NCBI RefSeq assembly: GCF_001983935.1
Contig: NZ_CP017641.1
Coordinates: 7,552,001 to 7,616,000, forward strand
Direction: 5' to 3'
Source: Fuerstiella marisgermanici
GTDB taxonomy: Bacteria; Planctomycetota; Planctomycetia; Planctomycetales; Planctomycetaceae
DNA: 64,000 nt
This document shows positions 1 through 64,000 of the stretch, piece after piece (the first letter of the stretch is position 1; each line of letters starts with the position of its first letter). The notes below the pieces were generated by a model. That model was not told the origin of the DNA, ran no database searches, and saw only the letters and a program-made list of their open reading frames with translations. The position numbers and the translations under genes are program-made.

Positions 1-1318
1 TCTTGTTGATGTAGTTTCCGCTGCTGCAATATGGTTTCGTCCCCACGATGCCGCCGTCCCCGAACTGACTCATCCCCAGAGTGTTCGGCAAAGAGACCCA
101 ATCGATCGCATCGACGTACATCGCCATGTGCCATTCGTGAAACAGTCGCGGACGAACGCCCCACAGTTGAGCGAAATTGCCCAGCACCATCAGGCGGTGG
201 ATATGGTGCGAATAACCGTGATCGATGACGTGCTGCATCGATTGTTTGACGCAGTTCATTTCCGTTTCGCCGTCCCAGAAAAACGACGGCAAGTCACGCT
301 GGTGGTCGAAGTGATTTAGTTCCAGATACTCAGGCATCTTCAGCCAGTACACGCCACGGATGAACTCTCGCCAGCCCAGGATCTGCCTTACAAAACCTTC
401 CACGCTGTTTAGTGGAGCATTGCCAATGCGGTACGCTTCGACGGCGGCGTCTACGCACTCCCGGGGATTCAGCAGCTTCATGTTCAGCGGGGCGGAAAGG
501 CGCGAGTGATACAGAAACGCTTCATCCGTCCACATGGCATCTTCCCACTTGCCAAAGTCGGGCAGAATGTTGTCGATGAAGTGATTCAGAAAAGACTTCG
601 CCTGCCTGCGCGTTACTGGCAACGTGAAGTGGTCGAGGCTACCCGGATGCTCTTTAAAACGGTGCTGAACCAAATCGATCACATCCTTTGTGATCGCGTC
701 CAGTCGAAAGTTCTTCGGTTTTGGCAACGCCTCAGGTCCGGACCGGCCAAAGCTTTTGCGATTGTCGTGATCGAAATTCCATTGGCCACCTTCCGGCTGC
801 CGGTCATCTTCCATCAGAATGTCGTGCTTCTTTCGCAGGTCGCGGTAGAAGTATTCCAACTGCAACGTTTTGCGGTCGTCGGCATATTCTGCGAACTCGT
901 CCCGCGTACAGTAAAAGTGCCGATCGAGGCGGATCTCCAATTCGATTCCGAGTTCCGCCACGCAGTCCTTTAATTGCGTTTGCACTCGCAGATCACCCGG
1001 TTGTACGACCACCAACCGCTCCGGTTTCAGCCGCTCGACGTCTTTCTCCAGCACCTCCGCGAACGTGCGTCCTCGATCTTTCGACGGCTGCCGCTGTAGC
1101 TCGTGATATTCGACCGTGCGATCCTTCTTTCGCAGCTCATCCCGGAAGTGCCGCATCGCCGACAGGAACATTGCGATCCGAAGTTTGTGGCACCACACAT
1201 GAGTCGTCTCCGTGTCGACTTCCGCCATCCAGACAACGTCGTTGTCGGCATCAAAGTCGTCGTGGGCCGCTGATGCATGGTCGAGCTGATCGCCAAGGAC
1301 GAGGACTAGATTTCTCAT
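1..1318 (-). CDS. Cryptochrome/photolyase-related protein (FeS-BCP/PhrB type), C-terminus cut by window edge
   Basis: A light-dependent DNA repair flavoprotein, probably a (6-4)-type photolyase of the FeS bacterial cryptochrome/photolyase group. Translating from ATG at 1318 gives [13 protein letters not shown], the typical Rossmann-like N-terminus of photolyase-related proteins. The frame stays open for 439 codons to the left edge. Near the edge the translation reads [17 protein letters not shown], which resembles the conserved FAD-binding and FeS-ligand block of this group and includes a cysteine after KPY. The remaining C-terminal part lies outside the window; full members are roughly 500 residues. 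The gene starts 33 nt downstream of the stop of the preceding same-strand gene, so co-transcription is plausible. The family assignment is firm. The exact lesion specificity is inferred and the remaining cluster cysteines cannot all be checked here. Confidence 0.9.
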
Positions 1319-1351
1319 CAGCTTTCTTTGGGTGCTATGGCCGCTATGGGG

Positions 1352-1804
1352 CTACCGAGTGTGTCGTGCAATTACGTCAGCTCTTGTCAGTATCTTCACC
1401 AACCAAGGATTGACATTCAACCTGTCCGTTGTTTGCCCCGAAAGCACCTCTTCGCTGGTTAGCCAGCGGAGATTTCTGTTCAGTTCCACTGAAGCCATTC
1501 CCAACTTGCCGTAGAGGTCGACCACGTAAAATTCGACGGTCGATCCGGTGTCGCTCGTGGATGTCTCTGATGGTATTTCCATGTGGAGACGAGCCATGCT
1601 GGAAATGATGTAGTCCTTGCTCTGCCGCAGGTTGAGTAGCCACGCGATCTCGCGGTCCAGCGATTCGCGAGACGATTCGTTTTCGAGGCGCTCTGTCCAA
1701 ACGAAATCATAGAAATTGCGGCCAGCGTGCCAATATGTCAGCCACAGGTTTTCCAATTGTTGAGGGTGCCGCAACAGGGCCACCGATTGGTGCAGGTCTG
1801 GCAT
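1352..1804 (-). CDS. Hypothetical protein, 150 aa
   Basis: This 150-residue protein was not recognised. It starts MPDLHQSVALLRHPQQL and is rich in Trp, Leu and Arg in its first half (LWLTYWHAGRNFYDFVW), with no signal peptide or membrane segment visible. The second half has beta-like alternation (TVEFYVVDLYGKLGMASVELN). It lies on the same strand as the photolyase, ending 33 nt before that gene's start, and 95 nt after the preceding membrane protein gene, so the three may be one transcript. Opposite-strand ORFs here are shorter and lack any family signal. No clear Shine-Dalgarno site precedes the ATG. It is called as a gene because of strand, spacing and amino-acid composition, not homology. 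Confidence 0.6.
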   Translation of the reverse strand: MPDLHQSVALLRHPQQLENLWLTYWHAGRNFYDFVWTERLENESSRESLDREIAWLLNLRQSKDYIISSMARLHMEIPSETSTSDTGSTVEFYVVDLYGKLGMASVELNRNLRWLTSEEVLSGQTTDRLNVNPWLVKILTRADVIARHTR

Positions 1805-1899
1805 CGTTAGAATCCATATTTAAACCCGAGCAGTCAGCAGCAGCACGAGCGCCCTGCTGGCGACGACGTTGGATCGCGGAAGAAACATTCCGCCCGATA

Positions 1900-2337
1900 T
1901 TACTCCATTGTGCGGCAGACGAGAGTCAGTACAAGGATTCCTCGCCCAGACCAGGCAATCGTTCGAATCCAGTTTGTGGCGACCAGTTTGTGATATGCGG
2001 TATCCGTATATTCGATGGCCAGTAAATTGTGGGCTGGCACAGACAGCGCAGCCGTGGAAATCCAAATCAGGACGATAAGCCCCAGGCCGATCCACGTGAG
2101 CGTCGTCGATTCCGCTGGTGGATACTTCACTAAGATCACGCCCGTTACCAACTCAATAAGCATCGCAGGCCCCACAACCCAAGTCGTCATTTGCTGGTGC
2201 AGCTTTTCGTACGCCGTGAACTGATCCGCACCGATTTTTGAAAACAGTGGGTAGTGCACGATCTGAACGAACCAGATCAGGCCGACCATGAACACAGTGG
2301 CAAATACGTGAATAAGCAGCGTTAGTTTTTCAGGCAT
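1900..2337 (-). CDS. Small integral membrane protein, about 4 TM helices
   Basis: A 145-residue hydrophobic protein of unknown function. The chosen start is the ATG at 2337, giving MPEKLTLLIHVFATVFMVGL. The longer reading frame upstream adds a basic, non-membrane stretch that looks untranslated. Four hydrophobic segments are visible at about residues 6-27, 52-72, 80-100 and 120-140. Conserved-looking His and Trp residues sit at membrane edges (IWFVQIVHYPLF). The pattern is reminiscent of small DUF1772/DUF4149-like membrane proteins, but I cannot assign a family. It may be the first gene of a short minus-strand group leading to the photolyase. Confidence 0.7.
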   Translation of the reverse strand: MPEKLTLLIHVFATVFMVGLIWFVQIVHYPLFSKIGADQFTAYEKLHQQMTTWVVGPAMLIELVTGVILVKYPPAESTTLTWIGLGLIVLIWISTAALSVPAHNLLAIEYTDTAYHKLVATNWIRTIAWSGRGILVLTLVCRTME

Positions 2338-2478
2338 ACAAACGTGTCTTAAGCGGCATGAAGATATGTGGCTGAATTCTTTGAGACGACGGGCGCGATC
2401 CCGGTTCTCTTTCCGTCTCGCCAATATGCTATCAGCTGGGCAGCCAATTTTGATTCATGGGCTGTTATTGGACATTCT

Positions 2479-4113
2479 TCAGTGGTTGTCGTTGATCCAG
2501 GTTTTTAGCAATGCCGCCAGTTGTGAAAGATGTTTTTGGTAGTTTTTACCGCGAGCATTCCGAGCCATTGCCACCACGAGGTGCTTTTCCGGGTTGATGG
2601 CCAGCAGCGTCCCGCACCCGCCAGCGTGACCGTAGCTTCCCGGTCCCAGAAGCCGACTCTGATCCTGAAGACCAATTCCGTATTTCATATCCACGTCCGG
2701 AAACCATGGCTTCAGCGAAGTGGGAAGGATGGCCTTGTGAGTTGCTTCTGAAATCACTTCCCATTTGCCGTACTTGCCGCGGTTGTCCAGCACGACACCA
2801 ATCCGTGCCATGCTTTCTGCGGAGAACCCAACTCCACCGGGGAGCACGTTTCGAATTCCCAGTGGTTCGAAAAGATCCCGTTCCATCGCGTCCCAATAAT
2901 TTCTTCCGCGCAGAAGCTCGAGTGCCCGGACGGAGAGAATCACGCCGACCACGCCGTATCGATGTTTGGCCCCAGGCTTCCATTCGCGCTGACAGTGAGC
3001 GATCAGACTTTCATGCCACGTGTGGAAATAGAACAATCGCGAAAATGCGAGGCTCCAGGGAAAGTGAATCCCCGTGAGGTGAGCGTGTGCTGCGCGAAAG
3101 GTGAGTTGACTGTCTTCTGGTTGATCGAAGTCGGGTAGAAAATTGCCGACTGGTTCATCCAGCTTGATCAATCCGCGATCAACATAGGTGGCCAGTTGAA
3201 GTCCAATCAGCGGCTTCATCGCGGAATCCAGCTTCATGGGCGTGTCGATGGTCACCGGCCGATCATGCAGCGTTCCGTATCCTTTGGCAACAACGATCAC
3301 ACCGTTGCGGGCAATCACCACGGCCATCGGTTCTGAAGTGGACGCATGCCATTCGTCGAGCTTTGCTTCGATTTCTCGCACGCGGTCTTCCGTGATCTCC
3401 GCCTCATCCAGCGGCGCTTTCCGCAACTCGGGAGCGGGATCTCCCTTCAGTCGCACTGGCGTCGCCTTGACCACCGCTTTTCCTTCGAGGCCCATGAGTT
3501 TGCGTTTGAGCTGGACGTGTCGCGTCGCATTTTCCATTTGCCACTGACCGATACGTGCAGCAGGCACAGCTTGATCTGGATCCAGCAACGCAGCCAGTTC
3601 GACAGCACCTGCTTCCGTTGTTCGCCAGCGACGCAGCAATGCGTCAGTTTCCTTGCGATCTGAATTTCGATCGCCTTCGGAAACGAGGGACGAAATACTC
3701 CGTTCGGCAAGTTGAGTGAGATTCACGTCCTTCGCAACGCAGCAACAGGTCATGGCTCGGCGAAGCACAGGCCCGGCCGGTACAGGCGCTTCGCCGTAGA
3801 CGTAATAGCACCCCGGTTTGTCGGCGGTTTCGACTTCTTCGAAGCGTTCGTCAAACCAGCGAGTGGGGATGTCGATGTCGTCGACGACTTTCGCAACTGA
3901 GTCGGGGTGCTGCCAGACAAGTTCCGGCAACTTTTGTCCGACCTCAAGAATGAATCCTCCTGGCGGCAGAAATTCCTGCTCACCAAAGCGCTGCTTCAGT
4001 TGAGCCATGGGCAGTGGATCGCCGATCGCAGGAGGCTGGGCCTGAGCGGTCGCTGCGACAGTCAATAAGACTGCGATATTGATTGTCCAATTTAAACTTC
4101 GCCGCTGCCCCAT
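2479..4113 (-). CDS. Secreted serine hydrolase, beta-lactamase/penicillin-binding fold
   Basis: A 544-residue exported protein of the serine beta-lactamase-like family (Pfam Beta-lactamase). These usually act as esterases, peptidases or D-Ala-D-Ala-type hydrolases. The start at 4113 gives a good signal peptide (MGQRRSLNWTINIAVLLTVA, then ATAQA) and has a GGAG seven nucleotides upstream; the longer frame to 4236 adds an unlikely leader. Residues about 20-250 form a planctomycete-specific N-terminal region. The catalytic domain follows, with the S-x-x-K box at Ser297-Lys300 (LDSAMKPL), a Tyr motif in KHRYGVVG, and an HxG-type third box in SYGHAGGCG. The S-x-x-K box supports an active enzyme; the substrate is unknown. 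It is followed on the same strand, about 140 nt further on, by the small membrane protein gene. Confidence 0.9.
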   Translation of the reverse strand: MGQRRSLNWTINIAVLLTVAATAQAQPPAIGDPLPMAQLKQRFGEQEFLPPGGFILEVGQKLPELVWQHPDSVAKVVDDIDIPTRWFDERFEEVETADKPGCYYVYGEAPVPAGPVLRRAMTCCCVAKDVNLTQLAERSISSLVSEGDRNSDRKETDALLRRWRTTEAGAVELAALLDPDQAVPAARIGQWQMENATRHVQLKRKLMGLEGKAVVKATPVRLKGDPAPELRKAPLDEAEITEDRVREIEAKLDEWHASTSEPMAVVIARNGVIVVAKGYGTLHDRPVTIDTPMKLDSAMKPLIGLQLATYVDRGLIKLDEPVGNFLPDFDQPEDSQLTFRAAHAHLTGIHFPWSLAFSRLFYFHTWHESLIAHCQREWKPGAKHRYGVVGVILSVRALELLRGRNYWDAMERDLFEPLGIRNVLPGGVGFSAESMARIGVVLDNRGKYGKWEVISEATHKAILPTSLKPWFPDVDMKYGIGLQDQSRLLGPGSYGHAGGCGTLLAINPEKHLVVAMARNARGKNYQKHLSQLAALLKTWINDNH

Positions 4114-4287
4114 CAGGAATCTCCATGTGGTATTTTTGCTGTATAAAAAGGACATCGCGGACGTGCAACAGGCCCGTGTCGCATTGCACGACGGCCGTCG
4201 CAATTCTGTCTGTGCCATCCTTTTCGAAAAACGCAAACCGCCGCCAGCAGTCTGAGTGATTCAGAAACTGCCGTTAAAGCTGCCAGT

Positions 4288-6168
4288 CTAATAGACTCGC
4301 ACTTCCATGACGCGAACGTGATCGATTCCGTTGGTTGCAGTGACTGTGACTCGCAGCGACTTCGTATGGACCACTCCCGGAAACGTATGCTGTCGCCGAC
4401 GCTGATAGTTGTCGGTGACGGTTATCAGATCCTGCCAGTTGCCATCGTTTGTGCACTGAATGCTGTAGTCACGAACCGTTTCGGACTGCGGTGTACCCCA
4501 CTGCATTTTGGAATTGTAGCCGTCGTGGTGAGTCAACGTGAGGTGCCGGTGCAAACCTGTGTCGAAGATCAATTGAATCGAATGGATTCGCTGCGGTGTT
4601 TGCCAGTCGAATTGGATCCATGCCGGGAATTCGTCACAGACGGACATCCAGCGATGGGAACTCGCCACAGTGCGATCTGCCGCGACGCCGCTTTCGCCAT
4701 GGACGCTTCGCGTTTGACCTGAGATGACGTTCACAGCTGGTCCCTCAGCCTGTTCACTTGAGGCCGTGATTGTTGCGAGCCTGGTGATGTCGTCAGAGCA
4801 GTCGTTCACTTTTCCGATCAGGAACGAATCATCGCTTAGTAGTCTCTGTTGAATCCGGTTCACCAACTGCTGGTCTGTCACGATGTCAGCCGCCGAAACT
4901 GATTCTGCGGACGCCAGTGCCGCAGCGGTGCCAACGCCCTGCCCGATCGCCGCACATGTTGCCATCACTCGCGTTGACGAAAACGCGACATGAGTTGCGG
5001 AAATATTCCGCCCGGCGAACATCAAATTGCGCACGTCGCGGGCCACGCAACTTCTCAATGGTATATCGTACAGCCGCGGCAAAGCATGCTGGACGCAGGG
5101 TTCCTCGTCCGGCACGTCGACACCTTCCGGCGGGTGCAGATCCATTGACCAGCCGCCGTACGCTATTGCGTCATCAAATCGACGGGATGTTTGCAGGTCC
5201 TGTTGAGTCAGAACGTGTTGGCCGATGAATCGTCGGCTTTCACGCTTGCCAGGAACAAACCCAATCCATTCCAGTGCCCAGTGCGACGCTGAAAACGGAT
5301 CTTCGCCAGCGGCGGTCCCTGCTGGCCCATTCTTGATGTGATTCCAAATCCCCAGCGTCACCGCCAGAAGTTCGTCACGGATTGTTTCGTTGTCTTTGAT
5401 TGTGTCGAGCGTCCCGCCCCATTCGGCCCACCAGTATCCGTATTCGTGAGTTGGTTCTTCTTCACCGGGGCAGGCGTACAGTCGCAGTCGCAAGTCTTCC
5501 TTTGTGAACGAGCGTACCCAGTTTGGGGCGACAAACGGCATCGGCCGGTCGTGTCGGCGAGCTGTAATCAGAATGGTTGAACCCAATTGATGAGAATCCG
5601 CCTGTTCACGTGCAAGTGGTTCGTTGAACGCATCTTTCCCTTCGCGGCCCCTCATGAATTCCGCTCCCGCTTCGAAGGCGAGACGTCCGTCTCCCGTACA
5701 ATCGATGAAGGTCGTGGCGTCGATTCGAAAGCGGTCTTCGGTACTGGGACGTTCGGCAATCACGTGTCCAATTTTGTTGACGCCTTGCTGCATCTGCACT
5801 TCGTTGACCGAAGTATTCAGCAGCAACGTGAGGTTCGGCTCACTACGTACTTTGTCGTACAGAATCAGGTCAAACATTGACGCGGAACGCTGTGGGTTTC
5901 GCACACAGTTTTCCAACCGAATCTCTTCGATAATGCCACCTTCACGAGCCTCCGTCTGCAGTTCCTTGCCACGATCAAATCGGCCCGTTCCGTTGGCTCC
6001 GACGATATGCATTCGGATTTCGCTTGACGCATTTCCTCCCAGAACCGGTCGGTCGTGACAGAGAATCACTTTCGCGCCGCAGCGAGCGGCTGCCAGAGCA
6101 CAGGGGACTCCTGCCGCACCGCCGCCAGCAACCAGAACGTCACAGTTGAGCTGATGTGTGGTTGTCAT
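4288..6168 (-). CDS. FAD-dependent oxidoreductase with C-terminal F5/8-type-C-like domain
   Basis: A 626-residue flavoprotein of the FAD_oxidored type common in Planctomycetes. The start at 6168 (MTTTHQLNCDVLVAGGGAAG) puts the dinucleotide-binding GxGxxG-like motif VAGGGAAG immediately at the N-terminus; the longer frame adds about 45 residues ahead of the Rossmann fold and is unlikely. An RPVLGGNASSEIRMH block near residue 45 and FIDCTGDGRLA near residue 165 are typical of the family. From about residue 480 on, the sequence looks like a discoidin/F5-8 type C carbohydrate-binding module (AWIQFDWQTPQRIHSIQLIF ... SLRVTVTATNG). There is no signal peptide. It begins 7 nt after the stop of the sialidase-like gene, so the two are almost certainly co-transcribed, which suggests a role in modifying or sensing a glycan-derived substrate. 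The substrate itself is inferred only. Confidence 0.9.
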   Translation of the reverse strand: MTTTHQLNCDVLVAGGGAAGVPCALAAARCGAKVILCHDRPVLGGNASSEIRMHIVGANGTGRFDRGKELQTEAREGGIIEEIRLENCVRNPQRSASMFDLILYDKVRSEPNLTLLLNTSVNEVQMQQGVNKIGHVIAERPSTEDRFRIDATTFIDCTGDGRLAFEAGAEFMRGREGKDAFNEPLAREQADSHQLGSTILITARRHDRPMPFVAPNWVRSFTKEDLRLRLYACPGEEEPTHEYGYWWAEWGGTLDTIKDNETIRDELLAVTLGIWNHIKNGPAGTAAGEDPFSASHWALEWIGFVPGKRESRRFIGQHVLTQQDLQTSRRFDDAIAYGGWSMDLHPPEGVDVPDEEPCVQHALPRLYDIPLRSCVARDVRNLMFAGRNISATHVAFSSTRVMATCAAIGQGVGTAAALASAESVSAADIVTDQQLVNRIQQRLLSDDSFLIGKVNDCSDDITRLATITASSEQAEGPAVNVISGQTRSVHGESGVAADRTVASSHRWMSVCDEFPAWIQFDWQTPQRIHSIQLIFDTGLHRHLTLTHHDGYNSKMQWGTPQSETVRDYSIQCTNDGNWQDLITVTDNYQRRRQHTFPGVVHTKSLRVTVTATNGIDHVRVMEVRVY

Positions 6169-6175
6169 TGCGCGT

Positions 6176-7171
6176 TTACGGTTGCACCTTTGCCAGGTAG
6201 ATGCAGGTCTTCTCTTCGTGCGACGAGTAGTAGCTGATCCACAGAATCCCATCGTGCAGAACCATGCCCGGATAGCTGGTGTCGCCGCCGGACGGAAGTT
6301 CAAGGCATTCCGTCAGCGTCCCCGCCTCAGGATCCACCCACGAAAGCGACGTGCGAGCTCGCGGCGAGTAAAGTCGGGTGGCCGCAAGAATTCGTCCGTC
6401 CGGAAGCTGAACCATGTTGGGGCCTCCGATGCGCAGGTTGAGCTCTTGCCACGTCCAATCTTTGAACGGTGGTTTTGACTGTCCGAGCAAGCCCATCTTC
6501 GAACCGGTTTCGTGCCGCAGCAGGCAAAGTGCGGAGCCGTCTTTCTTGAACAGAATCCGGTCTTCTCCGACACCGTTTGGCACGTTGACTTTTTCAATCC
6601 ACGTGTCGTACGTTTTGCCATCGGTGCTTTTGTACAGTCGGAAGGTGCGTTTCGACCGATCTCGATTCGTTTCGTAACCCATCGAATAGGCAACGCCATC
6701 GTGCCATTGAGTTCGCCAAAGCCAGAAGCCGGGATCGCCGATCCGCCGGCCCTCATCCCACGTCCGGCCTTTGTCGGAAGAAATCCAGGACATTGAGTGA
6801 TATCGGATTGGTTTGTCCGCCTGCATGCCGGCACCATTCAGTAGAAAACGCCCGTCTGGCATCAAGCTCAGCTTGGCATCACGAAGGTCATCGGTGGGGT
6901 GAGAAATCAACGCCAGAGATTCCCAGTCCTCACCATCTTTGGACGTGATCACTCGCAGCGATCCGTCTGGTGAAACGTGTTTGCTTCCTTCGCGAAAGAC
7001 GCAATACCATTGCCCCTCATGACGCAGCAGATCTGTGAAGGCGTTGTGCGGTGCCTTGTCCCAGATACGGCGTGTCTCAAGGATCTTTGGCGAAGATTTT
7101 TCCTGGGCCGACACGTCTGCCGCACAAACCAGCAGTGCTGCAATCGCAATACACGTCGAAATTCTATTCAT
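6176..7171 (-). CDS. Secreted sialidase-like (BNR/Asp-box) beta-propeller protein
   Basis: A 331-residue exported protein of the sialidase-like six-bladed beta-propeller superfamily. The start at 7171 gives the signal peptide MNRISTCIAIAALLVCAADV (cleavage near SAQ). The longer frame to 7249 adds a poor leader. A canonical Asp box, SSDKGRTW, is at about residues 131-138, with degenerate copies such as TSKDGEDW near residue 77. Blade-like repeats continue to the C-terminus (LPDGRILAATRLYSP). Whether the sialidase catalytic residues are present cannot be judged by eye, and many planctomycete members are annotated only as exo-alpha-sialidase-like. It is the first gene of a tight pair with the FAD oxidoreductase and is divergent from the RND efflux genes. 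Confidence 0.88.
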   Translation of the reverse strand: MNRISTCIAIAALLVCAADVSAQEKSSPKILETRRIWDKAPHNAFTDLLRHEGQWYCVFREGSKHVSPDGSLRVITSKDGEDWESLALISHPTDDLRDAKLSLMPDGRFLLNGAGMQADKPIRYHSMSWISSDKGRTWDEGRRIGDPGFWLWRTQWHDGVAYSMGYETNRDRSKRTFRLYKSTDGKTYDTWIEKVNVPNGVGEDRILFKKDGSALCLLRHETGSKMGLLGQSKPPFKDWTWQELNLRIGGPNMVQLPDGRILAATRLYSPRARTSLSWVDPEAGTLTECLELPSGGDTSYPGMVLHDGILWISYYSSHEEKTCIYLAKVQP

Positions 7172-7607
7172 GGATTCAGGTTCAGATATGAGGTCGGAGG
7201 TTCGCGTTTCGTTGATGTTACATCTGAATACCGAAGACGCAATTGACACCGCGCGTGAACAGCGACCCGCAGGCGATTTCGGGCAGCATTGGGGAAGAAT
7301 GCCGCATGCGAAGTAACGGCGTCTGGGACCGCTTAACTGTGGTAATGAGTTTCGCGACGAGGATCTGATTGCCGTTTCAGTTTGGCGAGGCCCGTCGGGC
7401 TGAACTCAGCTGTGGAGGTTGGACGTTCCCTCGCTATGTCGAGGGCAATCAAGACATCAGTGACAGCTGTCGCGTGCGCCGCCTTGAGTTGACGGATTGG
7501 ACGCGTGCAAACGGTGAGATTTGTGTAATAATCAACAGCGAGCTGCGCTCTCACGCCCTGCCTCGACCCACCCCATAGCCTGCCTGCCTCTCTTCGCGAG
7601 TACTTCC
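7172..7607. other. Divergent intergenic region
   Basis: A 436-bp gap between the minus-strand sialidase-like gene and the plus-strand RND adaptor gene. Short reading frames exist on both strands (for example 7333-7554 minus), but none has family features or convincing start signals. The region must contain promoters for both directions. An AT-rich stretch near 7525-7540 could hold a -10 element for the RND genes, but I could not match a -35 box at normal spacing. Confidence 0.5.
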
Positions 7608-8951
7608 ATGTTCCTTCCTTCTCTAGGAAGCCCGCCGCCTGTGCGTGCTTCCCGCCAGCATCTCCATCGCGCGAAAAACACGAATGCCAGGATTCCTGCG
7701 GGGATCGTGCCGCTTTTGATAATTGGCTTGATGCCGGCAGCGTTGCACGCTCAGGATGCGGGAGTCGTTGTGGCTCGAGTGGTGAATCGGGAAGTGAACA
7801 CGGGGCACCGCGTTGTTGGTTCGGTGATGCCGATTCAATCCAGCACCGTGGGTACAGCGGTCGACGGGCGTGTGCTGGAGTTCCTGGTCAACACCGGTGA
7901 TGCCGTCAAAGCGAGACAGCCGCTGGCGAAACTGCGAACCGGCACGCTGGAAATCGAACTTGCGGCCAGTCAGGCGGAACTGAAACTACGCAAGGAAGAA
8001 CTTCGCCAACTCAAAAACGGCGCGCGGCCGGAAGATATCTCTGAAGCGCGGGCTCGCATGCTGGCGGCGAAGGCCAATCACAAGAATTCGTTGACGCACC
8101 TGAATCGCCTGAAACAACTTTTTGAGCGGCAAGCCACCAACCAAACGGATTTGGATGATGCTGCAGAACGCAGTGAAGCCGCCAGTCAGAATCTACTCGC
8201 TCTGCAGGCGGCCTTTGGCCGAATCGAAGCGGGGCCTCGCGAAGAAGAGATTGCTCAGGCGACCGCGCGAGTCGAATTGCAGCAGGCGAATGTTGAATTA
8301 ATCGAAGACCGAATTAAGAAGTACATCATCTACGCGCCGTTCGACGGCTACGTCACCGCCGAACATACTGAGGTCGGTGAATGGGTGAGCAACGCGGACC
8401 CGATCGCGGACGTGATCGCTTTGGATCATGTGGAAATCGTCTGCAATGTTCCGGCCGAACAAGCCGTCCGACTGCAGCAAAACAAAGACGTCCGTATTGA
8501 ATTTCCGGAACTTCCCGGTGACGTGTTTACGGGACAGATCAGTCAGATTGTTCCCATCGCCGATTCGCGGACACGCACGTTTCCGGTCAACATTCGGCTG
8601 AAGAATACCACTCGCGACGGCCGCCCCGTGCTGATGGCGGGCATGCTGGCACGAGCCATATTGCCAACCGGCAACCGCACCGTCATGCCGCTGGTTCCCA
8701 AAGATGCGTTGGTTCTAAATGGAAGTCGTCGATATGTGTTTGTCGCGACGCCCGATGGAAATGCCGAACGAGCGGCAAGTGTGCGTTCTGTGCCTGTGAC
8801 GTTGGGGATTGCCGATGAGGGACTGATTCAGGTCAGCGGTGAACTCAAGGCGGGCGACCTGGTTGTGGTGCGCGGCAATGAGCGATTGAAAGATGGTCAG
8901 CAGGTTGTGCTGAATCTTGCTGAAACAACATCAGTTTCCGTGGGGGACTGA
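7608..8951 (+). CDS. RND efflux periplasmic adaptor (membrane fusion) subunit
   Basis: A 447-residue membrane-fusion protein that would link an inner-membrane RND pump to an outer-membrane channel. The start at 7608 (MFLPSLGSPPPVRAS) leaves a plausible export segment at about residues 29-48 (AGIVPLLIIGLMPAALHAQ); the frame also extends upstream to 7521. The lipoyl-like half motifs are visible (VDGRVLEFLVNTGDAV near residues 86-100 and APFDGYVTAEHTEVGEW near 242-258). They flank a long charged alpha-helical hairpin (about 115-235, for example KLRKEELRQLKNG). The C-terminal barrel region ends with GDLVVVRGNERLKDGQ. Its stop is two nucleotides before the permease start, so the two are translated as one operon. 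No TolC-like gene is in the window. Confidence 0.93.
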   Translation: MFLPSLGSPPPVRASRQHLHRAKNTNARIPAGIVPLLIIGLMPAALHAQDAGVVVARVVNREVNTGHRVVGSVMPIQSSTVGTAVDGRVLEFLVNTGDAVKARQPLAKLRTGTLEIELAASQAELKLRKEELRQLKNGARPEDISEARARMLAAKANHKNSLTHLNRLKQLFERQATNQTDLDDAAERSEAASQNLLALQAAFGRIEAGPREEEIAQATARVELQQANVELIEDRIKKYIIYAPFDGYVTAEHTEVGEWVSNADPIADVIALDHVEIVCNVPAEQAVRLQQNKDVRIEFPELPGDVFTGQISQIVPIADSRTRTFPVNIRLKNTTRDGRPVLMAGMLARAILPTGNRTVMPLVPKDALVLNGSRRYVFVATPDGNAERAASVRSVPVTLGIADEGLIQVSGELKAGDLVVVRGNERLKDGQQVVLNLAETTSVSVGD

Positions 8952-8953
8952 TC

Positions 8954-11900
8954 ATGCAACTGATTGAATCGTTCATTCGCAACCCCGTCAAAGTTTCCGT
9001 CGGCGTGCTGCTGGTGGTGATGTTCGGTGCCATTTGTCTGGTTCGGATGCCGCGGCAGCTGGCTCCGTCGGTGCAGAATCCGGTGCTGACTATCGAAACC
9101 AGTTGGCCGGGTGGAAGTCCGCAGGAAATCGAACGCGAGATCGTGCAGGAGCAGGAAGAGCAACTGCAAGGCGTCGAAGGTGTGACCAAGATGTCATCCG
9201 AATGTCTGGATTCATCCGGCCGGATTACGTTGGAATTTGTCGTCGGTACAAACATCGAAGACGCGATGCTGCGAGTTAACACGCGACTGCAACAGGTGCG
9301 GGAATACCCAATCGACGCGTTGGAACCCGTCATCAGTGCGTCGGATGTCGCGGACCGACCGATCGCCCGCTTTGTGTTGACGGCGAAACCGCCAGACGTT
9401 GAACAGATTCATGAGTTTCAGCAGAAGTATCCGGATTTGGCTGAGGCTCTTGCCCCCGCCAGTCGCGCCATGAACAGCGGCCTGCGCGTCTTCCGGCTGC
9501 AGGAAGCGTGGCGCGAGTTGGGTGACGAACATCCGGAATTGAAGCAGCTTCTGCCACCGGAGCTCGACCTTCAGGAAGTTCGCAAGTTTGCGGAAGACTA
9601 CATCGAAACTCAACTGGAACGAGTGTCCGGTGTTTCTGATGCGTACACCTACGGCGGTCAGCAGGAAGAACTCCAGGTCATCGTCGATCCGGATCGCCTG
9701 GCCGCTCGTCAGTTAACCGTGATCGACGTTCGCAACGCGCTGCAGAACCAAAACAAAGACACTTCAGGCGGTGACTTCTGGGAAGGCAAACGCCGATGGG
9801 TGATTCGCACGCTCGGGCAGTTTCGCAGTCCGGAACAAGTGAAGCAACAGGTGCTGACCGTGCGCGATGGTGCTCCAATTTACGTCGGCGATGTGGCCGA
9901 CGTGCAAATCGGTTTCAAGAAGATGGACAGCGTGTCGCGGCGTTACGGTGTGTCCAGCAACGGAATGGCCGTGCGTCGAGCGTCCGGAGCCAATGTGTTG
10001 TCCGTCATGGTTGGCATTCGCGCAGCGACGAAACAGCTGAACGAAGGCATTCTGAAACAGCGAGGATTGGAACTGTATCAGTATTACGATGAGACCGAAT
10101 ACATTCATGCGGCGATTGGACTGGTCCAGCAAAACATCTTCCTCGGCGGCGCACTGACGATGATCGTGCTGCTGTTGTTTCTGCATCTGGGACGTCGGAC
10201 GTTGATGATCGTTCCTTTGATTGCAGCGTCAGCGATCGCGGCTGCCTATGTGTCGTCCACGTATGTTCTGGTGACATTGGCGCTGGTGATCGTGGGCGGG
10301 TTTTGGTTTGGTCGAGGTGCACTCGTCGTTGGTCTCGCGATTCCGGTCAGCGTGATTGGGACGTTTCTGTTGCTGGGGTTGATGGGCCGATCGTTGAACG
10401 TCATCAGCCTTGCCGGGCTGGCATTCGCCGTGGGCATGCTGGTCGACAATGCCGTTGTTGTGCTGGAAAATATTTTCCGCCGCTTCGAAGAAGGAGAAGA
10501 TGCGTTTACCGCGTCGGTGAATGGCACAAAAGAAGTTTGGGGCGCTGTTGTGGCGTCGACGCTGACGACGATTGCGGTGTTCGTGCCCGTGTTGTTTGTG
10601 GAAGAGATGGCCGGGCAATTGTTCCGCGACATCGCTCTGGCCATCAGTTGCGCGGTCGGATTATCACTGGTGGTTTCGTTCACCGTGGTTCCAACGGCAG
10701 CGTCGCGGTTGTTCAAGCGTTCGAAGTCAAAGGATCCCAATGCCGCGAACGTGGACGACACCAAAATCGACAATGCCGATCCAAAATCGCAGGGGCTTTT
10801 GCCTCGATTTTTGCAGTGGTGCGGCTCGCTTGTCATTCGCGTTGTGATTTCCAGTAATCGCTGGATTCAACGCGGTACCGTTCGATCGCTGGCAGTTGTG
10901 CTGGTGATGGTCGGGGCATCGGTGGGGTTGAGCTACCTGTTTTGGCCGAAGGTGGAATATCTGCCATCCGGAAACAGAAACTTCGTATTCTGCAGCGTGT
11001 CGCCGCCGCCGGGATACAACATGGACCAGTTGCTGGCCATGGGCACAAAGATCGAAGACGACCTGAAACCGTATTGGAACGCCGATCCAGGAAGTCCGGC
11101 TGCGGAGGAACTTGAGTACCCCATCATCAGCTACTACTTTTACGTCGTGCGTGGTCGCCAGGTGTTTATGGGGTTCGAGGCGCAGGACGAAACTCGCGTC
11201 CACGAATTGATCCCGCTGATCAAAGAAGTCGCCTCACAGTTCCCTGGCACCATTGCAGTGGCCAAACGCTCCAGCCTGTTTGAGCGAGGACTCACGGGAG
11301 GCCGTACGGTGGACATCGAAATCACGGGCCCGGATCTCGAACATCTGGTTACGATTGGTGGCCAGGTTCTAAGCGACGTGAAAGAACTGCTTCCGGATGC
11401 GCAAGCGATGCCGCAGCCGAGTTTAGATTTGTCCGGTCCGGAAATCCACATCGAACCACGTCTGATGCAATCATCGGAAATGGGCATCCATGCTTCTGAT
11501 TTGGGCTACACGGTGGATGCTCTTGTCGATGGGGCTTATGCGGGCGACTACTTTTCCGGCGGTGAAAAAATTGATTTGACGATTGTCGGTCAGCAATCAT
11601 TCGCCGAGCGAACTCAGAATTTGAACGACCTTCCGATTTCTACCGATCTTGGCCAGCTGGTCCCGCTGTCAGCCGTCGCAGAAATACGACTCAGCAGCGG
11701 CCCGGAACAGATCAATCGCCGCGAACGGCAGCGAGCGATCACGATTCAGGTGACACCGCCGGTCACGATGCCGCTGGAAGATGCGATGGCGAAGATCAAC
11801 GATTCTATCGTGACGCCACTGCACCGCGGTGAGATGCTTGAAGGCGGTTATATGGTGACGCTGTCGGGGACGGCCGACAAACTTCGCGAAGCCTGGGGCG

Positions 11901-12472
11901 CGTTGAAGTGGAATCTTATATTGGCGCTGGCGATCACATATCTGCTGATGGCAGCGCTGTTCGAATCATGGCTGTACCCGTTTGTGATCATCTTCAGTGT
12001 GCCGCTGGGAGCGGTTGGCGGAATTTTGGGACTGACGGTGTTGAACCTGTTCGTGTTCCAGGCACTCGACGTCCTGACGATGCTGGGCTTTGTGATCCTG
12101 ATTGGCACGGTGGTGAACAATGCAATTCTTATCGTGCATCAGTCACTCAACCACATGAGGGAAGAAGGAATGGATGCGCGCGACGCGATTCCGCTAAGCA
12201 TCCAGACGCGTATTCGTCCGATCTTCATTACCACGTTGACAACGGTACTCGGACTGCTTCCTCTGGTCGCGTTTCCCGGTGCCGGCAGTGAACTTTATCG
12301 CGGACTCGGAAGCGTGGTTCTTGGCGGTTTGCTGATGTCGACTTTGTTCACGCTGTTTTTGGTTCCCACCGTTTTCGTACTGACGCTCGACGCGAAACAC
12401 GGGCTGGTATCGATCCTGGGCCTGAACGCTGACGACACACCAGCGCTTCCCGTTCCGTCTGTGGCGAAATGA
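8954..12472 (+). CDS. RND efflux transporter permease subunit (AcrB/MexB superfamily)
   Basis: A 1172-residue inner-membrane proton-driven pump, slightly longer than typical RND permeases (about 1020-1060 residues). The N-terminus MQLIESFIRNPVKVSVGVLL is the usual first transmembrane segment. The periplasmic porter loops, the TM2-TM6 bundle (GGALTMIVLLLFLHLG onward) and the symmetrical C-terminal half (NLILALAITYLLMAALFESW) are all present. The proton-relay helix reads VGMLVDNAVVVLEN, that is Asp-Asn rather than the Asp-Asp pair of AcrB, a form also seen in SwrC-like RND proteins. A longer linker rich in Asp, Asn and Lys follows TM6 (about residues 590-615). It pairs with the adaptor two nucleotides upstream. 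The substrate is unknown. Confidence 0.95.
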   Translation: MQLIESFIRNPVKVSVGVLLVVMFGAICLVRMPRQLAPSVQNPVLTIETSWPGGSPQEIEREIVQEQEEQLQGVEGVTKMSSECLDSSGRITLEFVVGTNIEDAMLRVNTRLQQVREYPIDALEPVISASDVADRPIARFVLTAKPPDVEQIHEFQQKYPDLAEALAPASRAMNSGLRVFRLQEAWRELGDEHPELKQLLPPELDLQEVRKFAEDYIETQLERVSGVSDAYTYGGQQEELQVIVDPDRLAARQLTVIDVRNALQNQNKDTSGGDFWEGKRRWVIRTLGQFRSPEQVKQQVLTVRDGAPIYVGDVADVQIGFKKMDSVSRRYGVSSNGMAVRRASGANVLSVMVGIRAATKQLNEGILKQRGLELYQYYDETEYIHAAIGLVQQNIFLGGALTMIVLLLFLHLGRRTLMIVPLIAASAIAAAYVSSTYVLVTLALVIVGGFWFGRGALVVGLAIPVSVIGTFLLLGLMGRSLNVISLAGLAFAVGMLVDNAVVVLENIFRRFEEGEDAFTASVNGTKEVWGAVVASTLTTIAVFVPVLFVEEMAGQLFRDIALAISCAVGLSLVVSFTVVPTAASRLFKRSKSKDPNAANVDDTKIDNADPKSQGLLPRFLQWCGSLVIRVVISSNRWIQRGTVRSLAVVLVMVGASVGLSYLFWPKVEYLPSGNRNFVFCSVSPPPGYNMDQLLAMGTKIEDDLKPYWNADPGSPAAEELEYPIISYYFYVVRGRQVFMGFEAQDETRVHELIPLIKEVASQFPGTIAVAKRSSLFERGLTGGRTVDIEITGPDLEHLVTIGGQVLSDVKELLPDAQAMPQPSLDLSGPEIHIEPRLMQSSEMGIHASDLGYTVDALVDGAYAGDYFSGGEKIDLTIVGQQSFAERTQNLNDLPISTDLGQLVPLSAVAEIRLSSGPEQINRRERQRAITIQVTPPVTMPLEDAMAKINDSIVTPLHRGEMLEGGYMVTLSGTADKLREAWGALKWNLILALAITYLLMAALFESWLYPFVIIFSVPLGAVGGILGLTVLNLFVFQALDVLTMLGFVILIGTVVNNAILIVHQSLNHMREEGMDARDAIPLSIQTRIRPIFITTLTTVLGLLPLVAFPGAGSELYRGLGSVVLGGLLMSTLFTLFLVPTVFVLTLDAKHGLVSILGLNADDTPALPVPSVAK

Positions 12473-12614
12473 TCGTCACACGGAAGGGACCGAAAGCGGG
12501 GACAGGGCGCCGTTCGCAGGAAGTGGCGACCTACAGCGTGTTACGCTGACTTGTCGCCGCGGCGGACCGATTTCGATAGCAAATCGTCTGCTCCCACGAG
12601 CCCCACGCGGCAAT

Positions 12615-12640
12615 GAGTTTAGGTAAACTACTCTAAACTC
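12615..12640. terminator. Inverted repeat between convergent genes, possible terminator
   Basis: GAGTTTAG at 12615-12622 and CTAAACTC at 12633-12640 form a perfect 8-bp inverted repeat with a 10-nt loop. It overlaps the stop codon of the minus-strand acyltransferase and lies about 140 nt after the RND permease, between convergent genes. The stem is AT-rich and has no strong T-tract, so a terminator role is tentative. Confidence 0.3.
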
Positions 12641-13769
12641 TCAGGAAGATCTTGTGTCGATACAGGAAATACAAGAGCAGCCATTCGACTGCCAGTGTGC
12701 CAACAAGAAGCACAAGCGTGCCGGAATCTCCAGTCAGGCGAGCCACGCCTCCGAAGAAGAACTCGGCAATGTCGCGAAAGTTAACGAACTCCTTGCAGAT
12801 GTAGATCGTGATGGCGTTGGCACCAATCACGACCCAAAAAAACGCGAGCCAACGCCATTTCAAAACGTCTATGACAGCGTAGAAAAGGGCCAGCAACAGC
12901 AAACTCCATCCGGCGGCGACAAGCACAAAGCTGCTCGTCCACAGGTTCTTGATAACCGGGAAGCTCAGCCCCCAAAAGCCACCGACGCCGAGGCTCACAA
13001 CACCCGCGAGCGCCAGAGACGCTACTTTCTTCCACGGGCCCAGGTTTGACTGCAGCAACGTTCCGGCAAGGACTCCCAGCATCGCTGTGGTTACGGCGGG
13101 GATCGTGGACAGGATGCCTTCGTTGTCACCGTAACCGTAGTACTTTTCCAGAATGATCCCGGGTAAGACGTTCCGGTCGACATGGCCTGCCAGGTTGCCT
13201 TCTTTCGAATAGTCGCCCGCAACTCCGCCGGGAGGTGGAATGAAAACGAACACGGCCCAGTATCCCAACAGTATTACCGCAATGATGATGCTCTGAGTAC
13301 GCCAGTTTGTGTGTAGTTAAATCAATCCGGCGATCGTATACCCGATTCCAATTCGCTGCAGCACGTGCATGTAACGCATGTTGGCAAAGTCGAACTGCAA
13401 CACATCGTTGTACACAAATCCCAGCAGGATCAGCAGAAAGCCGCGACGAAACAATCGGCGGTAGGCGGCCGTCGGCTGCCCTGAGTATTTCTGAAGCGAA
13501 TACGGCAACACGCACCCGACCAGGAACAGAAACAGAGGAAAGATCAGGTCATAAAACCGAAAGCCTTCCCATTCGACATGTTTGAACTGCAACGCCAGAC
13601 GGCTTGCAAATGATTCGGGATCGGCGTTCTTCAGCAATTCGATGGCAATCGAACTGCCGCCAACAATCCAGAACATGTCGAATCCGCGTAGAGCATCAAT
13701 CGAAACGATGCGTTCAGTCGTTTGCTGCGTAGAGGCGGCAGGCTCGGTGAGTCCCGGATGATCTGACAT
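12633..13769 (-). pseudogene. NagX/DUF5009-type membrane acyltransferase, interrupted by an in-frame TAA
   Basis: A homologue of bacterial heparan-alpha-glucosaminide N-acetyltransferase-like proteins (DUF5009/NagX), which acetylate amino sugars across the membrane. The 5' part (13769 to 13317) encodes the diagnostic N-terminus SIDALRGFDMFWIVGGSSIA and ends at VLQRIGIGYTIAGLI followed by TAA at 13319-13317. In the same frame the reading continues directly with LHTNWRTQSIIIAV and the remaining helices (GVLAGTLLQSNLGPWKK, IGANAITIYICKEF) to a TAG at 12635-12633. Both halves match one family end to end with no frame change, so a single nonsense codon, probably replacing a Tyr or similar codon, splits the gene. 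It is either a recent pseudogene or a sequence error; a readthrough product is also possible. It is convergent with the RND operon. Confidence 0.85.
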
Positions 13770-14236
13770 GAACGTGCTTGTTAGAAAAGTGAAAATGAAA
13801 AGTCAGCCGTCAATGCGCGCTGACTCAACTGAGAAAAGCGGCATTCCCGTGGACGCAGGAACGCACTTTCTGCGGATAGATTCAGCGACTACGATAAAGA
13901 CAGTCATGTTGAATATCCAACTCAGGCTTCGCGGCTGGCTCATCCGGACTCTCTGTTCCGGCATGCTGCACCAATATTGCAGAATGTGCCCTGCAGGCTG
14001 CAGTTTTCGATCTGAGAGAACGACCATACATAGGGCGACTGTTGCCAGCCGAGTTTGCTTACTGGGGCGGTAGAACAACGGAGTGCGCCTTCAGATCATG
14101 AGCCACCTTAAAAACTGGCGTTTGCGGAACCGAAGAAGTAGACTGCCAGCCGAAACTGTGTTTTGCGACGCCGTTTCGAGCCCGGAGTTCATCTTCACCG
14201 AATTCGCATCAACTTTGTCAGTAGTGAACGGCAATC
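13770..14236. other. Intergenic region between the NagX-like gene and the DUF1549/1553 gene
   Basis: A 467-bp gap between divergent genes. Short ORFs cover it on both strands but none is convincing as a gene. It contains a minus-strand fragment resembling the N-terminus of the serine hydrolase (separate entry). It must also hold promoters for the genes on either side, but no clear -35/-10 pair was found. Confidence 0.5.
13888..13960 (-). pseudogene. Apparent relic of a signal-peptide coding region like that of the 2479-4113 serine hydrolase
   Basis: On the minus strand, an ATG at 13943 begins MSQPRSLSWIFNMTVFIVVA. The serine hydrolase begins MGQRRSLNWTINIAVLLTVA at 4113. At DNA level, 35 of 47 aligned positions match by hand alignment around the start codon, and weaker similarity extends leftward. 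Beyond the signal-peptide segment the reading frame no longer resembles the hydrolase and ends after about 45 codons. The simplest reading is a decayed duplicate 5' end, but a small expressed peptide or a shared leader of a larger family cannot be excluded. Confidence 0.35.
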
Positions 14237-16663
14237 TTGAAATCATATCTCCACATCCTATTGGTAGCCTTCGCCCTGCAGTTCGCGGTCACACCGCGCG
14301 TTTCAGCGGCTGACGTCAATTTTCAGCGGGATGTCGCGCCGATTTTGCAGACGCACTGCTTGCGTTGTCACAACGAACGCGACCAGCGCGGAGAGCTGTC
14401 GCTGCAGACAAGCCTGTCGACGTTTGAAGGCGGCGAAAGTGGTGAGATCATCACGCCTGGCGATGCGGAATCCAGCTACTTGATGGATTTGATTGTCCCG
14501 TCGGGCGGTACGGCAGAAATGCCGAAACGGGAAGCTCCGCTTGAACCGGAGGAAATCGCCGTCATTCGCAAATGGATCGAATCCGGTGCTGTGTGGCCGG
14601 ATGGGGTAGTTTTGGAACCGCCCGTCCTTTGGTCACTCAAACCGATCCAGCGTCCTGACGTCCCGGAGGAAATCGCGCTGCTACAGCAATTTCCTATCCG
14701 AAGTCCGATTGATTCTTTTGTCGCTGCACGACTTACAGAAGCCGGGCTGACACCGGCTGCGGAGGCTGATCGGCACACGCTTATTCGTCGCCTGTATCTT
14801 GACTTGGCGGGCTTGCCGCCGCTGCCGGGTGCAGTGGAATTGTTTGTGAATGACACGTCCGCCACTGCTTACGAGAACCTGGTCGACGATCTGCTGGACT
14901 CACCGCATTTCGGCGAACAATGGGGCCGCCACTGGCTCGACCTGGCTCGCTACGCGGATAGCGAGGGCTACCTTGGAGACAGCGAACGACCTCACGCGTG
15001 GGTTTATCGCGAATGGGTCATCAACGCGATCAACGATGACATGCCGTTCGACCAGTTTACGATCGAACAGCTTGCCGGAGATCTGCTGGATGAACCCACC
15101 GTCGAGCAGAAAGTCGCCACCGGATTTCACCGCAACACTTTGCGAAATACAGAAGCCGGCGTCGATCTCGAACTGTACCGCACCAAGGAAATTGTGGACC
15201 GAGTCAACACGACCGGCATGGTGTGGCTTGGTCTGACTCTGGGATGCGCCGAATGCCACGACCATAAGAATGATCCGATCAGCCAGAAGGAATTTTATCA
15301 ACTGTATGCGTTCTTCAATAACGCAGACGAAGTGGGCGTCACGGCCACTCGGCCCTGGGAAATTGTCGAACACAAGCAAAAGATGGACGCCTGGCAACCG
15401 ACTTGGGACAAACTGCTGCAGGAGTTGAAAGGCTACGAGTCTCCGGATTTGACGCCGGAGCAACAGGCCGAAGTCGCTGCGGTGTTCAAGAGCTATCGTA
15501 AGGCCTCGCATCTGAGCAAAATCGAAAAGTTCTATCGAACAAAGGATGCCGGCTGGAAATCGCTGCGGGCGCGAATGACGGCTCATCTCGAAAAAAGACC
15601 CGCACCTCTGGGAACCAAAGCGCGAGCGTTTGCTGAGCGTACCAAGGATCGTCGCGAAACTTATATTCACGTTCGCGGTGTCTACAATCGTCCCGGCGAA
15701 GTGGTTGAGCTCGCGACACCTCGCGTGTTGCCTCCGCTGCATTCTCGCGGCGCTGAGCCGGACCGGTTCGATCTGGCGCGATGGCTGTTTGATGAATCGA
15801 ATCCCCTGACAGCTCGCGTGGCCGCGAATCGAATCTGGCATCAGTTGTTTGGTGTGGGCCTGGTGTCTACGCCGAACGATTTCGGAACCCAGGGAGCGAA
15901 ACCATCGCACCCGTTGTTGCTGGATTGGCTGGCGACTGAATACCGGCAGCTAGGTTGGAGCCGCAAAGCACTGATTAGGGAAATCGTGTTGTCGTCGACG
16001 TACCGAATGTCGTCCGCATCAAATTCGGTGCCCGGTCAGGACGACGCCGGCAACCTGCTGCTGTGGCGGCAGAATAGCTTTCGAGTGAATGCGGAAAGCG
16101 TTCGCGATCTGCATCTGACAGCCAGCGGTCTGCTGGACCGCACGATTGGTCGTCAAGGAATCCGTCCGCCGCTGCCATCATTCGTGACGGAAGTTGGTCG
16201 CAGCGTCAAATGGCCGGTCAGCAAAGGTAGCGACCGTTATCGTCGCGGGATGTATATCTTTTTCAAACGCACGGTGCCCTACCCTATGCTGATGACGTTC
16301 GACGCGCCGGATGCGAATATTTCGTGCAGTCGGCGAGAACGGTCCAATACGCCGCTGCAGGCTCTGACGTTACTGAACGATCCCGTGTTCTATGAGTGTG
16401 CTCAGGAACTGGGCCGTAAAGCGGTCGAGCGATTTCCTGAACAACCTGAAGATACCATCAGCCTGATGTTCTTCCGTTGTCTTGGCCGCCAACCGGCCGA
16501 GCATGAGCTGAAGACTCTGATGGCCGCTTACCACGATCTGGTGGCACTCAAAGCGAAGGAGTCTGGCGTCGCGGCTGACAACCTTGATCACAGCGGGCGA
16601 GACGCGATGACGACCGTCGCGAGAATCGTGATGAATCTGGACGAGTTTATTACGCGGGACTGA
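14237..16663 (+). CDS. Planctomycete cytochrome-c-like PSCyt1/DUF1549/DUF1553 protein
   Basis: An 808-residue exported protein of the planctomycete-specific PSCyt1-PSCyt2-PSD1 type. A TTG start at 14237 gives the signal peptide MKSYLHILLVAFALQFAV, with cleavage near VSAAD. The N-terminal PSCyt1 region carries CLRCHNERDQRGELSL at about residues 36-51, with a CxxCH haem-binding motif, then DUF1549 (HWLDLARYADSEGY near 235). A second CAECHDHKNDPIS motif lies near residue 337. DUF1553 follows (SNPLTARVAANRIWHQLFG near 517, SRRERSNTPLQALTLLNDP near 696). Function is not established; the CxxCH motifs suggest covalent haem and electron transfer. The stop is 10 nt before the DUF1501 gene, the standard partner of this family, so the two form an operon. 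Confidence 0.95.
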   Translation: MKSYLHILLVAFALQFAVTPRVSAADVNFQRDVAPILQTHCLRCHNERDQRGELSLQTSLSTFEGGESGEIITPGDAESSYLMDLIVPSGGTAEMPKREAPLEPEEIAVIRKWIESGAVWPDGVVLEPPVLWSLKPIQRPDVPEEIALLQQFPIRSPIDSFVAARLTEAGLTPAAEADRHTLIRRLYLDLAGLPPLPGAVELFVNDTSATAYENLVDDLLDSPHFGEQWGRHWLDLARYADSEGYLGDSERPHAWVYREWVINAINDDMPFDQFTIEQLAGDLLDEPTVEQKVATGFHRNTLRNTEAGVDLELYRTKEIVDRVNTTGMVWLGLTLGCAECHDHKNDPISQKEFYQLYAFFNNADEVGVTATRPWEIVEHKQKMDAWQPTWDKLLQELKGYESPDLTPEQQAEVAAVFKSYRKASHLSKIEKFYRTKDAGWKSLRARMTAHLEKRPAPLGTKARAFAERTKDRRETYIHVRGVYNRPGEVVELATPRVLPPLHSRGAEPDRFDLARWLFDESNPLTARVAANRIWHQLFGVGLVSTPNDFGTQGAKPSHPLLLDWLATEYRQLGWSRKALIREIVLSSTYRMSSASNSVPGQDDAGNLLLWRQNSFRVNAESVRDLHLTASGLLDRTIGRQGIRPPLPSFVTEVGRSVKWPVSKGSDRYRRGMYIFFKRTVPYPMLMTFDAPDANISCSRRERSNTPLQALTLLNDPVFYECAQELGRKAVERFPEQPEDTISLMFFRCLGRQPAEHELKTLMAAYHDLVALKAKESGVAADNLDHSGRDAMTTVARIVMNLDEFITRD

Positions 16664-16673
16664 ACAGGAAACG

Positions 16674-18128
16674 ATGACCACCACCAACACCGATTCGTGT
16701 CATTTCGACCGTCGACGATTCTTCACGTCCGCTGCCAGCGGATTAGGATCAGTGGCGATGGCGTCTATGCTGCAGGACGACGGTCTGCTGGCGGCTGATT
16801 CGCAATTGCCGTTTTCTCATTTCGTTCCGAAGGCGAAGCGGTGCATCTATCTGTTTATGGAGGGTGGGCCGAGTCAGATGGATCTGTGCGATCCAAAGCC
16901 GAAGCTAAATGAACTCGACGGCCAGCCGATGCCGGAATCGTTACTCAACGAAATCAAGTTTGCATTCATTCAGAAAGAAAGCGCCCGGCTAATGGGCTCA
17001 CCCCGCCGATTCCAGCGGTACGGGGAATGCGGAATGGAGTTGTCCGAGCTGATGCCTCACATCAGTACCTGCGCAGATGACATTGCCCTGGTTCGTTCGA
17101 TGCATTGCGACCAGTTCAATCACCTGCCTGGTCAACTGCTGATGCTCAGCGGTTCACCACTGCAGGGGTGGCCGACGTTGGGATCGTGGCTCAACTACGG
17201 TCTCGGCAGCGAATCAAAGAACCTGCCCAGCTACGTGGCGATGACAACGCTCGGTCGCGGCCTGCCTGGCGGAGCATCCAGTTGGTCCAGCGGGTTTCTG
17301 CCGTCGCAGTATTCGGGCACACTGTTTCGCAATCAGGGAAGTCCCGTGCTAAACCTCGCCAATCCTCCCGGCGTGTCGCGCGATGTTCAGTCGAGAAGTT
17401 TGCAGGCGATCAACGATCTCAATCGTGAGCGGTTTGACCGCATTGGCAATCCGGAAATCGCCAGTCGCATCGAAGCATACGAACTCGCTTTTCGAATGCA
17501 GCAAACGGCTCCGGAACTGTTGGATCTGTCTGGCGAATCCAAAGCAACGCTCGAAGCATACGGGCTTGATCGTCCTGACACGGCGAAAGACACCACGGCA
17601 GGGTTCATGGGATCTTACGCCCGCAACTGTCTACTCGCTCGCCGCATGATCGAACGCGGCGTGCGATTTGTGACGTTGTTTCTGTCCACATGGGATCACC
17701 ACAGCGGACTGGACAGTGGTCTGGAACGCTATACGCAGATTTCCGATCAACCTGTCACAGCTCTGCTGAAAGATCTGAAGCAACGCGGGCTGCTGGACGA
17801 AACGCTGGTGGTCTGGGGCGGAGAATTCGGCAGGACGCCGCTGGGTGAGAATCGTGCCAACTTCAAGACGGTGACCGGTCGCGACCATCACCCGTATTCC
17901 TTCAGCATGTGGCTGGCAGGAGGCGGCGTCAAAGGCGGTCAGGTCATCGGCGAAACCGATGAAATCGGTTGGGGAGTCGCCAAAGATCCCGTTCACGTCC
18001 ACGACCTTCACGCAACGCTGTTACATCTGTTTGGCCTGGACCACGAGCGATTGACCTACCGATTTCAGGGGCGTGATTTTCGCCTGACCGACGTCGCCGG
18101 AAATATCGTCAACCAACTGCTCACTTGA
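16674..18128 (+). CDS. DUF1501 domain protein (sulfatase/phosphatase-fold-like, Tat-exported)
   Basis: A 484-residue member of the DUF1501 family, related in fold to alkaline-phosphatase-superfamily sulfatases and widespread in Planctomycetes. A twin-arginine-like N-terminus is visible (DRRRFFTSAASGLGSVAMA). Family blocks include CIYLFMEGGPSQMDLCDPKP near residues 57-76, GGEFGRTPLGE near 381-391, and a DHHPYSFSMWLAGGGVKGG block. An AGGAA Shine-Dalgarno sequence precedes the ATG, and the gene follows the DUF1549/DUF1553 partner by 10 nt. The pair is probably exported to the periplasm and acts together; the biochemical role is unknown. Confidence 0.95.
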   Translation: MTTTNTDSCHFDRRRFFTSAASGLGSVAMASMLQDDGLLAADSQLPFSHFVPKAKRCIYLFMEGGPSQMDLCDPKPKLNELDGQPMPESLLNEIKFAFIQKESARLMGSPRRFQRYGECGMELSELMPHISTCADDIALVRSMHCDQFNHLPGQLLMLSGSPLQGWPTLGSWLNYGLGSESKNLPSYVAMTTLGRGLPGGASSWSSGFLPSQYSGTLFRNQGSPVLNLANPPGVSRDVQSRSLQAINDLNRERFDRIGNPEIASRIEAYELAFRMQQTAPELLDLSGESKATLEAYGLDRPDTAKDTTAGFMGSYARNCLLARRMIERGVRFVTLFLSTWDHHSGLDSGLERYTQISDQPVTALLKDLKQRGLLDETLVVWGGEFGRTPLGENRANFKTVTGRDHHPYSFSMWLAGGGVKGGQVIGETDEIGWGVAKDPVHVHDLHATLLHLFGLDHERLTYRFQGRDFRLTDVAGNIVNQLLT

Positions 18129-18230
18129 TCGGCGCAGTCCGGGAATCGCGCTGACGGCAGTTGGCCGGTGTTCGCTCCTTGGTTATTCGTAAAGCCGTGC
18201 TTGTGCTCATTTTGTCATCGTGGACTTCCC

Positions 18231-18896
18231 ATGAATCTCGTCGTTGACGTCATTTCCGATGTGATTTGCCCCTGGTGCTTCATTGGCAAGCGGCGGCTTA
18301 GCAATGCGATTTCATCCCTTGGCGACGACGCTGAAATTCAAGTGCGTTGGCATCCGTTTCAGTTGAACCCGACTATGCCCGCCGAGGGTATTACTCGCAG
18401 AGAGTATCGGACCAGGAAGTTCGGCAGTTGGGAGCGATCACAGGCGTTGGATGCCAACGTCACTGCTGTTGGGGCAGCGGAAGGAGTTTCGTTTTCGTTC
18501 GACAGGGTCGAACGCACGCCGAACACTGTTAATGCACACCGAGTCAATTGGCTTGCGGGCCAGCGCGGCGCCCAGGATGCCGTTGTGGAATCGCTATTCA
18601 TGGCGTATTTCAGTCACGGCCTGGATATCGGAGACCCAAAGACGTTGGCTCAGCTTGCGGCTGATGCCGGGCTGAAGAGGCCGGATGTCGAACGATTGCT
18701 GAACAGTGATGACGGCATGGAAGAGATTGCCGCAGGAAAAGCTTTCTCGCGACAACACAACGTCAGCAGTGTGCCATTCTTTATCGTCAATGACGAAGTC
18801 TTATTGTCCGGCGCTCAGCCACCAGAAACGTTTCTTAAAGCGTTTAAGTTGGCCGGCGGATCTACAGCTGGTTCGCCGCCTGGCGAAGTTCAGTAA
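18231..18896 (+). CDS. DsbA family oxidoreductase, FrnE-like
   Basis: A 221-residue thioredoxin-fold protein of the DsbA/FrnE group, thiol-disulfide oxidoreductases or glutathione-S-transferase-kappa-like isomerases. The ATG at 18231 begins MNLVVDVISDVICPWCFIGK, placing the CPWC active site at about residues 14-17; the longer frame upstream adds an unlikely leader. The later motif FSRQHNVSSVPFFIVNDEVL contains the cis-proline loop (VSSVPFF) and the sequence GAQPPETF near the end is typical of FrnE. No signal peptide is present, so a cytoplasmic location is expected. It stands alone after the DUF1501 gene. Confidence 0.92.
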   Translation: MNLVVDVISDVICPWCFIGKRRLSNAISSLGDDAEIQVRWHPFQLNPTMPAEGITRREYRTRKFGSWERSQALDANVTAVGAAEGVSFSFDRVERTPNTVNAHRVNWLAGQRGAQDAVVESLFMAYFSHGLDIGDPKTLAQLAADAGLKRPDVERLLNSDDGMEEIAAGKAFSRQHNVSSVPFFIVNDEVLLSGAQPPETFLKAFKLAGGSTAGSPPGEVQ

Positions 18897-19018
18897 TCGC
18901 CTGATTGGCAATGAAGTTGAATACGGCCAACAGCGACGCAATTGTGGACCTCACATCTTCGCATTCGAACTGAAACTGCTCAACGCTTTCCTTTGAAGTG
19001 TTTGGCTGAGGACCACAC

Positions 19019-19420
19019 ATGAGACGCGTCAAGACGGCATCGAAATTTCTGCTGGCGATCTTCATGATCGGTGCTGGCACAATGCACTTTGTGAATCCAG
19101 AGTTCTTTCTGCGGATCATGCCACCATATCTGCCGCTGCATGCGGAACTCGTGATGATCAGCGGCGCTGGTGAGATTCTGTTGGGCGTCTTGTTGCTGGT
19201 GCCGAAGTTATCTTATATGGCGGCATGGGGAATCATCGCCCTGTTAATCGCCGTCTATCCGGCCAACATCTATCTCTACCAGAATCAGGACTTGATGCCG
19301 GCGCCACCGCTTGTTCACCTTCTGAGGTTGCCGATGCAGGGCCTATTGATCCTGTGGGCGTACTGGCATACGAAAGATGCAACTCACGACGCTGCGTCGT
19401 CCGAGCCTGGCCGCCTATGA
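19019..19420 (+). CDS. DoxX-like small membrane protein
   Basis: A 133-residue protein with four hydrophobic segments (about residues 8-26, 45-65, 70-88 and 100-118), matching the DoxX/DoxD-like membrane family. The blocks FMIGAGTMHFVNPEFFLRIM and ISGAGEILLGVLLL are typical. Members are often near oxidoreductases and are proposed to take part in quinone or thiosulfate redox chemistry, but this one has no functional evidence. It lies about 120 nt after the FrnE-like gene on the same strand. Confidence 0.85.
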   Translation: MRRVKTASKFLLAIFMIGAGTMHFVNPEFFLRIMPPYLPLHAELVMISGAGEILLGVLLLVPKLSYMAAWGIIALLIAVYPANIYLYQNQDLMPAPPLVHLLRLPMQGLLILWAYWHTKDATHDAASSEPGRL

Positions 19421-19626
19421 CGTGCCAAGCCACCGGATCAAGTGAACTCGACCGGAAGTGCGATCGCCACTTTGATGCGGCAGGACTTGCGAGCGAAACC
19501 GCGACTCGTTGAAGGAGCAGCCGCGCCGATTGCTAACTCACCTTTGACGTGGTGACGTGGTAACAGAAGAAGCATCCGTCGCAATTTACTGAGCTTCCAA
19601 TGTGCCCGGCCTTATACGCTGGACGT

Positions 19627-21126
19627 TTAGTTTTGCGGGTCCGTCTGTTGATTGACGGCATCTGTTTCTGAGCCAGAGGGCCGGATGAGTTCGAAGTATT
19701 TGCGAATGGTTTGGCGATGGCCAAGAGGAATGGATTCGGATTCCAGGACCGATTCACTTAACGCTTCGTATTCTTCGGCCTTCTGGCGATACGCCCGAGC
19801 GGCCTGCTGTTGTTGCTCACTGCTGGCTTCGGTTTCAATGTCCACATCGCCCGAGGCTGATTCCTGCCCCTTGAGATTCATCTGTGGCTTCGTTTTGAGT
19901 TTGGCGGTCTTATCGCCGGCTTCATTTCCGCTGGCGGCCGAACCTGCTTTGCTGCCGCCTTTCTTCGCATTCATTCCTGCCTGACTTCGACATTCGCCTT
20001 CACATTCGGATTTGCATTCGCCAAGACACTTACACTGCTTTTTAAGCAGGTCCGATAGCTTTTTCTTTCGTGCCTGTTTCTTTGCCGCGCCTGCGAGTCC
20101 CTTCATGCCGTCGCTGAATTTGCCGCGATTGCCCTGGCTTAGGCCCTGACTGATTTGACTTGCGGCCTCCTGAATCGTTTTCTTCTGGCTGCCGTCGGCG
20201 TTATTCTGTTTCAACTGGTCTAGCTTTTCGGTGACCGCTTTTTCGGTCTTGCGGTCGAGGTCCGGCATCTCCAGCTTCACAAGTTCTTCAGCCGCTTTTT
20301 CCATGTCGCCTTTTGCTAAGGCACTACCCGCGGTCGCCATGGCTTCGGAAAGCGACAATGCCTCCCCAATTTGCTGCAGTTCGGCAGCGGCCTGAGGATC
20401 GGTCAGTTGTTGCTGCATCTGTTGCAGTGACGCTTCCATTTCTGACAGCTTGGCGAGTGCTTCTTTCGGATCGACGCCGGGTTCTTTTAGCTGTTCAATC
20501 ATCTGCTGCAGATCCTTCACAAGCTGGTCGAGTTCCGGGTCCGGCTGTTGTTCCTGAAGTGTCTTCAGTTCTTCCAGGCCGTCTTCGAGTCGATCGGCTT
20601 GTTGATCCACGACTTCGTTCGTGACTTCGGCCGCCGCAAGATCGGTTGGCGGTCCGGAGAACGCTGTCAACAGAACGGCGGCTATCGTCATAGCGATGGC
20701 CACGGGCCACAGCTTTGGGTATTCGATCGGCACAACCTGAGTCGGCTGAATGGAGGCTGCATGCTCTTCAGCGTCGTCCAGTTGGAGTCTGCAGAGTGCT
20801 GCAGAAGCCGAATCGTCGGCGGTTTGGGAAAACTGCAAAGCGGTTTCAGTGCGATCTTTGAGGTTGCACGCCTTGTCGATGGCAGCGGCCGCATTGCGCG
20901 TCGAGCGGCATGTGAAAAAGGCCCAGCCGATTCCAAGCAATGGTCCGGACAAGCCTGCGGCAGCGATCCATCCCCAGCTAAAGAGGCCGCCCGATGAAAG
21001 GCGCCAATATGCCAGCAGGCCGGCGACTGAGCTACCGGCAATCAGGCCGATGCACACACACTTCCACACCCATTCCTGCTGCTGGCGTTGGCGAACGGCC
21101 TTCACCTGTTGCTGAAGCTGAGTCAT
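19627..21126 (-). CDS. Membrane-anchored coiled-coil protein with cysteine cluster
   Basis: A 499-residue protein not assigned to a named family. The start at 21126 gives MTQLQQQVKAVRQRQQQEWV. Two N-terminal hydrophobic segments (about 22-42 and 48-68) and a third near 145-162 anchor it. The rest is Gln/Glu/Leu/Lys-rich, with long heptad-like helices at about residues 170-330 (QADRLEDGLEELKTLQEQQ). A striking cysteine cluster, QCKCLGECKSECEGEC, lies at about residues 362-377, with five cysteines in 16 residues. The following stretch is low-complexity Gly/Ala/Ser/Lys. The C-terminus returns to helix (YRQKAEEYEALSESVL). It starts 111 nt downstream of the stop of the giant TPR gene on the same strand, so an operon is likely, and it resembles the large coiled-coil proteins often found with MoxR/VWA operons in this phylum. 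Confidence 0.8.
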   Translation of the reverse strand: MTQLQQQVKAVRQRQQQEWVWKCVCIGLIAGSSVAGLLAYWRLSSGGLFSWGWIAAAGLSGPLLGIGWAFFTCRSTRNAAAAIDKACNLKDRTETALQFSQTADDSASAALCRLQLDDAEEHAASIQPTQVVPIEYPKLWPVAIAMTIAAVLLTAFSGPPTDLAAAEVTNEVVDQQADRLEDGLEELKTLQEQQPDPELDQLVKDLQQMIEQLKEPGVDPKEALAKLSEMEASLQQMQQQLTDPQAAAELQQIGEALSLSEAMATAGSALAKGDMEKAAEELVKLEMPDLDRKTEKAVTEKLDQLKQNNADGSQKKTIQEAASQISQGLSQGNRGKFSDGMKGLAGAAKKQARKKKLSDLLKKQCKCLGECKSECEGECRSQAGMNAKKGGSKAGSAASGNEAGDKTAKLKTKPQMNLKGQESASGDVDIETEASSEQQQQAARAYRQKAEEYEALSESVLESESIPLGHRQTIRKYFELIRPSGSETDAVNQQTDPQN

Positions 21127-21237
21127 TGGGGCGTCCTTTGAAGGAGACGAATTCGGAAACTGCCGTGCCACGGGTGCAACCAGATCATGTTACCCAGGGG
21201 AGGTCCATTTTGAACAGGGGGTTCTGCTCAGATTTTA

Positions 21238-24200
21238 TTATTGTTCTGCCACAAGTTTCGCATCCGGGGCCTGGCGAATCTGAAACCTGGGGATGACGGC
21301 GGTCAACTTCGCGACAGCGTCGGAACACTTCGCTATACAGGAAACCTCCTTAATTGCCGCCTCGCCTACCGCAAATGACGCCAGAATTTTGAAGTCATCG
21401 GAACCGTCTGCGGCCGTGAAACAGAATATCTGCCCGCCCTGTCTGACCAGCCGAAGACGCCCTGAAGTTGTGGCTCCGTGGAACGTTTGATAGTCGACGG
21501 AGTGGTGTGAACCGTCTGGCGTGAGTCGGAGTAGTTGAGTTTTGTAGACGGGTTTATCGCCGTCGAGAGACACGCTGCATTCCACGCGTGATTGCTGCGG
21601 ATCGTCCAATACGGCTTCGAACACCAATCCAACTCCCCAGCCTTCCTTGTGAGGAACGATATTCAGGTTCGCGTAGTCGACAGTCAGTTCGCAATCGCTT
21701 TTAATCGGAGACTTGTACGCAACGCCAGGCCAGGACTGCCAGTCTTTGCTGTCATGCAGCATCACTTGCAAGCCGTCGGCACCAGTTTGCAGCCGATCTT
21801 TGGGGCCTCGGCCGGTGAGCTTTAGTTCTGCCAGTTGTTCAAGCGGTTGCGTCAGATCTGCATCGACCGTCAGTTTGCCTTCGGGCAGTAGACTGCGACT
21901 ACCGTCAACGGGCGCCGCCAGTTGTTGTTCGGCGACCGGCGGCAGAGTGTTCGGCCAGTCGCCACGGTACACCAGCCGGCGCACTCGGCCCGCCACGGGT
22001 GTGAACCGAAACAAACCAAACTGTCGTTCGTTGGCGGCGTCGGAAATTTCCACTTCCGCCACATCGACATCGTTTACACGGATAGTCAGCCGATCGCCCG
22101 CCAGCGAAAGCCGCACGCGATTCCAGTCTTTGTTTTTTAGCGGCACGCTATCGACTGACGAAGGGACGGCTTCCTGGTTGCCCGGCGGCAGGCCTGAAGT
22201 ATCGTATTGAGCGTTCGTCAGCCTGTGACGCTTCACTCCGTTTGGTGTCAGCAGGAATGCGGATGATCCGATGGCAGGATGCAGTTCGAAGGCATCGGGT
22301 TCGTACCAAGTTTCGAATTCGATCACTCCGTCTTCCAGCATTGGCCGTTGGTAACGCAACAGGCTTTCACGGACGACATGAGCCTTCTGTTTTGCGGCGG
22401 GTTGAGCTGTGAGTTCGTCCTTGATTCGTTTCCATGGAGCGTCTTCGGATTCCTTCGTGCTGAACCATTCTCCATACGTGTCGGCTCGCCACGCGGCCCA
22501 GCCGTCCATGTCGATCAGATCAATCTCGGTAGGAATTTCGGGCGTCCCGAGAATTCTCAGGTTGCCGATCAGCGTGTTGTCCAGAGCACGATTTGCCTGC
22601 AGCACCAGCCATGGATCGGGGGGATCCTGAAAGGTGTGTTCGTGAATCTGGACGCCGTTGGTGAAGGTCGTGACCTTGCGCCCATCCACTTTAATCCGAA
22701 AGTCGGCCAGCGTGTCCCAGGCGGGAAGATTGAGTGCCCCGCCGGCATTGGTTGAACTGTGCATTATTTTGCTGACCCGCGCCGCCGACTGATCATGTTG
22801 AGGTTCTGCCGAATGCATGCCCCAGCCAATTGCAACTTCGCGGTAGCCGTGAGTGGACCGAGTCGCCTGGATTTCGAATGTACCTCGCAATGGAGACTGG
22901 AAGTACAGCTGACTCCAGGTTTCCGACGGTACGTGCTGAAAAATTCCTTTGGCCTTCAGCCAGGTCGATGGGCGATTGCCCAGAGCGATGGTTTGAGACT
23001 TCAGGTACGGCACAGCCGTCCATTGCTTGATCGACGTTGGCGCTTGCCCTGGTTCCTCTTCAATTGACACCGTGCGAATGCTGCGTTGCAGGTCGCCATA
23101 AAGAGCGTGGACGTGTTTGTTGAATTCCGCATCGTATGACTTGCGATCACCCGACCGCTCGTTGTCTCGCAATCGCCGCAGGATGTCTGCGCCGGCCGAC
23201 CAATGCGCCGAATCCTGAGCCGCTCGCCACGCCACCACGAATTCTGCCGATCGGTCTCGGACGACGATATTTTTGGGAAGGTCGGCGGTCGATTTCCACA
23301 CGTCAGACAACGTTTGTTGAATGGCGGCAGCATCCTGTCGCTCCAGGGCGATCAGTGCTCGCATGGCCTGCTGATTGCGTTTTTGGACGTTGTTATCAAC
23401 GTTCAGTTCTTCGACAGCGTTGGAAATTTCGTCCAACCGACTGACGGTTCCGGCAACTCGAACCAGTTCCGCCGCTGGAGACAAGAACTGATTCCAGGGG
23501 TCCGCCCTTTCTTCGACCGTATCCTCATCGCCGTCCGATATCGATCGCGTGCCGGGGGAAGAAGGCGAATAGTACAGTCGCAGATTGTCATGGCTGTCGG
23601 ACGGCAACACCCAGTCGGCCAGAAAATCGAACGCATCTTCCGGCGACATTTCACGCGACGTCATCACAACTTCGCCAGCTAGTGGAGCGATCATCACATC
23701 GTCCAGAACGGTGGCCACGTCTTTTAGTAACGGAGGCGAGAGCGGTCGCGTCATCGCGGCCAGGTCACTGCGAACGTCGTCCGTTAGTTTTTCAGGCCAG
23801 TCGCCGCTAAGCAAGACGTTGCGAACTTTCGCTGCCTGGTCTCGGCGACGAAAGAACCCCAGCCGAGTGCTCGAACTATCGTCCATCGAGCGTTCAAAAA
23901 TGACTGAGCCGTTTAGCGTGATGGTGGCGACGTCGTCAGCAAGAGACACCGAAACGCTGTTCCAGTCGCCGGCCTTCAATGGCAGCGTTTCCGGACCTCG
24001 ACGACATTCTGATTCCACAATGGCGTTGTCCAGCGCGACGCCATTCACGACATCATCCCAGCCACGTGCCGCAATCCAATGTGTCTCCACACCGTCCGGT
24101 TCCAGCAGAAATGCGAGTCGACCCAACGACGGATGGGCGACCGAAAAGTTTGGCCGGTAGAAGAATTCGTAGTCCAGCGTCTCGCCATTTTGCAGCGGTC

Positions 24201-27200
24201 GATGATAGTAAATCCAGCTTTGCTTTCGCGTTTGATTGGCCTGCTCCGGCTGGGCGGTGCCGTGGAGCACGCCGTCGGATGTCTCCCAGTCGAATACTTC
24301 CGGTTCGTTACGCTGGTAGTACGCGATGGCGCTGTTTTCGCTTTCCGGCGTTTCTGCCATTAGTGCTCTGCGTGGCTGGCTTTCGCTAAAGGTGGACGTG
24401 TTCCAGCCATCCATATTGTCACCGCTCAATAAAGCGACCTGCCGAGGGATTTCGGGGTCGCCTTCGATAACAAGGTTCCTCATCGACGTCACTCGACCAC
24501 CGATCGTTTCCAGCACGAGCCACGGACTGGTCACTCCCACCGCACGTTCGTACACGAAGTGGTTGTTCAACAGATACTTCATCTGTCCGTCTTTGACGTC
24601 CACAGTCACGCGATTGAACGATGATGGGTCGCGTTTCAATCCGACGGGACGCTTGATGTTTTCGTGCCCTCCAGCCGCCATGATCACAGCATTGCTGCCC
24701 GGGTTCTGCGAACGCACAATGATGCCACCATAGCCCGCGTCGCATTCGGCCCAACTGTCGTAGAAGCAATCCACGGAAAACCGGAAGTTGCCCGTCAGCG
24801 GATAGCGAAACTGCAGCAGGTCGTGATCGTAACCGCCAAGGTGGACAATCTGGTTTTCGTACTGAGTCCACCAGCCGCGATCGTCGCCGGTTTGAGCGTC
24901 CGAGGAAGCAGCTAGCCAGTGTCGAAAAGACGGCTGCAGTGAACGATCGGCCACAACTTGTGGAGCATCCACTCGCCCGGCCCAATCCGCCCACAGGTGA
25001 TGGATCAGCTTGTGTTCTGATTTGCTCTGAAGTTGTCGGCGAAACTTTGCCATGTCATCGGCGAACACCTGAACAAAACCGGGCGAACGCAACGCGGCTT
25101 TGTACACCAGGTAGTCGCCAGCGGATTTCGGCGGACCTTCGGAATCGACTTTCATCCGTTCGTTGTAGCTTTGATTCAGCGAATCGATTAGCGCTCTTCC
25201 GGCCTCCTGATCTTCCTGAGCGATTGCGGTCAGAGTTAACAGTACATCTGCGTGGAGCAACTTCTGGTCCGCCAGGGCCTGCACATCTTTACGAAGCTCA
25301 CTCAGTTTTTCAGCCGCCTTGGCCGCTTCAACCAGTTCTGTGAAGTTGTCGCGGACATCATACGTCGCCTGCTGGTCGGCATCCGTCGCGGTAAGAAACC
25401 TGGCGGGTACGTCAAGGTGGTTTGCAGTTTCAAACAAAAACCGGAGCGACTGGCGACCTTCCGTTGGCAATGTCCATTCGCGCCAAAGTGTGTAGCGTTC
25501 TGCTGCTGGCAGGGTTCTTACGTGTCGGCAGGCAACCGCCAGTGCTGTGGTCATCGACGGAGGTGATCGGTTTTTCAAATTCGTATCGCAGACGCGCCCC
25601 ATTAAATCGAGACTCAACGCCGGCATTTTTAGTTGGGCAGCCTGCTCTGCCATCGTCGCTGAATCTCGTAGCTGCATCTGCATGCCGTAGTCACCACTGT
25701 AGCGACTGTAGTGCGCCTGCCGCGACAAAAGGACCGAATCGAAGTAGTCCTTCACCGCCTGTTGATCACCACTGGCAGCCAGTTGCTGATTCACTAAATC
25801 TGCCAGTCGATTCGAGACGTTGACCTGGGTGTTGCGACTTCCCTGAGCTTTCTGCAATTCCAGTTGCAGCGTGTGTTGCAGAATGGGGAATGCCGCAGCC
25901 TTGAGTGGTTCCTGTTGGAAGGCTCGCAGAGCTGCCATGCAGGCGATTGTGACGGCATCGGAATTGGCACCATTTGTCAATTCAGTCGACAGCGAATTCA
26001 AATGAGGAACCGCATCGTCCATTTGCTGTTGCTGAATCTTGATAAGAACCGTCAGGGCCGTCGCCGCGACCTTTGAGGTCTTTGTGTCTGATCGTTGATC
26101 CACGGCGCTGATTAATTCGTCAAGCCGCTTCGCCTGAGCCGCGTTTTTGACAAGAGGGTCGGCCAGACTATCGATTTTCCCGTCGCTTAATTTTGTCGCC
26201 GTTGTGTACAGGCGGATTTCTTTCGGACGGTTCTCCGGCAGGACCAATGCCTTCAGAACATCGTAAGTTTCGTCGGCCGGATAGGCGTCCCCCTGCCACA
26301 GTTTCACAATATCCCTAAACGCAGTGATGACTTCCGTTTCCATCGGATCGGCTTCTGAATCACTGGAAGACCGAATTACCTGACTACTTCTGGAGTTTGC
26401 AGAAATCGGCACGGGATCAGCGACCGGAAAGCCACCCTTGAGCGCTTCTCGCACCGCTTTGCGAGACAGCTCGGGCATGTCGTTTTTCGCCGCCGCCTTG
26501 GCCACAGCCACCACGGTACGAAACTGTGAGATCGTCAACGGCGGCACGATTCCGGCTGCCGGTGGCGCTGCGGCTGCTGGTGGTTGAGGACGACCTGCAC
26601 GCTGAATGGGGGAATCCCGCACTTGAGGCATTGATATGGCCAGTCGAAGTGCGACGTTCAACCCGGTTTGAAGCGATTTTGCGATTGGCCCCGGATGGGG
26701 CCGGAGCACGTAGCCGATGACGTAAGCCATCGGAGAGGGGGCGCGAGGTTCCCAAAGGCCCTGAGGGGTGACACCAAACATGTTGTGGAAATCGGCTCTG
26801 GCCCTTTCAGAGCTTTGTGTGCTGTTTGGTAGCTCTGCCCCAGGGCTCACGCCCAAGGCCACGCGCTTCGGCCCCATTCGGGGCCCACGGCGGCGCAACG
26901 AGTTTGAATCAGGATTTCGGGGCTGGGGGTCAGGCCAGATGAATCCGGTCTTCCGCCCGGGCACGCGCTTTTTATTTGTCCGTTTCGGCCGTTCGGTCGC
27001 CAGTTGCAGCAGTTCTGTCCAGCGAGTTTCGGCCTCTTCTTTTTGACCGGCGTTTAGCAGCGCTTGGCCCCATTCGAGCAGAATGGCGGACTGTTCGTTG
27101 TTTCCCATTTGGCGCCGAGCGGCCTGCAGCGCGGTTTCGGCCAGCACCATTCCGGTGTCGTCCAGCTTGTCCTTCCCGATGCATTCCCGAGCCACGACCC

Positions 27201-30200
27201 ACAGTGGGACACTAAGCGCCGCTTCGCGCCGCTGGCGCGAATTCGGGCGGCGGCCTTCAGGGATGGCTTCCAGCGGATGATCAGACGCGACAACCACCAG
27301 GCGTTGCACGGCATCCTGAGCGTCGTCGGCCTTGAGCTTCAATTTCCAGGCCGCCAAAGCGATCGCGATCGACAGGTCGTCAGCGTGTTGTTTTGAAAGT
27401 TCGTTCAATCGTTGTTCGATCGCTGCAGCAATCTTGTCGTCTTTAGAAAGCGAGACCAGCAGCTCGATATACGAACTCTTCATTGGTGACTCGCTAAAAT
27501 CTTGCGGGGTCGGAGTCGACAACATTAAATCAATACCGGGGGCTCCCGGCTTTAGCGTTTCCGGCGTGGATAGCAGTTCCGCAATCACTTCGCTTGCATT
27601 GGACGCATCGACAGAAGTCATCGCCTCGCTCATGCCTGTTCGCGCCGCTTTACCGTAGTAGTCTTCCGTGCCTCGACCATTAAACTGCGCCGCGGCCGCC
27701 ATACTTTCGGGATCATCCAGAATCTGCCGATACAGCCTCATCGCGGCCACCGGCATTTCCAGTTCCTGAAGTTTTTTCGCCGCCCACTGTCGATTTTCCA
27801 GTCGCTGATAGGACGCGTACGCCTGGTCGTAATTGTCGAAGCTGGATGCGGCAAGCTGCTTTAGCAACAGGTCGCGAGCTTCGTCCTTGCGGCCGGCTTT
27901 GGCGTAGCCGTTGATCAGCTTCGAAACCGGAGAATACTCCAACTGGTTCATTGAAGAATTTTGAGACGGCTGCGAGACGGCCTTTTCAAACAGGGCCAAT
28001 GCCATCGGTCGTGTTTCTTCGAAACGATCGAGTTCCTGACCAATGATCCAGCAGGTTTCTGCCGGCATCGATTTGCCTGCCGCTTCGTCTTCGACCAGCT
28101 TCTGAAGGCGATGACGAGCCGCATCTTTGCGATCTGAGTGCAATTCCAGCAGTGCCAGCATCGCTCGACCGGAATACCATTGCGGATTTTCGTCGGTCAG
28201 TTCACTGATCGACTTTTCGAGGTCCGCCAACTTGTCCGTCGATTTCAACCCCTTGAGCATCTCATGAAAAAAGACGTTCACTTCGCCGTTGCCAGAATAA
28301 GAACTGATTTGATTCAGCCCCATCCATGGCTGCGTTTGGATATCCAGCTTTGACGGCAAAACGGCTTTCTTCGCAAACTGGTAGACGCGATCGTTTTTCC
28401 AGACCGACGGGTTGCGCAGGTTCTGAATCATGTTTGAGCGATAGCTGGGGAAGGCTTCGAATGCTCGCTCCAGCAGGTCCACGCCCACGTCCATCGTGCT
28501 TTCATCGTTCAGCAAATTAGACGCGGTCCGCACGATGTAATACGGCTGCCTGACAGACTTCAGGTTGATGGAACTTAGTGCCTTAACAAGATCGGTCTTG
28601 CGTTTGGCCGACGTGAACGTGCGTTCTATCTGATACATGTCGTCTGTGACCCAGGACGGCTGAAGTTTCATCAGTTCCAGATACTGGTCGCAGGCTTCTG
28701 CGTGCTGGCCCGACTGTTCAAAATGCTTCGCCATTTGCAGACGCACCATCGCCGAATCCGGGCGCGCGGCGAGGGCTCGTTCCAGTGTTTTTTTAGCTTC
28801 ATTTTTTTGGCCGGTCACTCCGTAGAATTCAATCAATTGTTCCAGCAGGCGCACGGAACCGGGCGAGCGATCCAACTGCGTTTCCAATTGTTCGATGACG
28901 GACTTCAGAGCTCCGGAACGCTGCAGCAACTGCAGGGCCTGCGTTCGAAGAGTGCTGTCCTGCGTGCGATAACGCGTGGGGTTGCGGGACGATCGCGTGG
29001 TGATGGACATCGGCGACGTCGTGCGACGCAGCAACATGTGAGCGAGCTGGTTAGCCTGTTCCGTTTTGCCCTGCCCCTGATACAGCATCATTAACGATGC
29101 CAGCGACGACGTCTGGTTGGTGGCCGTCCGTTCGGCTCGCGCCAAAATCGCGTCTGCCATATCGCTGAGTCCCAGCCGCCGCATGCGGTCGACCAGTCCC
29201 AGTTGCGTTTCTGAATTCAGTCTGAGGCCGAACAGACGTTCCGCCGCGCTGCGGGCTCGTTCAACATCGCCCAACCGTTCAGACAACTGCAACGCGATCA
29301 GTTCTCGCCGTTGCAGCGTCTGCTGATCTCGTGGTGAAATCGAATCGACCAGCAACAGAGCGTCCTCAAAATCGCCTCGAGCTTCATACATGGCGGCCAT
29401 ATCAAACTTCAGCGTCAGGTCGTTTGATAACTGGTCTGTGACGGCCGCCATGAGTTCGACGGCTTCATCCTGTTCTTCGATCCACCACAATGCGGCCGCC
29501 AGATACAGCCGTCGATACACTGCGTCGTTCTCGGCCCCGTCTTCGGTGGTGGGGGCACTAGCGGACTTCAAATCGGCTCTCAGCATGTCCACCAGGTCGC
29601 TCCCCACATCATTTTGTTGAAGCAGTTCATGCGTCTGGCGCAGTAGCGTAATGGTGGCCTGATCGATGTAGGTATTGGCGGGCGGAAACTGGATGTTGAT
29701 CGTCGTCCGCTTTTCGCCCATGTACACAGAAATTCGTGTCGTCGACGGCGAATTCGTGGCGGGGCTGCGTCGGCGGGTTTGAGCAGCGGCCACCAGTCGC
29801 CGGTGTCTGGCTTCAGCGATCGACACGTCCAGCGCATCGTGCAGCACGGATAGCAACTGAGCGTTTTCTTCTTCGGTCCCCAGCCGCCCCATCCACATCT
29901 GCAGCGTGCTGACTGTCGCTGGCAAAACGTTGGCAGACGTGTTGGCCGTCGTTGGACGGCGCGAACGTCCGGACGATACCTGCACGGGAGCTTCGGAAAT
30001 CTGTTCTAACGCAGCGGCCTTCCAGCGTTGGAAATAGTCCGGGATTTCGTCAAACCGTTCTTCCTTCTGCAGGAGACCTATCGCCGCCGCAAATTCATTC
30101 GCCGATTTTGAACTCTGAAGATGATCGTTCAGCAGCTTTTCAGCTTCTTCGTCCTGGCCGGCTAAACGCAGTTCTTCAACCAGTGTCGTCAGAAATCCGG

Positions 30201-33200
30201 CGCCGCCGACGAATCCCTGCAACTGCACATATGAGCCGCCGACCTGGATGTATGCCTGCCCATTTGAGGCATAGACGATGTTGCCGCCGTGTATTGCCGA
30301 ATGGTCCGCCTGCTTGCTGTCCGAATTCAACACCGCATAACATTCTCGCACCAATTCCAGGTCGTCTTCAGGTAGCGGCTTCTGATTTGCGGCGGCCTGC
30401 ACCGACGTTGGTCGTCCCTCCTGGCTACCGTCCATGTGCCGGAGTCTTAATGAAGTCAGGAAGAAGGTGCGTTCTTCATCGCTGCCGTCCTTTGCGACGC
30501 GGCGAGCAATATCAAAGACGGCGGCGTAATTGTTTTTAAGTTGAGCTACGTACAACGCATCGTAGATGGCGTTGCGGGAGGCATCGTCTGCGGCAGCCTG
30601 TTCGCGAATTCGGTCCACCAGTGATTCGGTCGCCACCTCCGCTGTTTCGGTTGCATCCGCGCCTGTCTCTTCCGCGTCTGCCTCGTCCGCTACTTCTTCA
30701 AACTTCATTAACCAGCCGAAAGCCGCCATGCGAGCCACGCCGTACGCTTGAGGCGTCCAAACGGGCGGCGCTGATCCCGACGAGTAGTATCGATTGTCGG
30801 CGACCAAACCGGACGCTCGCTGTACCTGGCTGGACATTGACCGCATGGCCAGTGGCGACTGACGCTGTGGGACCGATGTCGCTCGACCACGCAGGTTGTC
30901 GGACTTCGCCTTTGCCTGAGCCTGCTTGAGTTTCGCTTCGGATGACCGGCTTAATGAATCGTAGGGGATTTTTAGTGCGAGGATGCGTTCGAATCGGTTG
31001 ATGGCTTCTTCTGTTTTCTCCAACGAAGCCCACGCGATGGCTTCGCGATACAGTAACTCCCAATCGTCACGATTCTGAGCCAGCAGCGGTTCGACGACAC
31101 CGATGACGGATTCGTAGTTGCCCTGAGTCAGCAGCGAATCCAGACTTCGGATCTGCCTTACCGGATCTTCTTCGCGTTGAGTCAGTTTGACGAATATTTC
31201 TCGCGCGGCTTCCGCCTGCCCGTTCGCCATCAGCATGCCTGCCAGCGGATATTCCGTTTCATGTCCCGGCGCGATGGCGACTAATTGTTTTTGATAGCCT
31301 ATCGCGGCTTCCAAATCCGCTCCGTCCTGGCACAGCTTTGCCAGTTGACTTAGCAAATTAGTGTCGCGCGTGTCTTCGCTGAGCAGGCTTTCCAGTTCCT
31401 GTCGAGCAGCACTAAGGTCACCCGTTGAGTGCCACGCCTGAGCCAGGCAGATGGTCATTTCGCGACGCTGGTCTTCTTCTCGACGGTCGCGTTCGAAACG
31501 TTCTACCAGCTGATCGAACCGATTAACCTGCTGATAGAGCGGTGCGAGCTTCGTGGTCAGGCTGACTTTGTCTTCCACTTCGTCTGTCTTTTCGAACGCA
31601 CGCCAATAGACTTCGATCGCTTCGTCGGTTCTGAGTTGTTCTGCCAGTGCGGCCGCAAGAGCCATGATCAAGTGCGGTTCGTTCGGGTTAATACGGACCG
31701 CTTTGCGCAGAGCTTCCAGGCCATCTTCCGCACGACCCAGCCGAAAGCACATTTGAGCGTAGAACTCATAATTATCCGTATTGCCTGGCGCGGAAAGAAT
31801 CAGGTCCTGAGCCGCCTGCAGCGCTTCGTCCGCGCGGCCTAACTGAGCTTCCAGTCGTGACACGTTCATCAGATGGTCGCCTCGGGAACGACGATCGATC
31901 TCGGCCAGCTTTCGGTTCGTTTCCGCCGCGCGACCGTAGTCGCCCGATGTCTCTGCGATGCGCGCCGCCAGTGTCAGCACCGGAATTGCCTTTGCGTCCA
32001 ACTTCAGCGCTTCGTCGATCGCTTCGGTGGCACCCGGCCAACGACGACTGGCTTCCATGTACCTCGCTAGCAGATACCAATCCTGAACAGTCGCGTCGGT
32101 CTTGCCGCGAATTTCGGTGGCAAGGCGATCCGCTTCGGCGTCCAGTTGCTGACTGGTTTGCAGGACGTCGACCTTCTGTTGAATGACGGCGTCTCGTTCG
32201 TCGTCGTTGGTGGCCAATGCATCCGCCGCTGCCACATATTTCAAGGCTTCGTCATACTTGCCCGCTCGCGAATGATATTCGGCCGAACGAATTTGAAGAC
32301 TGAAGTCTTTGGGATCCAGTGTCACCGCTTCGGCGATTTCAATCACCGCCTTCTCCGGAAAACCGAAACTGTTGTAGACCTCAGCAAGGCGAGTGATATT
32401 CAACGCGGTCCGGCGATCTCCTTCCGCGATCCCCTTCCAAACATTCAGAGCTTCTCCGGGCCGTTTCTGAATATGCAGGAACTCACCAAGGTACTCGCGG
32501 TACTGCGGATCGGCCGGGGCCAACTTCACGGCCTTCGCGTATAACTCTTCCGCTTCCGGAAGCATCTTGTTTTGACGATAAAGATCGGCGACTTGCGAGA
32601 CCGTTAAGGCATCGTCGGGGCGAGTCTTAAGAATCCCATTCCAGATTCGGATCGCTTCCTGCTTGCTTTCCTGTTCCGGACGTTCCTTGTCCCGCAGCAC
32701 CAGCTTGCCCCAGTCTCGCAGGAAGTCCGTGTTTGACGGAGCCGACTTCACCAGCAATTCGTATTGTTCGATGGCTTCTGACAATCGTTGATCGTTGACC
32801 AGCTGATCGATAAACGCCTTGCGCAGGTCGGTCCTCGACGGAGCCAGCTTCAGGGCCTTTTCCATCCATTGCGTCGCTTCCGGCACTCGCGCAGACGACG
32901 CAAGGAAGCGGGCCAGGCGAGTCATGCCTTCCACGTCTTCCGGATGGCCTTCCAGCCACTGCTGATAGTATTTCACCAGGCTGTCCTGATCGCCGGAACG
33001 CAGATAGACGTTTTCAATGCGCCGCCTTACATCACGGTACAACCAGCCGTCTGGGTTTAAGTCCGTGAGTACACTTTCAAGGCTGGCAATGCCTTCGTCT
33101 CGCTGACCGGATTTGATCATCAATTCAGCAGCCGCGACTTCGAACACGACTCGCCGATAATCATCGCGCACTAACTCTGCCAGACGCTGATAGCGCGGCA

Positions 33201-33840
33201 ACGCCAGGGCCGGCTGACCTTCTTCGGCCAGAGTTACGGCAATCTGTTCCAGAACCCGCGGGTCATCCGGGAACAAAGCTTCCAGCCGCTGCCAGACCTT
33301 CAGCGCTTCTTCGGTTCGTTGAGCTCGTTGGTGAACTCGGCCAAGCTGCTGAAAGATCTCCAACATATCAGCTCGCGGCGGTTTACGTGCGATGCCTCGT
33401 TCGAACGACGCCACGGCTTCTTCCGATTCGCCGATTCGAAGCTGCGATTGAGCTCGGTAGTAGCTGGCCATTGCATCGTCCGGCCGCAGCGTTTCTGCCT
33501 TTTCGAAGGCTTCCGCAGCCGCTGCATCGTTGCCTCGCTGAGCTTCAAACAAGCCAACCAGCATCCACGCCGCGCCGTCTGACTTCGCCGTTTCAGCACG
33601 CTCTTTCAGCGACGCCAGAAAATCATCCAGCGTGCCGAATTCGACGTGGTGTCCGTAAATACGATCCAGCGCCGTGCCACGCCGTGGATTGCGTTCCAGA
33701 ATACTGAGAAACCGCTCGGCCGTTTTGACTTGCCGAAGTTCCTCGTCGGACAATTCACTGTCCTGATCTGCCGTCTGAGGACTGGCCGCGTGAATGGCGT
33801 GAGGTGAAAACGCAAACGCGAGAATAAGAATCCATCGCAT
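21238..33840 (-). CDS. Giant exported TPR protein with DUF1581/DUF1583-like C-terminal modules (4200 aa)
   Basis: A single open frame of 4200 codons. The ATG at 33840 gives a signal peptide (MRWILILAFAFSPHAIHAA) and has GGAG eight nucleotides upstream; the longer frame to 33918 is unlikely. Residues about 30-960 are consecutive TPR-type helix pairs (for example NDAAAAEAFEKAETLRPDDA). More alpha-solenoid repeats fill about 1100-2280 and 2430-2900. A proline/arginine-rich, non-helical island at about 2284-2424 breaks the solenoid. The C-terminus has two copies of a beta-rich lectin-like module (about 2950-3350 and 3610-3970), each with a PEIP...MDGW junction and resembling planctomycete DUF1581/DUF1583, then a third related domain at about 4000-4200. 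It is probably an envelope scaffold binding proteins through TPRs and glycans through the C-terminal modules; function is inferred. The coiled-coil gene follows it, and the MoxR operon is divergent. Confidence 0.93.
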   Translation of the reverse strand: MRWILILAFAFSPHAIHAASPQTADQDSELSDEELRQVKTAERFLSILERNPRRGTALDRIYGHHVEFGTLDDFLASLKERAETAKSDGAAWMLVGLFEAQRGNDAAAAEAFEKAETLRPDDAMASYYRAQSQLRIGESEEAVASFERGIARKPPRADMLEIFQQLGRVHQRAQRTEEALKVWQRLEALFPDDPRVLEQIAVTLAEEGQPALALPRYQRLAELVRDDYRRVVFEVAAAELMIKSGQRDEGIASLESVLTDLNPDGWLYRDVRRRIENVYLRSGDQDSLVKYYQQWLEGHPEDVEGMTRLARFLASSARVPEATQWMEKALKLAPSRTDLRKAFIDQLVNDQRLSEAIEQYELLVKSAPSNTDFLRDWGKLVLRDKERPEQESKQEAIRIWNGILKTRPDDALTVSQVADLYRQNKMLPEAEELYAKAVKLAPADPQYREYLGEFLHIQKRPGEALNVWKGIAEGDRRTALNITRLAEVYNSFGFPEKAVIEIAEAVTLDPKDFSLQIRSAEYHSRAGKYDEALKYVAAADALATNDDERDAVIQQKVDVLQTSQQLDAEADRLATEIRGKTDATVQDWYLLARYMEASRRWPGATEAIDEALKLDAKAIPVLTLAARIAETSGDYGRAAETNRKLAEIDRRSRGDHLMNVSRLEAQLGRADEALQAAQDLILSAPGNTDNYEFYAQMCFRLGRAEDGLEALRKAVRINPNEPHLIMALAAALAEQLRTDEAIEVYWRAFEKTDEVEDKVSLTTKLAPLYQQVNRFDQLVERFERDRREEDQRREMTICLAQAWHSTGDLSAARQELESLLSEDTRDTNLLSQLAKLCQDGADLEAAIGYQKQLVAIAPGHETEYPLAGMLMANGQAEAAREIFVKLTQREEDPVRQIRSLDSLLTQGNYESVIGVVEPLLAQNRDDWELLYREAIAWASLEKTEEAINRFERILALKIPYDSLSRSSEAKLKQAQAKAKSDNLRGRATSVPQRQSPLAMRSMSSQVQRASGLVADNRYYSSGSAPPVWTPQAYGVARMAAFGWLMKFEEVADEADAEETGADATETAEVATESLVDRIREQAAADDASRNAIYDALYVAQLKNNYAAVFDIARRVAKDGSDEERTFFLTSLRLRHMDGSQEGRPTSVQAAANQKPLPEDDLELVRECYAVLNSDSKQADHSAIHGGNIVYASNGQAYIQVGGSYVQLQGFVGGAGFLTTLVEELRLAGQDEEAEKLLNDHLQSSKSANEFAAAIGLLQKEERFDEIPDYFQRWKAAALEQISEAPVQVSSGRSRRPTTANTSANVLPATVSTLQMWMGRLGTEEENAQLLSVLHDALDVSIAEARHRRLVAAAQTRRRSPATNSPSTTRISVYMGEKRTTINIQFPPANTYIDQATITLLRQTHELLQQNDVGSDLVDMLRADLKSASAPTTEDGAENDAVYRRLYLAAALWWIEEQDEAVELMAAVTDQLSNDLTLKFDMAAMYEARGDFEDALLLVDSISPRDQQTLQRRELIALQLSERLGDVERARSAAERLFGLRLNSETQLGLVDRMRRLGLSDMADAILARAERTATNQTSSLASLMMLYQGQGKTEQANQLAHMLLRRTTSPMSITTRSSRNPTRYRTQDSTLRTQALQLLQRSGALKSVIEQLETQLDRSPGSVRLLEQLIEFYGVTGQKNEAKKTLERALAARPDSAMVRLQMAKHFEQSGQHAEACDQYLELMKLQPSWVTDDMYQIERTFTSAKRKTDLVKALSSINLKSVRQPYYIVRTASNLLNDESTMDVGVDLLERAFEAFPSYRSNMIQNLRNPSVWKNDRVYQFAKKAVLPSKLDIQTQPWMGLNQISSYSGNGEVNVFFHEMLKGLKSTDKLADLEKSISELTDENPQWYSGRAMLALLELHSDRKDAARHRLQKLVEDEAAGKSMPAETCWIIGQELDRFEETRPMALALFEKAVSQPSQNSSMNQLEYSPVSKLINGYAKAGRKDEARDLLLKQLAASSFDNYDQAYASYQRLENRQWAAKKLQELEMPVAAMRLYRQILDDPESMAAAAQFNGRGTEDYYGKAARTGMSEAMTSVDASNASEVIAELLSTPETLKPGAPGIDLMLSTPTPQDFSESPMKSSYIELLVSLSKDDKIAAAIEQRLNELSKQHADDLSIAIALAAWKLKLKADDAQDAVQRLVVVASDHPLEAIPEGRRPNSRQRREAALSVPLWVVARECIGKDKLDDTGMVLAETALQAARRQMGNNEQSAILLEWGQALLNAGQKEEAETRWTELLQLATERPKRTNKKRVPGRKTGFIWPDPQPRNPDSNSLRRRGPRMGPKRVALGVSPGAELPNSTQSSERARADFHNMFGVTPQGLWEPRAPSPMAYVIGYVLRPHPGPIAKSLQTGLNVALRLAISMPQVRDSPIQRAGRPQPPAAAAPPAAGIVPPLTISQFRTVVAVAKAAAKNDMPELSRKAVREALKGGFPVADPVPISANSRSSQVIRSSSDSEADPMETEVITAFRDIVKLWQGDAYPADETYDVLKALVLPENRPKEIRLYTTATKLSDGKIDSLADPLVKNAAQAKRLDELISAVDQRSDTKTSKVAATALTVLIKIQQQQMDDAVPHLNSLSTELTNGANSDAVTIACMAALRAFQQEPLKAAAFPILQHTLQLELQKAQGSRNTQVNVSNRLADLVNQQLAASGDQQAVKDYFDSVLLSRQAHYSRYSGDYGMQMQLRDSATMAEQAAQLKMPALSLDLMGRVCDTNLKNRSPPSMTTALAVACRHVRTLPAAERYTLWREWTLPTEGRQSLRFLFETANHLDVPARFLTATDADQQATYDVRDNFTELVEAAKAAEKLSELRKDVQALADQKLLHADVLLTLTAIAQEDQEAGRALIDSLNQSYNERMKVDSEGPPKSAGDYLVYKAALRSPGFVQVFADDMAKFRRQLQSKSEHKLIHHLWADWAGRVDAPQVVADRSLQPSFRHWLAASSDAQTGDDRGWWTQYENQIVHLGGYDHDLLQFRYPLTGNFRFSVDCFYDSWAECDAGYGGIIVRSQNPGSNAVIMAAGGHENIKRPVGLKRDPSSFNRVTVDVKDGQMKYLLNNHFVYERAVGVTSPWLVLETIGGRVTSMRNLVIEGDPEIPRQVALLSGDNMDGWNTSTFSESQPRRALMAETPESENSAIAYYQRNEPEVFDWETSDGVLHGTAQPEQANQTRKQSWIYYHRPLQNGETLDYEFFYRPNFSVAHPSLGRLAFLLEPDGVETHWIAARGWDDVVNGVALDNAIVESECRRGPETLPLKAGDWNSVSVSLADDVATITLNGSVIFERSMDDSSSTRLGFFRRRDQAAKVRNVLLSGDWPEKLTDDVRSDLAAMTRPLSPPLLKDVATVLDDVMIAPLAGEVVMTSREMSPEDAFDFLADWVLPSDSHDNLRLYYSPSSPGTRSISDGDEDTVEERADPWNQFLSPAAELVRVAGTVSRLDEISNAVEELNVDNNVQKRNQQAMRALIALERQDAAAIQQTLSDVWKSTADLPKNIVVRDRSAEFVVAWRAAQDSAHWSAGADILRRLRDNERSGDRKSYDAEFNKHVHALYGDLQRSIRTVSIEEEPGQAPTSIKQWTAVPYLKSQTIALGNRPSTWLKAKGIFQHVPSETWSQLYFQSPLRGTFEIQATRSTHGYREVAIGWGMHSAEPQHDQSAARVSKIMHSSTNAGGALNLPAWDTLADFRIKVDGRKVTTFTNGVQIHEHTFQDPPDPWLVLQANRALDNTLIGNLRILGTPEIPTEIDLIDMDGWAAWRADTYGEWFSTKESEDAPWKRIKDELTAQPAAKQKAHVVRESLLRYQRPMLEDGVIEFETWYEPDAFELHPAIGSSAFLLTPNGVKRHRLTNAQYDTSGLPPGNQEAVPSSVDSVPLKNKDWNRVRLSLAGDRLTIRVNDVDVAEVEISDAANERQFGLFRFTPVAGRVRRLVYRGDWPNTLPPVAEQQLAAPVDGSRSLLPEGKLTVDADLTQPLEQLAELKLTGRGPKDRLQTGADGLQVMLHDSKDWQSWPGVAYKSPIKSDCELTVDYANLNIVPHKEGWGVGLVFEAVLDDPQQSRVECSVSLDGDKPVYKTQLLRLTPDGSHHSVDYQTFHGATTSGRLRLVRQGGQIFCFTAADGSDDFKILASFAVGEAAIKEVSCIAKCSDAVAKLTAVIPRFQIRQAPDAKLVAEQ
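26687..26885. repeat. Hairpin-bounded, in-frame insertion-like segment inside the giant gene
   Basis: The segment is bounded by two near-identical 16-nt hairpins, GGCCCCGGATGGGGCC at 26687-26702 and GGCCCCATTCGGGGCC at 26870-26885, each a perfect 6-bp stem with a 4-nt loop. A third hairpin, CCGATG/CATCGG, lies at 26714-26733. The segment keeps the reading frame but encodes a Pro/Arg/Gly-rich, non-TPR stretch (RMGPKRVALGVSPGAELPNS). It resembles a dispersed palindromic repeat absorbed into the coding sequence. Copy number elsewhere cannot be seen from this window. Confidence 0.45.
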
Positions 33841-34344
33841 GACTGTTTCTCCAGAGAGGCCGGTTTTCGGAGCAGACAAACGTTGACACGTCGTCTGTGA
33901 CGTCGAAACCACGCACACAAAATGTCAGGATGCTGTTCCTGTCGGATTACTGCGGCGTCGGGTCGAAACTAACAAAACCTAAGGGGGATTGCTAGACAAT
34001 GCGAGGGGCGGTTCCAATAATCGTTTCCGACATCAACACGCGATGATATTTCGCAAACGTTTGAGACATTGACGCGGGATGATAATCCTCACCTGCGACA
34101 GGACTTTCAAAAAGCCAATGAACTCAACGATGGCGTTAGCCCTCAGCAGTAGCAACCACAACTCAATAGACTCTTCGGTGACGGGCAGTTCGTTTATATT
34201 CACAAGCGGGGTTGGCGAAACCGTTTTGATAAGCTGTTAACATCCAGTGTACAGCCGTGCAGATTAGCGCCTGGCACATCAATTACAACAAAACTGTGGC
34301 ACACCACCCCTGTTACAACTTTCAATAACACGGAGCCTGACCGA
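33841..34344. other. Divergent promoter region between the giant TPR gene and the MoxR operon
   Basis: A 504-bp intergenic region with no credible ORF. It must contain promoters for the giant gene (minus) and for moxR (plus). The plus side has GGAG nine nucleotides before the MoxR ATG. AT-rich candidates such as TTGATA near 34225 and TATATT near 34195 are present, but none pairs with a good partner hexamer at 16-18 nt. Confidence 0.55.
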
Positions 34345-35355
34345 ATGAATATCGATGATCAGTTGAAGCAACAACTGGATGACTTCCGCCGTGACTTTAA
34401 GAAACTGAAGTCCGAAATTTCTAAAGTCATCGTCGGCCAGCAGGAAATCCTGGACGACATGCTGATCTCACTGATCGCGGGGGGCCACGTGTTGTTGGAA
34501 GGTGTGCCAGGACTCGGCAAGACACTTACCGTTCGCACGCTCGCCGATGCCCTGCACCTGGATTTTCATCGCATTCAGTTTACGCCCGACCTGATGCCGG
34601 CCGACCTGATTGGAACTCAGGTCATCGCCGAAGCTGCTGACGGTCGCAAGGTTTTCGAATTTCAAAAGGGTCCGCTGTTTTCAAACGTGCTGCTGGCCGA
34701 CGAAATTAACCGAGCGACTCCGAAAACGCAGTCGGCTCTGCTGGAAGCCATGCAGGAACATTCCGTGACTGTGGCCGGCGTGACTCACAAACTGGCTGAG
34801 CCGTTCTTTGTGATGGCGACTCAGAACCCACTGGAAATGGAAGGCACATATCCATTGCCGGAAGCGCAGTTGGACCGCTTTTTCTGCAAGTTGATGGTGA
34901 AGTACCCTTCGGTCGACGATCTCGAAGCGATCCTGGACCGCACCACAGAATCAACCAAAACTCAGGCCGAAGCCGTGATGACGGGCGAGCGCATTCTGGA
35001 AATGGGAGCTCTGTCGCGTCTTATCCCCATCGCCGCCGACGTGCGCCGCTACGGCATAGCGATTGTTGTGGCGACTCATCCGGAACACGAACTGGCGGCT
35101 GAGCCTGCGAAGAAGTATGTGCGGTTCGGAGCCAGCCCGCGCGGACTGCAGTCACTGATTCTGGGAGCCAAAATTCGAGCGATTCTCGACAACCGTTACC
35201 ACGTGGCTCGCGAAGATCTACGAATCATGGCCACACCCGTACTGCGACATCGCATGATCCTGAACTTCGAAGGTCAGGCCGAAGGAGTCAGTGCCGACGA
35301 CGTCATCGAAAAGATCATCGCCAACGTGCCGGACAACGCTTTAGTTGCGGCGTAA
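34345..35355 (+). CDS. MoxR family AAA+ ATPase
   Basis: A 336-residue AAA_3-type ATPase of the MoxR group. These act as chaperones for folding, metal insertion or activation of VWA-domain partner proteins. The Walker A motif GVPGLGKT is at about residues 53-60 and Walker B LLADEINR at about 116-123. The MATQNPLEMEGTYPLPEAQL block near 153 and the C-terminal lid (HRMILNFEGQAEG) are typical. There is no signal peptide. It heads the plus-strand operon that continues with DUF58 and two VWA proteins, the classical partners. A GxxExxY cassette of about 0.5 kb separates it from DUF58. GGAG nine nucleotides upstream supports the ATG at 34345. Confidence 0.97.
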   Translation: MNIDDQLKQQLDDFRRDFKKLKSEISKVIVGQQEILDDMLISLIAGGHVLLEGVPGLGKTLTVRTLADALHLDFHRIQFTPDLMPADLIGTQVIAEAADGRKVFEFQKGPLFSNVLLADEINRATPKTQSALLEAMQEHSVTVAGVTHKLAEPFFVMATQNPLEMEGTYPLPEAQLDRFFCKLMVKYPSVDDLEAILDRTTESTKTQAEAVMTGERILEMGALSRLIPIAADVRRYGIAIVVATHPEHELAAEPAKKYVRFGASPRGLQSLILGAKIRAILDNRYHVAREDLRIMATPVLRHRMILNFEGQAEGVSADDVIEKIIANVPDNALVAA

Positions 35356-35366
35356 CGAAGGTGAGT

Positions 35367-35405
35367 GGAACCACGGAAAACACAGACAACACGGAAGAAT
35401 CGCAG
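35367..35405 (+). repeat. Left inverted repeat of the GxxExxY cassette
   Basis: This 39-nt arm begins GGAACCACGG and ends GAATCGCAG. It starts 12 nt after the MoxR stop codon. It contains a degenerate 9-nt tandem pattern of the form AACACGGAA, seen as CCACGGAAA, ACACAGACA and ACACGGAAG in succession. It is the reverse complement of the right arm except at three positions. Confidence 0.8.
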
Positions 35406-35446
35406 GAAGGACGTGGGGCCGGTTTCGTGAAATCGTGGGGGATGTG

Positions 35447-35824
35447 ATGAGTCGTCTGATGTACGAAGAGGAGTCCTACGTTCTTCGCGGTGCGGCGTTC
35501 GAGGTTTACAAGGAAAAAGGGTGTGGGTTTCTGGAAAAGGTCTACCAGGAATGTATCGAGCTCGAATTGGCGATGATCCAGGTTCCCTTCGTTGCCAAAC
35601 GCCCATTGCTTCTCAACTACAAAGGCAAAACACTGAGTGCAAAGTACGAGCCAGACCTGATCTGTTTCGACAAGATCATCGTTGAGCTGAAAGCGGCCAG
35701 CAAGATCTGCGATGAACATCGAGCTCAATTGCACAACTACCTAAAAGCGACCAATCTGCGTCTCGGGTTTCTCATGAATTTCGGTCATCATCCTGGAGTC
35801 CAAATCGAACGCATTGTGCGATAA
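35447..35824 (+). CDS. GxxExxY protein, PD-(D/E)xK nuclease-like
   Basis: A 125-residue protein of the GxxExxY family, named for the motif seen here as G27-F-L-E30-K-V-Y33. A PD-(D/E)xK-like catalytic arrangement is present: D70 in YEPDL and E80-x-K82 in IIVELKA. The family is therefore likely to have an endonuclease-like fold, though activity is not established. The ATG at 35447 was chosen because the longer frame to 35345 reads through the left inverted repeat and the MoxR stop region. The gene sits alone between two inverted repeats, interrupting an otherwise tight MoxR-DUF58-VWA operon in the same orientation, which suggests acquisition as a cassette. Confidence 0.88.
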   Translation: MSRLMYEEESYVLRGAAFEVYKEKGCGFLEKVYQECIELELAMIQVPFVAKRPLLLNYKGKTLSAKYEPDLICFDKIIVELKAASKICDEHRAQLHNYLKATNLRLGFLMNFGHHPGVQIERIVR

Positions 35825-35841
35825 CGCACCTGTCTGTCCGT

Positions 35842-35880
35842 CTGCGATTCTTCCGTGTTTTCTGTGTCTTCCGTGGTCCC
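35842..35880 (-). repeat. Right inverted repeat of the GxxExxY cassette
   Basis: This is the mirror of the 35367-35405 arm, with 36 of 39 positions matching. It starts 17 nt after the GxxExxY stop codon and ends 6 nt before the DUF58 start codon, so it forms the immediate 5' leader of DUF58. If the whole unit is transcribed, the two arms could pair as a long stem. Confidence 0.8.
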
Positions 35881-35886
35881 GTCTCT

Positions 35887-36762
35887 ATGCTCTTCCCGTC
35901 GGATTTTTTAACGCGACTTGAGTACCTTTCGATTATGTCGAAACGGGTGTTCCGCGGATCATTGCTGGCTCAGCGGCGTACCATGCAGATGGGGTCCGGC
36001 ATTGAATTTTCTGAGCATCGTGAATACAGCCACGGCGACGATCTGAGGTATCTCGACTGGAACATTTACGCTCGTCACGGCGATCTGCTGTTGAAGCGGT
36101 TTCAGGAAGAACAGGACCTGCACGTTTATTTGATGCTGGACTGTTCGCGGAGCATGGCGTTTGGGCAACCGGCGAAGTTCGATCTGGCTCGCCAATTGAC
36201 CGCAGCATTGGCCTACATCGCTTTGGCCGATCTGGATCGTATTGCCGTCGTCGCGTACGCCGACGGCATCTTTACGGAATTCCCGATCACGCGCGGCAAG
36301 GCGCGGATTATGGCGCTGATGAAGTTTCTGGAAGACCTGCCCACATCCGGGCAGGACACCAATCTGGCTCACGCTGTCCAGGGGCTGTTGCATCGAGGTT
36401 CACGATCCGGCCTGGCAGTCGTCATCAGCGATCTATTCGATGAGCACGGCTTTCAGGGAGGCCTGGATCAGCTGCGCCACCGTCGCTTTGATGCTCACGT
36501 TCTTCAACTTCACGACCCGAAAGAGGCCGACCCGAACCTGCTGGGCGACGTGGAATTCGTCGACATGGAAACGGAGTCCGAACGGATGGTCACGGTGACG
36601 GAAAAGAATGTTCGTACGTACAAGAAACTGTTCCAGCAGCATCAACAGTCGGTGCGAGACTACTGCACCAACTACGGACTGGGCTGTACTCAGTCGCCGT
36701 CGATTGTTCCGTTCGACGATCTCGTTATGAGCATGATGCGCACGTCTGCAGTGGGGCGTTAA
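35887..36762 (+). CDS. DUF58 domain protein (VWA-like)
   Basis: A 291-residue DUF58 protein, a VWA-like cytoplasmic partner of MoxR ATPases. The hallmark block YSHGDDLRYLDWNIYARHGD is near residues 47-66. The MIDAS-type metal site DCSRS is at about residues 84-88. The family often begins with a FLxRLExL-like helix, and here the ATG at 35887 gives MLFPSDFLTRLEYLSIMSKR, so the protein appears full length despite the adjacent cassette. No Shine-Dalgarno sequence is visible because the leader is the right inverted repeat. The next gene starts 3 nt after the stop. Confidence 0.95.
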   Translation: MLFPSDFLTRLEYLSIMSKRVFRGSLLAQRRTMQMGSGIEFSEHREYSHGDDLRYLDWNIYARHGDLLLKRFQEEQDLHVYLMLDCSRSMAFGQPAKFDLARQLTAALAYIALADLDRIAVVAYADGIFTEFPITRGKARIMALMKFLEDLPTSGQDTNLAHAVQGLLHRGSRSGLAVVISDLFDEHGFQGGLDQLRHRRFDAHVLQLHDPKEADPNLLGDVEFVDMETESERMVTVTEKNVRTYKKLFQQHQQSVRDYCTNYGLGCTQSPSIVPFDDLVMSMMRTSAVGR

Positions 36763-36765
36763 CCG

Positions 36766-38859
36766 ATGTCCTTTGCCGCACCGACCGCAATGTTTCTGAC
36801 AGCCCTCGCGCTGCCGATTATTGCGTTGTACATTCTGAAGCTGCGGTTGAGGCGAATTCCGATTTCTACCAACCTGTTCTGGAAGCAGGTCTATGATGAG
36901 AAGCCGCCGCGATCGTTGTGGCAGCATTTGCGACACCTGCTGTCGCTGTTGGCTCAACTGCTGTTGTTGATACTGCTGGTGTTGGCGATTTCTGATCCTT
37001 ATTTTTCGTGGCAGGCTTTGCAGGCCCGACGCATCGTCATGGTGCTCGATACATCTGTCAGCATGAAGGCCACAGACGTCAGCCCGTCGCGATTCGAAGC
37101 ATCGCGAGCGGCCGCTCATGACGTGCTGGACGGTATCCGCTTTCGAGACGAAGTGGCTGTGGTTTCTGCCGGAAGCCGACCGGAAGTCATTCTGGGAATG
37201 GCCGGACACGTGCCCACACTTCGCCGAGCCATCGATTCCGTAGCGCCGGTGGATGGTGGTTCGTCACTGCCACAGGCCATCGAACTGGCGCGGCAACTTC
37301 TGGGCAATCATCCGCATTCGCAAATCCTGGTCTTCACGGACGGCTGTGCCGATCGTGTCGACCCTTCGATGACGGCGACCGATCTTCAGCCCGGCAGCAC
37401 AGCGACGAACGAAGGCGAAAACAGCGCTTCTGAAACTGCGCTGACGACCGGCGAAGCGACAACCGGCCCGGACGCTTTAGAAAGTGAATCCAGCGATCCG
37501 AATGTTGTGGATGTGCAGTACCGCATTTTTGCAACGTCGGCGGCGAATATTGGCATCACTCAGTTTCAAGCGCGGCGAAGTCTGGTCGATCCGATTGGCT
37601 ATGAAGTTTTGGTTACGCTTCGCAACGCGTCAGACAAACCGGTCAAGGGAAGGCTGGAATTGGAACTGGACGGGATTCCGGCCGACATCGTGCCGCTAAA
37701 CCTGAAACCGGATGAACTGTGGACACGCTCGATTGAAAAAACGTCGCTCGAAGGCGGGTTGCTGCAAGCGTCACTCACACAAATTGGCGTTGGCGATTCC
37801 ATGGAAGAATCTTCAACCACCGAACCCACTTCCACAACCGACACCCGTTCATTGAATGTGCTGCCGACGGACGACATGGCCTGGGCCGTTGTGCCGCCGC
37901 GAGTGGTTCAGGATGTGCTGATCGTTTCGCCTGGAAACCTGTTTCTTCAGAAGGTCTTCGAAGCCAATCCTCTCGTGAATGTGACGGTGGCAAACGACAT
38001 CCCCGAACAGTGGCCAGCGGATTCAATCGTCGTTCTGCATCGATTGGTGCCAGAAACACTTCCCGCAGGAAACGTACTGGTGATTGATCCTGAGGCGAGC
38101 TGCAATTTGTGGGACGTGGGCGAAGTGATTGCCAATCCGATTGTGACCGAACAGGACGCATCGTCTCCTCTGATGACTCATATCCGGCTGGACAACGTGC
38201 TGATGCCGGAAGCTCGCCGTCTCGATTTTCAGTCGTCGATCAAGTCGCTCGCGTCCACCGTCACGGGCGAAACTGTCTATGTGCGAATACCACGTTCAGA
38301 CGGCGACTGTCTTGTGTTAAGCGTCAATTTGGAACGCAGCGATCTGGCATTCCGAACGGCCTTCCCGATCATGATCACAAACGTACTAAGCTGGTTCGCA
38401 GGGCAACCGGGCGAGCTACAGCCAGCTTTGATGGCGGGCCAGACAACGACACTCGGCGACATCGTGACTGATTTGTCAGTTGATGACGACGAAGAGAGTG
38501 CTGCGGAACGCACGCTTACGTCTCCTTCGCAGCAGGAATCGGCGATCCTCAGTCAGCAGATTGGCCCGCTGAACGAAGTTGGAGTTTGGACGGTTACTGA
38601 GTCCCCAACCGCGAAGCAACAGCAGATAAATTCCGGCATCGACTCAACTATCGATCCATCTTTCCAGCAGATCGCCGTCAATCTTGCCAGCGTGAATGAA
38701 TCTGATCTGCGGCCAGTTCAGGGTGCTGCCGATGAAGTCCAAAACGCTGCGGCCAGTCATGGTTGGTTTAGTCGTCCGCTGTGGTTTTATTTGATTGCAG
38801 TTGCGTCTGTGTTTTCTGCGTTTGAGTGGTTCCTTTATCAACGGCGGTGGATTACTTGA
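36766..38859 (+). CDS. BatA-type membrane protein with VWA domain
   Basis: A 697-residue membrane protein. The N-terminal aerotolerance-regulator (BatA) domain has two transmembrane helices (about residues 7-25 and 57-77), with the typical LKLRLRRIPISTNLFWKQ sequence between them. It is followed by a VWA domain with MIDAS motif DTSVS near residue 95. The central and C-terminal parts are beta-rich and acidic, and a last transmembrane helix lies near 670-692 (PLWFYLIAVASVFSAFEW). It is expected to be anchored with the VWA domain between helices. It starts 3 nt after DUF58 and its end overlaps the next gene, which shows tight translational coupling in the MoxR operon. Confidence 0.93.
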   Translation: MSFAAPTAMFLTALALPIIALYILKLRLRRIPISTNLFWKQVYDEKPPRSLWQHLRHLLSLLAQLLLLILLVLAISDPYFSWQALQARRIVMVLDTSVSMKATDVSPSRFEASRAAAHDVLDGIRFRDEVAVVSAGSRPEVILGMAGHVPTLRRAIDSVAPVDGGSSLPQAIELARQLLGNHPHSQILVFTDGCADRVDPSMTATDLQPGSTATNEGENSASETALTTGEATTGPDALESESSDPNVVDVQYRIFATSAANIGITQFQARRSLVDPIGYEVLVTLRNASDKPVKGRLELELDGIPADIVPLNLKPDELWTRSIEKTSLEGGLLQASLTQIGVGDSMEESSTTEPTSTTDTRSLNVLPTDDMAWAVVPPRVVQDVLIVSPGNLFLQKVFEANPLVNVTVANDIPEQWPADSIVVLHRLVPETLPAGNVLVIDPEASCNLWDVGEVIANPIVTEQDASSPLMTHIRLDNVLMPEARRLDFQSSIKSLASTVTGETVYVRIPRSDGDCLVLSVNLERSDLAFRTAFPIMITNVLSWFAGQPGELQPALMAGQTTTLGDIVTDLSVDDDEESAAERTLTSPSQQESAILSQQIGPLNEVGVWTVTESPTAKQQQINSGIDSTIDPSFQQIAVNLASVNESDLRPVQGAADEVQNAAASHGWFSRPLWFYLIAVASVFSAFEWFLYQRRWIT

Positions 38860-41495
38860 GCTTCGAACTGACACGTCCGTGGGTTTTGCTGTTTCTGGTG
38901 CCGCTGGCATTAGTGATCACCGCCTGCTTCGTGCGCAGCCTGAGTGACTTTCCTCGCTCACAACGGATTGTGTCGTTGGTGATGCGGATCGGGATGCTAC
39001 TGCTGCTGGTTCTTTCGCTGGCCGGGTTGACTCTTCTGCACGACACAGAAGAACAGTTTGTGATCGTGTTGCAGGACCAAAGCCTCAGCATTGACGACGA
39101 TGCAAATGTCGCGACGGACGAGTTTCTGCGAAATGCCGTGGATGCTAGGGGCGACCACAAACTGGCTCTGCTGCCATTCGCAACAACCGTTGGTACCGTG
39201 CAGGACCTGACGCCCGAGACACTCACCGAAGCGGCCGATCGCAAGGTCGATCAGCCTGACGAATCAGAAAGCTCGGCAACCACGAAGCAAGCTGAGGACG
39301 ACAGCGAAACGGCTCGCAAGCAAAAGGACGGCACGAATCTGGCGGCGGCGATTGAAGCTGCGGCTGGCTATATGCCGCCCGGTTTTGTGCCCCAAATTGT
39401 GCTGCTCACGGATGGAAACGAAACCGTCGGCGACGCTGTGGCAGCGGCCGCTCAAAGCAACATTCCCATCACGACCATCGCTCTGCCTGCTATGTCTGAA
39501 CCCGAAGTGCAGGTGGCGGAAGTAAAAGTGCCTGCCGAAGTTCGCGAAGGTGAACCATTTTTCGTAGACGTTGAAATTCAATCGAATCATGACGACGAAG
39601 GTTTGATTGAAGTGTTTCGAGGCGACCACAAAGTTGTCAGCGAAAAGAAAACGCTCACCACCGGCACGAACCGATTTCGTTTTCAGCAATCCATCGAGCG
39701 AGACCGCATGGCTGCCTTCAATGTGCGGATCTCAGGCCTGAAACAGGACACACTGCTGGACAACAACAGTGATGCCGGCCTGGTGTTCGCCGCAGGGAAA
39801 CCTCGCGTTTTGATTGTGGAAAGTGATCCGAATCTGATTCGGGAGCTCGCCTATGCTCTGGAAGACGAAGGCATTCAGGTCGACGTCCGTCCGCCGCAGG
39901 GAATGCCAGAGACGCTCGCGGACCTGCAGAATTATGAATGCCTGTTGTTGTCCAACGTTCCCGCCACGGCACTCACGCAACAACAAATGCAGATCGCTCG
40001 CACATGGGTTCAGGAACTCGGTGGCGGCCTGATTATGCTTGGCGGCGAACAGTCATTTGGGCTCGGCGGGTATTACAAAAGCACGCTCGAAGACGTGCTG
40101 CCCGTTCGCAGCGACTTCGAGAAGGAAAAAGAGAAGCCATCGCTGGGGATGGTGCTGGTGATCGACAAATCGGGGTCGATGAGTGGCGATCCGATCGAAA
40201 TGGCCAAGTCGGCCGCTCGTTCTGCGGTAGAACTTCTGGGGCGACGCGATCAAGTGGCGGTACTGGCGTTCGACGGCGACACCTACGTCATCAGTGAAAT
40301 GCAGCCCGCCAGCAATGGAGTTCGAATCAGTGATGAAATCGCTCGCATTGACGCCGGCGGCGGCACAAACATGTACCCGGCGATGGAGATGTCGTTCGAG
40401 ATGCTGATGACGACGTCCGCCAAGTTGAAGCACGTCATTCTGCTGACAGACGGGGTTTCCACGGCGGGCGACTTCGAAGGCATGGCTCAGCAAATGGTGT
40501 CCGCAAAAATGACGGTCTCAACCGTGGCGGCCGGCAGCGGAGCAGACCAGACTCTCCTTGAACAAATCGCGCGAGTCGGCAAAGGACGGTATTACTACAC
40601 GGACGACCCGGCTCAGGTGCCGCAGATTTTCGCGAAGGAAACCGTGACTGCCAGCAAGTCGGCAATTGACGAGCAACCGTTTATTCCGCAGGTGATTCGA
40701 GCGACCCATACGCTGGCAGACATCGACATGGAATCCGCGCCGTTTCTGTTGGGCTATGTGATGACTCGTCCTAAACCAACGTCCGAAGTCATTCTGGCGA
40801 CGGAAAAAGGCGATCCGCTTTTGGTCTGGTGGCGTTATGGGCTGGGCATGACGGCGGCCTTCACGTCGGATGCTAAAAGTCGCTGGGCGGCCGAATGGAT
40901 GACGTGGCCGGGGTACGGAAAATTCTGGACCCAGGTCATTCGGCAGGTGATGCGAAAAAGTGACACGCGCGGCATTCAGGTTCGAACACAACGTACGGGT
41001 GACCTGGCAAGTGTCGCGGTGGACGCCGTCAACGAAGTGGGCCAGTTTCTTAACCGAGTGGATGTCGAATTGACGGTGATTAGCCCTCAACTGCAACGGA
41101 CATCGACAGTGATGTCGCAATCCGCGCCAGGTCGGTACACGACTGACTTCCCGCTTCCGCAGGCGGGGTCGTATCACATGGAGATCGCGGTCCGCCAGAA
41201 CGATCAGGTCGTCTACCGTCAGTCTCGCGGCCTGATGCGAGGCTACAGCGACGAATTGCGCATCCGTCCGGCTAATGAAAGTCTGCTGCAGGAAGTGGCC
41301 ACCGCGTCGGGCGGCCGTTTCAACCCAAAGGCTGCCGAACTTTTCGAATCTTCGGACGTTCGTGCGATGCGCCCAACACCGTTGTGGCCGTGGCTGTTGA
41401 CTCTGGCCACCGTGATTCTAATACTGGACGTCGCGCTTCGCCGCATCGACTTCACGGTGTACTTTCCGTCAGCGCATTCGAAAAACGCTGTCTGA
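38856..41495 (+). CDS. Large membrane VWA protein with glutamine-amidotransferase-like domain
   Basis: A membrane protein of about 879 residues. A TTG at 38856 with GGTGG five nucleotides upstream overlaps the preceding stop by 4 nt and is my preferred start; the frame is open from a GTG at 38826. Two N-terminal helices (LLFLVPLALVITACF and RIGMLLLLVLSLAGLTLL) are followed by a first VWA-like region with a degenerate MIDAS (LQDQSLSIDDD). Next comes a class-I glutamine-amidotransferase-like fold (PRVLIVESDPNLIRELAYAL to LGGGLIMLGGEQSFGLGGYY), then a full VWA domain with DKSGS near residue 437. A C-terminal helix (PLWPWLLTLATVILILDVAL) anchors the end. This architecture is typical of the last VWA gene in planctomycete MoxR operons. 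It ends 13 nt before the AarF-like gene. Confidence 0.92.
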   Translation: MSFELTRPWVLLFLVPLALVITACFVRSLSDFPRSQRIVSLVMRIGMLLLLVLSLAGLTLLHDTEEQFVIVLQDQSLSIDDDANVATDEFLRNAVDARGDHKLALLPFATTVGTVQDLTPETLTEAADRKVDQPDESESSATTKQAEDDSETARKQKDGTNLAAAIEAAAGYMPPGFVPQIVLLTDGNETVGDAVAAAAQSNIPITTIALPAMSEPEVQVAEVKVPAEVREGEPFFVDVEIQSNHDDEGLIEVFRGDHKVVSEKKTLTTGTNRFRFQQSIERDRMAAFNVRISGLKQDTLLDNNSDAGLVFAAGKPRVLIVESDPNLIRELAYALEDEGIQVDVRPPQGMPETLADLQNYECLLLSNVPATALTQQQMQIARTWVQELGGGLIMLGGEQSFGLGGYYKSTLEDVLPVRSDFEKEKEKPSLGMVLVIDKSGSMSGDPIEMAKSAARSAVELLGRRDQVAVLAFDGDTYVISEMQPASNGVRISDEIARIDAGGGTNMYPAMEMSFEMLMTTSAKLKHVILLTDGVSTAGDFEGMAQQMVSAKMTVSTVAAGSGADQTLLEQIARVGKGRYYYTDDPAQVPQIFAKETVTASKSAIDEQPFIPQVIRATHTLADIDMESAPFLLGYVMTRPKPTSEVILATEKGDPLLVWWRYGLGMTAAFTSDAKSRWAAEWMTWPGYGKFWTQVIRQVMRKSDTRGIQVRTQRTGDLASVAVDAVNEVGQFLNRVDVELTVISPQLQRTSTVMSQSAPGRYTTDFPLPQAGSYHMEIAVRQNDQVVYRQSRGLMRGYSDELRIRPANESLLQEVATASGGRFNPKAAELFESSDVRAMRPTPLWPWLLTLATVILILDVALRRIDFTVYFPSAHSKNAV

Positions 41496-41508
41496 AAAAG
41501 GTTAGTCT

Positions 41509-43173
41509 GTGGACGTCACTAAGTTGCCTCAACTGGTTCGCAATGCGGGCCGCCTGAACCACGTCGTCCAGGTTCTCGTGCGTTTCGGGATCGCTCCGTG
41601 GCTGCAAACCATCCCGGCCGACTGGATCAAACGGCTGTGTCGCACTTCGTCCGGCGAAGACATTGGCGACCAGTCCTACGAAGCTCGAATCCGGCTGGCT
41701 CTTACCGAATTGGGCACGACCTTCATCAAGATTGGGCAGATTCTAAGTACTCGTCCGGACCTGATTGGCCCGGAACTCGCCGCTGAACTTTCCAAACTGC
41801 AAAGCGGGACACCGCCCGACAAACCTGAAGTGGTGCTGCAGACGATTGAGTCCGAACTCGGAAAACCTGCCAGTGAAGTCTTCCGAGAATTCAACGCGGA
41901 CGCCTTTGCTTCGGGATCGATCGGACAGGTTCACAAAGCCGTGCTGCCGGACGGAACACCGGTAGTGGTGAAGGTGCAGCACCGGGGCATCGAAGAACGA
42001 GTTCGCAACGATCTCGAAATTTTGACTGAGCTGGCTCACCTTGCAGAAACCTATTCGAAACCACTGAAGCAGCTTCGCGCGATCGCGACTGCCAAGGAGT
42101 TTCGGCAGACGCTGGAAAACGAACTCGATTTCTCATTGGAGCAGCGTCATCAGGCCCGGTTCGCTCGCAACTTTGCCGACGACCCGCAGGTTCGAGTTCC
42201 GGCCCCTTTTCCGGACCGATCGTCGCGGCGCGTACTGACAATGGAACTGCTTAGCGGTGTCAGCCTGGCCGATCGGGACCAGCTGCGCGCAGCGGGTTTT
42301 GATCTGTCTGACCTCGCCAGCCGCGGTGCAGAAATGTTTCTGCAGATGGTGTTTCGTGACGGCTTTTACCACGCCGATCCTCACCCCGGCAATTTGATGG
42401 TGCTGGATGACCGAGCGATCGGGCTGCTGGACTGCGGCATGGTGGGACGCGTCGACGATGACCTGCGCGAACAGATTGAAGACCTGCTGCTGGCGGCCAT
42501 CGACCAGGATGCCGCGTCGTTGCTGGACAGTGTGGTGCGGATCGGAAAAGTTCCAGCGACGTTCGACCGGGACGAACTGAAAACGGATCTGCTGCTGTTT
42601 GTCGACGAATATGCGTCTCTGTCGATCGACGATTTTGACGTGAGTGGCGCGCTGAACCGGATGATGTCGATAATCCGCCGGCATCACGTCACGCTGCCGC
42701 CACGCGTGTCACTGTTGATCAAGATGCTGGTGATGCTGGAAGGCACGGCTCAACAACTGACGCCGGATTTCAGTCTTGCCGAGCTGCTGGAACCGTATCG
42801 GTTTCAGGCACTCAAGCGAAGATTTTCGCCGGTCAGAATCTGGCGCAAACTCCAGACAGCTCAGCGAGATTGGACTCGCCTGGCAGAAGCTTTTCCTGGC
42901 GATGTCGCCGACATCATGAACCGGTTTCGACGTGGCAGCTTCAACGTACACCTCGAACATCAACGACTGGATTCGATCGTCAACCGGCTGGTGATGGGTG
43001 TCCTTTCATCGTCTCTGTTTGTCGGCTCAGCGTCATTGTGGAGCAGCAAAGTCGAACCCATTGTGTTTGGTGCATCCCTGCCCGGTGCGGTGGGATGCGG
43101 CGTCGCTATTTATCTGGGAGCTCAATTGATTTTTGCGATTCGCAAGTCGGGAAATCTGCGAGACGACGAGTAG
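41509..43173 (+). CDS. AarF/UbiB family (ABC1) atypical kinase
   Basis: A 554-residue ABC1/UbiB-type atypical protein kinase-like protein. Homologues support ubiquinone or isoprenoid lipid biosynthesis and bind or hydrolyse ATP. The KxGQ signature is in TFIKIGQILSTRPDLIG near residues 71-87. The Ala-rich loop ASGSIGQVHKAVLPDG, the catalytic block FYHADPHPGN near 285-294 and LLDCGMVG near 306 are all intact. Two hydrophobic segments near the C-terminus (about 500-520 and 525-545) would anchor it to the membrane. The GTG start at 41509 is 13 nt after the VWA stop and is preceded by an AAAAAGG sequence, so it is probably the last gene of the MoxR operon, although a functional link is not obvious. 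Confidence 0.95.
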   Translation: MDVTKLPQLVRNAGRLNHVVQVLVRFGIAPWLQTIPADWIKRLCRTSSGEDIGDQSYEARIRLALTELGTTFIKIGQILSTRPDLIGPELAAELSKLQSGTPPDKPEVVLQTIESELGKPASEVFREFNADAFASGSIGQVHKAVLPDGTPVVVKVQHRGIEERVRNDLEILTELAHLAETYSKPLKQLRAIATAKEFRQTLENELDFSLEQRHQARFARNFADDPQVRVPAPFPDRSSRRVLTMELLSGVSLADRDQLRAAGFDLSDLASRGAEMFLQMVFRDGFYHADPHPGNLMVLDDRAIGLLDCGMVGRVDDDLREQIEDLLLAAIDQDAASLLDSVVRIGKVPATFDRDELKTDLLLFVDEYASLSIDDFDVSGALNRMMSIIRRHHVTLPPRVSLLIKMLVMLEGTAQQLTPDFSLAELLEPYRFQALKRRFSPVRIWRKLQTAQRDWTRLAEAFPGDVADIMNRFRRGSFNVHLEHQRLDSIVNRLVMGVLSSSLFVGSASLWSSKVEPIVFGASLPGAVGCGVAIYLGAQLIFAIRKSGNLRDDE

Positions 43174-43350
43174 TCACCACATGGCATTGGAGCCGCGTGC
43201 GGTCACGTAGCGGACGGTCGGCACCGATTGTGTTCTGCCGCGGCGTCAGATCATCGTTGAGTTTCTGCGCCTGGTGGTCGACGATACAATCCTTCCAACC
43301 ACCTTCACTGTTGCTCACCTGCACGTCCTCCTTTGCCCGCCGAAAGTGCT

Positions 43351-44730
43351 ATGACAGAATCACAACGTCCGGACCCCGACGATCCGTATGCTCCGCCTGT
43401 CGACTCTACCGAGCCACCCGGATCAGCGGGGCCACCGGAGTCGCCTTCCGCCGCCGATGTGCGGCGAGTGGTCCTTGCCAGTTTTGTCGGCACGACGATC
43501 GAATGGTACGACTTCTTTATCTACGGAACAGCCGCAGCTCTTGTGTTCGACAAGCTGTTCTTTCCCGGTAATGACGCATTCGTTTCGCAGATGGCAGCCT
43601 ACGGTTCGTTTGCCATCGGCTTTTTTGCTCGGCCACTGGGCGGAGTTGTCTTTGGGCACTTTGGAGACCGCATCGGGCGCAAAGCCATGCTGGTGACGAC
43701 CCTGATGATGATGGGCGTCGCAACGTGCTTGATTGGCATTCTGCCGACGTATCAAACGATCGGCGTGGCGGCTCCTGTATTGCTGGTGCTGCTGCGACTG
43801 GTGCAGGGATTTGGGGTCGGCGGCGAATGGGGTGGCGCCGTTTTAATGGCCGTGGAACACGGGCACGGTGGCCGGCGTGGGCTGTACGGAAGTTGCGTCC
43901 AGATGGGAGTTCCGGCAGGTTTGCTGTTGGCGACAGGAGTGTTTGCGGTGGTGTCCCGAATGGATGAAGCCGCATTTCTTAGCTGGGGCTGGCGGCTGCC
44001 GTTTCTGTTTGGAGTCGCCTTGCTGGCCGTCGGCATGTTTATCCGCGTGCAGGTCATGGAAAGTCCACTGTTTGCCAACGTGCAACATAAGAAAACGGTG
44101 AGCCCGCTGCCGATTCTCGACGTCTTCCGACATTACCCGAAGAACGTCGCCCTGGCCATGGGAGCTCGCTTTGCCGAGAACGCCTGTTTCTACATTTTCA
44201 GCGTCTTCATCCTTTCGTTCGCGACCGAACAATTGGAACTTCAGAAAAGCGATGTGCTGATCGGGGTCTGGATTGCAGCCTCAGTTCAGTTGATTGCGAT
44301 TCCCAGCTTCGGCTTGCTGTCAGATAAAGTTGGTCGTCGACCGGTGTATCTTTGTGGAGCCATCTTTATTGGCCTGTTCGCCTTCCCCTTCTTTTGGCTG
44401 GTGGAAACTCAGATTGTGAGCCTTGTCTGGCTGGCGATCGTAATCGGCATGATTGGTCATGCGGCCATGTATGGGCCGCAGGCCGCTTTCTTTTCAGAAC
44501 TGTTCGGCACCAACGTGCGCTACAGCGGAGCGTCGATCGGATACCAGTTGGCGTCGCCGTTGGCAGGAGGGTTGGCGCCATTAATTGCGACCGCTTTGCT
44601 GAACTGGTCAGACAACGCGACCTGGCCTGTGTCGGTGTACCTGATGGCAACCGCCGCGCTGACCATTCTGGCCATCTTTCTGGCTGCCGAAACGTTTGAA
44701 CACGATATAGGAGCATCCGATGCAGACTGA
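43351..44730 (+). CDS. MFS transporter, metabolite:H+ symporter (MHS) family
   Basis: A 459-residue transporter with about 12 membrane segments. It belongs to the MHS branch of the major facilitator superfamily, proton symporters for organic acids, osmolytes or shikimate. Diagnostic blocks are FVGTTIEWYDFFIYGTAAAL near the N-terminus, FGHFGDRIGRKAMLV (the MFS loop 2-3 motif) and LVQGFGVGGEWGGAVLMAVE. The ATG at 43351 was chosen over a TTG 18 nt upstream. An acidic, proline-rich tail of about 45 residues precedes the first helix. The last 11 nt overlap the start of the iron-type dehydrogenase gene, so the two are translationally coupled and probably handle the same hydroxy-acid-type substrate. 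Confidence 0.93.
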   Translation: MTESQRPDPDDPYAPPVDSTEPPGSAGPPESPSAADVRRVVLASFVGTTIEWYDFFIYGTAAALVFDKLFFPGNDAFVSQMAAYGSFAIGFFARPLGGVVFGHFGDRIGRKAMLVTTLMMMGVATCLIGILPTYQTIGVAAPVLLVLLRLVQGFGVGGEWGGAVLMAVEHGHGGRRGLYGSCVQMGVPAGLLLATGVFAVVSRMDEAAFLSWGWRLPFLFGVALLAVGMFIRVQVMESPLFANVQHKKTVSPLPILDVFRHYPKNVALAMGARFAENACFYIFSVFILSFATEQLELQKSDVLIGVWIAASVQLIAIPSFGLLSDKVGRRPVYLCGAIFIGLFAFPFFWLVETQIVSLVWLAIVIGMIGHAAMYGPQAAFFSELFGTNVRYSGASIGYQLASPLAGGLAPLIATALLNWSDNATWPVSVYLMATAALTILAIFLAAETFEHDIGASDAD

Positions 44731-45997
44731 CAAAGTCTTTCAAATGTCCGCGTCGAATATTCGATTCGGAGAGGGCTGTACTTCCGAAATTGGCATGGAT
44801 CTTCGGGCGCTGGATGTGCGCCGCACCATGGTGTTACTGGATCCCGGTTTGAAGTCACTTCCAATCGCAGAAGTGGTGCGAGATTCGTTGAAGCAACAGC
44901 AGATCGACTTCGAGATCTTTGATGAGATTTCCGTCGAACCAACGGACGCGAGTTTTCAGCACGCGGCGGCCGTCGCTGCAGCCGGAGGCTTTGATAGCTT
45001 TGTGGCCGTCGGCGGCGGCAGCACGATCGATACAGCAAAGGCAGCCAATCTGTATGCGACTTGGCCCGCCGAATTTCGACGTTATGTGAACGCTCCGATC
45101 GGTGACGGACAGCCGGTGCCCGGTCCGCTGAAACCGCTGATTGCTGTCCCGACGACCGCTGGTACCGGCAGCGAAACCACGGGCGTTGCCGTCTTTGACT
45201 TTACCGCACAGAAGGCCAAAACCGGCATCGCTTCTCGATATTTGAAACCCACGCTGGGAATTATCGACTCCAACAACACTCGTTCGCTGCCTCCGGCCGT
45301 CGCGGCGTCCAGCGGGTTGGACGTGCTAAGTCATGCATTGGAATCCTACACCGCCCTGCCCTTCGACCAGCGTCCGAAACCGGCAAGTCCCTCGCTGCGG
45401 CCCGCATATCAGGGAGCGAACCCGATCAGCGATTTATGGTGTTTGCATGCGCTGGAATTGATGGGCGAATACCTTCCCCGCGCCTTCGCCGATCCGTCCG
45501 ATGACGAAGCTCGCAGCAACATGCTGCTGGCGTCGGCGATTGCAGGCATCGGGTTCGGGAACGCGGGAGTCCACCTGCCTCACGCAATGTCCTATCCAGT
45601 CGCAGGAATGGTGAAGGGGTTTCGCCCGAAGGGATTCGACGTGGACCACGATATGGTCCCTCACGGCATGTCCGTCATCCTCAGCACACCAGCGGTCGTC
45701 CGCTTCACCGCGGCGTCCTGCCCCCAACGCCATCTACGAGCGGCAGCGGCGTTAGGAGCCGACGTTTCGAATGCCAACCCGTCTGACGCCGGAAACGTAC
45801 TGGCCGACCGAGTGATTCACTTTATGAAGCGAATGGACATGCCCAACGGTTTGGCAGCGGTTGGCTACACGGCTACGCAGATTCCGGACCTCGTCGCCGG
45901 CACACTCCCTCAGCAGCGCCTGACCAAACTGTCGCCGTCCCCTGTCCACGAATCAGTGCTGACGTCACTGTTTCAGGAATCACTGAAGTTGTGGTGA
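44720..45997 (+). CDS. Iron-containing alcohol dehydrogenase, hydroxyacid-oxoacid transhydrogenase-like
   Basis: A 425-residue group III (iron-type) alcohol dehydrogenase, most like hydroxyacid-oxoacid transhydrogenase (the ADHFE1 type), which couples 4-hydroxybutyrate oxidation to 2-oxoglutarate reduction. The nucleotide-binding motif VGGGSTIDTAKAANL is at about residues 97-111 and PTTAGTGSETT at about 143-153. Metal-ligand histidines are seen in DVLSHALESY near 205 and GVHLPHAMSYPVAG near 280, plus DHDMVPHGMS near 312. The YQGANPISDLW block near 234 is characteristic of the transhydrogenase branch. It overlaps the upstream transporter by 11 nt. Substrate specificity is inferred from the subfamily. 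Confidence 0.93.
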   Translation: MQTDKVFQMSASNIRFGEGCTSEIGMDLRALDVRRTMVLLDPGLKSLPIAEVVRDSLKQQQIDFEIFDEISVEPTDASFQHAAAVAAAGGFDSFVAVGGGSTIDTAKAANLYATWPAEFRRYVNAPIGDGQPVPGPLKPLIAVPTTAGTGSETTGVAVFDFTAQKAKTGIASRYLKPTLGIIDSNNTRSLPPAVAASSGLDVLSHALESYTALPFDQRPKPASPSLRPAYQGANPISDLWCLHALELMGEYLPRAFADPSDDEARSNMLLASAIAGIGFGNAGVHLPHAMSYPVAGMVKGFRPKGFDVDHDMVPHGMSVILSTPAVVRFTAASCPQRHLRAAAALGADVSNANPSDAGNVLADRVIHFMKRMDMPNGLAAVGYTATQIPDLVAGTLPQQRLTKLSPSPVHESVLTSLFQESLKLW

Positions 45998-46151
45998 CGT
46001 TCGACACAACGAGACCTTAGCTGCCTGCCCGCTAGTTCAACGAACTAAAATGCAGGTTGCAACACTGAAGGACGCGGCGAATTCTGCTGCGAAACGAACC
46101 AAGGCCTTGCTGGCAGACGAGGAGGTGCAGATACCCGAATCCATCTTCAGG

Positions 46152-46829
46152 TCACTCTCGACGCTCTTCGCGCAGTGGTCTGATGTGATCGGGGACGTCC
46201 AGCTCGTTCATTTGTTTAAACGCAACATCGAATGATCCGCGATAGCCAAACAGGCGGCCCCATGTCCGATTAGTCACTTCAACCTGTATCCGAAACTTTT
46301 TGGCTTCATCGTCATACCACTCGCATACTTCAGCGACCCCGGAGAAGAACAGGGGAAAAGAAAAGGCAAGCCAGCCTTCATAAAACCGCTGCGCACCTGA
46401 CCGGATGCGTATGCCACCGCGATCATCAACGGAAACGTCCAGATCAACGGCAAGGTGCTGGTGTGAACCGAGGTAATCGACTATGCGCCCGCGGCTTTCG
46501 CTATAGATCATGTAGGCATCAAATCGGCGTCGTTTTCTGCTCTCGAACGTCCGAACCCAGGATACCGTTTCGCGACCAAAGCTGTCCAGGTAGGCGTAGT
46601 TCTCGATGGTGAAGGGAATGTTTGTTCCTGACTCGGGAAACATGATGCGTCGCCATGTTCCAATGTAGAGGAACGGAATGGTATAAAATCGGCCTCCCCA
46701 GATTTCGTCCATGATTCCTGAACCAATTGACGCGATCCTATCTTCGCTGCCGAAGCTAAAGCGTTCCTGGATCTTCGGGTGAAGGCGTTCAAAATCTGAG
46801 CCAAGAACTTGTTGGTAGATTGATGGCAT
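46152..46829 (-). CDS. DUF4166 domain protein
   Basis: A 225-residue protein of the DUF4166 type. The start at 46829 (MPSIYQQVLGSDFERLHPKI) is the usual N-terminus of this family; the frame upstream belongs to another gene in a different frame. Family-like blocks include FLYIGTWRRIMFPESGTNIP, FRIQVEVTNRTWGRLFGY and the beta-rich core SGAQRFYEGWLAFSFPL. No signal peptide is present. The start codon overlaps the stop of the upstream DoxX-like gene (TGATG), so the two are translationally coupled. Function is unknown. Confidence 0.88.
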   Translation of the reverse strand: MPSIYQQVLGSDFERLHPKIQERFSFGSEDRIASIGSGIMDEIWGGRFYTIPFLYIGTWRRIMFPESGTNIPFTIENYAYLDSFGRETVSWVRTFESRKRRRFDAYMIYSESRGRIVDYLGSHQHLAVDLDVSVDDRGGIRIRSGAQRFYEGWLAFSFPLFFSGVAEVCEWYDDEAKKFRIQVEVTNRTWGRLFGYRGSFDVAFKQMNELDVPDHIRPLREERRE

Positions 46830-47731
46830 CAGCCAACCTCCGGTTTTGCTCTCAAACATCGACCAGCGGACGGCAGGTCCTTCATCACGGCTAATCCGAT
46901 CAACGAGACCACCGCCACGAGCAGGTTTAGCGTAACTGGATTGAATGCTGCCGACAGAAAATCCGGTGAACTTAGTGCAACGGCAATCGTGGCCAGGATC
47001 ATCAATAGCACGGTAATCATGAGCGGCCAGCGACGTTTGCAGAAAAACAGCACTGCCCCTCCCCATACGATTTCAACGCAACCAATGATGGCAAGCATTG
47101 TTGGTGCAACACCGTCGGCAATCCCAGCGTCCGCCAGCATCTCCAATTCGTCCGGATGTCTTGCGATCAACTTGGGAATGAGCCCTTGGTAGATCCAGAC
47201 GGCTGCCAAAGTAATTCGACAGATGAAGTGAACAACCGTTCGCTGCATCGTCACTGCCGGGTCAATGTCCTTCTCGATCCACAACCGCAAGCGGTCAAAG
47301 CTCCAGGCGGTCGCCCAGCCCATTAGTGGGCGAAATACGAACCGATCGAAGATACGCCCCACCCAGCCGAATCGCGTCTGATAATCGTATCCAGTGATGA
47401 AGCGAACGCCATCGTCAACAGGAATGTACTGCCAGTATCCCGCGCCTTCCCGTATCAACGATTTGATGTCGTTCGACCAAAACCGAAGTGACGACGTGCG
47501 TCGTCCAGCGTCGTCGCGGCTACCAACGGTTTCGCCCTCACCGTCGACACAAAGACCGAATGCCATCCGTGTGGAGTAACGAAACCGCTGCGGTTGCGAC
47601 TCACTTGCGCGATGGAGGTAAGTGATTGATGTAAATCGGGCATCCCAGCGTTCATGCAATTCGGGGGTCTGCGTTTTTTTCCATAAGTCGTGCAACGAAC
47701 CTTGAACGAATGTTTCGACATAGATGCCCAT
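46829..47731 (-). CDS. SRPBCC/DoxX-like two-domain membrane protein
   Basis: A 300-residue protein that starts at ATG 47731 (MGIYVETFVQGSLHDLWKKT); a GTG at 47749 is the alternative. The first 150 residues look like a START/SRPBCC-type helix-grip domain (TQTPELHERWDARFTSITYL, WQYIPVDDGVRFITGYDY). The C-terminal half (about 165-295) has four hydrophobic helices of a DoxX-like domain (ICRITLAAVWIYQGLIPKLI, MLAIIGCVEIVWGGAVLFFC). The fusion of a ligand-binding fold with DoxX and the overlap with the DUF4166 gene suggest a conserved two-gene module, sometimes found in longer fused forms. Confidence 0.85.
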   Translation of the reverse strand: MGIYVETFVQGSLHDLWKKTQTPELHERWDARFTSITYLHRASESQPQRFRYSTRMAFGLCVDGEGETVGSRDDAGRRTSSLRFWSNDIKSLIREGAGYWQYIPVDDGVRFITGYDYQTRFGWVGRIFDRFVFRPLMGWATAWSFDRLRLWIEKDIDPAVTMQRTVVHFICRITLAAVWIYQGLIPKLIARHPDELEMLADAGIADGVAPTMLAIIGCVEIVWGGAVLFFCKRRWPLMITVLLMILATIAVALSSPDFLSAAFNPVTLNLLVAVVSLIGLAVMKDLPSAGRCLRAKPEVG

Positions 47732-48535
47732 GAGGCTCAGTCCGATCACTCAAAGCAATGGTCTATCAACGCAAGCTGAGGAGATAGAATAACCGTTTCT
47801 GCCATACAATCACAGCGGTCACCCTACGAACGATAGGCGCGGCCCATTCTGCTTCGGTGCGGAAGAGACAAACCTGCTGTAGTCACCTCCCGTCTTGGCA
47901 TAGTCCGGACTGTCCGGTTGCTTCGTTTACGCCGATTTTTACTGTCTCACTGAGAATGACAGTTATTGGGTGTTTGGCGGGCGAAACTCGAGTGAGCCTG
48001 GTATCTGCTGCCTTCGCCGTCTTGTCATTGTTGGTCGATCGAATACAAGCCGCAGCGATTTCTGTTGAGCCTTTTCTCAACCAGATTTGCCGCCGTTTTG
48101 TTCGCACGTACTACCGGGCGCGCTTTGCGAAACAGGTGGTGTTTTCGTTCCTTACGCTGTTCTTCACGGCAAATTTGGTGGCGGGCAGATTGTGTAAAGC
48201 CAGGTCGGCGTCGCTGGTGAATCTTTTGTGCGCGATCGGTTTGTGACGCATAACGTCGTTCACTGTGGCAGTCATCAGGAATCCGTCATCGGGAACTGGC
48301 CTTCATCGTCCGAAACGGCAGTTGTGCGGCCACAAGTCATAGAGATTCGCTGTAAGGCGAAGTGAGGGGGATATTTTTTGTCGAGAATAACGTCAATCGA
48401 AACACGATTCTGGCGCCTGTTTCTGAACCTGGAGACAGAATTGCGCCATAACAGCGTTCTCCTTGGGACTCAACGCTTTCGTGTAAATGCGGTTGCGAGT
48501 CACGCTGTGGCAGGTGGCAACTTCGGAGACCAGCA
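47732..48535. other. Intergenic region, no supported gene
   Basis: An 804-bp gap between divergent genes. The longest frame (47857-48246 plus, 129 codons) has a cysteine- and arginine-rich composition with no family signal, and the competing frames are shorter. I see nothing that would support a gene or RNA here. The right part must hold the promoter of the acyltransferase gene. Confidence 0.5.
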
Positions 48536-49804
48536 GTGACCGGTTCCAGTTCGATTTCGTGCGATCCTGAAGTCGCGGCGTGGCGGACTACGCCTGTGCA
48601 GGAGGCCTCAGGTAGCCTCAAAACGGTCACGACGACGCCGGTGGCAAGGATCTACTATCTCGATTGCATGCGAGGTTTCCTGATGATGCTTGGCGTAGTG
48701 CTGCACGCCGCAAACGTTTATGGGGTGCGTGGCACCTGGGAGATCCATGACGCGGCCGGAGTGCCAGCTTTCGACCTGCTGTCTGATTTGATTCGCTTGT
48801 TCCGAATGCCGAGCTTCTTCATCGTTGCCGGCTTCTTTGCATCGATGTCGCTGACCCAGCGTTCGGCAAGTCAGTTCCTTGCGGAGCGAGCGTGTCGGTT
48901 GCTGCCGCCATTCGTCTGCGTTTTCTGCACGCTGAACGTGCTGCAGCTTTGGTTGCAGGACGACGACTCGTGGTTCATTTTGAGTCGCAATGCATTTGTG
49001 TGGACGCGTCTGCCGGAACTTCTGCGCGAAGGGCGCGTGATTCAGCACCTTTGGTTCCTGATCGTCCTGATGTGGTACTGCGTGGCGACCGCGTTGTTTG
49101 CCGGCGTGCTGACAGGAAAACGGGAGCGGCACCTGCGGCAAAGTATTCCATTCGGTTTGCGGACTCTGCTTGGATGCATCTGCATCTCTGAAATCGGTGC
49201 GTCACTCCTGGTTCATGTCTGGGCTCCGTTGGGCGAATACATGCTCGGTGGACTGATCGCTCCCAGCTACCTGCTTCGATACTTACCCTATTTTCTGTTC
49301 GGGTTGTGGTTGGAGGCGAACCGATCCGAACTAGACTTATTCAGCCGACTCAGCATCCCGCGAATGTTCAGTCTTGCCGCGCTGTGGATCGGCAGTCAGC
49401 TGGTGCTTCCGAAGCTGCCATCGGGATGGAATCAAGGCGGCCAGCTGTTGGCAGGCGCTGTTTGTACGTGGCTGGCATGTCAGGTTTGTTTTTCGGTCTT
49501 CCGGTGGTTGTCTGATCGACCTCAACGCTGGGCTCGCTACCTCGCCGAGGCCTCGTATTCGGTTTACCTGTTCCACCACATTCTCATCGTGATACTTGCT
49601 CAGAATTTGCAACTGGTAGCGATTTCTGTCACTGCGAAGTTCGTGGTCGTCGTGATAGGAGCATTCCTCGGTTCCATCGCAATCCACGAAGGCTTGATTC
49701 GACACAATACCGCGCTGCTTCCACTACTGAATGGCCGGTTCACTCAACGGAAGAAGCCCGTGAAGGGCGAATTCGTCGCTCACACAACTTCGAATTCCAA
49801 ATAG
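48536..49804 (+). CDS. Acyltransferase family 3 membrane protein
   Basis: A 422-residue multi-pass membrane protein of the acyltransferase-3 family (OafB/OpgC-like), which transfers acyl groups to cell-surface sugars. The motif YLDCMRGFLMMLGVVLHAAN near residue 41 and RLFRMPSFFIVAGFFASMSL near 87 are diagnostic. About ten hydrophobic helices follow, ending with EASYSVYLFHHILIVILA. The GTG start at 48536 leaves a 35-residue polar N-terminal extension, so a later start is possible, although no better-placed ATG precedes the first helix. It stands alone. Substrate unknown. Confidence 0.9.
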   Translation: MTGSSSISCDPEVAAWRTTPVQEASGSLKTVTTTPVARIYYLDCMRGFLMMLGVVLHAANVYGVRGTWEIHDAAGVPAFDLLSDLIRLFRMPSFFIVAGFFASMSLTQRSASQFLAERACRLLPPFVCVFCTLNVLQLWLQDDDSWFILSRNAFVWTRLPELLREGRVIQHLWFLIVLMWYCVATALFAGVLTGKRERHLRQSIPFGLRTLLGCICISEIGASLLVHVWAPLGEYMLGGLIAPSYLLRYLPYFLFGLWLEANRSELDLFSRLSIPRMFSLAALWIGSQLVLPKLPSGWNQGGQLLAGAVCTWLACQVCFSVFRWLSDRPQRWARYLAEASYSVYLFHHILIVILAQNLQLVAISVTAKFVVVVIGAFLGSIAIHEGLIRHNTALLPLLNGRFTQRKKPVKGEFVAHTTSNSK

Positions 49805-49878
49805 CCACGATTGAAACACCGGCCGTCCTGGCTTCGTAGAGCAGACCCAATCCTCTGAGTCACGGCAGGCAGGCCACT

Positions 49879-51963
49879 TCATCGTGACTGCGGAATTGCC
49901 GGTCGCGGTGTCTGGGAAAGCAGTTTTAGTCCCGCTTGAGCTTTGGCATGCTGAGGTTCCAGATGCAGCACGGCCTCGAAATCGCGACGAGCCTCCTGGA
50001 CACGGCCGGCTTCGGCCAGCAGATATCCGCGGTTTAGTAGCGCATTAGTCAGCACCGGATCCAGAGCGAGTGCACGATCCAGCGGCTGCAAACATTCGGC
50101 CAGTGGTTTGTTCTGCAGGCGATATGCAAGAGCGAGTGCCGCGTAGGCTTCGGCGTCGTCGCGGAATGTCAGTTGTTGCCGCAACAATTGTTCGGCTTTT
50201 TTCGGCTGCTGCTGAAACAGGTACAGTCGGCTTAGCAGGGGATAGACTTCCAGCCAGTCGGGCACGTCGCTGACCAAACCTTCGTACAACCGAATTGCGC
50301 TCTGGTAATCCTTCCCCTGGTCGTAGGCAATCCCAAGCCGAAAACGAGCTTCCAGCCATTGCGAGTTGTGAGCAACAACAGGCCGCAACAATCGAACGGC
50401 GTCGGCACCGTTGCCTTCAGAAATTCGAACCGATGCCAGCCAGTACCTCATTTCCGGATCATCAGGTGCGCTGCTGAATGCTGTCTCCAGCAGCCTGCCT
50501 GCCTTCCGAAGCGCCGGTTGTTGAGGGCCCATCGTTTCGTGCAGCTGTATATAAGCGGCGGCGTGCGTGACCACATCAAGTTCATCACCCGGACGCAGGT
50601 CGATCAGTTCAACGTCAGCATTGGGAGACAGAATGCTGCCTTCCGGGATCTCATCGCGTGTGGGGCGCTGAATGCGATGATCTGTGAAAACCAGGTGCTG
50701 GCGTTCTCGGGTCGGCCGTTGAGGCATGTGACAGCGCACGCAACTGTTCTGAGTGTCCGAGTCCTGAGTGTTCGCGGCAGTCGCCGGTCGATGGCAGTCT
50801 GAGCCATCGTGACATGTTAAACACTTTTGATCGAAACTCGCGACGGGAGTGCGGTCTACGGTATCGTGAGCATCATGACACAGAATGCAGGTTAGACGAC
50901 CCTCACTTTGTGACCAACACGCACTCTGCAGCATCCTCGCGCCGTGACTGGCGACTCCCAACACATCTGAGTCGCCCGACTTCGCAAGGAAGTCGATTCG
51001 ATGGTCCCGCAGACGGTCGCCCGGCCGAAACGAAAACGCATCACAGCCGGGCCGAAACACGACCGCATCGCCCTGCAGGTGACACTGCAAACACACGTCG
51101 TTCGCCTGTTCAGGTTGCAGGCGGCCAGGGTTTACGATGGTGCGGTCTGTTGTCCTGCTTTGATCATCAGTACTCGGTTGTGAGGCAAGGCTGGATTGGA
51201 AGGCGACATGATCCTGTCCGGGGCCGTGACATTGTTCGCAAGATATGCCTGATTCAATGGGCACAGAAAACCGATCAACAACGGAATGCGTGGGCTGCGT
51301 TCGCCCGCCGTGGCACGCGATACATTCGCTCTGGACTGTGCGACTGAATCTTCGGTTGTGCAGTTCATAACCGGGACTCAACCCCCACTGCCCGTCATGC
51401 GCATACCACGCCAGCGGCAGTTGCGTGAGGTATCCGTTGTTTTCATGAGCCAAACCAAAAGCGTGTCGGCCAGATCCAATCCGAAAGCTGGCCGACATAT
51501 CGCGGTGCCAGTCCGATTTTTCCGGGTGAGTTTCGCGGATCCGAATGGTGGCATTACGTTGACTGGCGTCAGCGGACGCATTCAGGATCTGATAGGCAAA
51601 GGCATTTTCAGCGTCAGCGATCCTCACGTTTGAGTCAATAGCATCCATCACTGTGGAATCGACGGGCGCCCATGTCTGAGACATGCCGCTGTGCTGGTAG
51701 TGTTGCCAGACGTCTGAATGGCAGTTCACGCAGGCCGCGTTGCCAACAAAGCGATGGGCGTCATCGGCGACCACTCGGACGTGCCGTGACATAATGGCCT
51801 GGTCCGGTGAGCCGGAAACCGCGTCACGTGAACTAGCGTCCGAAGAATCAGTGGGCAATGAAAAAGACGCGTCCGGATTCTCATCCGGACGCGTCGTGAG
51901 ATAGGCCAACGCGCAGAGTACCGCAATCAGCAGCACTGCAATTGAAATGGATTTCGGAAACAT
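49879..51963 (-). CDS. Multihaem cytochrome c / TPR protein (seven CxxCH)
   Basis: A 694-residue exported or membrane-anchored protein. The N-terminal helix (MFPKSISIAVLLIAVLCALA) is an uncleaved anchor or signal. Seven CxxCH haem-binding motifs are visible: CVNCH at 78-82, then CIACH, CEQCH, CLQCH, CILCH, CLTCH and CVRCH at about residues 213, 240, 290, 358, 380 and 408. From about residue 450 on, the sequence is TPR repeats (KDYQSAIRLYEGLVSDVPDW, DRALALDPVLTNALLNRGYL). This is the multihaem-plus-TPR design common in Planctomycetes and Acidobacteria, probably an electron carrier or enzyme with a protein-binding domain. It is last in a four-gene operon, 14 nt after the small lipoprotein gene. 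Confidence 0.93.
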   Translation of the reverse strand: MFPKSISIAVLLIAVLCALAYLTTRPDENPDASFSLPTDSSDASSRDAVSGSPDQAIMSRHVRVVADDAHRFVGNAACVNCHSDVWQHYQHSGMSQTWAPVDSTVMDAIDSNVRIADAENAFAYQILNASADASQRNATIRIRETHPEKSDWHRDMSASFRIGSGRHAFGLAHENNGYLTQLPLAWYAHDGQWGLSPGYELHNRRFSRTVQSECIACHGGRTQPTHSVVDRFSVPIESGISCEQCHGPGQDHVAFQSSLASQPSTDDQSRTTDRTIVNPGRLQPEQANDVCLQCHLQGDAVVFRPGCDAFSFRPGDRLRDHRIDFLAKSGDSDVLGVASHGARMLQSACWSQSEGRLTCILCHDAHDTVDRTPVASFDQKCLTCHDGSDCHRPATAANTQDSDTQNSCVRCHMPQRPTRERQHLVFTDHRIQRPTRDEIPEGSILSPNADVELIDLRPGDELDVVTHAAAYIQLHETMGPQQPALRKAGRLLETAFSSAPDDPEMRYWLASVRISEGNGADAVRLLRPVVAHNSQWLEARFRLGIAYDQGKDYQSAIRLYEGLVSDVPDWLEVYPLLSRLYLFQQQPKKAEQLLRQQLTFRDDAEAYAALALAYRLQNKPLAECLQPLDRALALDPVLTNALLNRGYLLAEAGRVQEARRDFEAVLHLEPQHAKAQAGLKLLSQTPRPAIPQSR

Positions 51964-51977
51964 GTGGCTGACGGGAA

Positions 51978-52397
51978 TCAGGATTCCATTGGCAACGGTG
52001 CCGTATTGGAACCCGGTTTCACTTCAAACCGCAGTGGAGTGGTTTCCGGGCTGGCATACTTCTTCGGAACAGTTGATTCTTCCTGTTCCGAACCTGGAAG
52101 TGGCGGAGGACCGTCCGGATTGGAATCAAACACTTCCACCGTGACTTTATGCATTCCCAGTACTGCACCGTCTTTTAGTTCGTAGGTGGTGACCTCAAAC
52201 GTACCATCTTCCTTAATTTCGGCGAAGCCAGGGTTGCCTTCGCCGTCGGGATGAAACGTCACGGTCCCGCTCTTCAGCGGTTGTCCGTTGATTGTTGCCG
52301 TGCCCGACACCGGAGCTGTTTCGGGCAACACCTCCGACGATCCGCAGCCAGACATGACCAGGCTGCACACAGACAACGTAAATAACGAATATCGCAT
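51978..52397 (-). CDS. Small lipoprotein with carboxypeptidase-regulatory-like fold
   Basis: A 139-residue secreted lipoprotein. The ATG at 52397 begins MRYSLFTLSVCSLVMSGCGS, with a lipobox (LVMSGC) and the lipidated cysteine at about residue 18. The mature part is beta-rich (GTATINGQPLKSGTVTFHPD), typical of the transthyretin-like/carboxypeptidase-regulatory small lipoproteins that often accompany DUF1559 genes in Planctomycetes. It lies 54 nt after the DUF1559 gene and 14 nt before the multihaem gene. Role unknown; it is probably envelope-associated. Confidence 0.88.
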   Translation of the reverse strand: MRYSLFTLSVCSLVMSGCGSSEVLPETAPVSGTATINGQPLKSGTVTFHPDGEGNPGFAEIKEDGTFEVTTYELKDGAVLGMHKVTVEVFDSNPDGPPPLPGSEQEESTVPKKYASPETTPLRFEVKPGSNTAPLPMES

Positions 52398-52451
52398 GGG
52401 GCTTACATTCTTTCCGTAACAAGACAGATGGTTAAATCTCACGACAACGGC

Positions 52452-53360
52452 TTACGGTGTGTAGCCGCCAATCGGCAACCCATCACGATGGCGATCCAGT
52501 GCCTTGTAGGTATCAAAGTCCATGTTTTCACTTAAGAAGTGGACTGACCCGTCGGCGAATAGACCCTGCATTCCGCCAGTGTGCATACTGATAGCACCAT
52601 ATTTAACGCCACCCGCTTCTGTATTGTTTGGAACCGGCGCGGTGCGGCGAATCTGATTAATTGGATAGCGGTCCACGATCCAGACGCCATTGCCTGTCGC
52701 CCAGCTGCACCATGGCGAATAGCTTGGTGATCGTTCTCCCACGATCAGCGTGTTCGACAATCCATCGATGACGTCTCGAAATTTAACTTTCACGCTGGGG
52801 CTTCGTTCAAACACACCGTCCGGTGGATTGCTGTCAAACCAGTCTCCCTGGTAACCCATATAGCAGGTGACTCCGGCCGGGCCGCCGCTGTTACGTCCCC
52901 CGACAGCTGATGGAGCGGCGGGCCAGGCCCACCATGCAGCAAGGTCACTGCGGACTGCCTGAGTCGGGTCAGACGGACACAGCAGCATTGGCAAGGGCGT
53001 TTCAATCAGATCGCGGTTCGCGGGGCTGCCGGTGGTGTCAATGGTCTTTAGGTTGAAGTCCAGTTGAGAATACAGCGGTGCCTGATCGAAGTATGGCAGG
53101 CACATTGCAATCCAGCTAAAGCCGTTCGTCTGCGGTTGCAGGTTTCTGGCGTTCATGGGAAAGCAAAGCGCCGTGTCATGATAGTTGTGGATTGCCAGAC
53201 CAATCTGTTTCATGTTGTTCTTGCACTGAGTGCGTCGGGCGGCTTCGCGAGCCTGTTGCACGGCGGGCAGTAGCAAGGCGATCAGGATTGCAATGATCGC
53301 AATCACAACCAGAAGTTCAATCAAGGTGAAGCCGACTCGTCGGCGTCTGTAAAGTTTCAT
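52452..53360 (-). CDS. DUF1559 domain protein (type II pseudopilin-like)
   Basis: A 302-residue protein of the DUF1559 family, greatly expanded in Planctomycetes. The ATG at 53360 begins [20 protein letters not shown]. The [20 protein letters not shown] sequence is a canonical type-IV-pilin/pseudopilin leader (prepilin cleavage before Phe, Glu at +5). The following [20 protein letters not shown] and the C-terminal FADGSVHFL block are family signatures. Its neighbours are the LRR gene (34 nt upstream) and the small lipoprotein (54 nt downstream), the usual genomic company of this family. Function is unknown; assembly into a pilus-like or secretion structure is inferred from the leader. Confidence 0.96.
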
Positions 53361-53394
53361 CGGTGGGACTCCAGAAGAAGGAACAGAAGGAACT

Positions 53395-54222
53395 TCAGAT
53401 GCCAGGACCGTTTTCGACCAGTTCAGCACCCTCAATATAACATGCCGGCAAAGCCGACCGTAAAGCAGAGACAGCTTCTTCAGTTACACTCGTATCGGCG
53501 AGTTTCAGGATTTCCAGGTTCGACAGCGATTGCAGATGCTGCAACCCGGCGTCTGTGACCTGCGAGTTGTTCAAGGTCAGTTCTTTCAAGGAATGAATTT
53601 GACCGATCGCTCGCAAGCCATCGTCGTCAACACCGGTTTGGTTCAGGAACAGCCGTTCCAGTGCAGGCAGTCGCTGCAAATGGACCATTCCCTTGCCAGT
53701 GACTGGAGTATCGTTGAGTGACAGAATTCCCAGGCTATGCAATGACTGCAAGGATTCCAGACCTGCGTCACCAACTTTGGTGTCTGATAGATGCAGGATG
53801 AACAGATCCGGCAGGTTGCTGAGATGCACCAACCCGGCGTCTGAAATGCCGGCGTTGCTAAGTTCCAGCTTTTGCAGCCCCTTGAGTCCGTCCAGAATCT
53901 GCAGATCATCGTCGGTTACATCGGGATTGCGCAGATAGATTTCCCGAACCTGTTGAGCGTAGTCGTCGCCGAACACGGTGCTGACGCCGGGCAGCGCGAC
54001 GGGTTCTGTTCGCACGATCCCGTTCAGTTTTCGCAGGCCGACCAGGGCTCTGTGATGAGCGAGCTGGCGGGGAACAAATACGATCCCAAGGATCAGCATG
54101 GCCGCCGGGAGAATCAGTAGTGTCCGCAACCGAAGATGAAACCACGCCAACTGTTTGGAATCTGGCGGTTGCTCTTCAGGGGCCAAATGAACGTCCGTCG
54201 AGTGTTCCTCGTGTCGTGTCAC
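53395..54222 (-). CDS. Membrane-anchored leucine-rich-repeat protein
   Basis: A 275-residue protein with an N-terminal transmembrane segment ([20 protein letters not shown] at about residues 32-51), followed by about six 24-residue leucine-rich repeats (residues about 100-262). The repeat pattern is L-x-x-L-x-L-x-x-T-x-V-T-D-A-G-L, of the planctomycete/cysteine-containing LRR subtype. The GTG start at 54222 has AGG seven nucleotides upstream. It is the first gene of the operon running through DUF1559, the lipoprotein and the multihaem protein. It is probably an extracytoplasmic protein-interaction module; the partner is unknown. Confidence 0.9.
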
Positions 54223-54973
54223 GCTGCAGCCTATTGCTCAGGGATCAGGACTCAAACTTTCAATTTTCTCGCCTGCATCGATTTATGTAGACCGATCTAT
54301 TGGAACGTAACCATTCTGTTCGTGGGAATCAAAACAATAAATGGTATTTTTTGTTGCATTTGGAAACAAAGTGGCGTGTTCGAAATGGCGGTTGTCCGAA
54401 TACCGGGCCATTAGATCCTTCGAGGTGTTCTCTGAAACGCAGACGGCGAGTGAGCTCGAACAGGCGCAAACTGACTTCAGCAAACGCAAATGGGACCGAG
54501 TCATGTGGCCTTGCTACTTGATGGAATCATTCTTCCCGCGTCGGTTACGCTGTGCTTCGGGAGAGTGAAGCACCCACAAACCAATTGCGTTCGGATTTGT
54601 TTGCCGTGTTGATCGAGCGTGGCGTTCGCAGTCAATGAATCATCGTATGAATCACTGGCGCCCGTCGTTGTTCTGGTTCACGAAACCCGCCGATGAATTA
54701 GGCGGCAGCAGACGCGACCAGGAGTGAACTCGTGCCTCGGTCAGCGGGTGCTCGCGTAGGCAGGAAGGACACGAAGCATGCGGTTCATCGGGATGGTCGA
54801 GTTTGGGCAGACGACCTCGCGTCTTTCGCCCGTTGTCTTTCTGTCGCTGACGGACGCGATGTTCTTACCGTGCGCAAGTGAGTCGTCGCAACCGCATTGT
54901 CACCGAGGAGTGAAGACTTCATACTACTTTCGGCCTGCGTCCATTTGAATTTCACTCTTCGAAAGAGGCGACT
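54223..54973. other. Intergenic region between divergent genes, no supported gene
   Basis: A 751-bp gap between the LRR operon (minus) and the beta-propeller gene (plus). Several short plus-strand frames exist (for example 54341-54568 and 54897-55127), but they look like random reading with unusual Trp/Cys/Arg content. No tRNA-like or riboswitch-like structure was found. It must hold the promoters for both operons. Confidence 0.5.
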
Positions 54974-56356
54974 GTGCGAAACTTCTTTTTACATGCAGCG
55001 ATTGTTGTTTTCGTTATCGGCTCGCCAGCTGATGCCGATAACTGGACTCATTGGCGCGGCGACGATGGGAACGGTGTTTCCCGTACGGCCAACCCGCCCA
55101 CCGAATGGAGCGATACGAAAAATGTGAAATGGAAAGTTCGTATCCCCGGCCAGGGGTCCGGGACGCCAGTAATCTGGGAAGACAAAGTCTACGTCGTATC
55201 CGCGGTCGCGACTGATTTGCCTGACGAGCAGCCCGACGATGGCGGCGCGGGACGAGCTGAAACTCGCCAAGCCGAAGGGCGGCCGGGTGGCCAGCAGCGA
55301 AGTCGTCAGGGAGGCCGATCGCGTTCGCGCGGCGGCCGAGGTTCTGCACCCTTGGTGACTCAGCAGTTCACGTTGTTCTGCTTCGATCGCGGCACTGGCA
55401 AAGAACTTTGGAAGCAGGTCGCCGTCGAATCGAAGCCGCATCAGGCCACGCATTCGACCAACAACTTCGCATCGGCCTCGCCCTGCACCGATGGCCAACA
55501 TCTGTACGCTCACTTCGGTTCCCGAGGGCTGTTCTGTTACTCGATGGACGGCGAACTAAAATGGAAGCGCGAAGATCTCGGCAAGATGGAAACGCGTTTG
55601 GGTTTCGGCGAAGGTAGCTCACCCACAATCGCGGGCGATAAAATCATCGTGCCGTGGGATCACGAAGGGCAGTCCGCCCTGTTCGCGCTGGATAAAAATT
55701 ACGGCAAGACGTTGTGGAAGACAGAACGAGACGAACCCACGTGCTGGGCGACACCACTGGTTGTCGAACATAACGGCACACAGCAGATCGTGATGAACGG
55801 TCAAAACATGGCTCGAGCTTACGACCTGGAAACCGGCGACGAGTTATGGAGGTGCGGCGGCCAGACGGACCGTCCTGTGGCTTCTGCCGTCGCCGCTGAC
55901 GGACTTATCTTTGTCGGCAGCGGGCATCGGGGTTCGTTTCTGGCGGCGTTTCGGCCTGATGGTCGGGGGAATGTCGAAGGCACCGACAGCGTTGTCTGGT
56001 CGATCAGTCGCGACACGCCGGACGTTGCGTCGCCGCTGCTGTCTAACGGTCGGCTGTACTTTCACAAAGGACGAAGCGGCATGCTTAGCTGTGTTGATGC
56101 CGCGACCGGCAAGACGCATTTCGGTGCGACTCGCGTTCCCGGACTGGACAGCATTTATGCGTCGCCGGTGGCTGCAGGCGGGCACGTCTATCTGACAGAT
56201 CGTCGCGGAACGACCGTTGTCATCAAAGATTCACCGACGTTCGAAATTGTCGCCACAAACAGTGTGGGAGAAACTGTCGACGCGACTCCTGCACCGGTTG
56301 ATGACGAATTGTTCATCCGTGGCGAGCAGCATCTGTTCTGCATTTCAGGCTCGTAA
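54974..56356 (+). CDS. Exported PQQ-type beta-propeller protein (BamB-like)
   Basis: A 460-residue secreted beta-propeller of the PQQ-enzyme-repeat/BamB-like type. The GTG start at 54974 gives MRNFFLHAAIVVFVIGSPAD as signal peptide. The mature N-terminus (NWTHWRGDDGNGVSRTANPP) is the conserved start of planctomycete PQQ-like repeat proteins. Propeller blades follow, each with a [x]GKxLWK-type strand (TGKELWKQVAVESKP, YGKTLWKTERDEP, TGDELWRCGGQ). A Gln/Arg/Gly-rich linker (RPGGQQRSRQGGRSRSRGGR) interrupts the first blades near residue 100. It is probably not a quinoprotein enzyme but a structural or binding propeller. Its stop is 75 nt from the convergent DUF1549/DUF1553 gene. Confidence 0.9.
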   Translation: MRNFFLHAAIVVFVIGSPADADNWTHWRGDDGNGVSRTANPPTEWSDTKNVKWKVRIPGQGSGTPVIWEDKVYVVSAVATDLPDEQPDDGGAGRAETRQAEGRPGGQQRSRQGGRSRSRGGRGSAPLVTQQFTLFCFDRGTGKELWKQVAVESKPHQATHSTNNFASASPCTDGQHLYAHFGSRGLFCYSMDGELKWKREDLGKMETRLGFGEGSSPTIAGDKIIVPWDHEGQSALFALDKNYGKTLWKTERDEPTCWATPLVVEHNGTQQIVMNGQNMARAYDLETGDELWRCGGQTDRPVASAVAADGLIFVGSGHRGSFLAAFRPDGRGNVEGTDSVVWSISRDTPDVASPLLSNGRLYFHKGRSGMLSCVDAATGKTHFGATRVPGLDSIYASPVAAGGHVYLTDRRGTTVVIKDSPTFEIVATNSVGETVDATPAPVDDELFIRGEQHLFCISGS

Positions 56357-56431
56357 CGTGGAAGACTTTCACGCATCGCCTGGCAATTGCCGGCGATGCG
56401 TTTGGGAAAGCGCAACAGGTCTCCGGCGACG

Positions 56432-58339
56432 TCAGTCCACGACGATAAATTCGTTGCTGTTGAACAGCGACAGGCACAGGTGCGTCAATGAGTCCGCACC
56501 TGTTGCTTGTTGCGCCGTCCAGAAGCGGTTGACATGCTGCGTTTCCTGATCCGTCGGCGGTCGACCCAGCGTGCGTTCGAACGCGGCCACGATCTGCATG
56601 TTCCGATCAGAAGTCGCACCGTTGATCATTCGGGCGAGGTGCTTTGCCGTGTTCAGTGTGAACTGCGAATTCAGCAAGTGCAGAGATTGCGGAGCTGTGG
56701 TGGAGACGTTTCTTTCCGGGCAGCTGGCGTTCGCGCTGGGACGATCGAAGACCTCGAACATCGGATACTTCAGATTCCGACGGGCGAACACATAGATGCT
56801 GCGACGGCTGTGTTCGGATTTGTCTTCAGTCACCGTCCATTGATTCTTCAACAAGGTCGACACTAGTTCGGCTGGCAGTGGTGGCCGAACGCCGGGACCG
56901 CCGGTCTTGAAGTTAATCTTTCCACTTGAGGCCAGCATCGCATCGCGAATGGCTTCGCCTTCCAATCGGAAACGAGGAAAACGCGACAGTAACTCCGCAT
57001 GCGGATCGGCTTCAAGAGCCATCGACCATGCGTGCTGCTGCGATTCAGAAGCATCATCGGGCAGGCGGCTGCGCTGTCGATATATTGCGGAGGTTACGAT
57101 TTTTCGATGCAGCTTCTTGAGACTCCACCCGTCATCAATCAGCGAAACTGCCAGCCAGTCCAGGAGTTTTGGGTGGCTGGGTTCCTGTCCCATGATGCCG
57201 AAATCGCTGGGCGTGCTGACAAGGCCGGTGCCAAAGTGGTGTTGCCAGATCCGGTTCGCGATTACTCGTGCGGTGAGTGGGTTGTCGCGTGAAATCAGCC
57301 ATTCGGCCAATGCCGTTCGGCGACCGTTAGTCGTATCGGATTTCTGAGGTTCAAAGACGTGCCCGGGCCAGCCTACGACACGTAGGACACCCGGTTGAAT
57401 TTTCGTTCCCGGCGATCGAAAGTCGCCGCGCCGCATCACGTGGCTCGTCTCCTGCCACGGAACGGTTTCATTCAGCACGGAAAGTGATTTGTTTTTCGTA
57501 AGCTTCAGCGCCGGTTCAAAGATCGCTCGAAATCGGTAGAAGTCCGCCTGACTGATCGCGTCGTACTTGTGATTGTGGCATTGAGCGCACCCGATTTGCA
57601 GTCCAAGAACGACCTCGCCAACGGTGGATGTCAGTTCGTTCAGCACCGTGTGCCGTCGTTCCTCGGTCAGGTTGATGTCCGGCATGTCCGGACCCGACAG
57701 GCAGAAACGCGTGGCTGTCACGGTCGATGGGTTATGTGGGTAGAGTTCGTCGCCTGCAATTTGCTGCTTCAGGAATTCGTCGTACGGCATGTCGTCGTTG
57801 AACGCTTTGATTACCCAGTCGCGATACTTCCACGCTTCAGGTCTCACCTTGTCGTGTTCGAAGCCATCGGTTTCTGCAAACCGTGCCAAATCCAGCCAGT
57901 GCTGCGCCCACCGTTCGCCGTACCGAGGAGACGCAAGTAGGCGATCGATGAGTTGTTCGACCGCGTCTGCAGCGGTGTCCTGTAGAAACGCTTCGATCTC
58001 TTCCGGAGTCGGCGGCAGCCCGGTCAGGTCGAAACTGAGTCGCCGGATCAGCGTGCGTCGCGACGCCTGGGGTTGCGGCTGTAGTTTGTGTTCGGTCAGT
58101 TTGTGCAGCACGAACCGGTCCACGTCGTTTCGGCACAACGACGAATCTGCGACAGCGGGCACACCGCCGGAATTCAAGGGCCGAAAAGACCAGTGCTGGC
58201 GATCGTCCTCCGTGATTGGTGGTTCGGAATAGGCTTCTGTTGCGTCGTCAGCGAGTGCGTTGTTACCGGATACAAGTGTGGCAAGCACGGCAAGAACACA
58301 TAACCTACAAAAACGGCTTGGCGAGTTATGTCTGCTCAT
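56432..58339 (-). CDS. DUF1549/DUF1553 protein without the N-terminal PSCyt1 domain
   Basis: A 635-residue exported protein of the planctomycete PSD1 family. The signal peptide is CRLCVLAVLATLVSGNNALA. DUF1549 begins near residue 65 (NDVDRFVLHKLTEHKLQPQP, then RYGERWAQHWLDLARFAETD). A CAQCHNHKYDAIS motif with CxxCH sits near residue 252, and DUF1553 follows (SRDNPLTARVIANRIWQHHF near 340). Unlike the homologue at 14237-16663, it lacks the N-terminal PSCyt1 haem region, so only one CxxCH remains. It starts 39 nt after the DUF1501 stop on the same strand, its usual partner. Function unknown. Confidence 0.94.
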   Translation of the reverse strand: MSRHNSPSRFCRLCVLAVLATLVSGNNALADDATEAYSEPPITEDDRQHWSFRPLNSGGVPAVADSSLCRNDVDRFVLHKLTEHKLQPQPQASRRTLIRRLSFDLTGLPPTPEEIEAFLQDTAADAVEQLIDRLLASPRYGERWAQHWLDLARFAETDGFEHDKVRPEAWKYRDWVIKAFNDDMPYDEFLKQQIAGDELYPHNPSTVTATRFCLSGPDMPDINLTEERRHTVLNELTSTVGEVVLGLQIGCAQCHNHKYDAISQADFYRFRAIFEPALKLTKNKSLSVLNETVPWQETSHVMRRGDFRSPGTKIQPGVLRVVGWPGHVFEPQKSDTTNGRRTALAEWLISRDNPLTARVIANRIWQHHFGTGLVSTPSDFGIMGQEPSHPKLLDWLAVSLIDDGWSLKKLHRKIVTSAIYRQRSRLPDDASESQQHAWSMALEADPHAELLSRFPRFRLEGEAIRDAMLASSGKINFKTGGPGVRPPLPAELVSTLLKNQWTVTEDKSEHSRRSIYVFARRNLKYPMFEVFDRPSANASCPERNVSTTAPQSLHLLNSQFTLNTAKHLARMINGATSDRNMQIVAAFERTLGRPPTDQETQHVNRFWTAQQATGADSLTHLCLSLFNSNEFIVVD

Positions 58340-58378
58340 TCAATTGTTCCTGACCGGCATTCTGAAAGTGTCCTGTCA

Positions 58379-59818
58379 TCAACCAATCAATCCGTGCACG
58401 ACATGTGCTTCGTCCGGTCCGGTCAATCGCTTATCAAGGCCGTTGTGGTAGAACGTCAGATCGTAATGATCGATGCCCAGCAGATGCAGCAGCGATGCAT
58501 GGAAGTCATTTACGGAGACCTTGTCTTCAACAGCACGCAGGCCAATTTCGTCTGTCGCGCCGTACGCTCGACCGCCGGCAATTCCGGCTCCAGCCAGCCA
58601 TGCACAAAAGCCCCAGGGATTGTGATCGCGGCCTCGTCCCTGTTCGCTCATCGGCATCCGGCCGAATTCCCCGCCCCAAATCACCAGCGTGTCGTCCAGC
58701 AGTCCGCGTTGTTTTAAATCCTGCAGCAGGCCCGCTACCGGCTTGTCTGTACGAGCACAATATTCTGTGTGGTTCTTATCGACATCGGCGTGAGCATCCC
58801 AGCCGTTGGTGTCGCCAGAATACAGTTGCACAAAGCGGACGTCGCGTTCAATCATTCGCCGAGCCAGTAGACAGCGTTGCCCGAATTCGCGTGTCTGTTT
58901 CTGGTCGATGCCGTACATCCGCTGCGTTTGAATTGATTCTTTGCTGATGTCTACCAGCTGTGGCGCTTCGGCCTGCATGCGGAACGCCATTTCGTACGCC
59001 TTCACTCGCGCCGTGAGCTGGTCGTCGTGATCACGTTGATCCAGGTGCCATCGGTTTAATGTTCGAATCAGTGACAGGTCGATCTGCTGTTGCTGCAAAC
59101 TCACTTCGGGCTGCGGTTTCAAATCCAGAATGGGCGAGGTGCCCGGTCGCATGGTGACTCCCTGATACGACGCCGACAAATAGCCACTGCCCCACGCCGG
59201 AGGGCCACCCTTCAAACCGCCGCCGGGATCAGGCAACACAACGAAGGATGGCATGTTCTGATTGGCGGAACCCAGTCCATAAGCAACCCAACTGCCGACG
59301 CTGGGGTTGCCCATCAGAATGCTGCCGGTGTTCATTTGATACACAGACTGCGGATGGTTAACGCTGTCGCCATGCAGCGAACGGACGACACAGATGTCGT
59401 CTGCATGTTTGGCGATGTGTGGAAGAAAGTCGCTAATCTCAAGTCCCGAACTTCCTCGAGGTCGAAATCGCCGGACGGGCGGCAGCAGCGGATTGTTTGC
59501 AACTTTGCGACGCGTCATCACGTTGCCAAAACTTTCTGGCAACCGCTGTCCACCGTACTTCGTCAGCGCTGGCTTCGGATCGAACAGGTCTACATGACTG
59601 GGGCCGCCGTGCATAAACAGCCAGATGACTCGCTTTGCACGAGCTGCAATATTGGTTCGAACGGCAAACGGTGACTGATCGGCTTGGGCGAGTGCTGCAT
59701 AGGCCAACATTCCGGCCCCGCCGCCAGCCTGCGCAAGGAACTTTCGGCGAGATGGCACTTCGAAGTTCGACACTTCGCGAAGGCTGTCTGGACGCTTATT
59801 CGATCTCACGTCGCTCAT
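58379..59818 (-). CDS. DUF1501 domain protein (Tat-exported)
   Basis: A 479-residue DUF1501 protein. The ATG at 59818 is preceded by GGAA six nucleotides upstream; another ATG lies two codons before it. The Tat-like leader reads PSRRKFLAQAGGGAGMLAYA. Conserved family blocks are VIWLFMHGGPSHVDLFDPKP near residues 65-84, NMPSFVVLPDPGGGLKGGPP and WGGEFGRMPMSEQGRGRDHN near 395-414. It lies upstream of its DUF1549/DUF1553 partner by 39 nt, in the opposite gene order to the pair at 14-18 kb. Probably periplasmic; enzymatic activity is not established. Confidence 0.95.
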   Translation of the reverse strand: MSDVRSNKRPDSLREVSNFEVPSRRKFLAQAGGGAGMLAYAALAQADQSPFAVRTNIAARAKRVIWLFMHGGPSHVDLFDPKPALTKYGGQRLPESFGNVMTRRKVANNPLLPPVRRFRPRGSSGLEISDFLPHIAKHADDICVVRSLHGDSVNHPQSVYQMNTGSILMGNPSVGSWVAYGLGSANQNMPSFVVLPDPGGGLKGGPPAWGSGYLSASYQGVTMRPGTSPILDLKPQPEVSLQQQQIDLSLIRTLNRWHLDQRDHDDQLTARVKAYEMAFRMQAEAPQLVDISKESIQTQRMYGIDQKQTREFGQRCLLARRMIERDVRFVQLYSGDTNGWDAHADVDKNHTEYCARTDKPVAGLLQDLKQRGLLDDTLVIWGGEFGRMPMSEQGRGRDHNPWGFCAWLAGAGIAGGRAYGATDEIGLRAVEDKVSVNDFHASLLHLLGIDHYDLTFYHNGLDKRLTGPDEAHVVHGLIG

Positions 59819-60117
59819 TGGCATTTCCACGAAAGGACTGATTGACGAGACGCTGATTGCGTATGGCGCACGGAAACCTTTGTTTTGGTGAAGCTCATAT
59901 TCTATGCACAGAGCGGGAGATTGTGGACGAGTTTACCGCTGTTTACGCTGAATTGTTGTTCGAGAATTCTGAGTGTGTGTTCGCCTGCACTGCAGATTAA
60001 GGGGCTTCTTAGCAGAGATTGTTCCTGCGTCGCGAGCTTTCTGATTTCGCGCGGTGTTCCATGCCTGACTGTCAGTTCTCCACCCGGCACATCGCGCACA
60101 ACGAAAAGCGTGCGCTG
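59819..60117. other. Intergenic gap between DUF1552 and DUF1501 genes
   Basis: A 299-bp same-strand gap with no credible ORF. It probably holds the promoter of the DUF1501-DUF1549/1553 pair (see the separate promoter entry), so the four minus-strand genes may be two transcription units rather than one. Confidence 0.5.
59899..59927 (-). promoter_or_regulatory. Candidate sigma-70-like promoter for the DUF1501 gene
   Basis: On the minus strand, TCCACA (four of six to TTGACA) is followed after 17 nt by TAGAAT (five of six to TATAAT), about 80 nt upstream of the DUF1501 start. This is the best-spaced pair I could find in the gap. It is a prediction from consensus only. Confidence 0.25.
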
Positions 60118-61458
60118 CTATACCAGCAGTGAATCAACGACGTCCGTACTATCCGCAAAGCGTTTCATGTTCAGGCCCATCACTTGTGCCTGAGTTAGCC
60201 AGAGATTCGCGAGGGGCGTTCCGTCGGCGACATTCAGATGTTTCCCCGTTTTGATTTTGCCACCACCCGAACCGGCGATGATTGTGGGCAGGTCGGTGTA
60301 TTGATGAGTGGCTCCATCGCCGAGGCCGGAGCCGTACGTGAACAACGTGTTGTCCAGCAATGATGTACCGTCGGCTTCTTCGATCTGATCCATCTTCTGC
60401 ACCAGATACGCAAACTGTTGCATGTGGAAAAGATCCACCTGCAGCAGTTCATCAAGGAACTTCTTTTGGTTGTGTGACATTTGATGATGGCTGCGTGGCT
60501 TGTCGAACAGGCTTTCGTACAAAAACGGCGTGTCCCAGCGTTCCGGGCCGACCATGAACGTGGCCACATTGGTCATGCCGGTTTGCAATGCCACCACCAT
60601 CAGATCGCCCATCAGCCGGATGTATTCGCCCCGCGGCAGGTGAGCTTCCGTCGGTTCTTCGAAGCGAACGGTCGCCAGTTCACTCTTCATTTTTTCCAGC
60701 TTGTCCATCTGCTGTTCGATTGTGCGCACGGAATCGAAGTATTCGGCGAACTTCTCACGATCGCTGCGGCCCAACGTGTGGGTCATTGAACGAGCGTCCT
60801 CAAGCACGAGGTCGGTGATGTTGCGATAACGGTCGATGTCCTGAGTGCTGAACAGTCGTCGATACATTTTGCGCGGATCGCGAATGGACGGAGCCACATG
60901 CCCGGTGCCGTACCACGAGATGTTATCGAAGTAGATCGATTCTTTGTTGTCGCGATGACTGTTGCAGCTGAACTCCAGCGTGGGAAACGGAGTGGCTTTG
61001 CCGACGTGATCAGCAACCAGGTGGTCCAGCGTGCGACTCAATGGCCAGGCTGATTCCTTCACGCTGAATGGCGGGGCGCTGCTGAGATAACACGACGCAC
61101 ATTGAGCGTGCACGTCAGTTCCCTGCTGAAACGTGCGGTCCATGCCCGTGATCAGCGTGACTTTGTCTTTGACGGCATCCAGCGGTTGCATGGTCGGCGT
61201 CAGGTTTAACGGCTGAAGCCCCAATGGAATCTTCGCCTTCGTTTTGATTTCTTCCTGACTGCTGGTGAACTTCGGAATGGCCGCTTCCCCTTCACCCGGA
61301 AAGAAGCCTCGCCGCACAACACCGATTGGCACGTAGTAGAACGCCAAACGCTGAGGAATCGTCTTCCCCGAGGTGCCTGCGTTTAGACTCTCCAGCCACA
61401 GCAACGACAATGCCGTGCCACCCAGGCCGCGAAGAAAAGTTCGTCGTGTGGTATTCAT
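60118..61458 (-). CDS. DUF1552 domain protein (Tat-exported)
   Basis: A 446-residue DUF1552 protein, another planctomycete-expanded family. The ATG at 61458 gives a twin-arginine leader (TTRRTFLRGLGGTALSLLWL) and has GAGGAAC upstream; the longer frame adds a basic segment read from the intergenic hairpin region. Family blocks include LAFYYVPIGVVRRGFFPGEG near residues 38-57, VTLITGMDRTFQQGTDVHAQ near 99-118 and YGSGLGDGATHQYTDLPTII near 380. It is the partner of the DUF1592 gene 112 nt upstream. The function of the DUF1592/DUF1552 pair is not known. Confidence 0.95.
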   Translation of the reverse strand: MNTTRRTFLRGLGGTALSLLWLESLNAGTSGKTIPQRLAFYYVPIGVVRRGFFPGEGEAAIPKFTSSQEEIKTKAKIPLGLQPLNLTPTMQPLDAVKDKVTLITGMDRTFQQGTDVHAQCASCYLSSAPPFSVKESAWPLSRTLDHLVADHVGKATPFPTLEFSCNSHRDNKESIYFDNISWYGTGHVAPSIRDPRKMYRRLFSTQDIDRYRNITDLVLEDARSMTHTLGRSDREKFAEYFDSVRTIEQQMDKLEKMKSELATVRFEEPTEAHLPRGEYIRLMGDLMVVALQTGMTNVATFMVGPERWDTPFLYESLFDKPRSHHQMSHNQKKFLDELLQVDLFHMQQFAYLVQKMDQIEEADGTSLLDNTLFTYGSGLGDGATHQYTDLPTIIAGSGGGKIKTGKHLNVADGTPLANLWLTQAQVMGLNMKRFADSTDVVDSLLV

Positions 61459-61570
61459 GGTTTGTGTTCCTCGTTCCCGTAGCTCGATCTCTCTGAGTCG
61501 AGTGCGTTTCCGCTTTCGGGCCAAAGGCCCAGCAACTTGCCTGGCCCGGGCGAACGGCCTGGAATTTCGC

Positions 61571-63631
61571 TCAGATTCCTCGAAACGGGTCGCTCATTAC
61601 AACCGCCTTTATCATCGCTCGCATGCGGTAGTCACGGAAAGCCGATTCTGCGGCAATTTGCCCGATCGCCGGCGAATCGGCGACTGTCAGCTCACGAGCC
61701 AATGCAAAAGACAGCAGGTGCGACGCGAACGCTTTCGCAAAGCGGTCTTTTTCAGCCAGAATTGCGTCCTTGAATTCCACAACATTGCTAAACGAATTTC
61801 GCCGGAACAGCGTCCCGTTCATGTCAACATCGCGACCATTCGAATAAGCATCACGCCACTTTCCGGTCGGGCCAAAGTTTTCCAGGGCAAACCCCAGCGG
61901 GTCGATTTTCTCATGGCACCCTGCACAGTCGGCTCGTTCGCGATGAGCGGCGAGGCGTTCGCGCAGAGTCAGATTCTGTTCATCCGGTGGAGGTTCTTCG
62001 GCCAGCGGCGGTACGTCGGCCGGAGGTGGTTCCGGCGGATCGTTAAAGATGACGGCCGCCAACCATGCTCCGCGCGTAATCGGCTTTGTGCGTTCCGGGC
62101 CCGACGTCATTGTCATCACGGCTGCATTCGTGATGACACCGCCGTAACGACGATCGGTGACAGGCCTTCGAACGAAGGGAATCGCGACAACTTCATTCTT
62201 CTTCGGTGCTGAAGAATTCTGGTAGTAGATAAGTTCCAGCCGGTTGGATCGATAGCTGAAGTCTGCATCGATCAGGTCCAGGATCGGTCGGTCTTCGATC
62301 AGCACCGTTTCAAACAGAAGCAGAGGTTCCAGCATCATGTGCATGCTGTTGCGGTACTTGGAAAAGTAGAAGTCTGGAAACCGTTCACGATCCGGGACGG
62401 ACGAAATAATGCGATCAAGCTGCAGCCATTGAGCGGGAAAGCTGTCGCAGAATCGCTTCAGTTGCGGATCGTCGAGCATGCGATCGACTTGTGCGGAGAG
62501 CACGGCCGGCTGGCTGAGTGTTCCGTCTGCCGCAAGGTTCAGCAACGTCTGATCGGGAATACTGCCCCAAAGGAAGAACGACAGCCGCGAAGCCAGTTCG
62601 AAGCTGTCGGATTGCTGCGTTGCTTGTTCAGCCTCATTGTAAAGGTAGAGGAATTTCGGCGAGGCGATCGCTGCCGACGCGACTGCTTTCATGCTGTCGG
62701 TGAATGAGGTGCCCTGCTCCATTAACTTGAGCACGTGATTTGTGTAGCGATCCAGCAACTCATCCTGCACTGGGCGGCGAAATGCATGAGTCAGAAAACC
62801 GGACAACCGGTGCCGCACTTCGACTTCAACAGGTTTATCCGGTGCGGGGTGAGCGAAGAAAGTTTTCCAGATGCCGCAGGTTTTCGCGTTGAAGTCCGGG
62901 CTCTCCACAATCGTGCGGCTCAGATTCAAAAACGATTCGTACAACAGCGGCGAAAGTGAAAGGTGATCGCCTCGATTGTCGAAGCCATGTTCTGCCCGCA
63001 AATCCTGAGGGAACGGAGCGACTCCGGCTAGTCGAGCTTCAATCAATTGCGACTTGCCCAACGGTCGACTTCCAACCTTCACCCGATCGGGCATCTTGCG
63101 GCTGGCCGGTTGAAAGTATTTACTATGATCACGAACCATCCGTTCCGGCAGCGCGAAGACGACTCGCTTAAGCTGAAACAGATCCTGCACCGCGTTGTTG
63201 TACTGAAATCGGTTCATCCGACGAATCGGAGTATCTTTTGCGGCTCTGTCTTTAGTCAGCGCCGTATCCAGCAGCAATCGAAATTCAGCCAGTAGCTTCT
63301 GTCGCAATTTGGGCGGCAGCGGCGGTTCATCTTCCGGCGGCATCGCGTTGGTATCGAGTGCCTCGATCAGCTGACTAAGCAGCTCCGCATTGTCCGTCAG
63401 ATTTTCCGCCGCACGCAACTGCAACAGGTTTAGCTCGGCCTCGATGACGTCCTTCGCCCCGTGACATTTGCCGCAGTGTTGCTTGAATGCCGGCTTGACG
63501 ATCGTCGAAAACGAATCGACATCAGCGGCCTTAACGGACGGCATCCCTACAGTCGCGGTCACCAGCAGTAAGGCTGCCAGCTTTAGCGCTGCGGGTGACG
63601 TGCGTAGCCGACAGGTTGGTGTGCCGTTCAA
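61571..63631 (-). CDS. DUF1592-type protein (DUF1587/1592/1588/1585, planctomycete cytochrome)
   Basis: A 686-residue exported protein of the DUF1592 group. The chosen start is TTG at 63631, which has a strong GAGGAA six nucleotides upstream and leads into a signal peptide (LKLAALLLVTATVGMPSVKA); the longer ATG frame to 63784 has no such features. The haem-type motif CGKCHGAKDVIEAEL is near residue 53 and CAGCHEKIDPLGFALENFGP near 592-611. DUF1587 (PIRRMNRFQYNNAVQDLF), DUF1592 (LASRLSFFLWGSIPDQTLL), DUF1588 and the C-terminal DUF1585 are in the usual order. It is first in the pair with DUF1552. Confidence 0.94.
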   Translation of the reverse strand: MNGTPTCRLRTSPAALKLAALLLVTATVGMPSVKAADVDSFSTIVKPAFKQHCGKCHGAKDVIEAELNLLQLRAAENLTDNAELLSQLIEALDTNAMPPEDEPPLPPKLRQKLLAEFRLLLDTALTKDRAAKDTPIRRMNRFQYNNAVQDLFQLKRVVFALPERMVRDHSKYFQPASRKMPDRVKVGSRPLGKSQLIEARLAGVAPFPQDLRAEHGFDNRGDHLSLSPLLYESFLNLSRTIVESPDFNAKTCGIWKTFFAHPAPDKPVEVEVRHRLSGFLTHAFRRPVQDELLDRYTNHVLKLMEQGTSFTDSMKAVASAAIASPKFLYLYNEAEQATQQSDSFELASRLSFFLWGSIPDQTLLNLAADGTLSQPAVLSAQVDRMLDDPQLKRFCDSFPAQWLQLDRIISSVPDRERFPDFYFSKYRNSMHMMLEPLLLFETVLIEDRPILDLIDADFSYRSNRLELIYYQNSSAPKKNEVVAIPFVRRPVTDRRYGGVITNAAVMTMTSGPERTKPITRGAWLAAVIFNDPPEPPPADVPPLAEEPPPDEQNLTLRERLAAHRERADCAGCHEKIDPLGFALENFGPTGKWRDAYSNGRDVDMNGTLFRRNSFSNVVEFKDAILAEKDRFAKAFASHLLSFALARELTVADSPAIGQIAAESAFRDYRMRAMIKAVVMSDPFRGI

Positions 63632-63847
63632 AATCAGTTCCTCATCGGGAGGTTTGTCCTGCTCAACCCAACAAGTGTCACGATTCGGGCGGTGATTGCA
63701 ACACCTTGTTCGATTTCGCGCCGGGTGGTCCACAACCGGAGGCACCAGTTTGTCACGCGTATTCCAGAATTGTAAGCTCCGCACCCTGTCTGGTGCTGTT
63801 TTCGTGCCGTGTCATTCGTTTGTTACCTGGATCCGCAGTCTCTGCCC

Positions 63848-64000
63848 ATGGCTTTTCCCCGAATATCGTCTTACAAAAATGTTGACCAGTTTCGCGAACG
63901 CCTCAGCGAACTCAGCCTGGACCTGCCGGTGGACGACGAGGTGCAGTCCGGAGACGATGCCGTGCTGGCTCAGCCGCTGGTGAGCAAAGCGGGGCTGATT
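63848..64000 (+). CDS. Probable NADH:flavin oxidoreductase (old yellow enzyme family), cut by window edge
   Basis: Only the first 51 codons are in the window. From ATG 63848 the translation starts MAFPRISSYKNVDQFRERLS and continues LDLPVDDEV ... LAQPLVSKAG. This resembles the N-terminus of planctomycete NADH:flavin oxidoreductases, where such a segment leads into the TIM barrel. Only the N-terminal tail is visible, so the identification rests on a short match and no catalytic residues can be checked. It is divergent from the DUF1592 gene, with about 215 bp between the two start codons. Confidence 0.6.
   Translation, partial: MAFPRISSYKNVDQFRERLSELSLDLPVDDEVQSGDDAVLAQPLVSKAGLI

Follow-up and report, generated by a model that had tools for sequence, protein, structure and literature searches.

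The described systems closest to the locus reported here are the REPIN/RAYT elements, whose RAYTs are portrayed as domesticated and vertically inherited in the accessible part of PMC8049555, and the intervening sequences (IVSs) of rRNA. The Coxiella IVS, in the accessible part of PMC4990558, carries an S23 ORF, ends in a 28-bp terminal stem and is cleaved by RNase III in vitro. We analysed a 64-kb stretch of DNA (the window) in which one small gene of the GxxExxY family stands between two inverted arms made of short iterated motifs (iterons). No description of GxxExxY cassettes or of such iteron arrays was found in the openly licensed literature, most subscription papers lying outside the search. 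The openly licensed texts that mention 'GxxExxY' are, as far as they are accessible, not about repeats, and these arrays are not described in the accessible text of papers on prokaryotic repeats, PMC3733652 among them. We think it probable that the arms and the gene together form a minimal mobile or selfish element whose iteron triplets are both its ends and the cognate recognition sites of its protein.

The original prediction was that 39-nt inverted arms, matching at 36 of 39 positions, tightly enclose a single small gene, and our inverted-pair scan reproduced this structure. Specifically, scan and sequence place the left arm at 35367..35405 on the + strand, with ACC as its outer end and the iterons CACGGAA (35372-35378), CACAGAC (35381-35387) and CACGGAA (35390-35396) at a spacing of 9 nt. 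The right arm, at 35842..35880 on the − strand, is its inverse and has three iterons, TTCCGTG (35851-35857), TTCTGTG (35860-35866) and TTCCGTG (35869-35875), again spaced by 9 nt. The arms are 92% complementary and are separated by 436 nt, and the sole recognised gene between them is the GxxExxY/PDDEXK_3 gene at 35447..35824 (+), which is defined by its ORF, profile matches, residues and structural model, and which codes for 125 aa from the ATG at 35447, a start that is uncertain since the ATG at 35462 is also possible. The cassette stands in a row of co-directed genes. On its left, 11 nt before the arm, ends the host gene moxR, coding for a MoxR AAA ATPase (34345..35355, +), and on its right, 6 nt after the arm, begins the host gene for a DUF58 protein (35887..36762, +), both recognised from ORF and profile. 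The scan of the 64-kb window gave only two inverted pairs scoring at least 16 within 700 nt, and the cassette pair is the sole one with periodic arms, which argues that the arms are not a product of chance. Elsewhere in the window, the − strand has one ORF of 4226 aa (21238-33918) that looks TPR-like by eye. The source genome, a single contig of 8.92 Mb, contains four more GxxExxY copies, one of them with a stop and one split.

The gene product had been predicted to be a PD-(D/E)xK-like protein with a GxxExxY motif and an intact D70, E80, K82 site; the alignment contains both features, and the family profiles and the predicted fold back the assignment. The profile matches are to TIGR04256 GxxExxY (E 4.8e-37, 126.9 bits against a cut-off of 35) and to PF13366 PDDEXK_3 (E 2.3e-37, 128.4 bits against a cut-off of 22), and residues D70, E80, K82, Q94 and Y98 are all present. 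Across a 76-member alignment G25, G27, E30, Y33, D70, K82 and F112 are invariant, and E80, Q94 and Y98 almost so. When the AlphaFold2 model of the protein (pLDDT 95.3) was used as query in a fold search, the four matches at E ≤ 0.001 were all chains of SSO0001, which we take to be Cas4 (structure 4ic1: chain B, E 2e-4; chain A, E 3.4e-4, TMq 0.62), with lambda exonuclease next (3sm4, E 1e-3). The modelled fold, together with the D, E-x-K and Q-xxx-Y residues, has the features of what we take to be the QxxxY branch of PD-(D/E)xK proteins (Cas4/lambda exo/RecB), so named for its Q-xxx-Y motif, and the protein is thus a putative small nuclease that resembles Cas4 and lambda exonuclease. One Cas4 model is also weakly matched by 28 of the 76 members (best 3.4e-5), and a profile search of PDB sequences found nothing at E ≤ 1. 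Assignment to a defence system was considered and dropped, as the matches were weak and mostly to Cas4.

TIGR04256 is present in 139 of the 294 sampled genomes of the phylum, often in multiple copies, and many genomes contain several that are dissimilar. A scan of GTDB contigs revealed GxxExxY genes in many further phyla, with at least 536 confirmed candidates, the best 80 of which were used; 16 phyla are represented among 78 named genes. All collected loci together provided 224 distinct GxxExxY genes, and an arm score was defined as the best inverted match between the 300 nt upstream and the 300 nt downstream of each, three genes having too little flank. Of the 221 testable genes, 171 have inverted arms (score ≥14); control windows taken elsewhere in these loci have them in 16 of 2355 cases, which bears out the earlier remark on CACGGAA-like arrays beside GxxExxY genes in other genomes. 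Strong arms are absent in the other 50 genes, for example an archaeal one (L085, score 8). An inversion-blind search, requiring C[AG][CT]N[AG]AN triplets with 8-10-nt spacing on both sides, succeeded at 83/224 genes versus 2/2863 windows, and the left and right consensus iterons were identical in 65 of these 83, versus 9% when pairings were shuffled. Arms also match their own partner (median 17) far better than a mispaired one (median 8), and 130/219 beat every other arm sampled. One apparent match in a control window (L089) turned out to be a second GxxExxY gene; the two genes at this locus lie 1.7 kb apart and each has its own, different arms. With one member as query, GxxExxY was found in 0 of 50,697 phage records and 8 of 72,556 plasmid records, and an alignment-based search located it in one viral contig. 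The cassettes are thus not frequent in phage or plasmid records, where they do not appear as regular cargo. The gene on the sole viral contig (L143) also has inverted arms (score 19).

A typical arm is a triplet of the 7-nt iteron CRCNRAN at a spacing of 8-10 nt. At least two iterons in each arm were recovered for 144 of the 177 genes with an arm score of at least 13, and 84 of these 144 have three plus three; the spacings counted were 9 (265), 8 (162), 10 (95), 11 (12) and 7 nt (7), and the outer end of the arm tends to TT[A/C]ACC. The iterons, which include CACAGAG, CACGGAG, CGCAGAG, CACGAAG, CGCCAAG, CACAGAT, CACGAAT and CACAGAA, are largely uniform inside a locus and different between loci. 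For example, among 62 G-class loci with three plus three iterons, within-locus pairs agree at position 2 in 92.5% of cases versus 50.5% expected, all six iterons being equal there in 50 loci, and iterons agree less closely at position 4 (72.9% versus 42.5% expected). We compared the iterons with a FastTree tree of 210 proteins, in which branch support was not used and from which 14 of the 224 were left out for stops or length. Over the 167 labelled genes, a few of C class being excluded, the tree requires 12 changes of the last iteron base, versus 49 on average and never fewer than 43 in 200 shuffles. Positions 4 and 5 also track the protein tree; position 2 has no significant link to it (22 versus 25.4 changes, 14 of 200 shuffles being as low), and a flank-GC label tracks it less (40 versus 55 changes). 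These sequence comparisons indicate that the arms and the GxxExxY protein are inherited together. Host phylum changes 39 times among the 78 named genes from 16 phyla (shuffled mean 54, minimum 48); this remaining signal indicates that transfer is not unlimited, and the host distribution shows some host signal with much mixing.

Arms of this kind also occur without a gene. The source genome has several gene-less hairpins (L008, L010, L020, L025 and, weaker, L011), and the arms of L020 are perfect over 26 nt. In counts that include cassette arms, a strict G-class triplet pattern gave 1647 matches in 71 of the 294 genomes, with none for the reversed-pattern control, and a T-class pattern gave 1041 matches in 61 genomes, its control again giving none; in some genomes the arrays number from tens to hundreds. 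The original prediction would have been undermined by arms occurring genome-wide with no link to GxxExxY genes. The arrays are indeed widespread in some genomes, yet a GxxExxY gene is present in 62/71 genomes with G-class arrays versus 77/223 others (Fisher p 1.3e-15, relatedness ignored), and in 51/61 genomes with T-class arrays versus 88/233 others. No GxxExxY gene was detected in 9 of the 71. Three genomes in which it was undetected, G290, G291 (completeness 100) and G039, have 68, 36 and 23 G-class array matches, respectively; there the gene may have been lost, or the arrays may be relics. The classes of cassettes and arrays within a genome match moderately, with just part of each genome's cassettes classed: G arrays occur in 35/50 genomes with a G-class cassette versus 5/15 without (p 0.016), and T arrays in 17/22 genomes with a T-class cassette versus 17/43 without (p 0.005; both Fisher, relatedness ignored). 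Likewise, G arrays outnumber T arrays in 23 and are fewer in 13 of the 42 G-only genomes, and T arrays outnumber G arrays in 11 and are fewer in 2 of the 14 T-only genomes.

What the hairpins enclose differs from what bounds them. In genome G044, with 474 G-class and 181 T-class array matches and two gene matches, the six hairpins read (within L403-L410) by eye share their arms and mostly an outer small TTCGCCTTCGGCGAA-like palindrome. Their loops are unrelated in 14 of 15 pairs, the remaining pair (L406 and L409, in opposite orientation) sharing its loop, and loops are likewise unrelated in 6/6 pairs of G178 and 6/6 pairs of G001. Mostly unrelated loops within a genome are not what simple copy-paste of whole hairpins predicts. 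In G004 all three hairpin copies (L420, L421, L422) share a loop. There the hairpin, of CACAGAG type, lies inside a repeat of about 200 nt that has ends near GAGCYTGTTTAAAAAGT and resembles an IS-derived MITE; in one copy the iteron array is expanded. Since this apparent MITE has terminal repeats of its own, the copy number of the hairpin in G004 is no evidence for the nuclease. At two loci (L386, L395) arms are kept around fragments of a GxxExxY gene. Finally, 24 of 96 periodic hairpins with a loop of at least 150 nt contain neither GxxExxY nor S23; in ten of these that were opened, some span long host-like genes and some lack a sizeable ORF. Possible further cargo was noticed in L097 (from ~10359, loop 670 nt, 221-aa ORF), L106 (from ~295, loop 756 nt, ~158-aa ORF) and L095 (96-aa ORF).

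If the cassette is a mobile unit, relatives might be expected to have an empty MoxR-DUF58 junction, and this is what most of them have. A DUF58 match at E ≤1e-40 is present in 29 of the 81 genomes of the family, the source genome included; six of the 28 others have no assessable moxR neighbour, and among the remaining 22 the junction is empty in 17, occupied in four and contains Ns in one (L167). The arms and gene behave as a unit, as had been claimed. Sixteen empty junctions span 8-180 nt (30 nt in the closest relative, with a DUF58 identity of 78%) and contain neither an iteron chain nor an inverted pair; in the seventeenth (L172) moxR and DUF58 overlap. The four occupied junctions differ from one another: G332 (L152) has a GxxExxY cassette unlike that of the window, its arms being CACCAAG/CACAAAG; G318 (L154) by eye has hairpins of three iteron classes, the third enclosing the other two; G266 (L155) has a gene-less hairpin; and G344 (L164) has what by eye is an S23-like gene with AAGGTGG arms (arm score 18). 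GxxExxY also adjoins DUF58 in L152 and, elsewhere in G266, in L055. A Hymenobacter contig (L112; GxxExxY match 10001-10327, DUF58 10457-11797) has the two genes side by side as well, in the order of the window, possibly as a preferred site or through an old transfer. Note that MoxR-DUF58 is one among many settings of these cassettes.

Site occupancy is also patchy within the genus g103, where three cassettes are present in one, two and three of six genomes, respectively, and where genomes lacking a cassette have other intergenic sequence, 7-nt-type arrays or other palindromes at the same site. In G247 (L352, g103 site 3) a cassette is tandemly duplicated, with both arms but little of the gene left in the first copy. 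Such deletion derivatives, together with the patchy presence, point to mobility. Upstream of what by eye is argH, g103 species have GxxExxY cassettes, 7-nt-iteron hairpins or GC-rich palindromes (L345-L361), and palindromic inserts may have a hot spot at this junction. No new insertion was caught between near-identical strains. The related gene pairs examined for exact cassette boundaries were mostly syntenic, and 400-kb blocks of G122 and G217, which belong to the same genus, proved too rearranged to show insertion polymorphism, with alignments longer than 700 nt totalling about 36 kb. At the ends of 126 cassettes, shared 6-mers, which would mark a target-site duplication, are at chance level (6 versus 4.05 expected), and inverted 8-mers extend the arms outward in 7 cases versus 0.3 expected.

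The same data bear on the main rival explanation, homing, in which gene-less hairpins are empty targets, the nuclease cuts those that carry its iterons and cassette-templated repair inserts the gene. Homing would fit the lack of a target duplication and the fact that cassettes and most hairpins have the arms in common and not the intervening sequence. It requires, however, that an empty site be a hairpin, and neither the 16 empty MoxR-DUF58 junctions, as described above, nor three orthologous g103 sites without the gene (inspected by eye for a hairpin with matching iterons) have such arms, while the gene fragments in L386 and L395 indicate the opposite direction, from cassette to hairpin. The empty sites without arms lead us to disfavour homing, which we regard as unlikely.

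A second alternative places the function in RNA: the arm stem would insulate or excise the insert from a transcript, as in the 23S rRNA IVSs, so that it is tolerated in operons. The co-directed gene row around the window cassette is congruent with this, as are the Coxiella stem and its cleavage by RNase III (PMC4990558, accessible part). So is S23, the protein family of the rRNA IVSs, as S23 genes show an architecture parallel to that of the GxxExxY cassettes. S23/IVP four-helix-bundle genes (PF05635) are present in 77/149 genomes, and inverted arms flank 24 of 27 testable loci, 3 of the 30 being truncated, versus 0/108 control windows, with a median own-arm match of 18 versus 8 when mispaired. 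S23 arms (L273-L302) consist mostly of iterons of about 7 nt, such as AGTGGTT, TAGTTGT and GGGGTTA, that agree inside a locus and vary from one locus to the next; exceptions are L300, with CACGGAG-like iterons, and L278, L285 and L294. However, an RNA stem needs neither uniform iterons nor a link between protein and iteron, many hairpins have no gene, and no Rfam match was found in nine loci. We consider an RNA-level element quite improbable.

A third alternative is that the protein is a domesticated host nuclease accompanied by regulatory or terminator-like palindromes, any mobility being old and irrelevant. This would be congruent with the description of RAYTs as domesticated and vertically inherited (PMC8049555, accessible part) and with the dN/dS of 0.05-0.11 observed in seven GxxExxY gene pairs (one gene entering two of them), most of them syntenic or partly so, values that place these genes under strong purifying selection as judged from their sequences. 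By analogy, this selection resembles that on RAYTs, and some benefit to the host would be compatible with it. Domestication is harder to reconcile with the patchy presence at orthologous g103 sites, the independent occupation of the MoxR-DUF58 junction and the several dissimilar copies in many genomes, and we rate it as very doubtful. The original prediction had also named purely vertical divergence of a shared cassette at one locus as evidence against mobility. Several other cassettes are indeed syntenic between species and persist in this way; the window cassette, with its mostly empty junction in relatives, does not follow that pattern. Since some cassettes persist syntenically under strong purifying selection, to call them 'purely selfish and transient' would be an oversimplification. 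Neutral mutation alone, with the gene as a bystander, is already disfavoured and highly improbable: quasi-palindrome correction and slippage are both able to make arms and iterons uniform, but the same iteron formula recurs across many phyla, is tied to GxxExxY as opposed to the mostly 7-nt type beside S23 genes, and is nearly missing from control windows.

We therefore return to the minimal mobile or selfish element, which draws on the architecture, gene association, arm and iteron uniformity, co-inheritance, gain and loss at sites, deletion derivatives, purifying selection and predicted fold, all read from sequence. The position of the iterons at the ends, their co-inheritance with the protein and their uniformity point to recognition by the encoded protein, and we infer that the GxxExxY protein would bind or cut iterons, with movement or copying as the result. 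The nuclease would act in cis on the iteron ends of the cassette that encodes it, and in trans on hairpins that have no gene but carry iterons of that kind; some of these hairpins may be cassettes that underwent an internal deletion. Movement perhaps proceeds by hairpin or single-strand end processing with host repair, as suggested by the type of nuclease, by the inverted sequence that extends the arms outward and by the lack of a target duplication. More tentatively, and with rather less confidence than in the element itself, we suggest an unnamed mobile class of one-gene cassettes and gene-less palindromes with inverted iteron ends read by the encoded protein. It would comprise a Cas4-like branch, using CRCNRAN iterons spaced 8-10 nt, and an S23 branch with mostly 7-nt iterons, of which the rRNA IVSs would be a special case, and protein-iteron co-evolution would amount to a DNA-recognition code. 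If this is right, the TIGR04256 family (139/294 genomes; 16 named phyla) gains a function, the reading of its own iterons; a body of palindromic repeats found in environmental genomes is accounted for; rRNA intervening sequences are linked to a broader class; small Cas4-like nucleases become available whose DNA sites differ and can be predicted; and REPIN/RAYT gains a nuclease-based counterpart.

We place the cassette outside the known mobile-element families because a RAYT enzyme, a target duplication and an rRNA context were each looked for and none was found. Direct repeats at the ends of the 126 cassettes are at chance level, which separates them from insertion sequences and DDE transposons. 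MITEs and IS200-IS605 elements are similar in having short, hairpin-bearing internal-deletion derivatives, again with no target duplication seen here; the cassette differs in having iterated arms and no transposase of those families. With Cas4, lambda exonuclease and RecB-type nucleases the GxxExxY protein shares a predicted fold and the D, E-x-K and Q-xxx-Y residues, but it is about 120 aa long, has the GxxExxY motif and stands alone between arms. The 23S rRNA IVS is comparable as an insert of ~430 nt with one small ORF and long inverted ends (the 28-bp stem in the accessible text on Coxiella); in contrast, the cassette protein belongs to a family other than S23, the insertion lies between moxR and DUF58 and not in 23S rRNA, and Rfam gave nothing in nine loci. 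As regards REPIN/RAYT, the RAYT is a tyrosine (HUH) transposase, a gene for which is absent from the cassette, where the sole recognised gene is PDDEXK_3, a PD-(D/E)xK enzyme by family and predicted fold. Moreover, REPs are tagged GTAG or CGTC (PMC3733652, accessible part) whereas the cassette ends consist of 7-nt iterons in inverted triplets, and GxxExxY genes, known here from sequence, are often multicopy. The likeness, one of organisation and not of membership, is nevertheless extensive when set beside the accessible text of PMC8049555: in both, few genes under purifying selection are flanked by palindromes, and non-autonomous palindromes are dispersed and commoner in genomes that carry the gene, here 62/71 versus 77/223.
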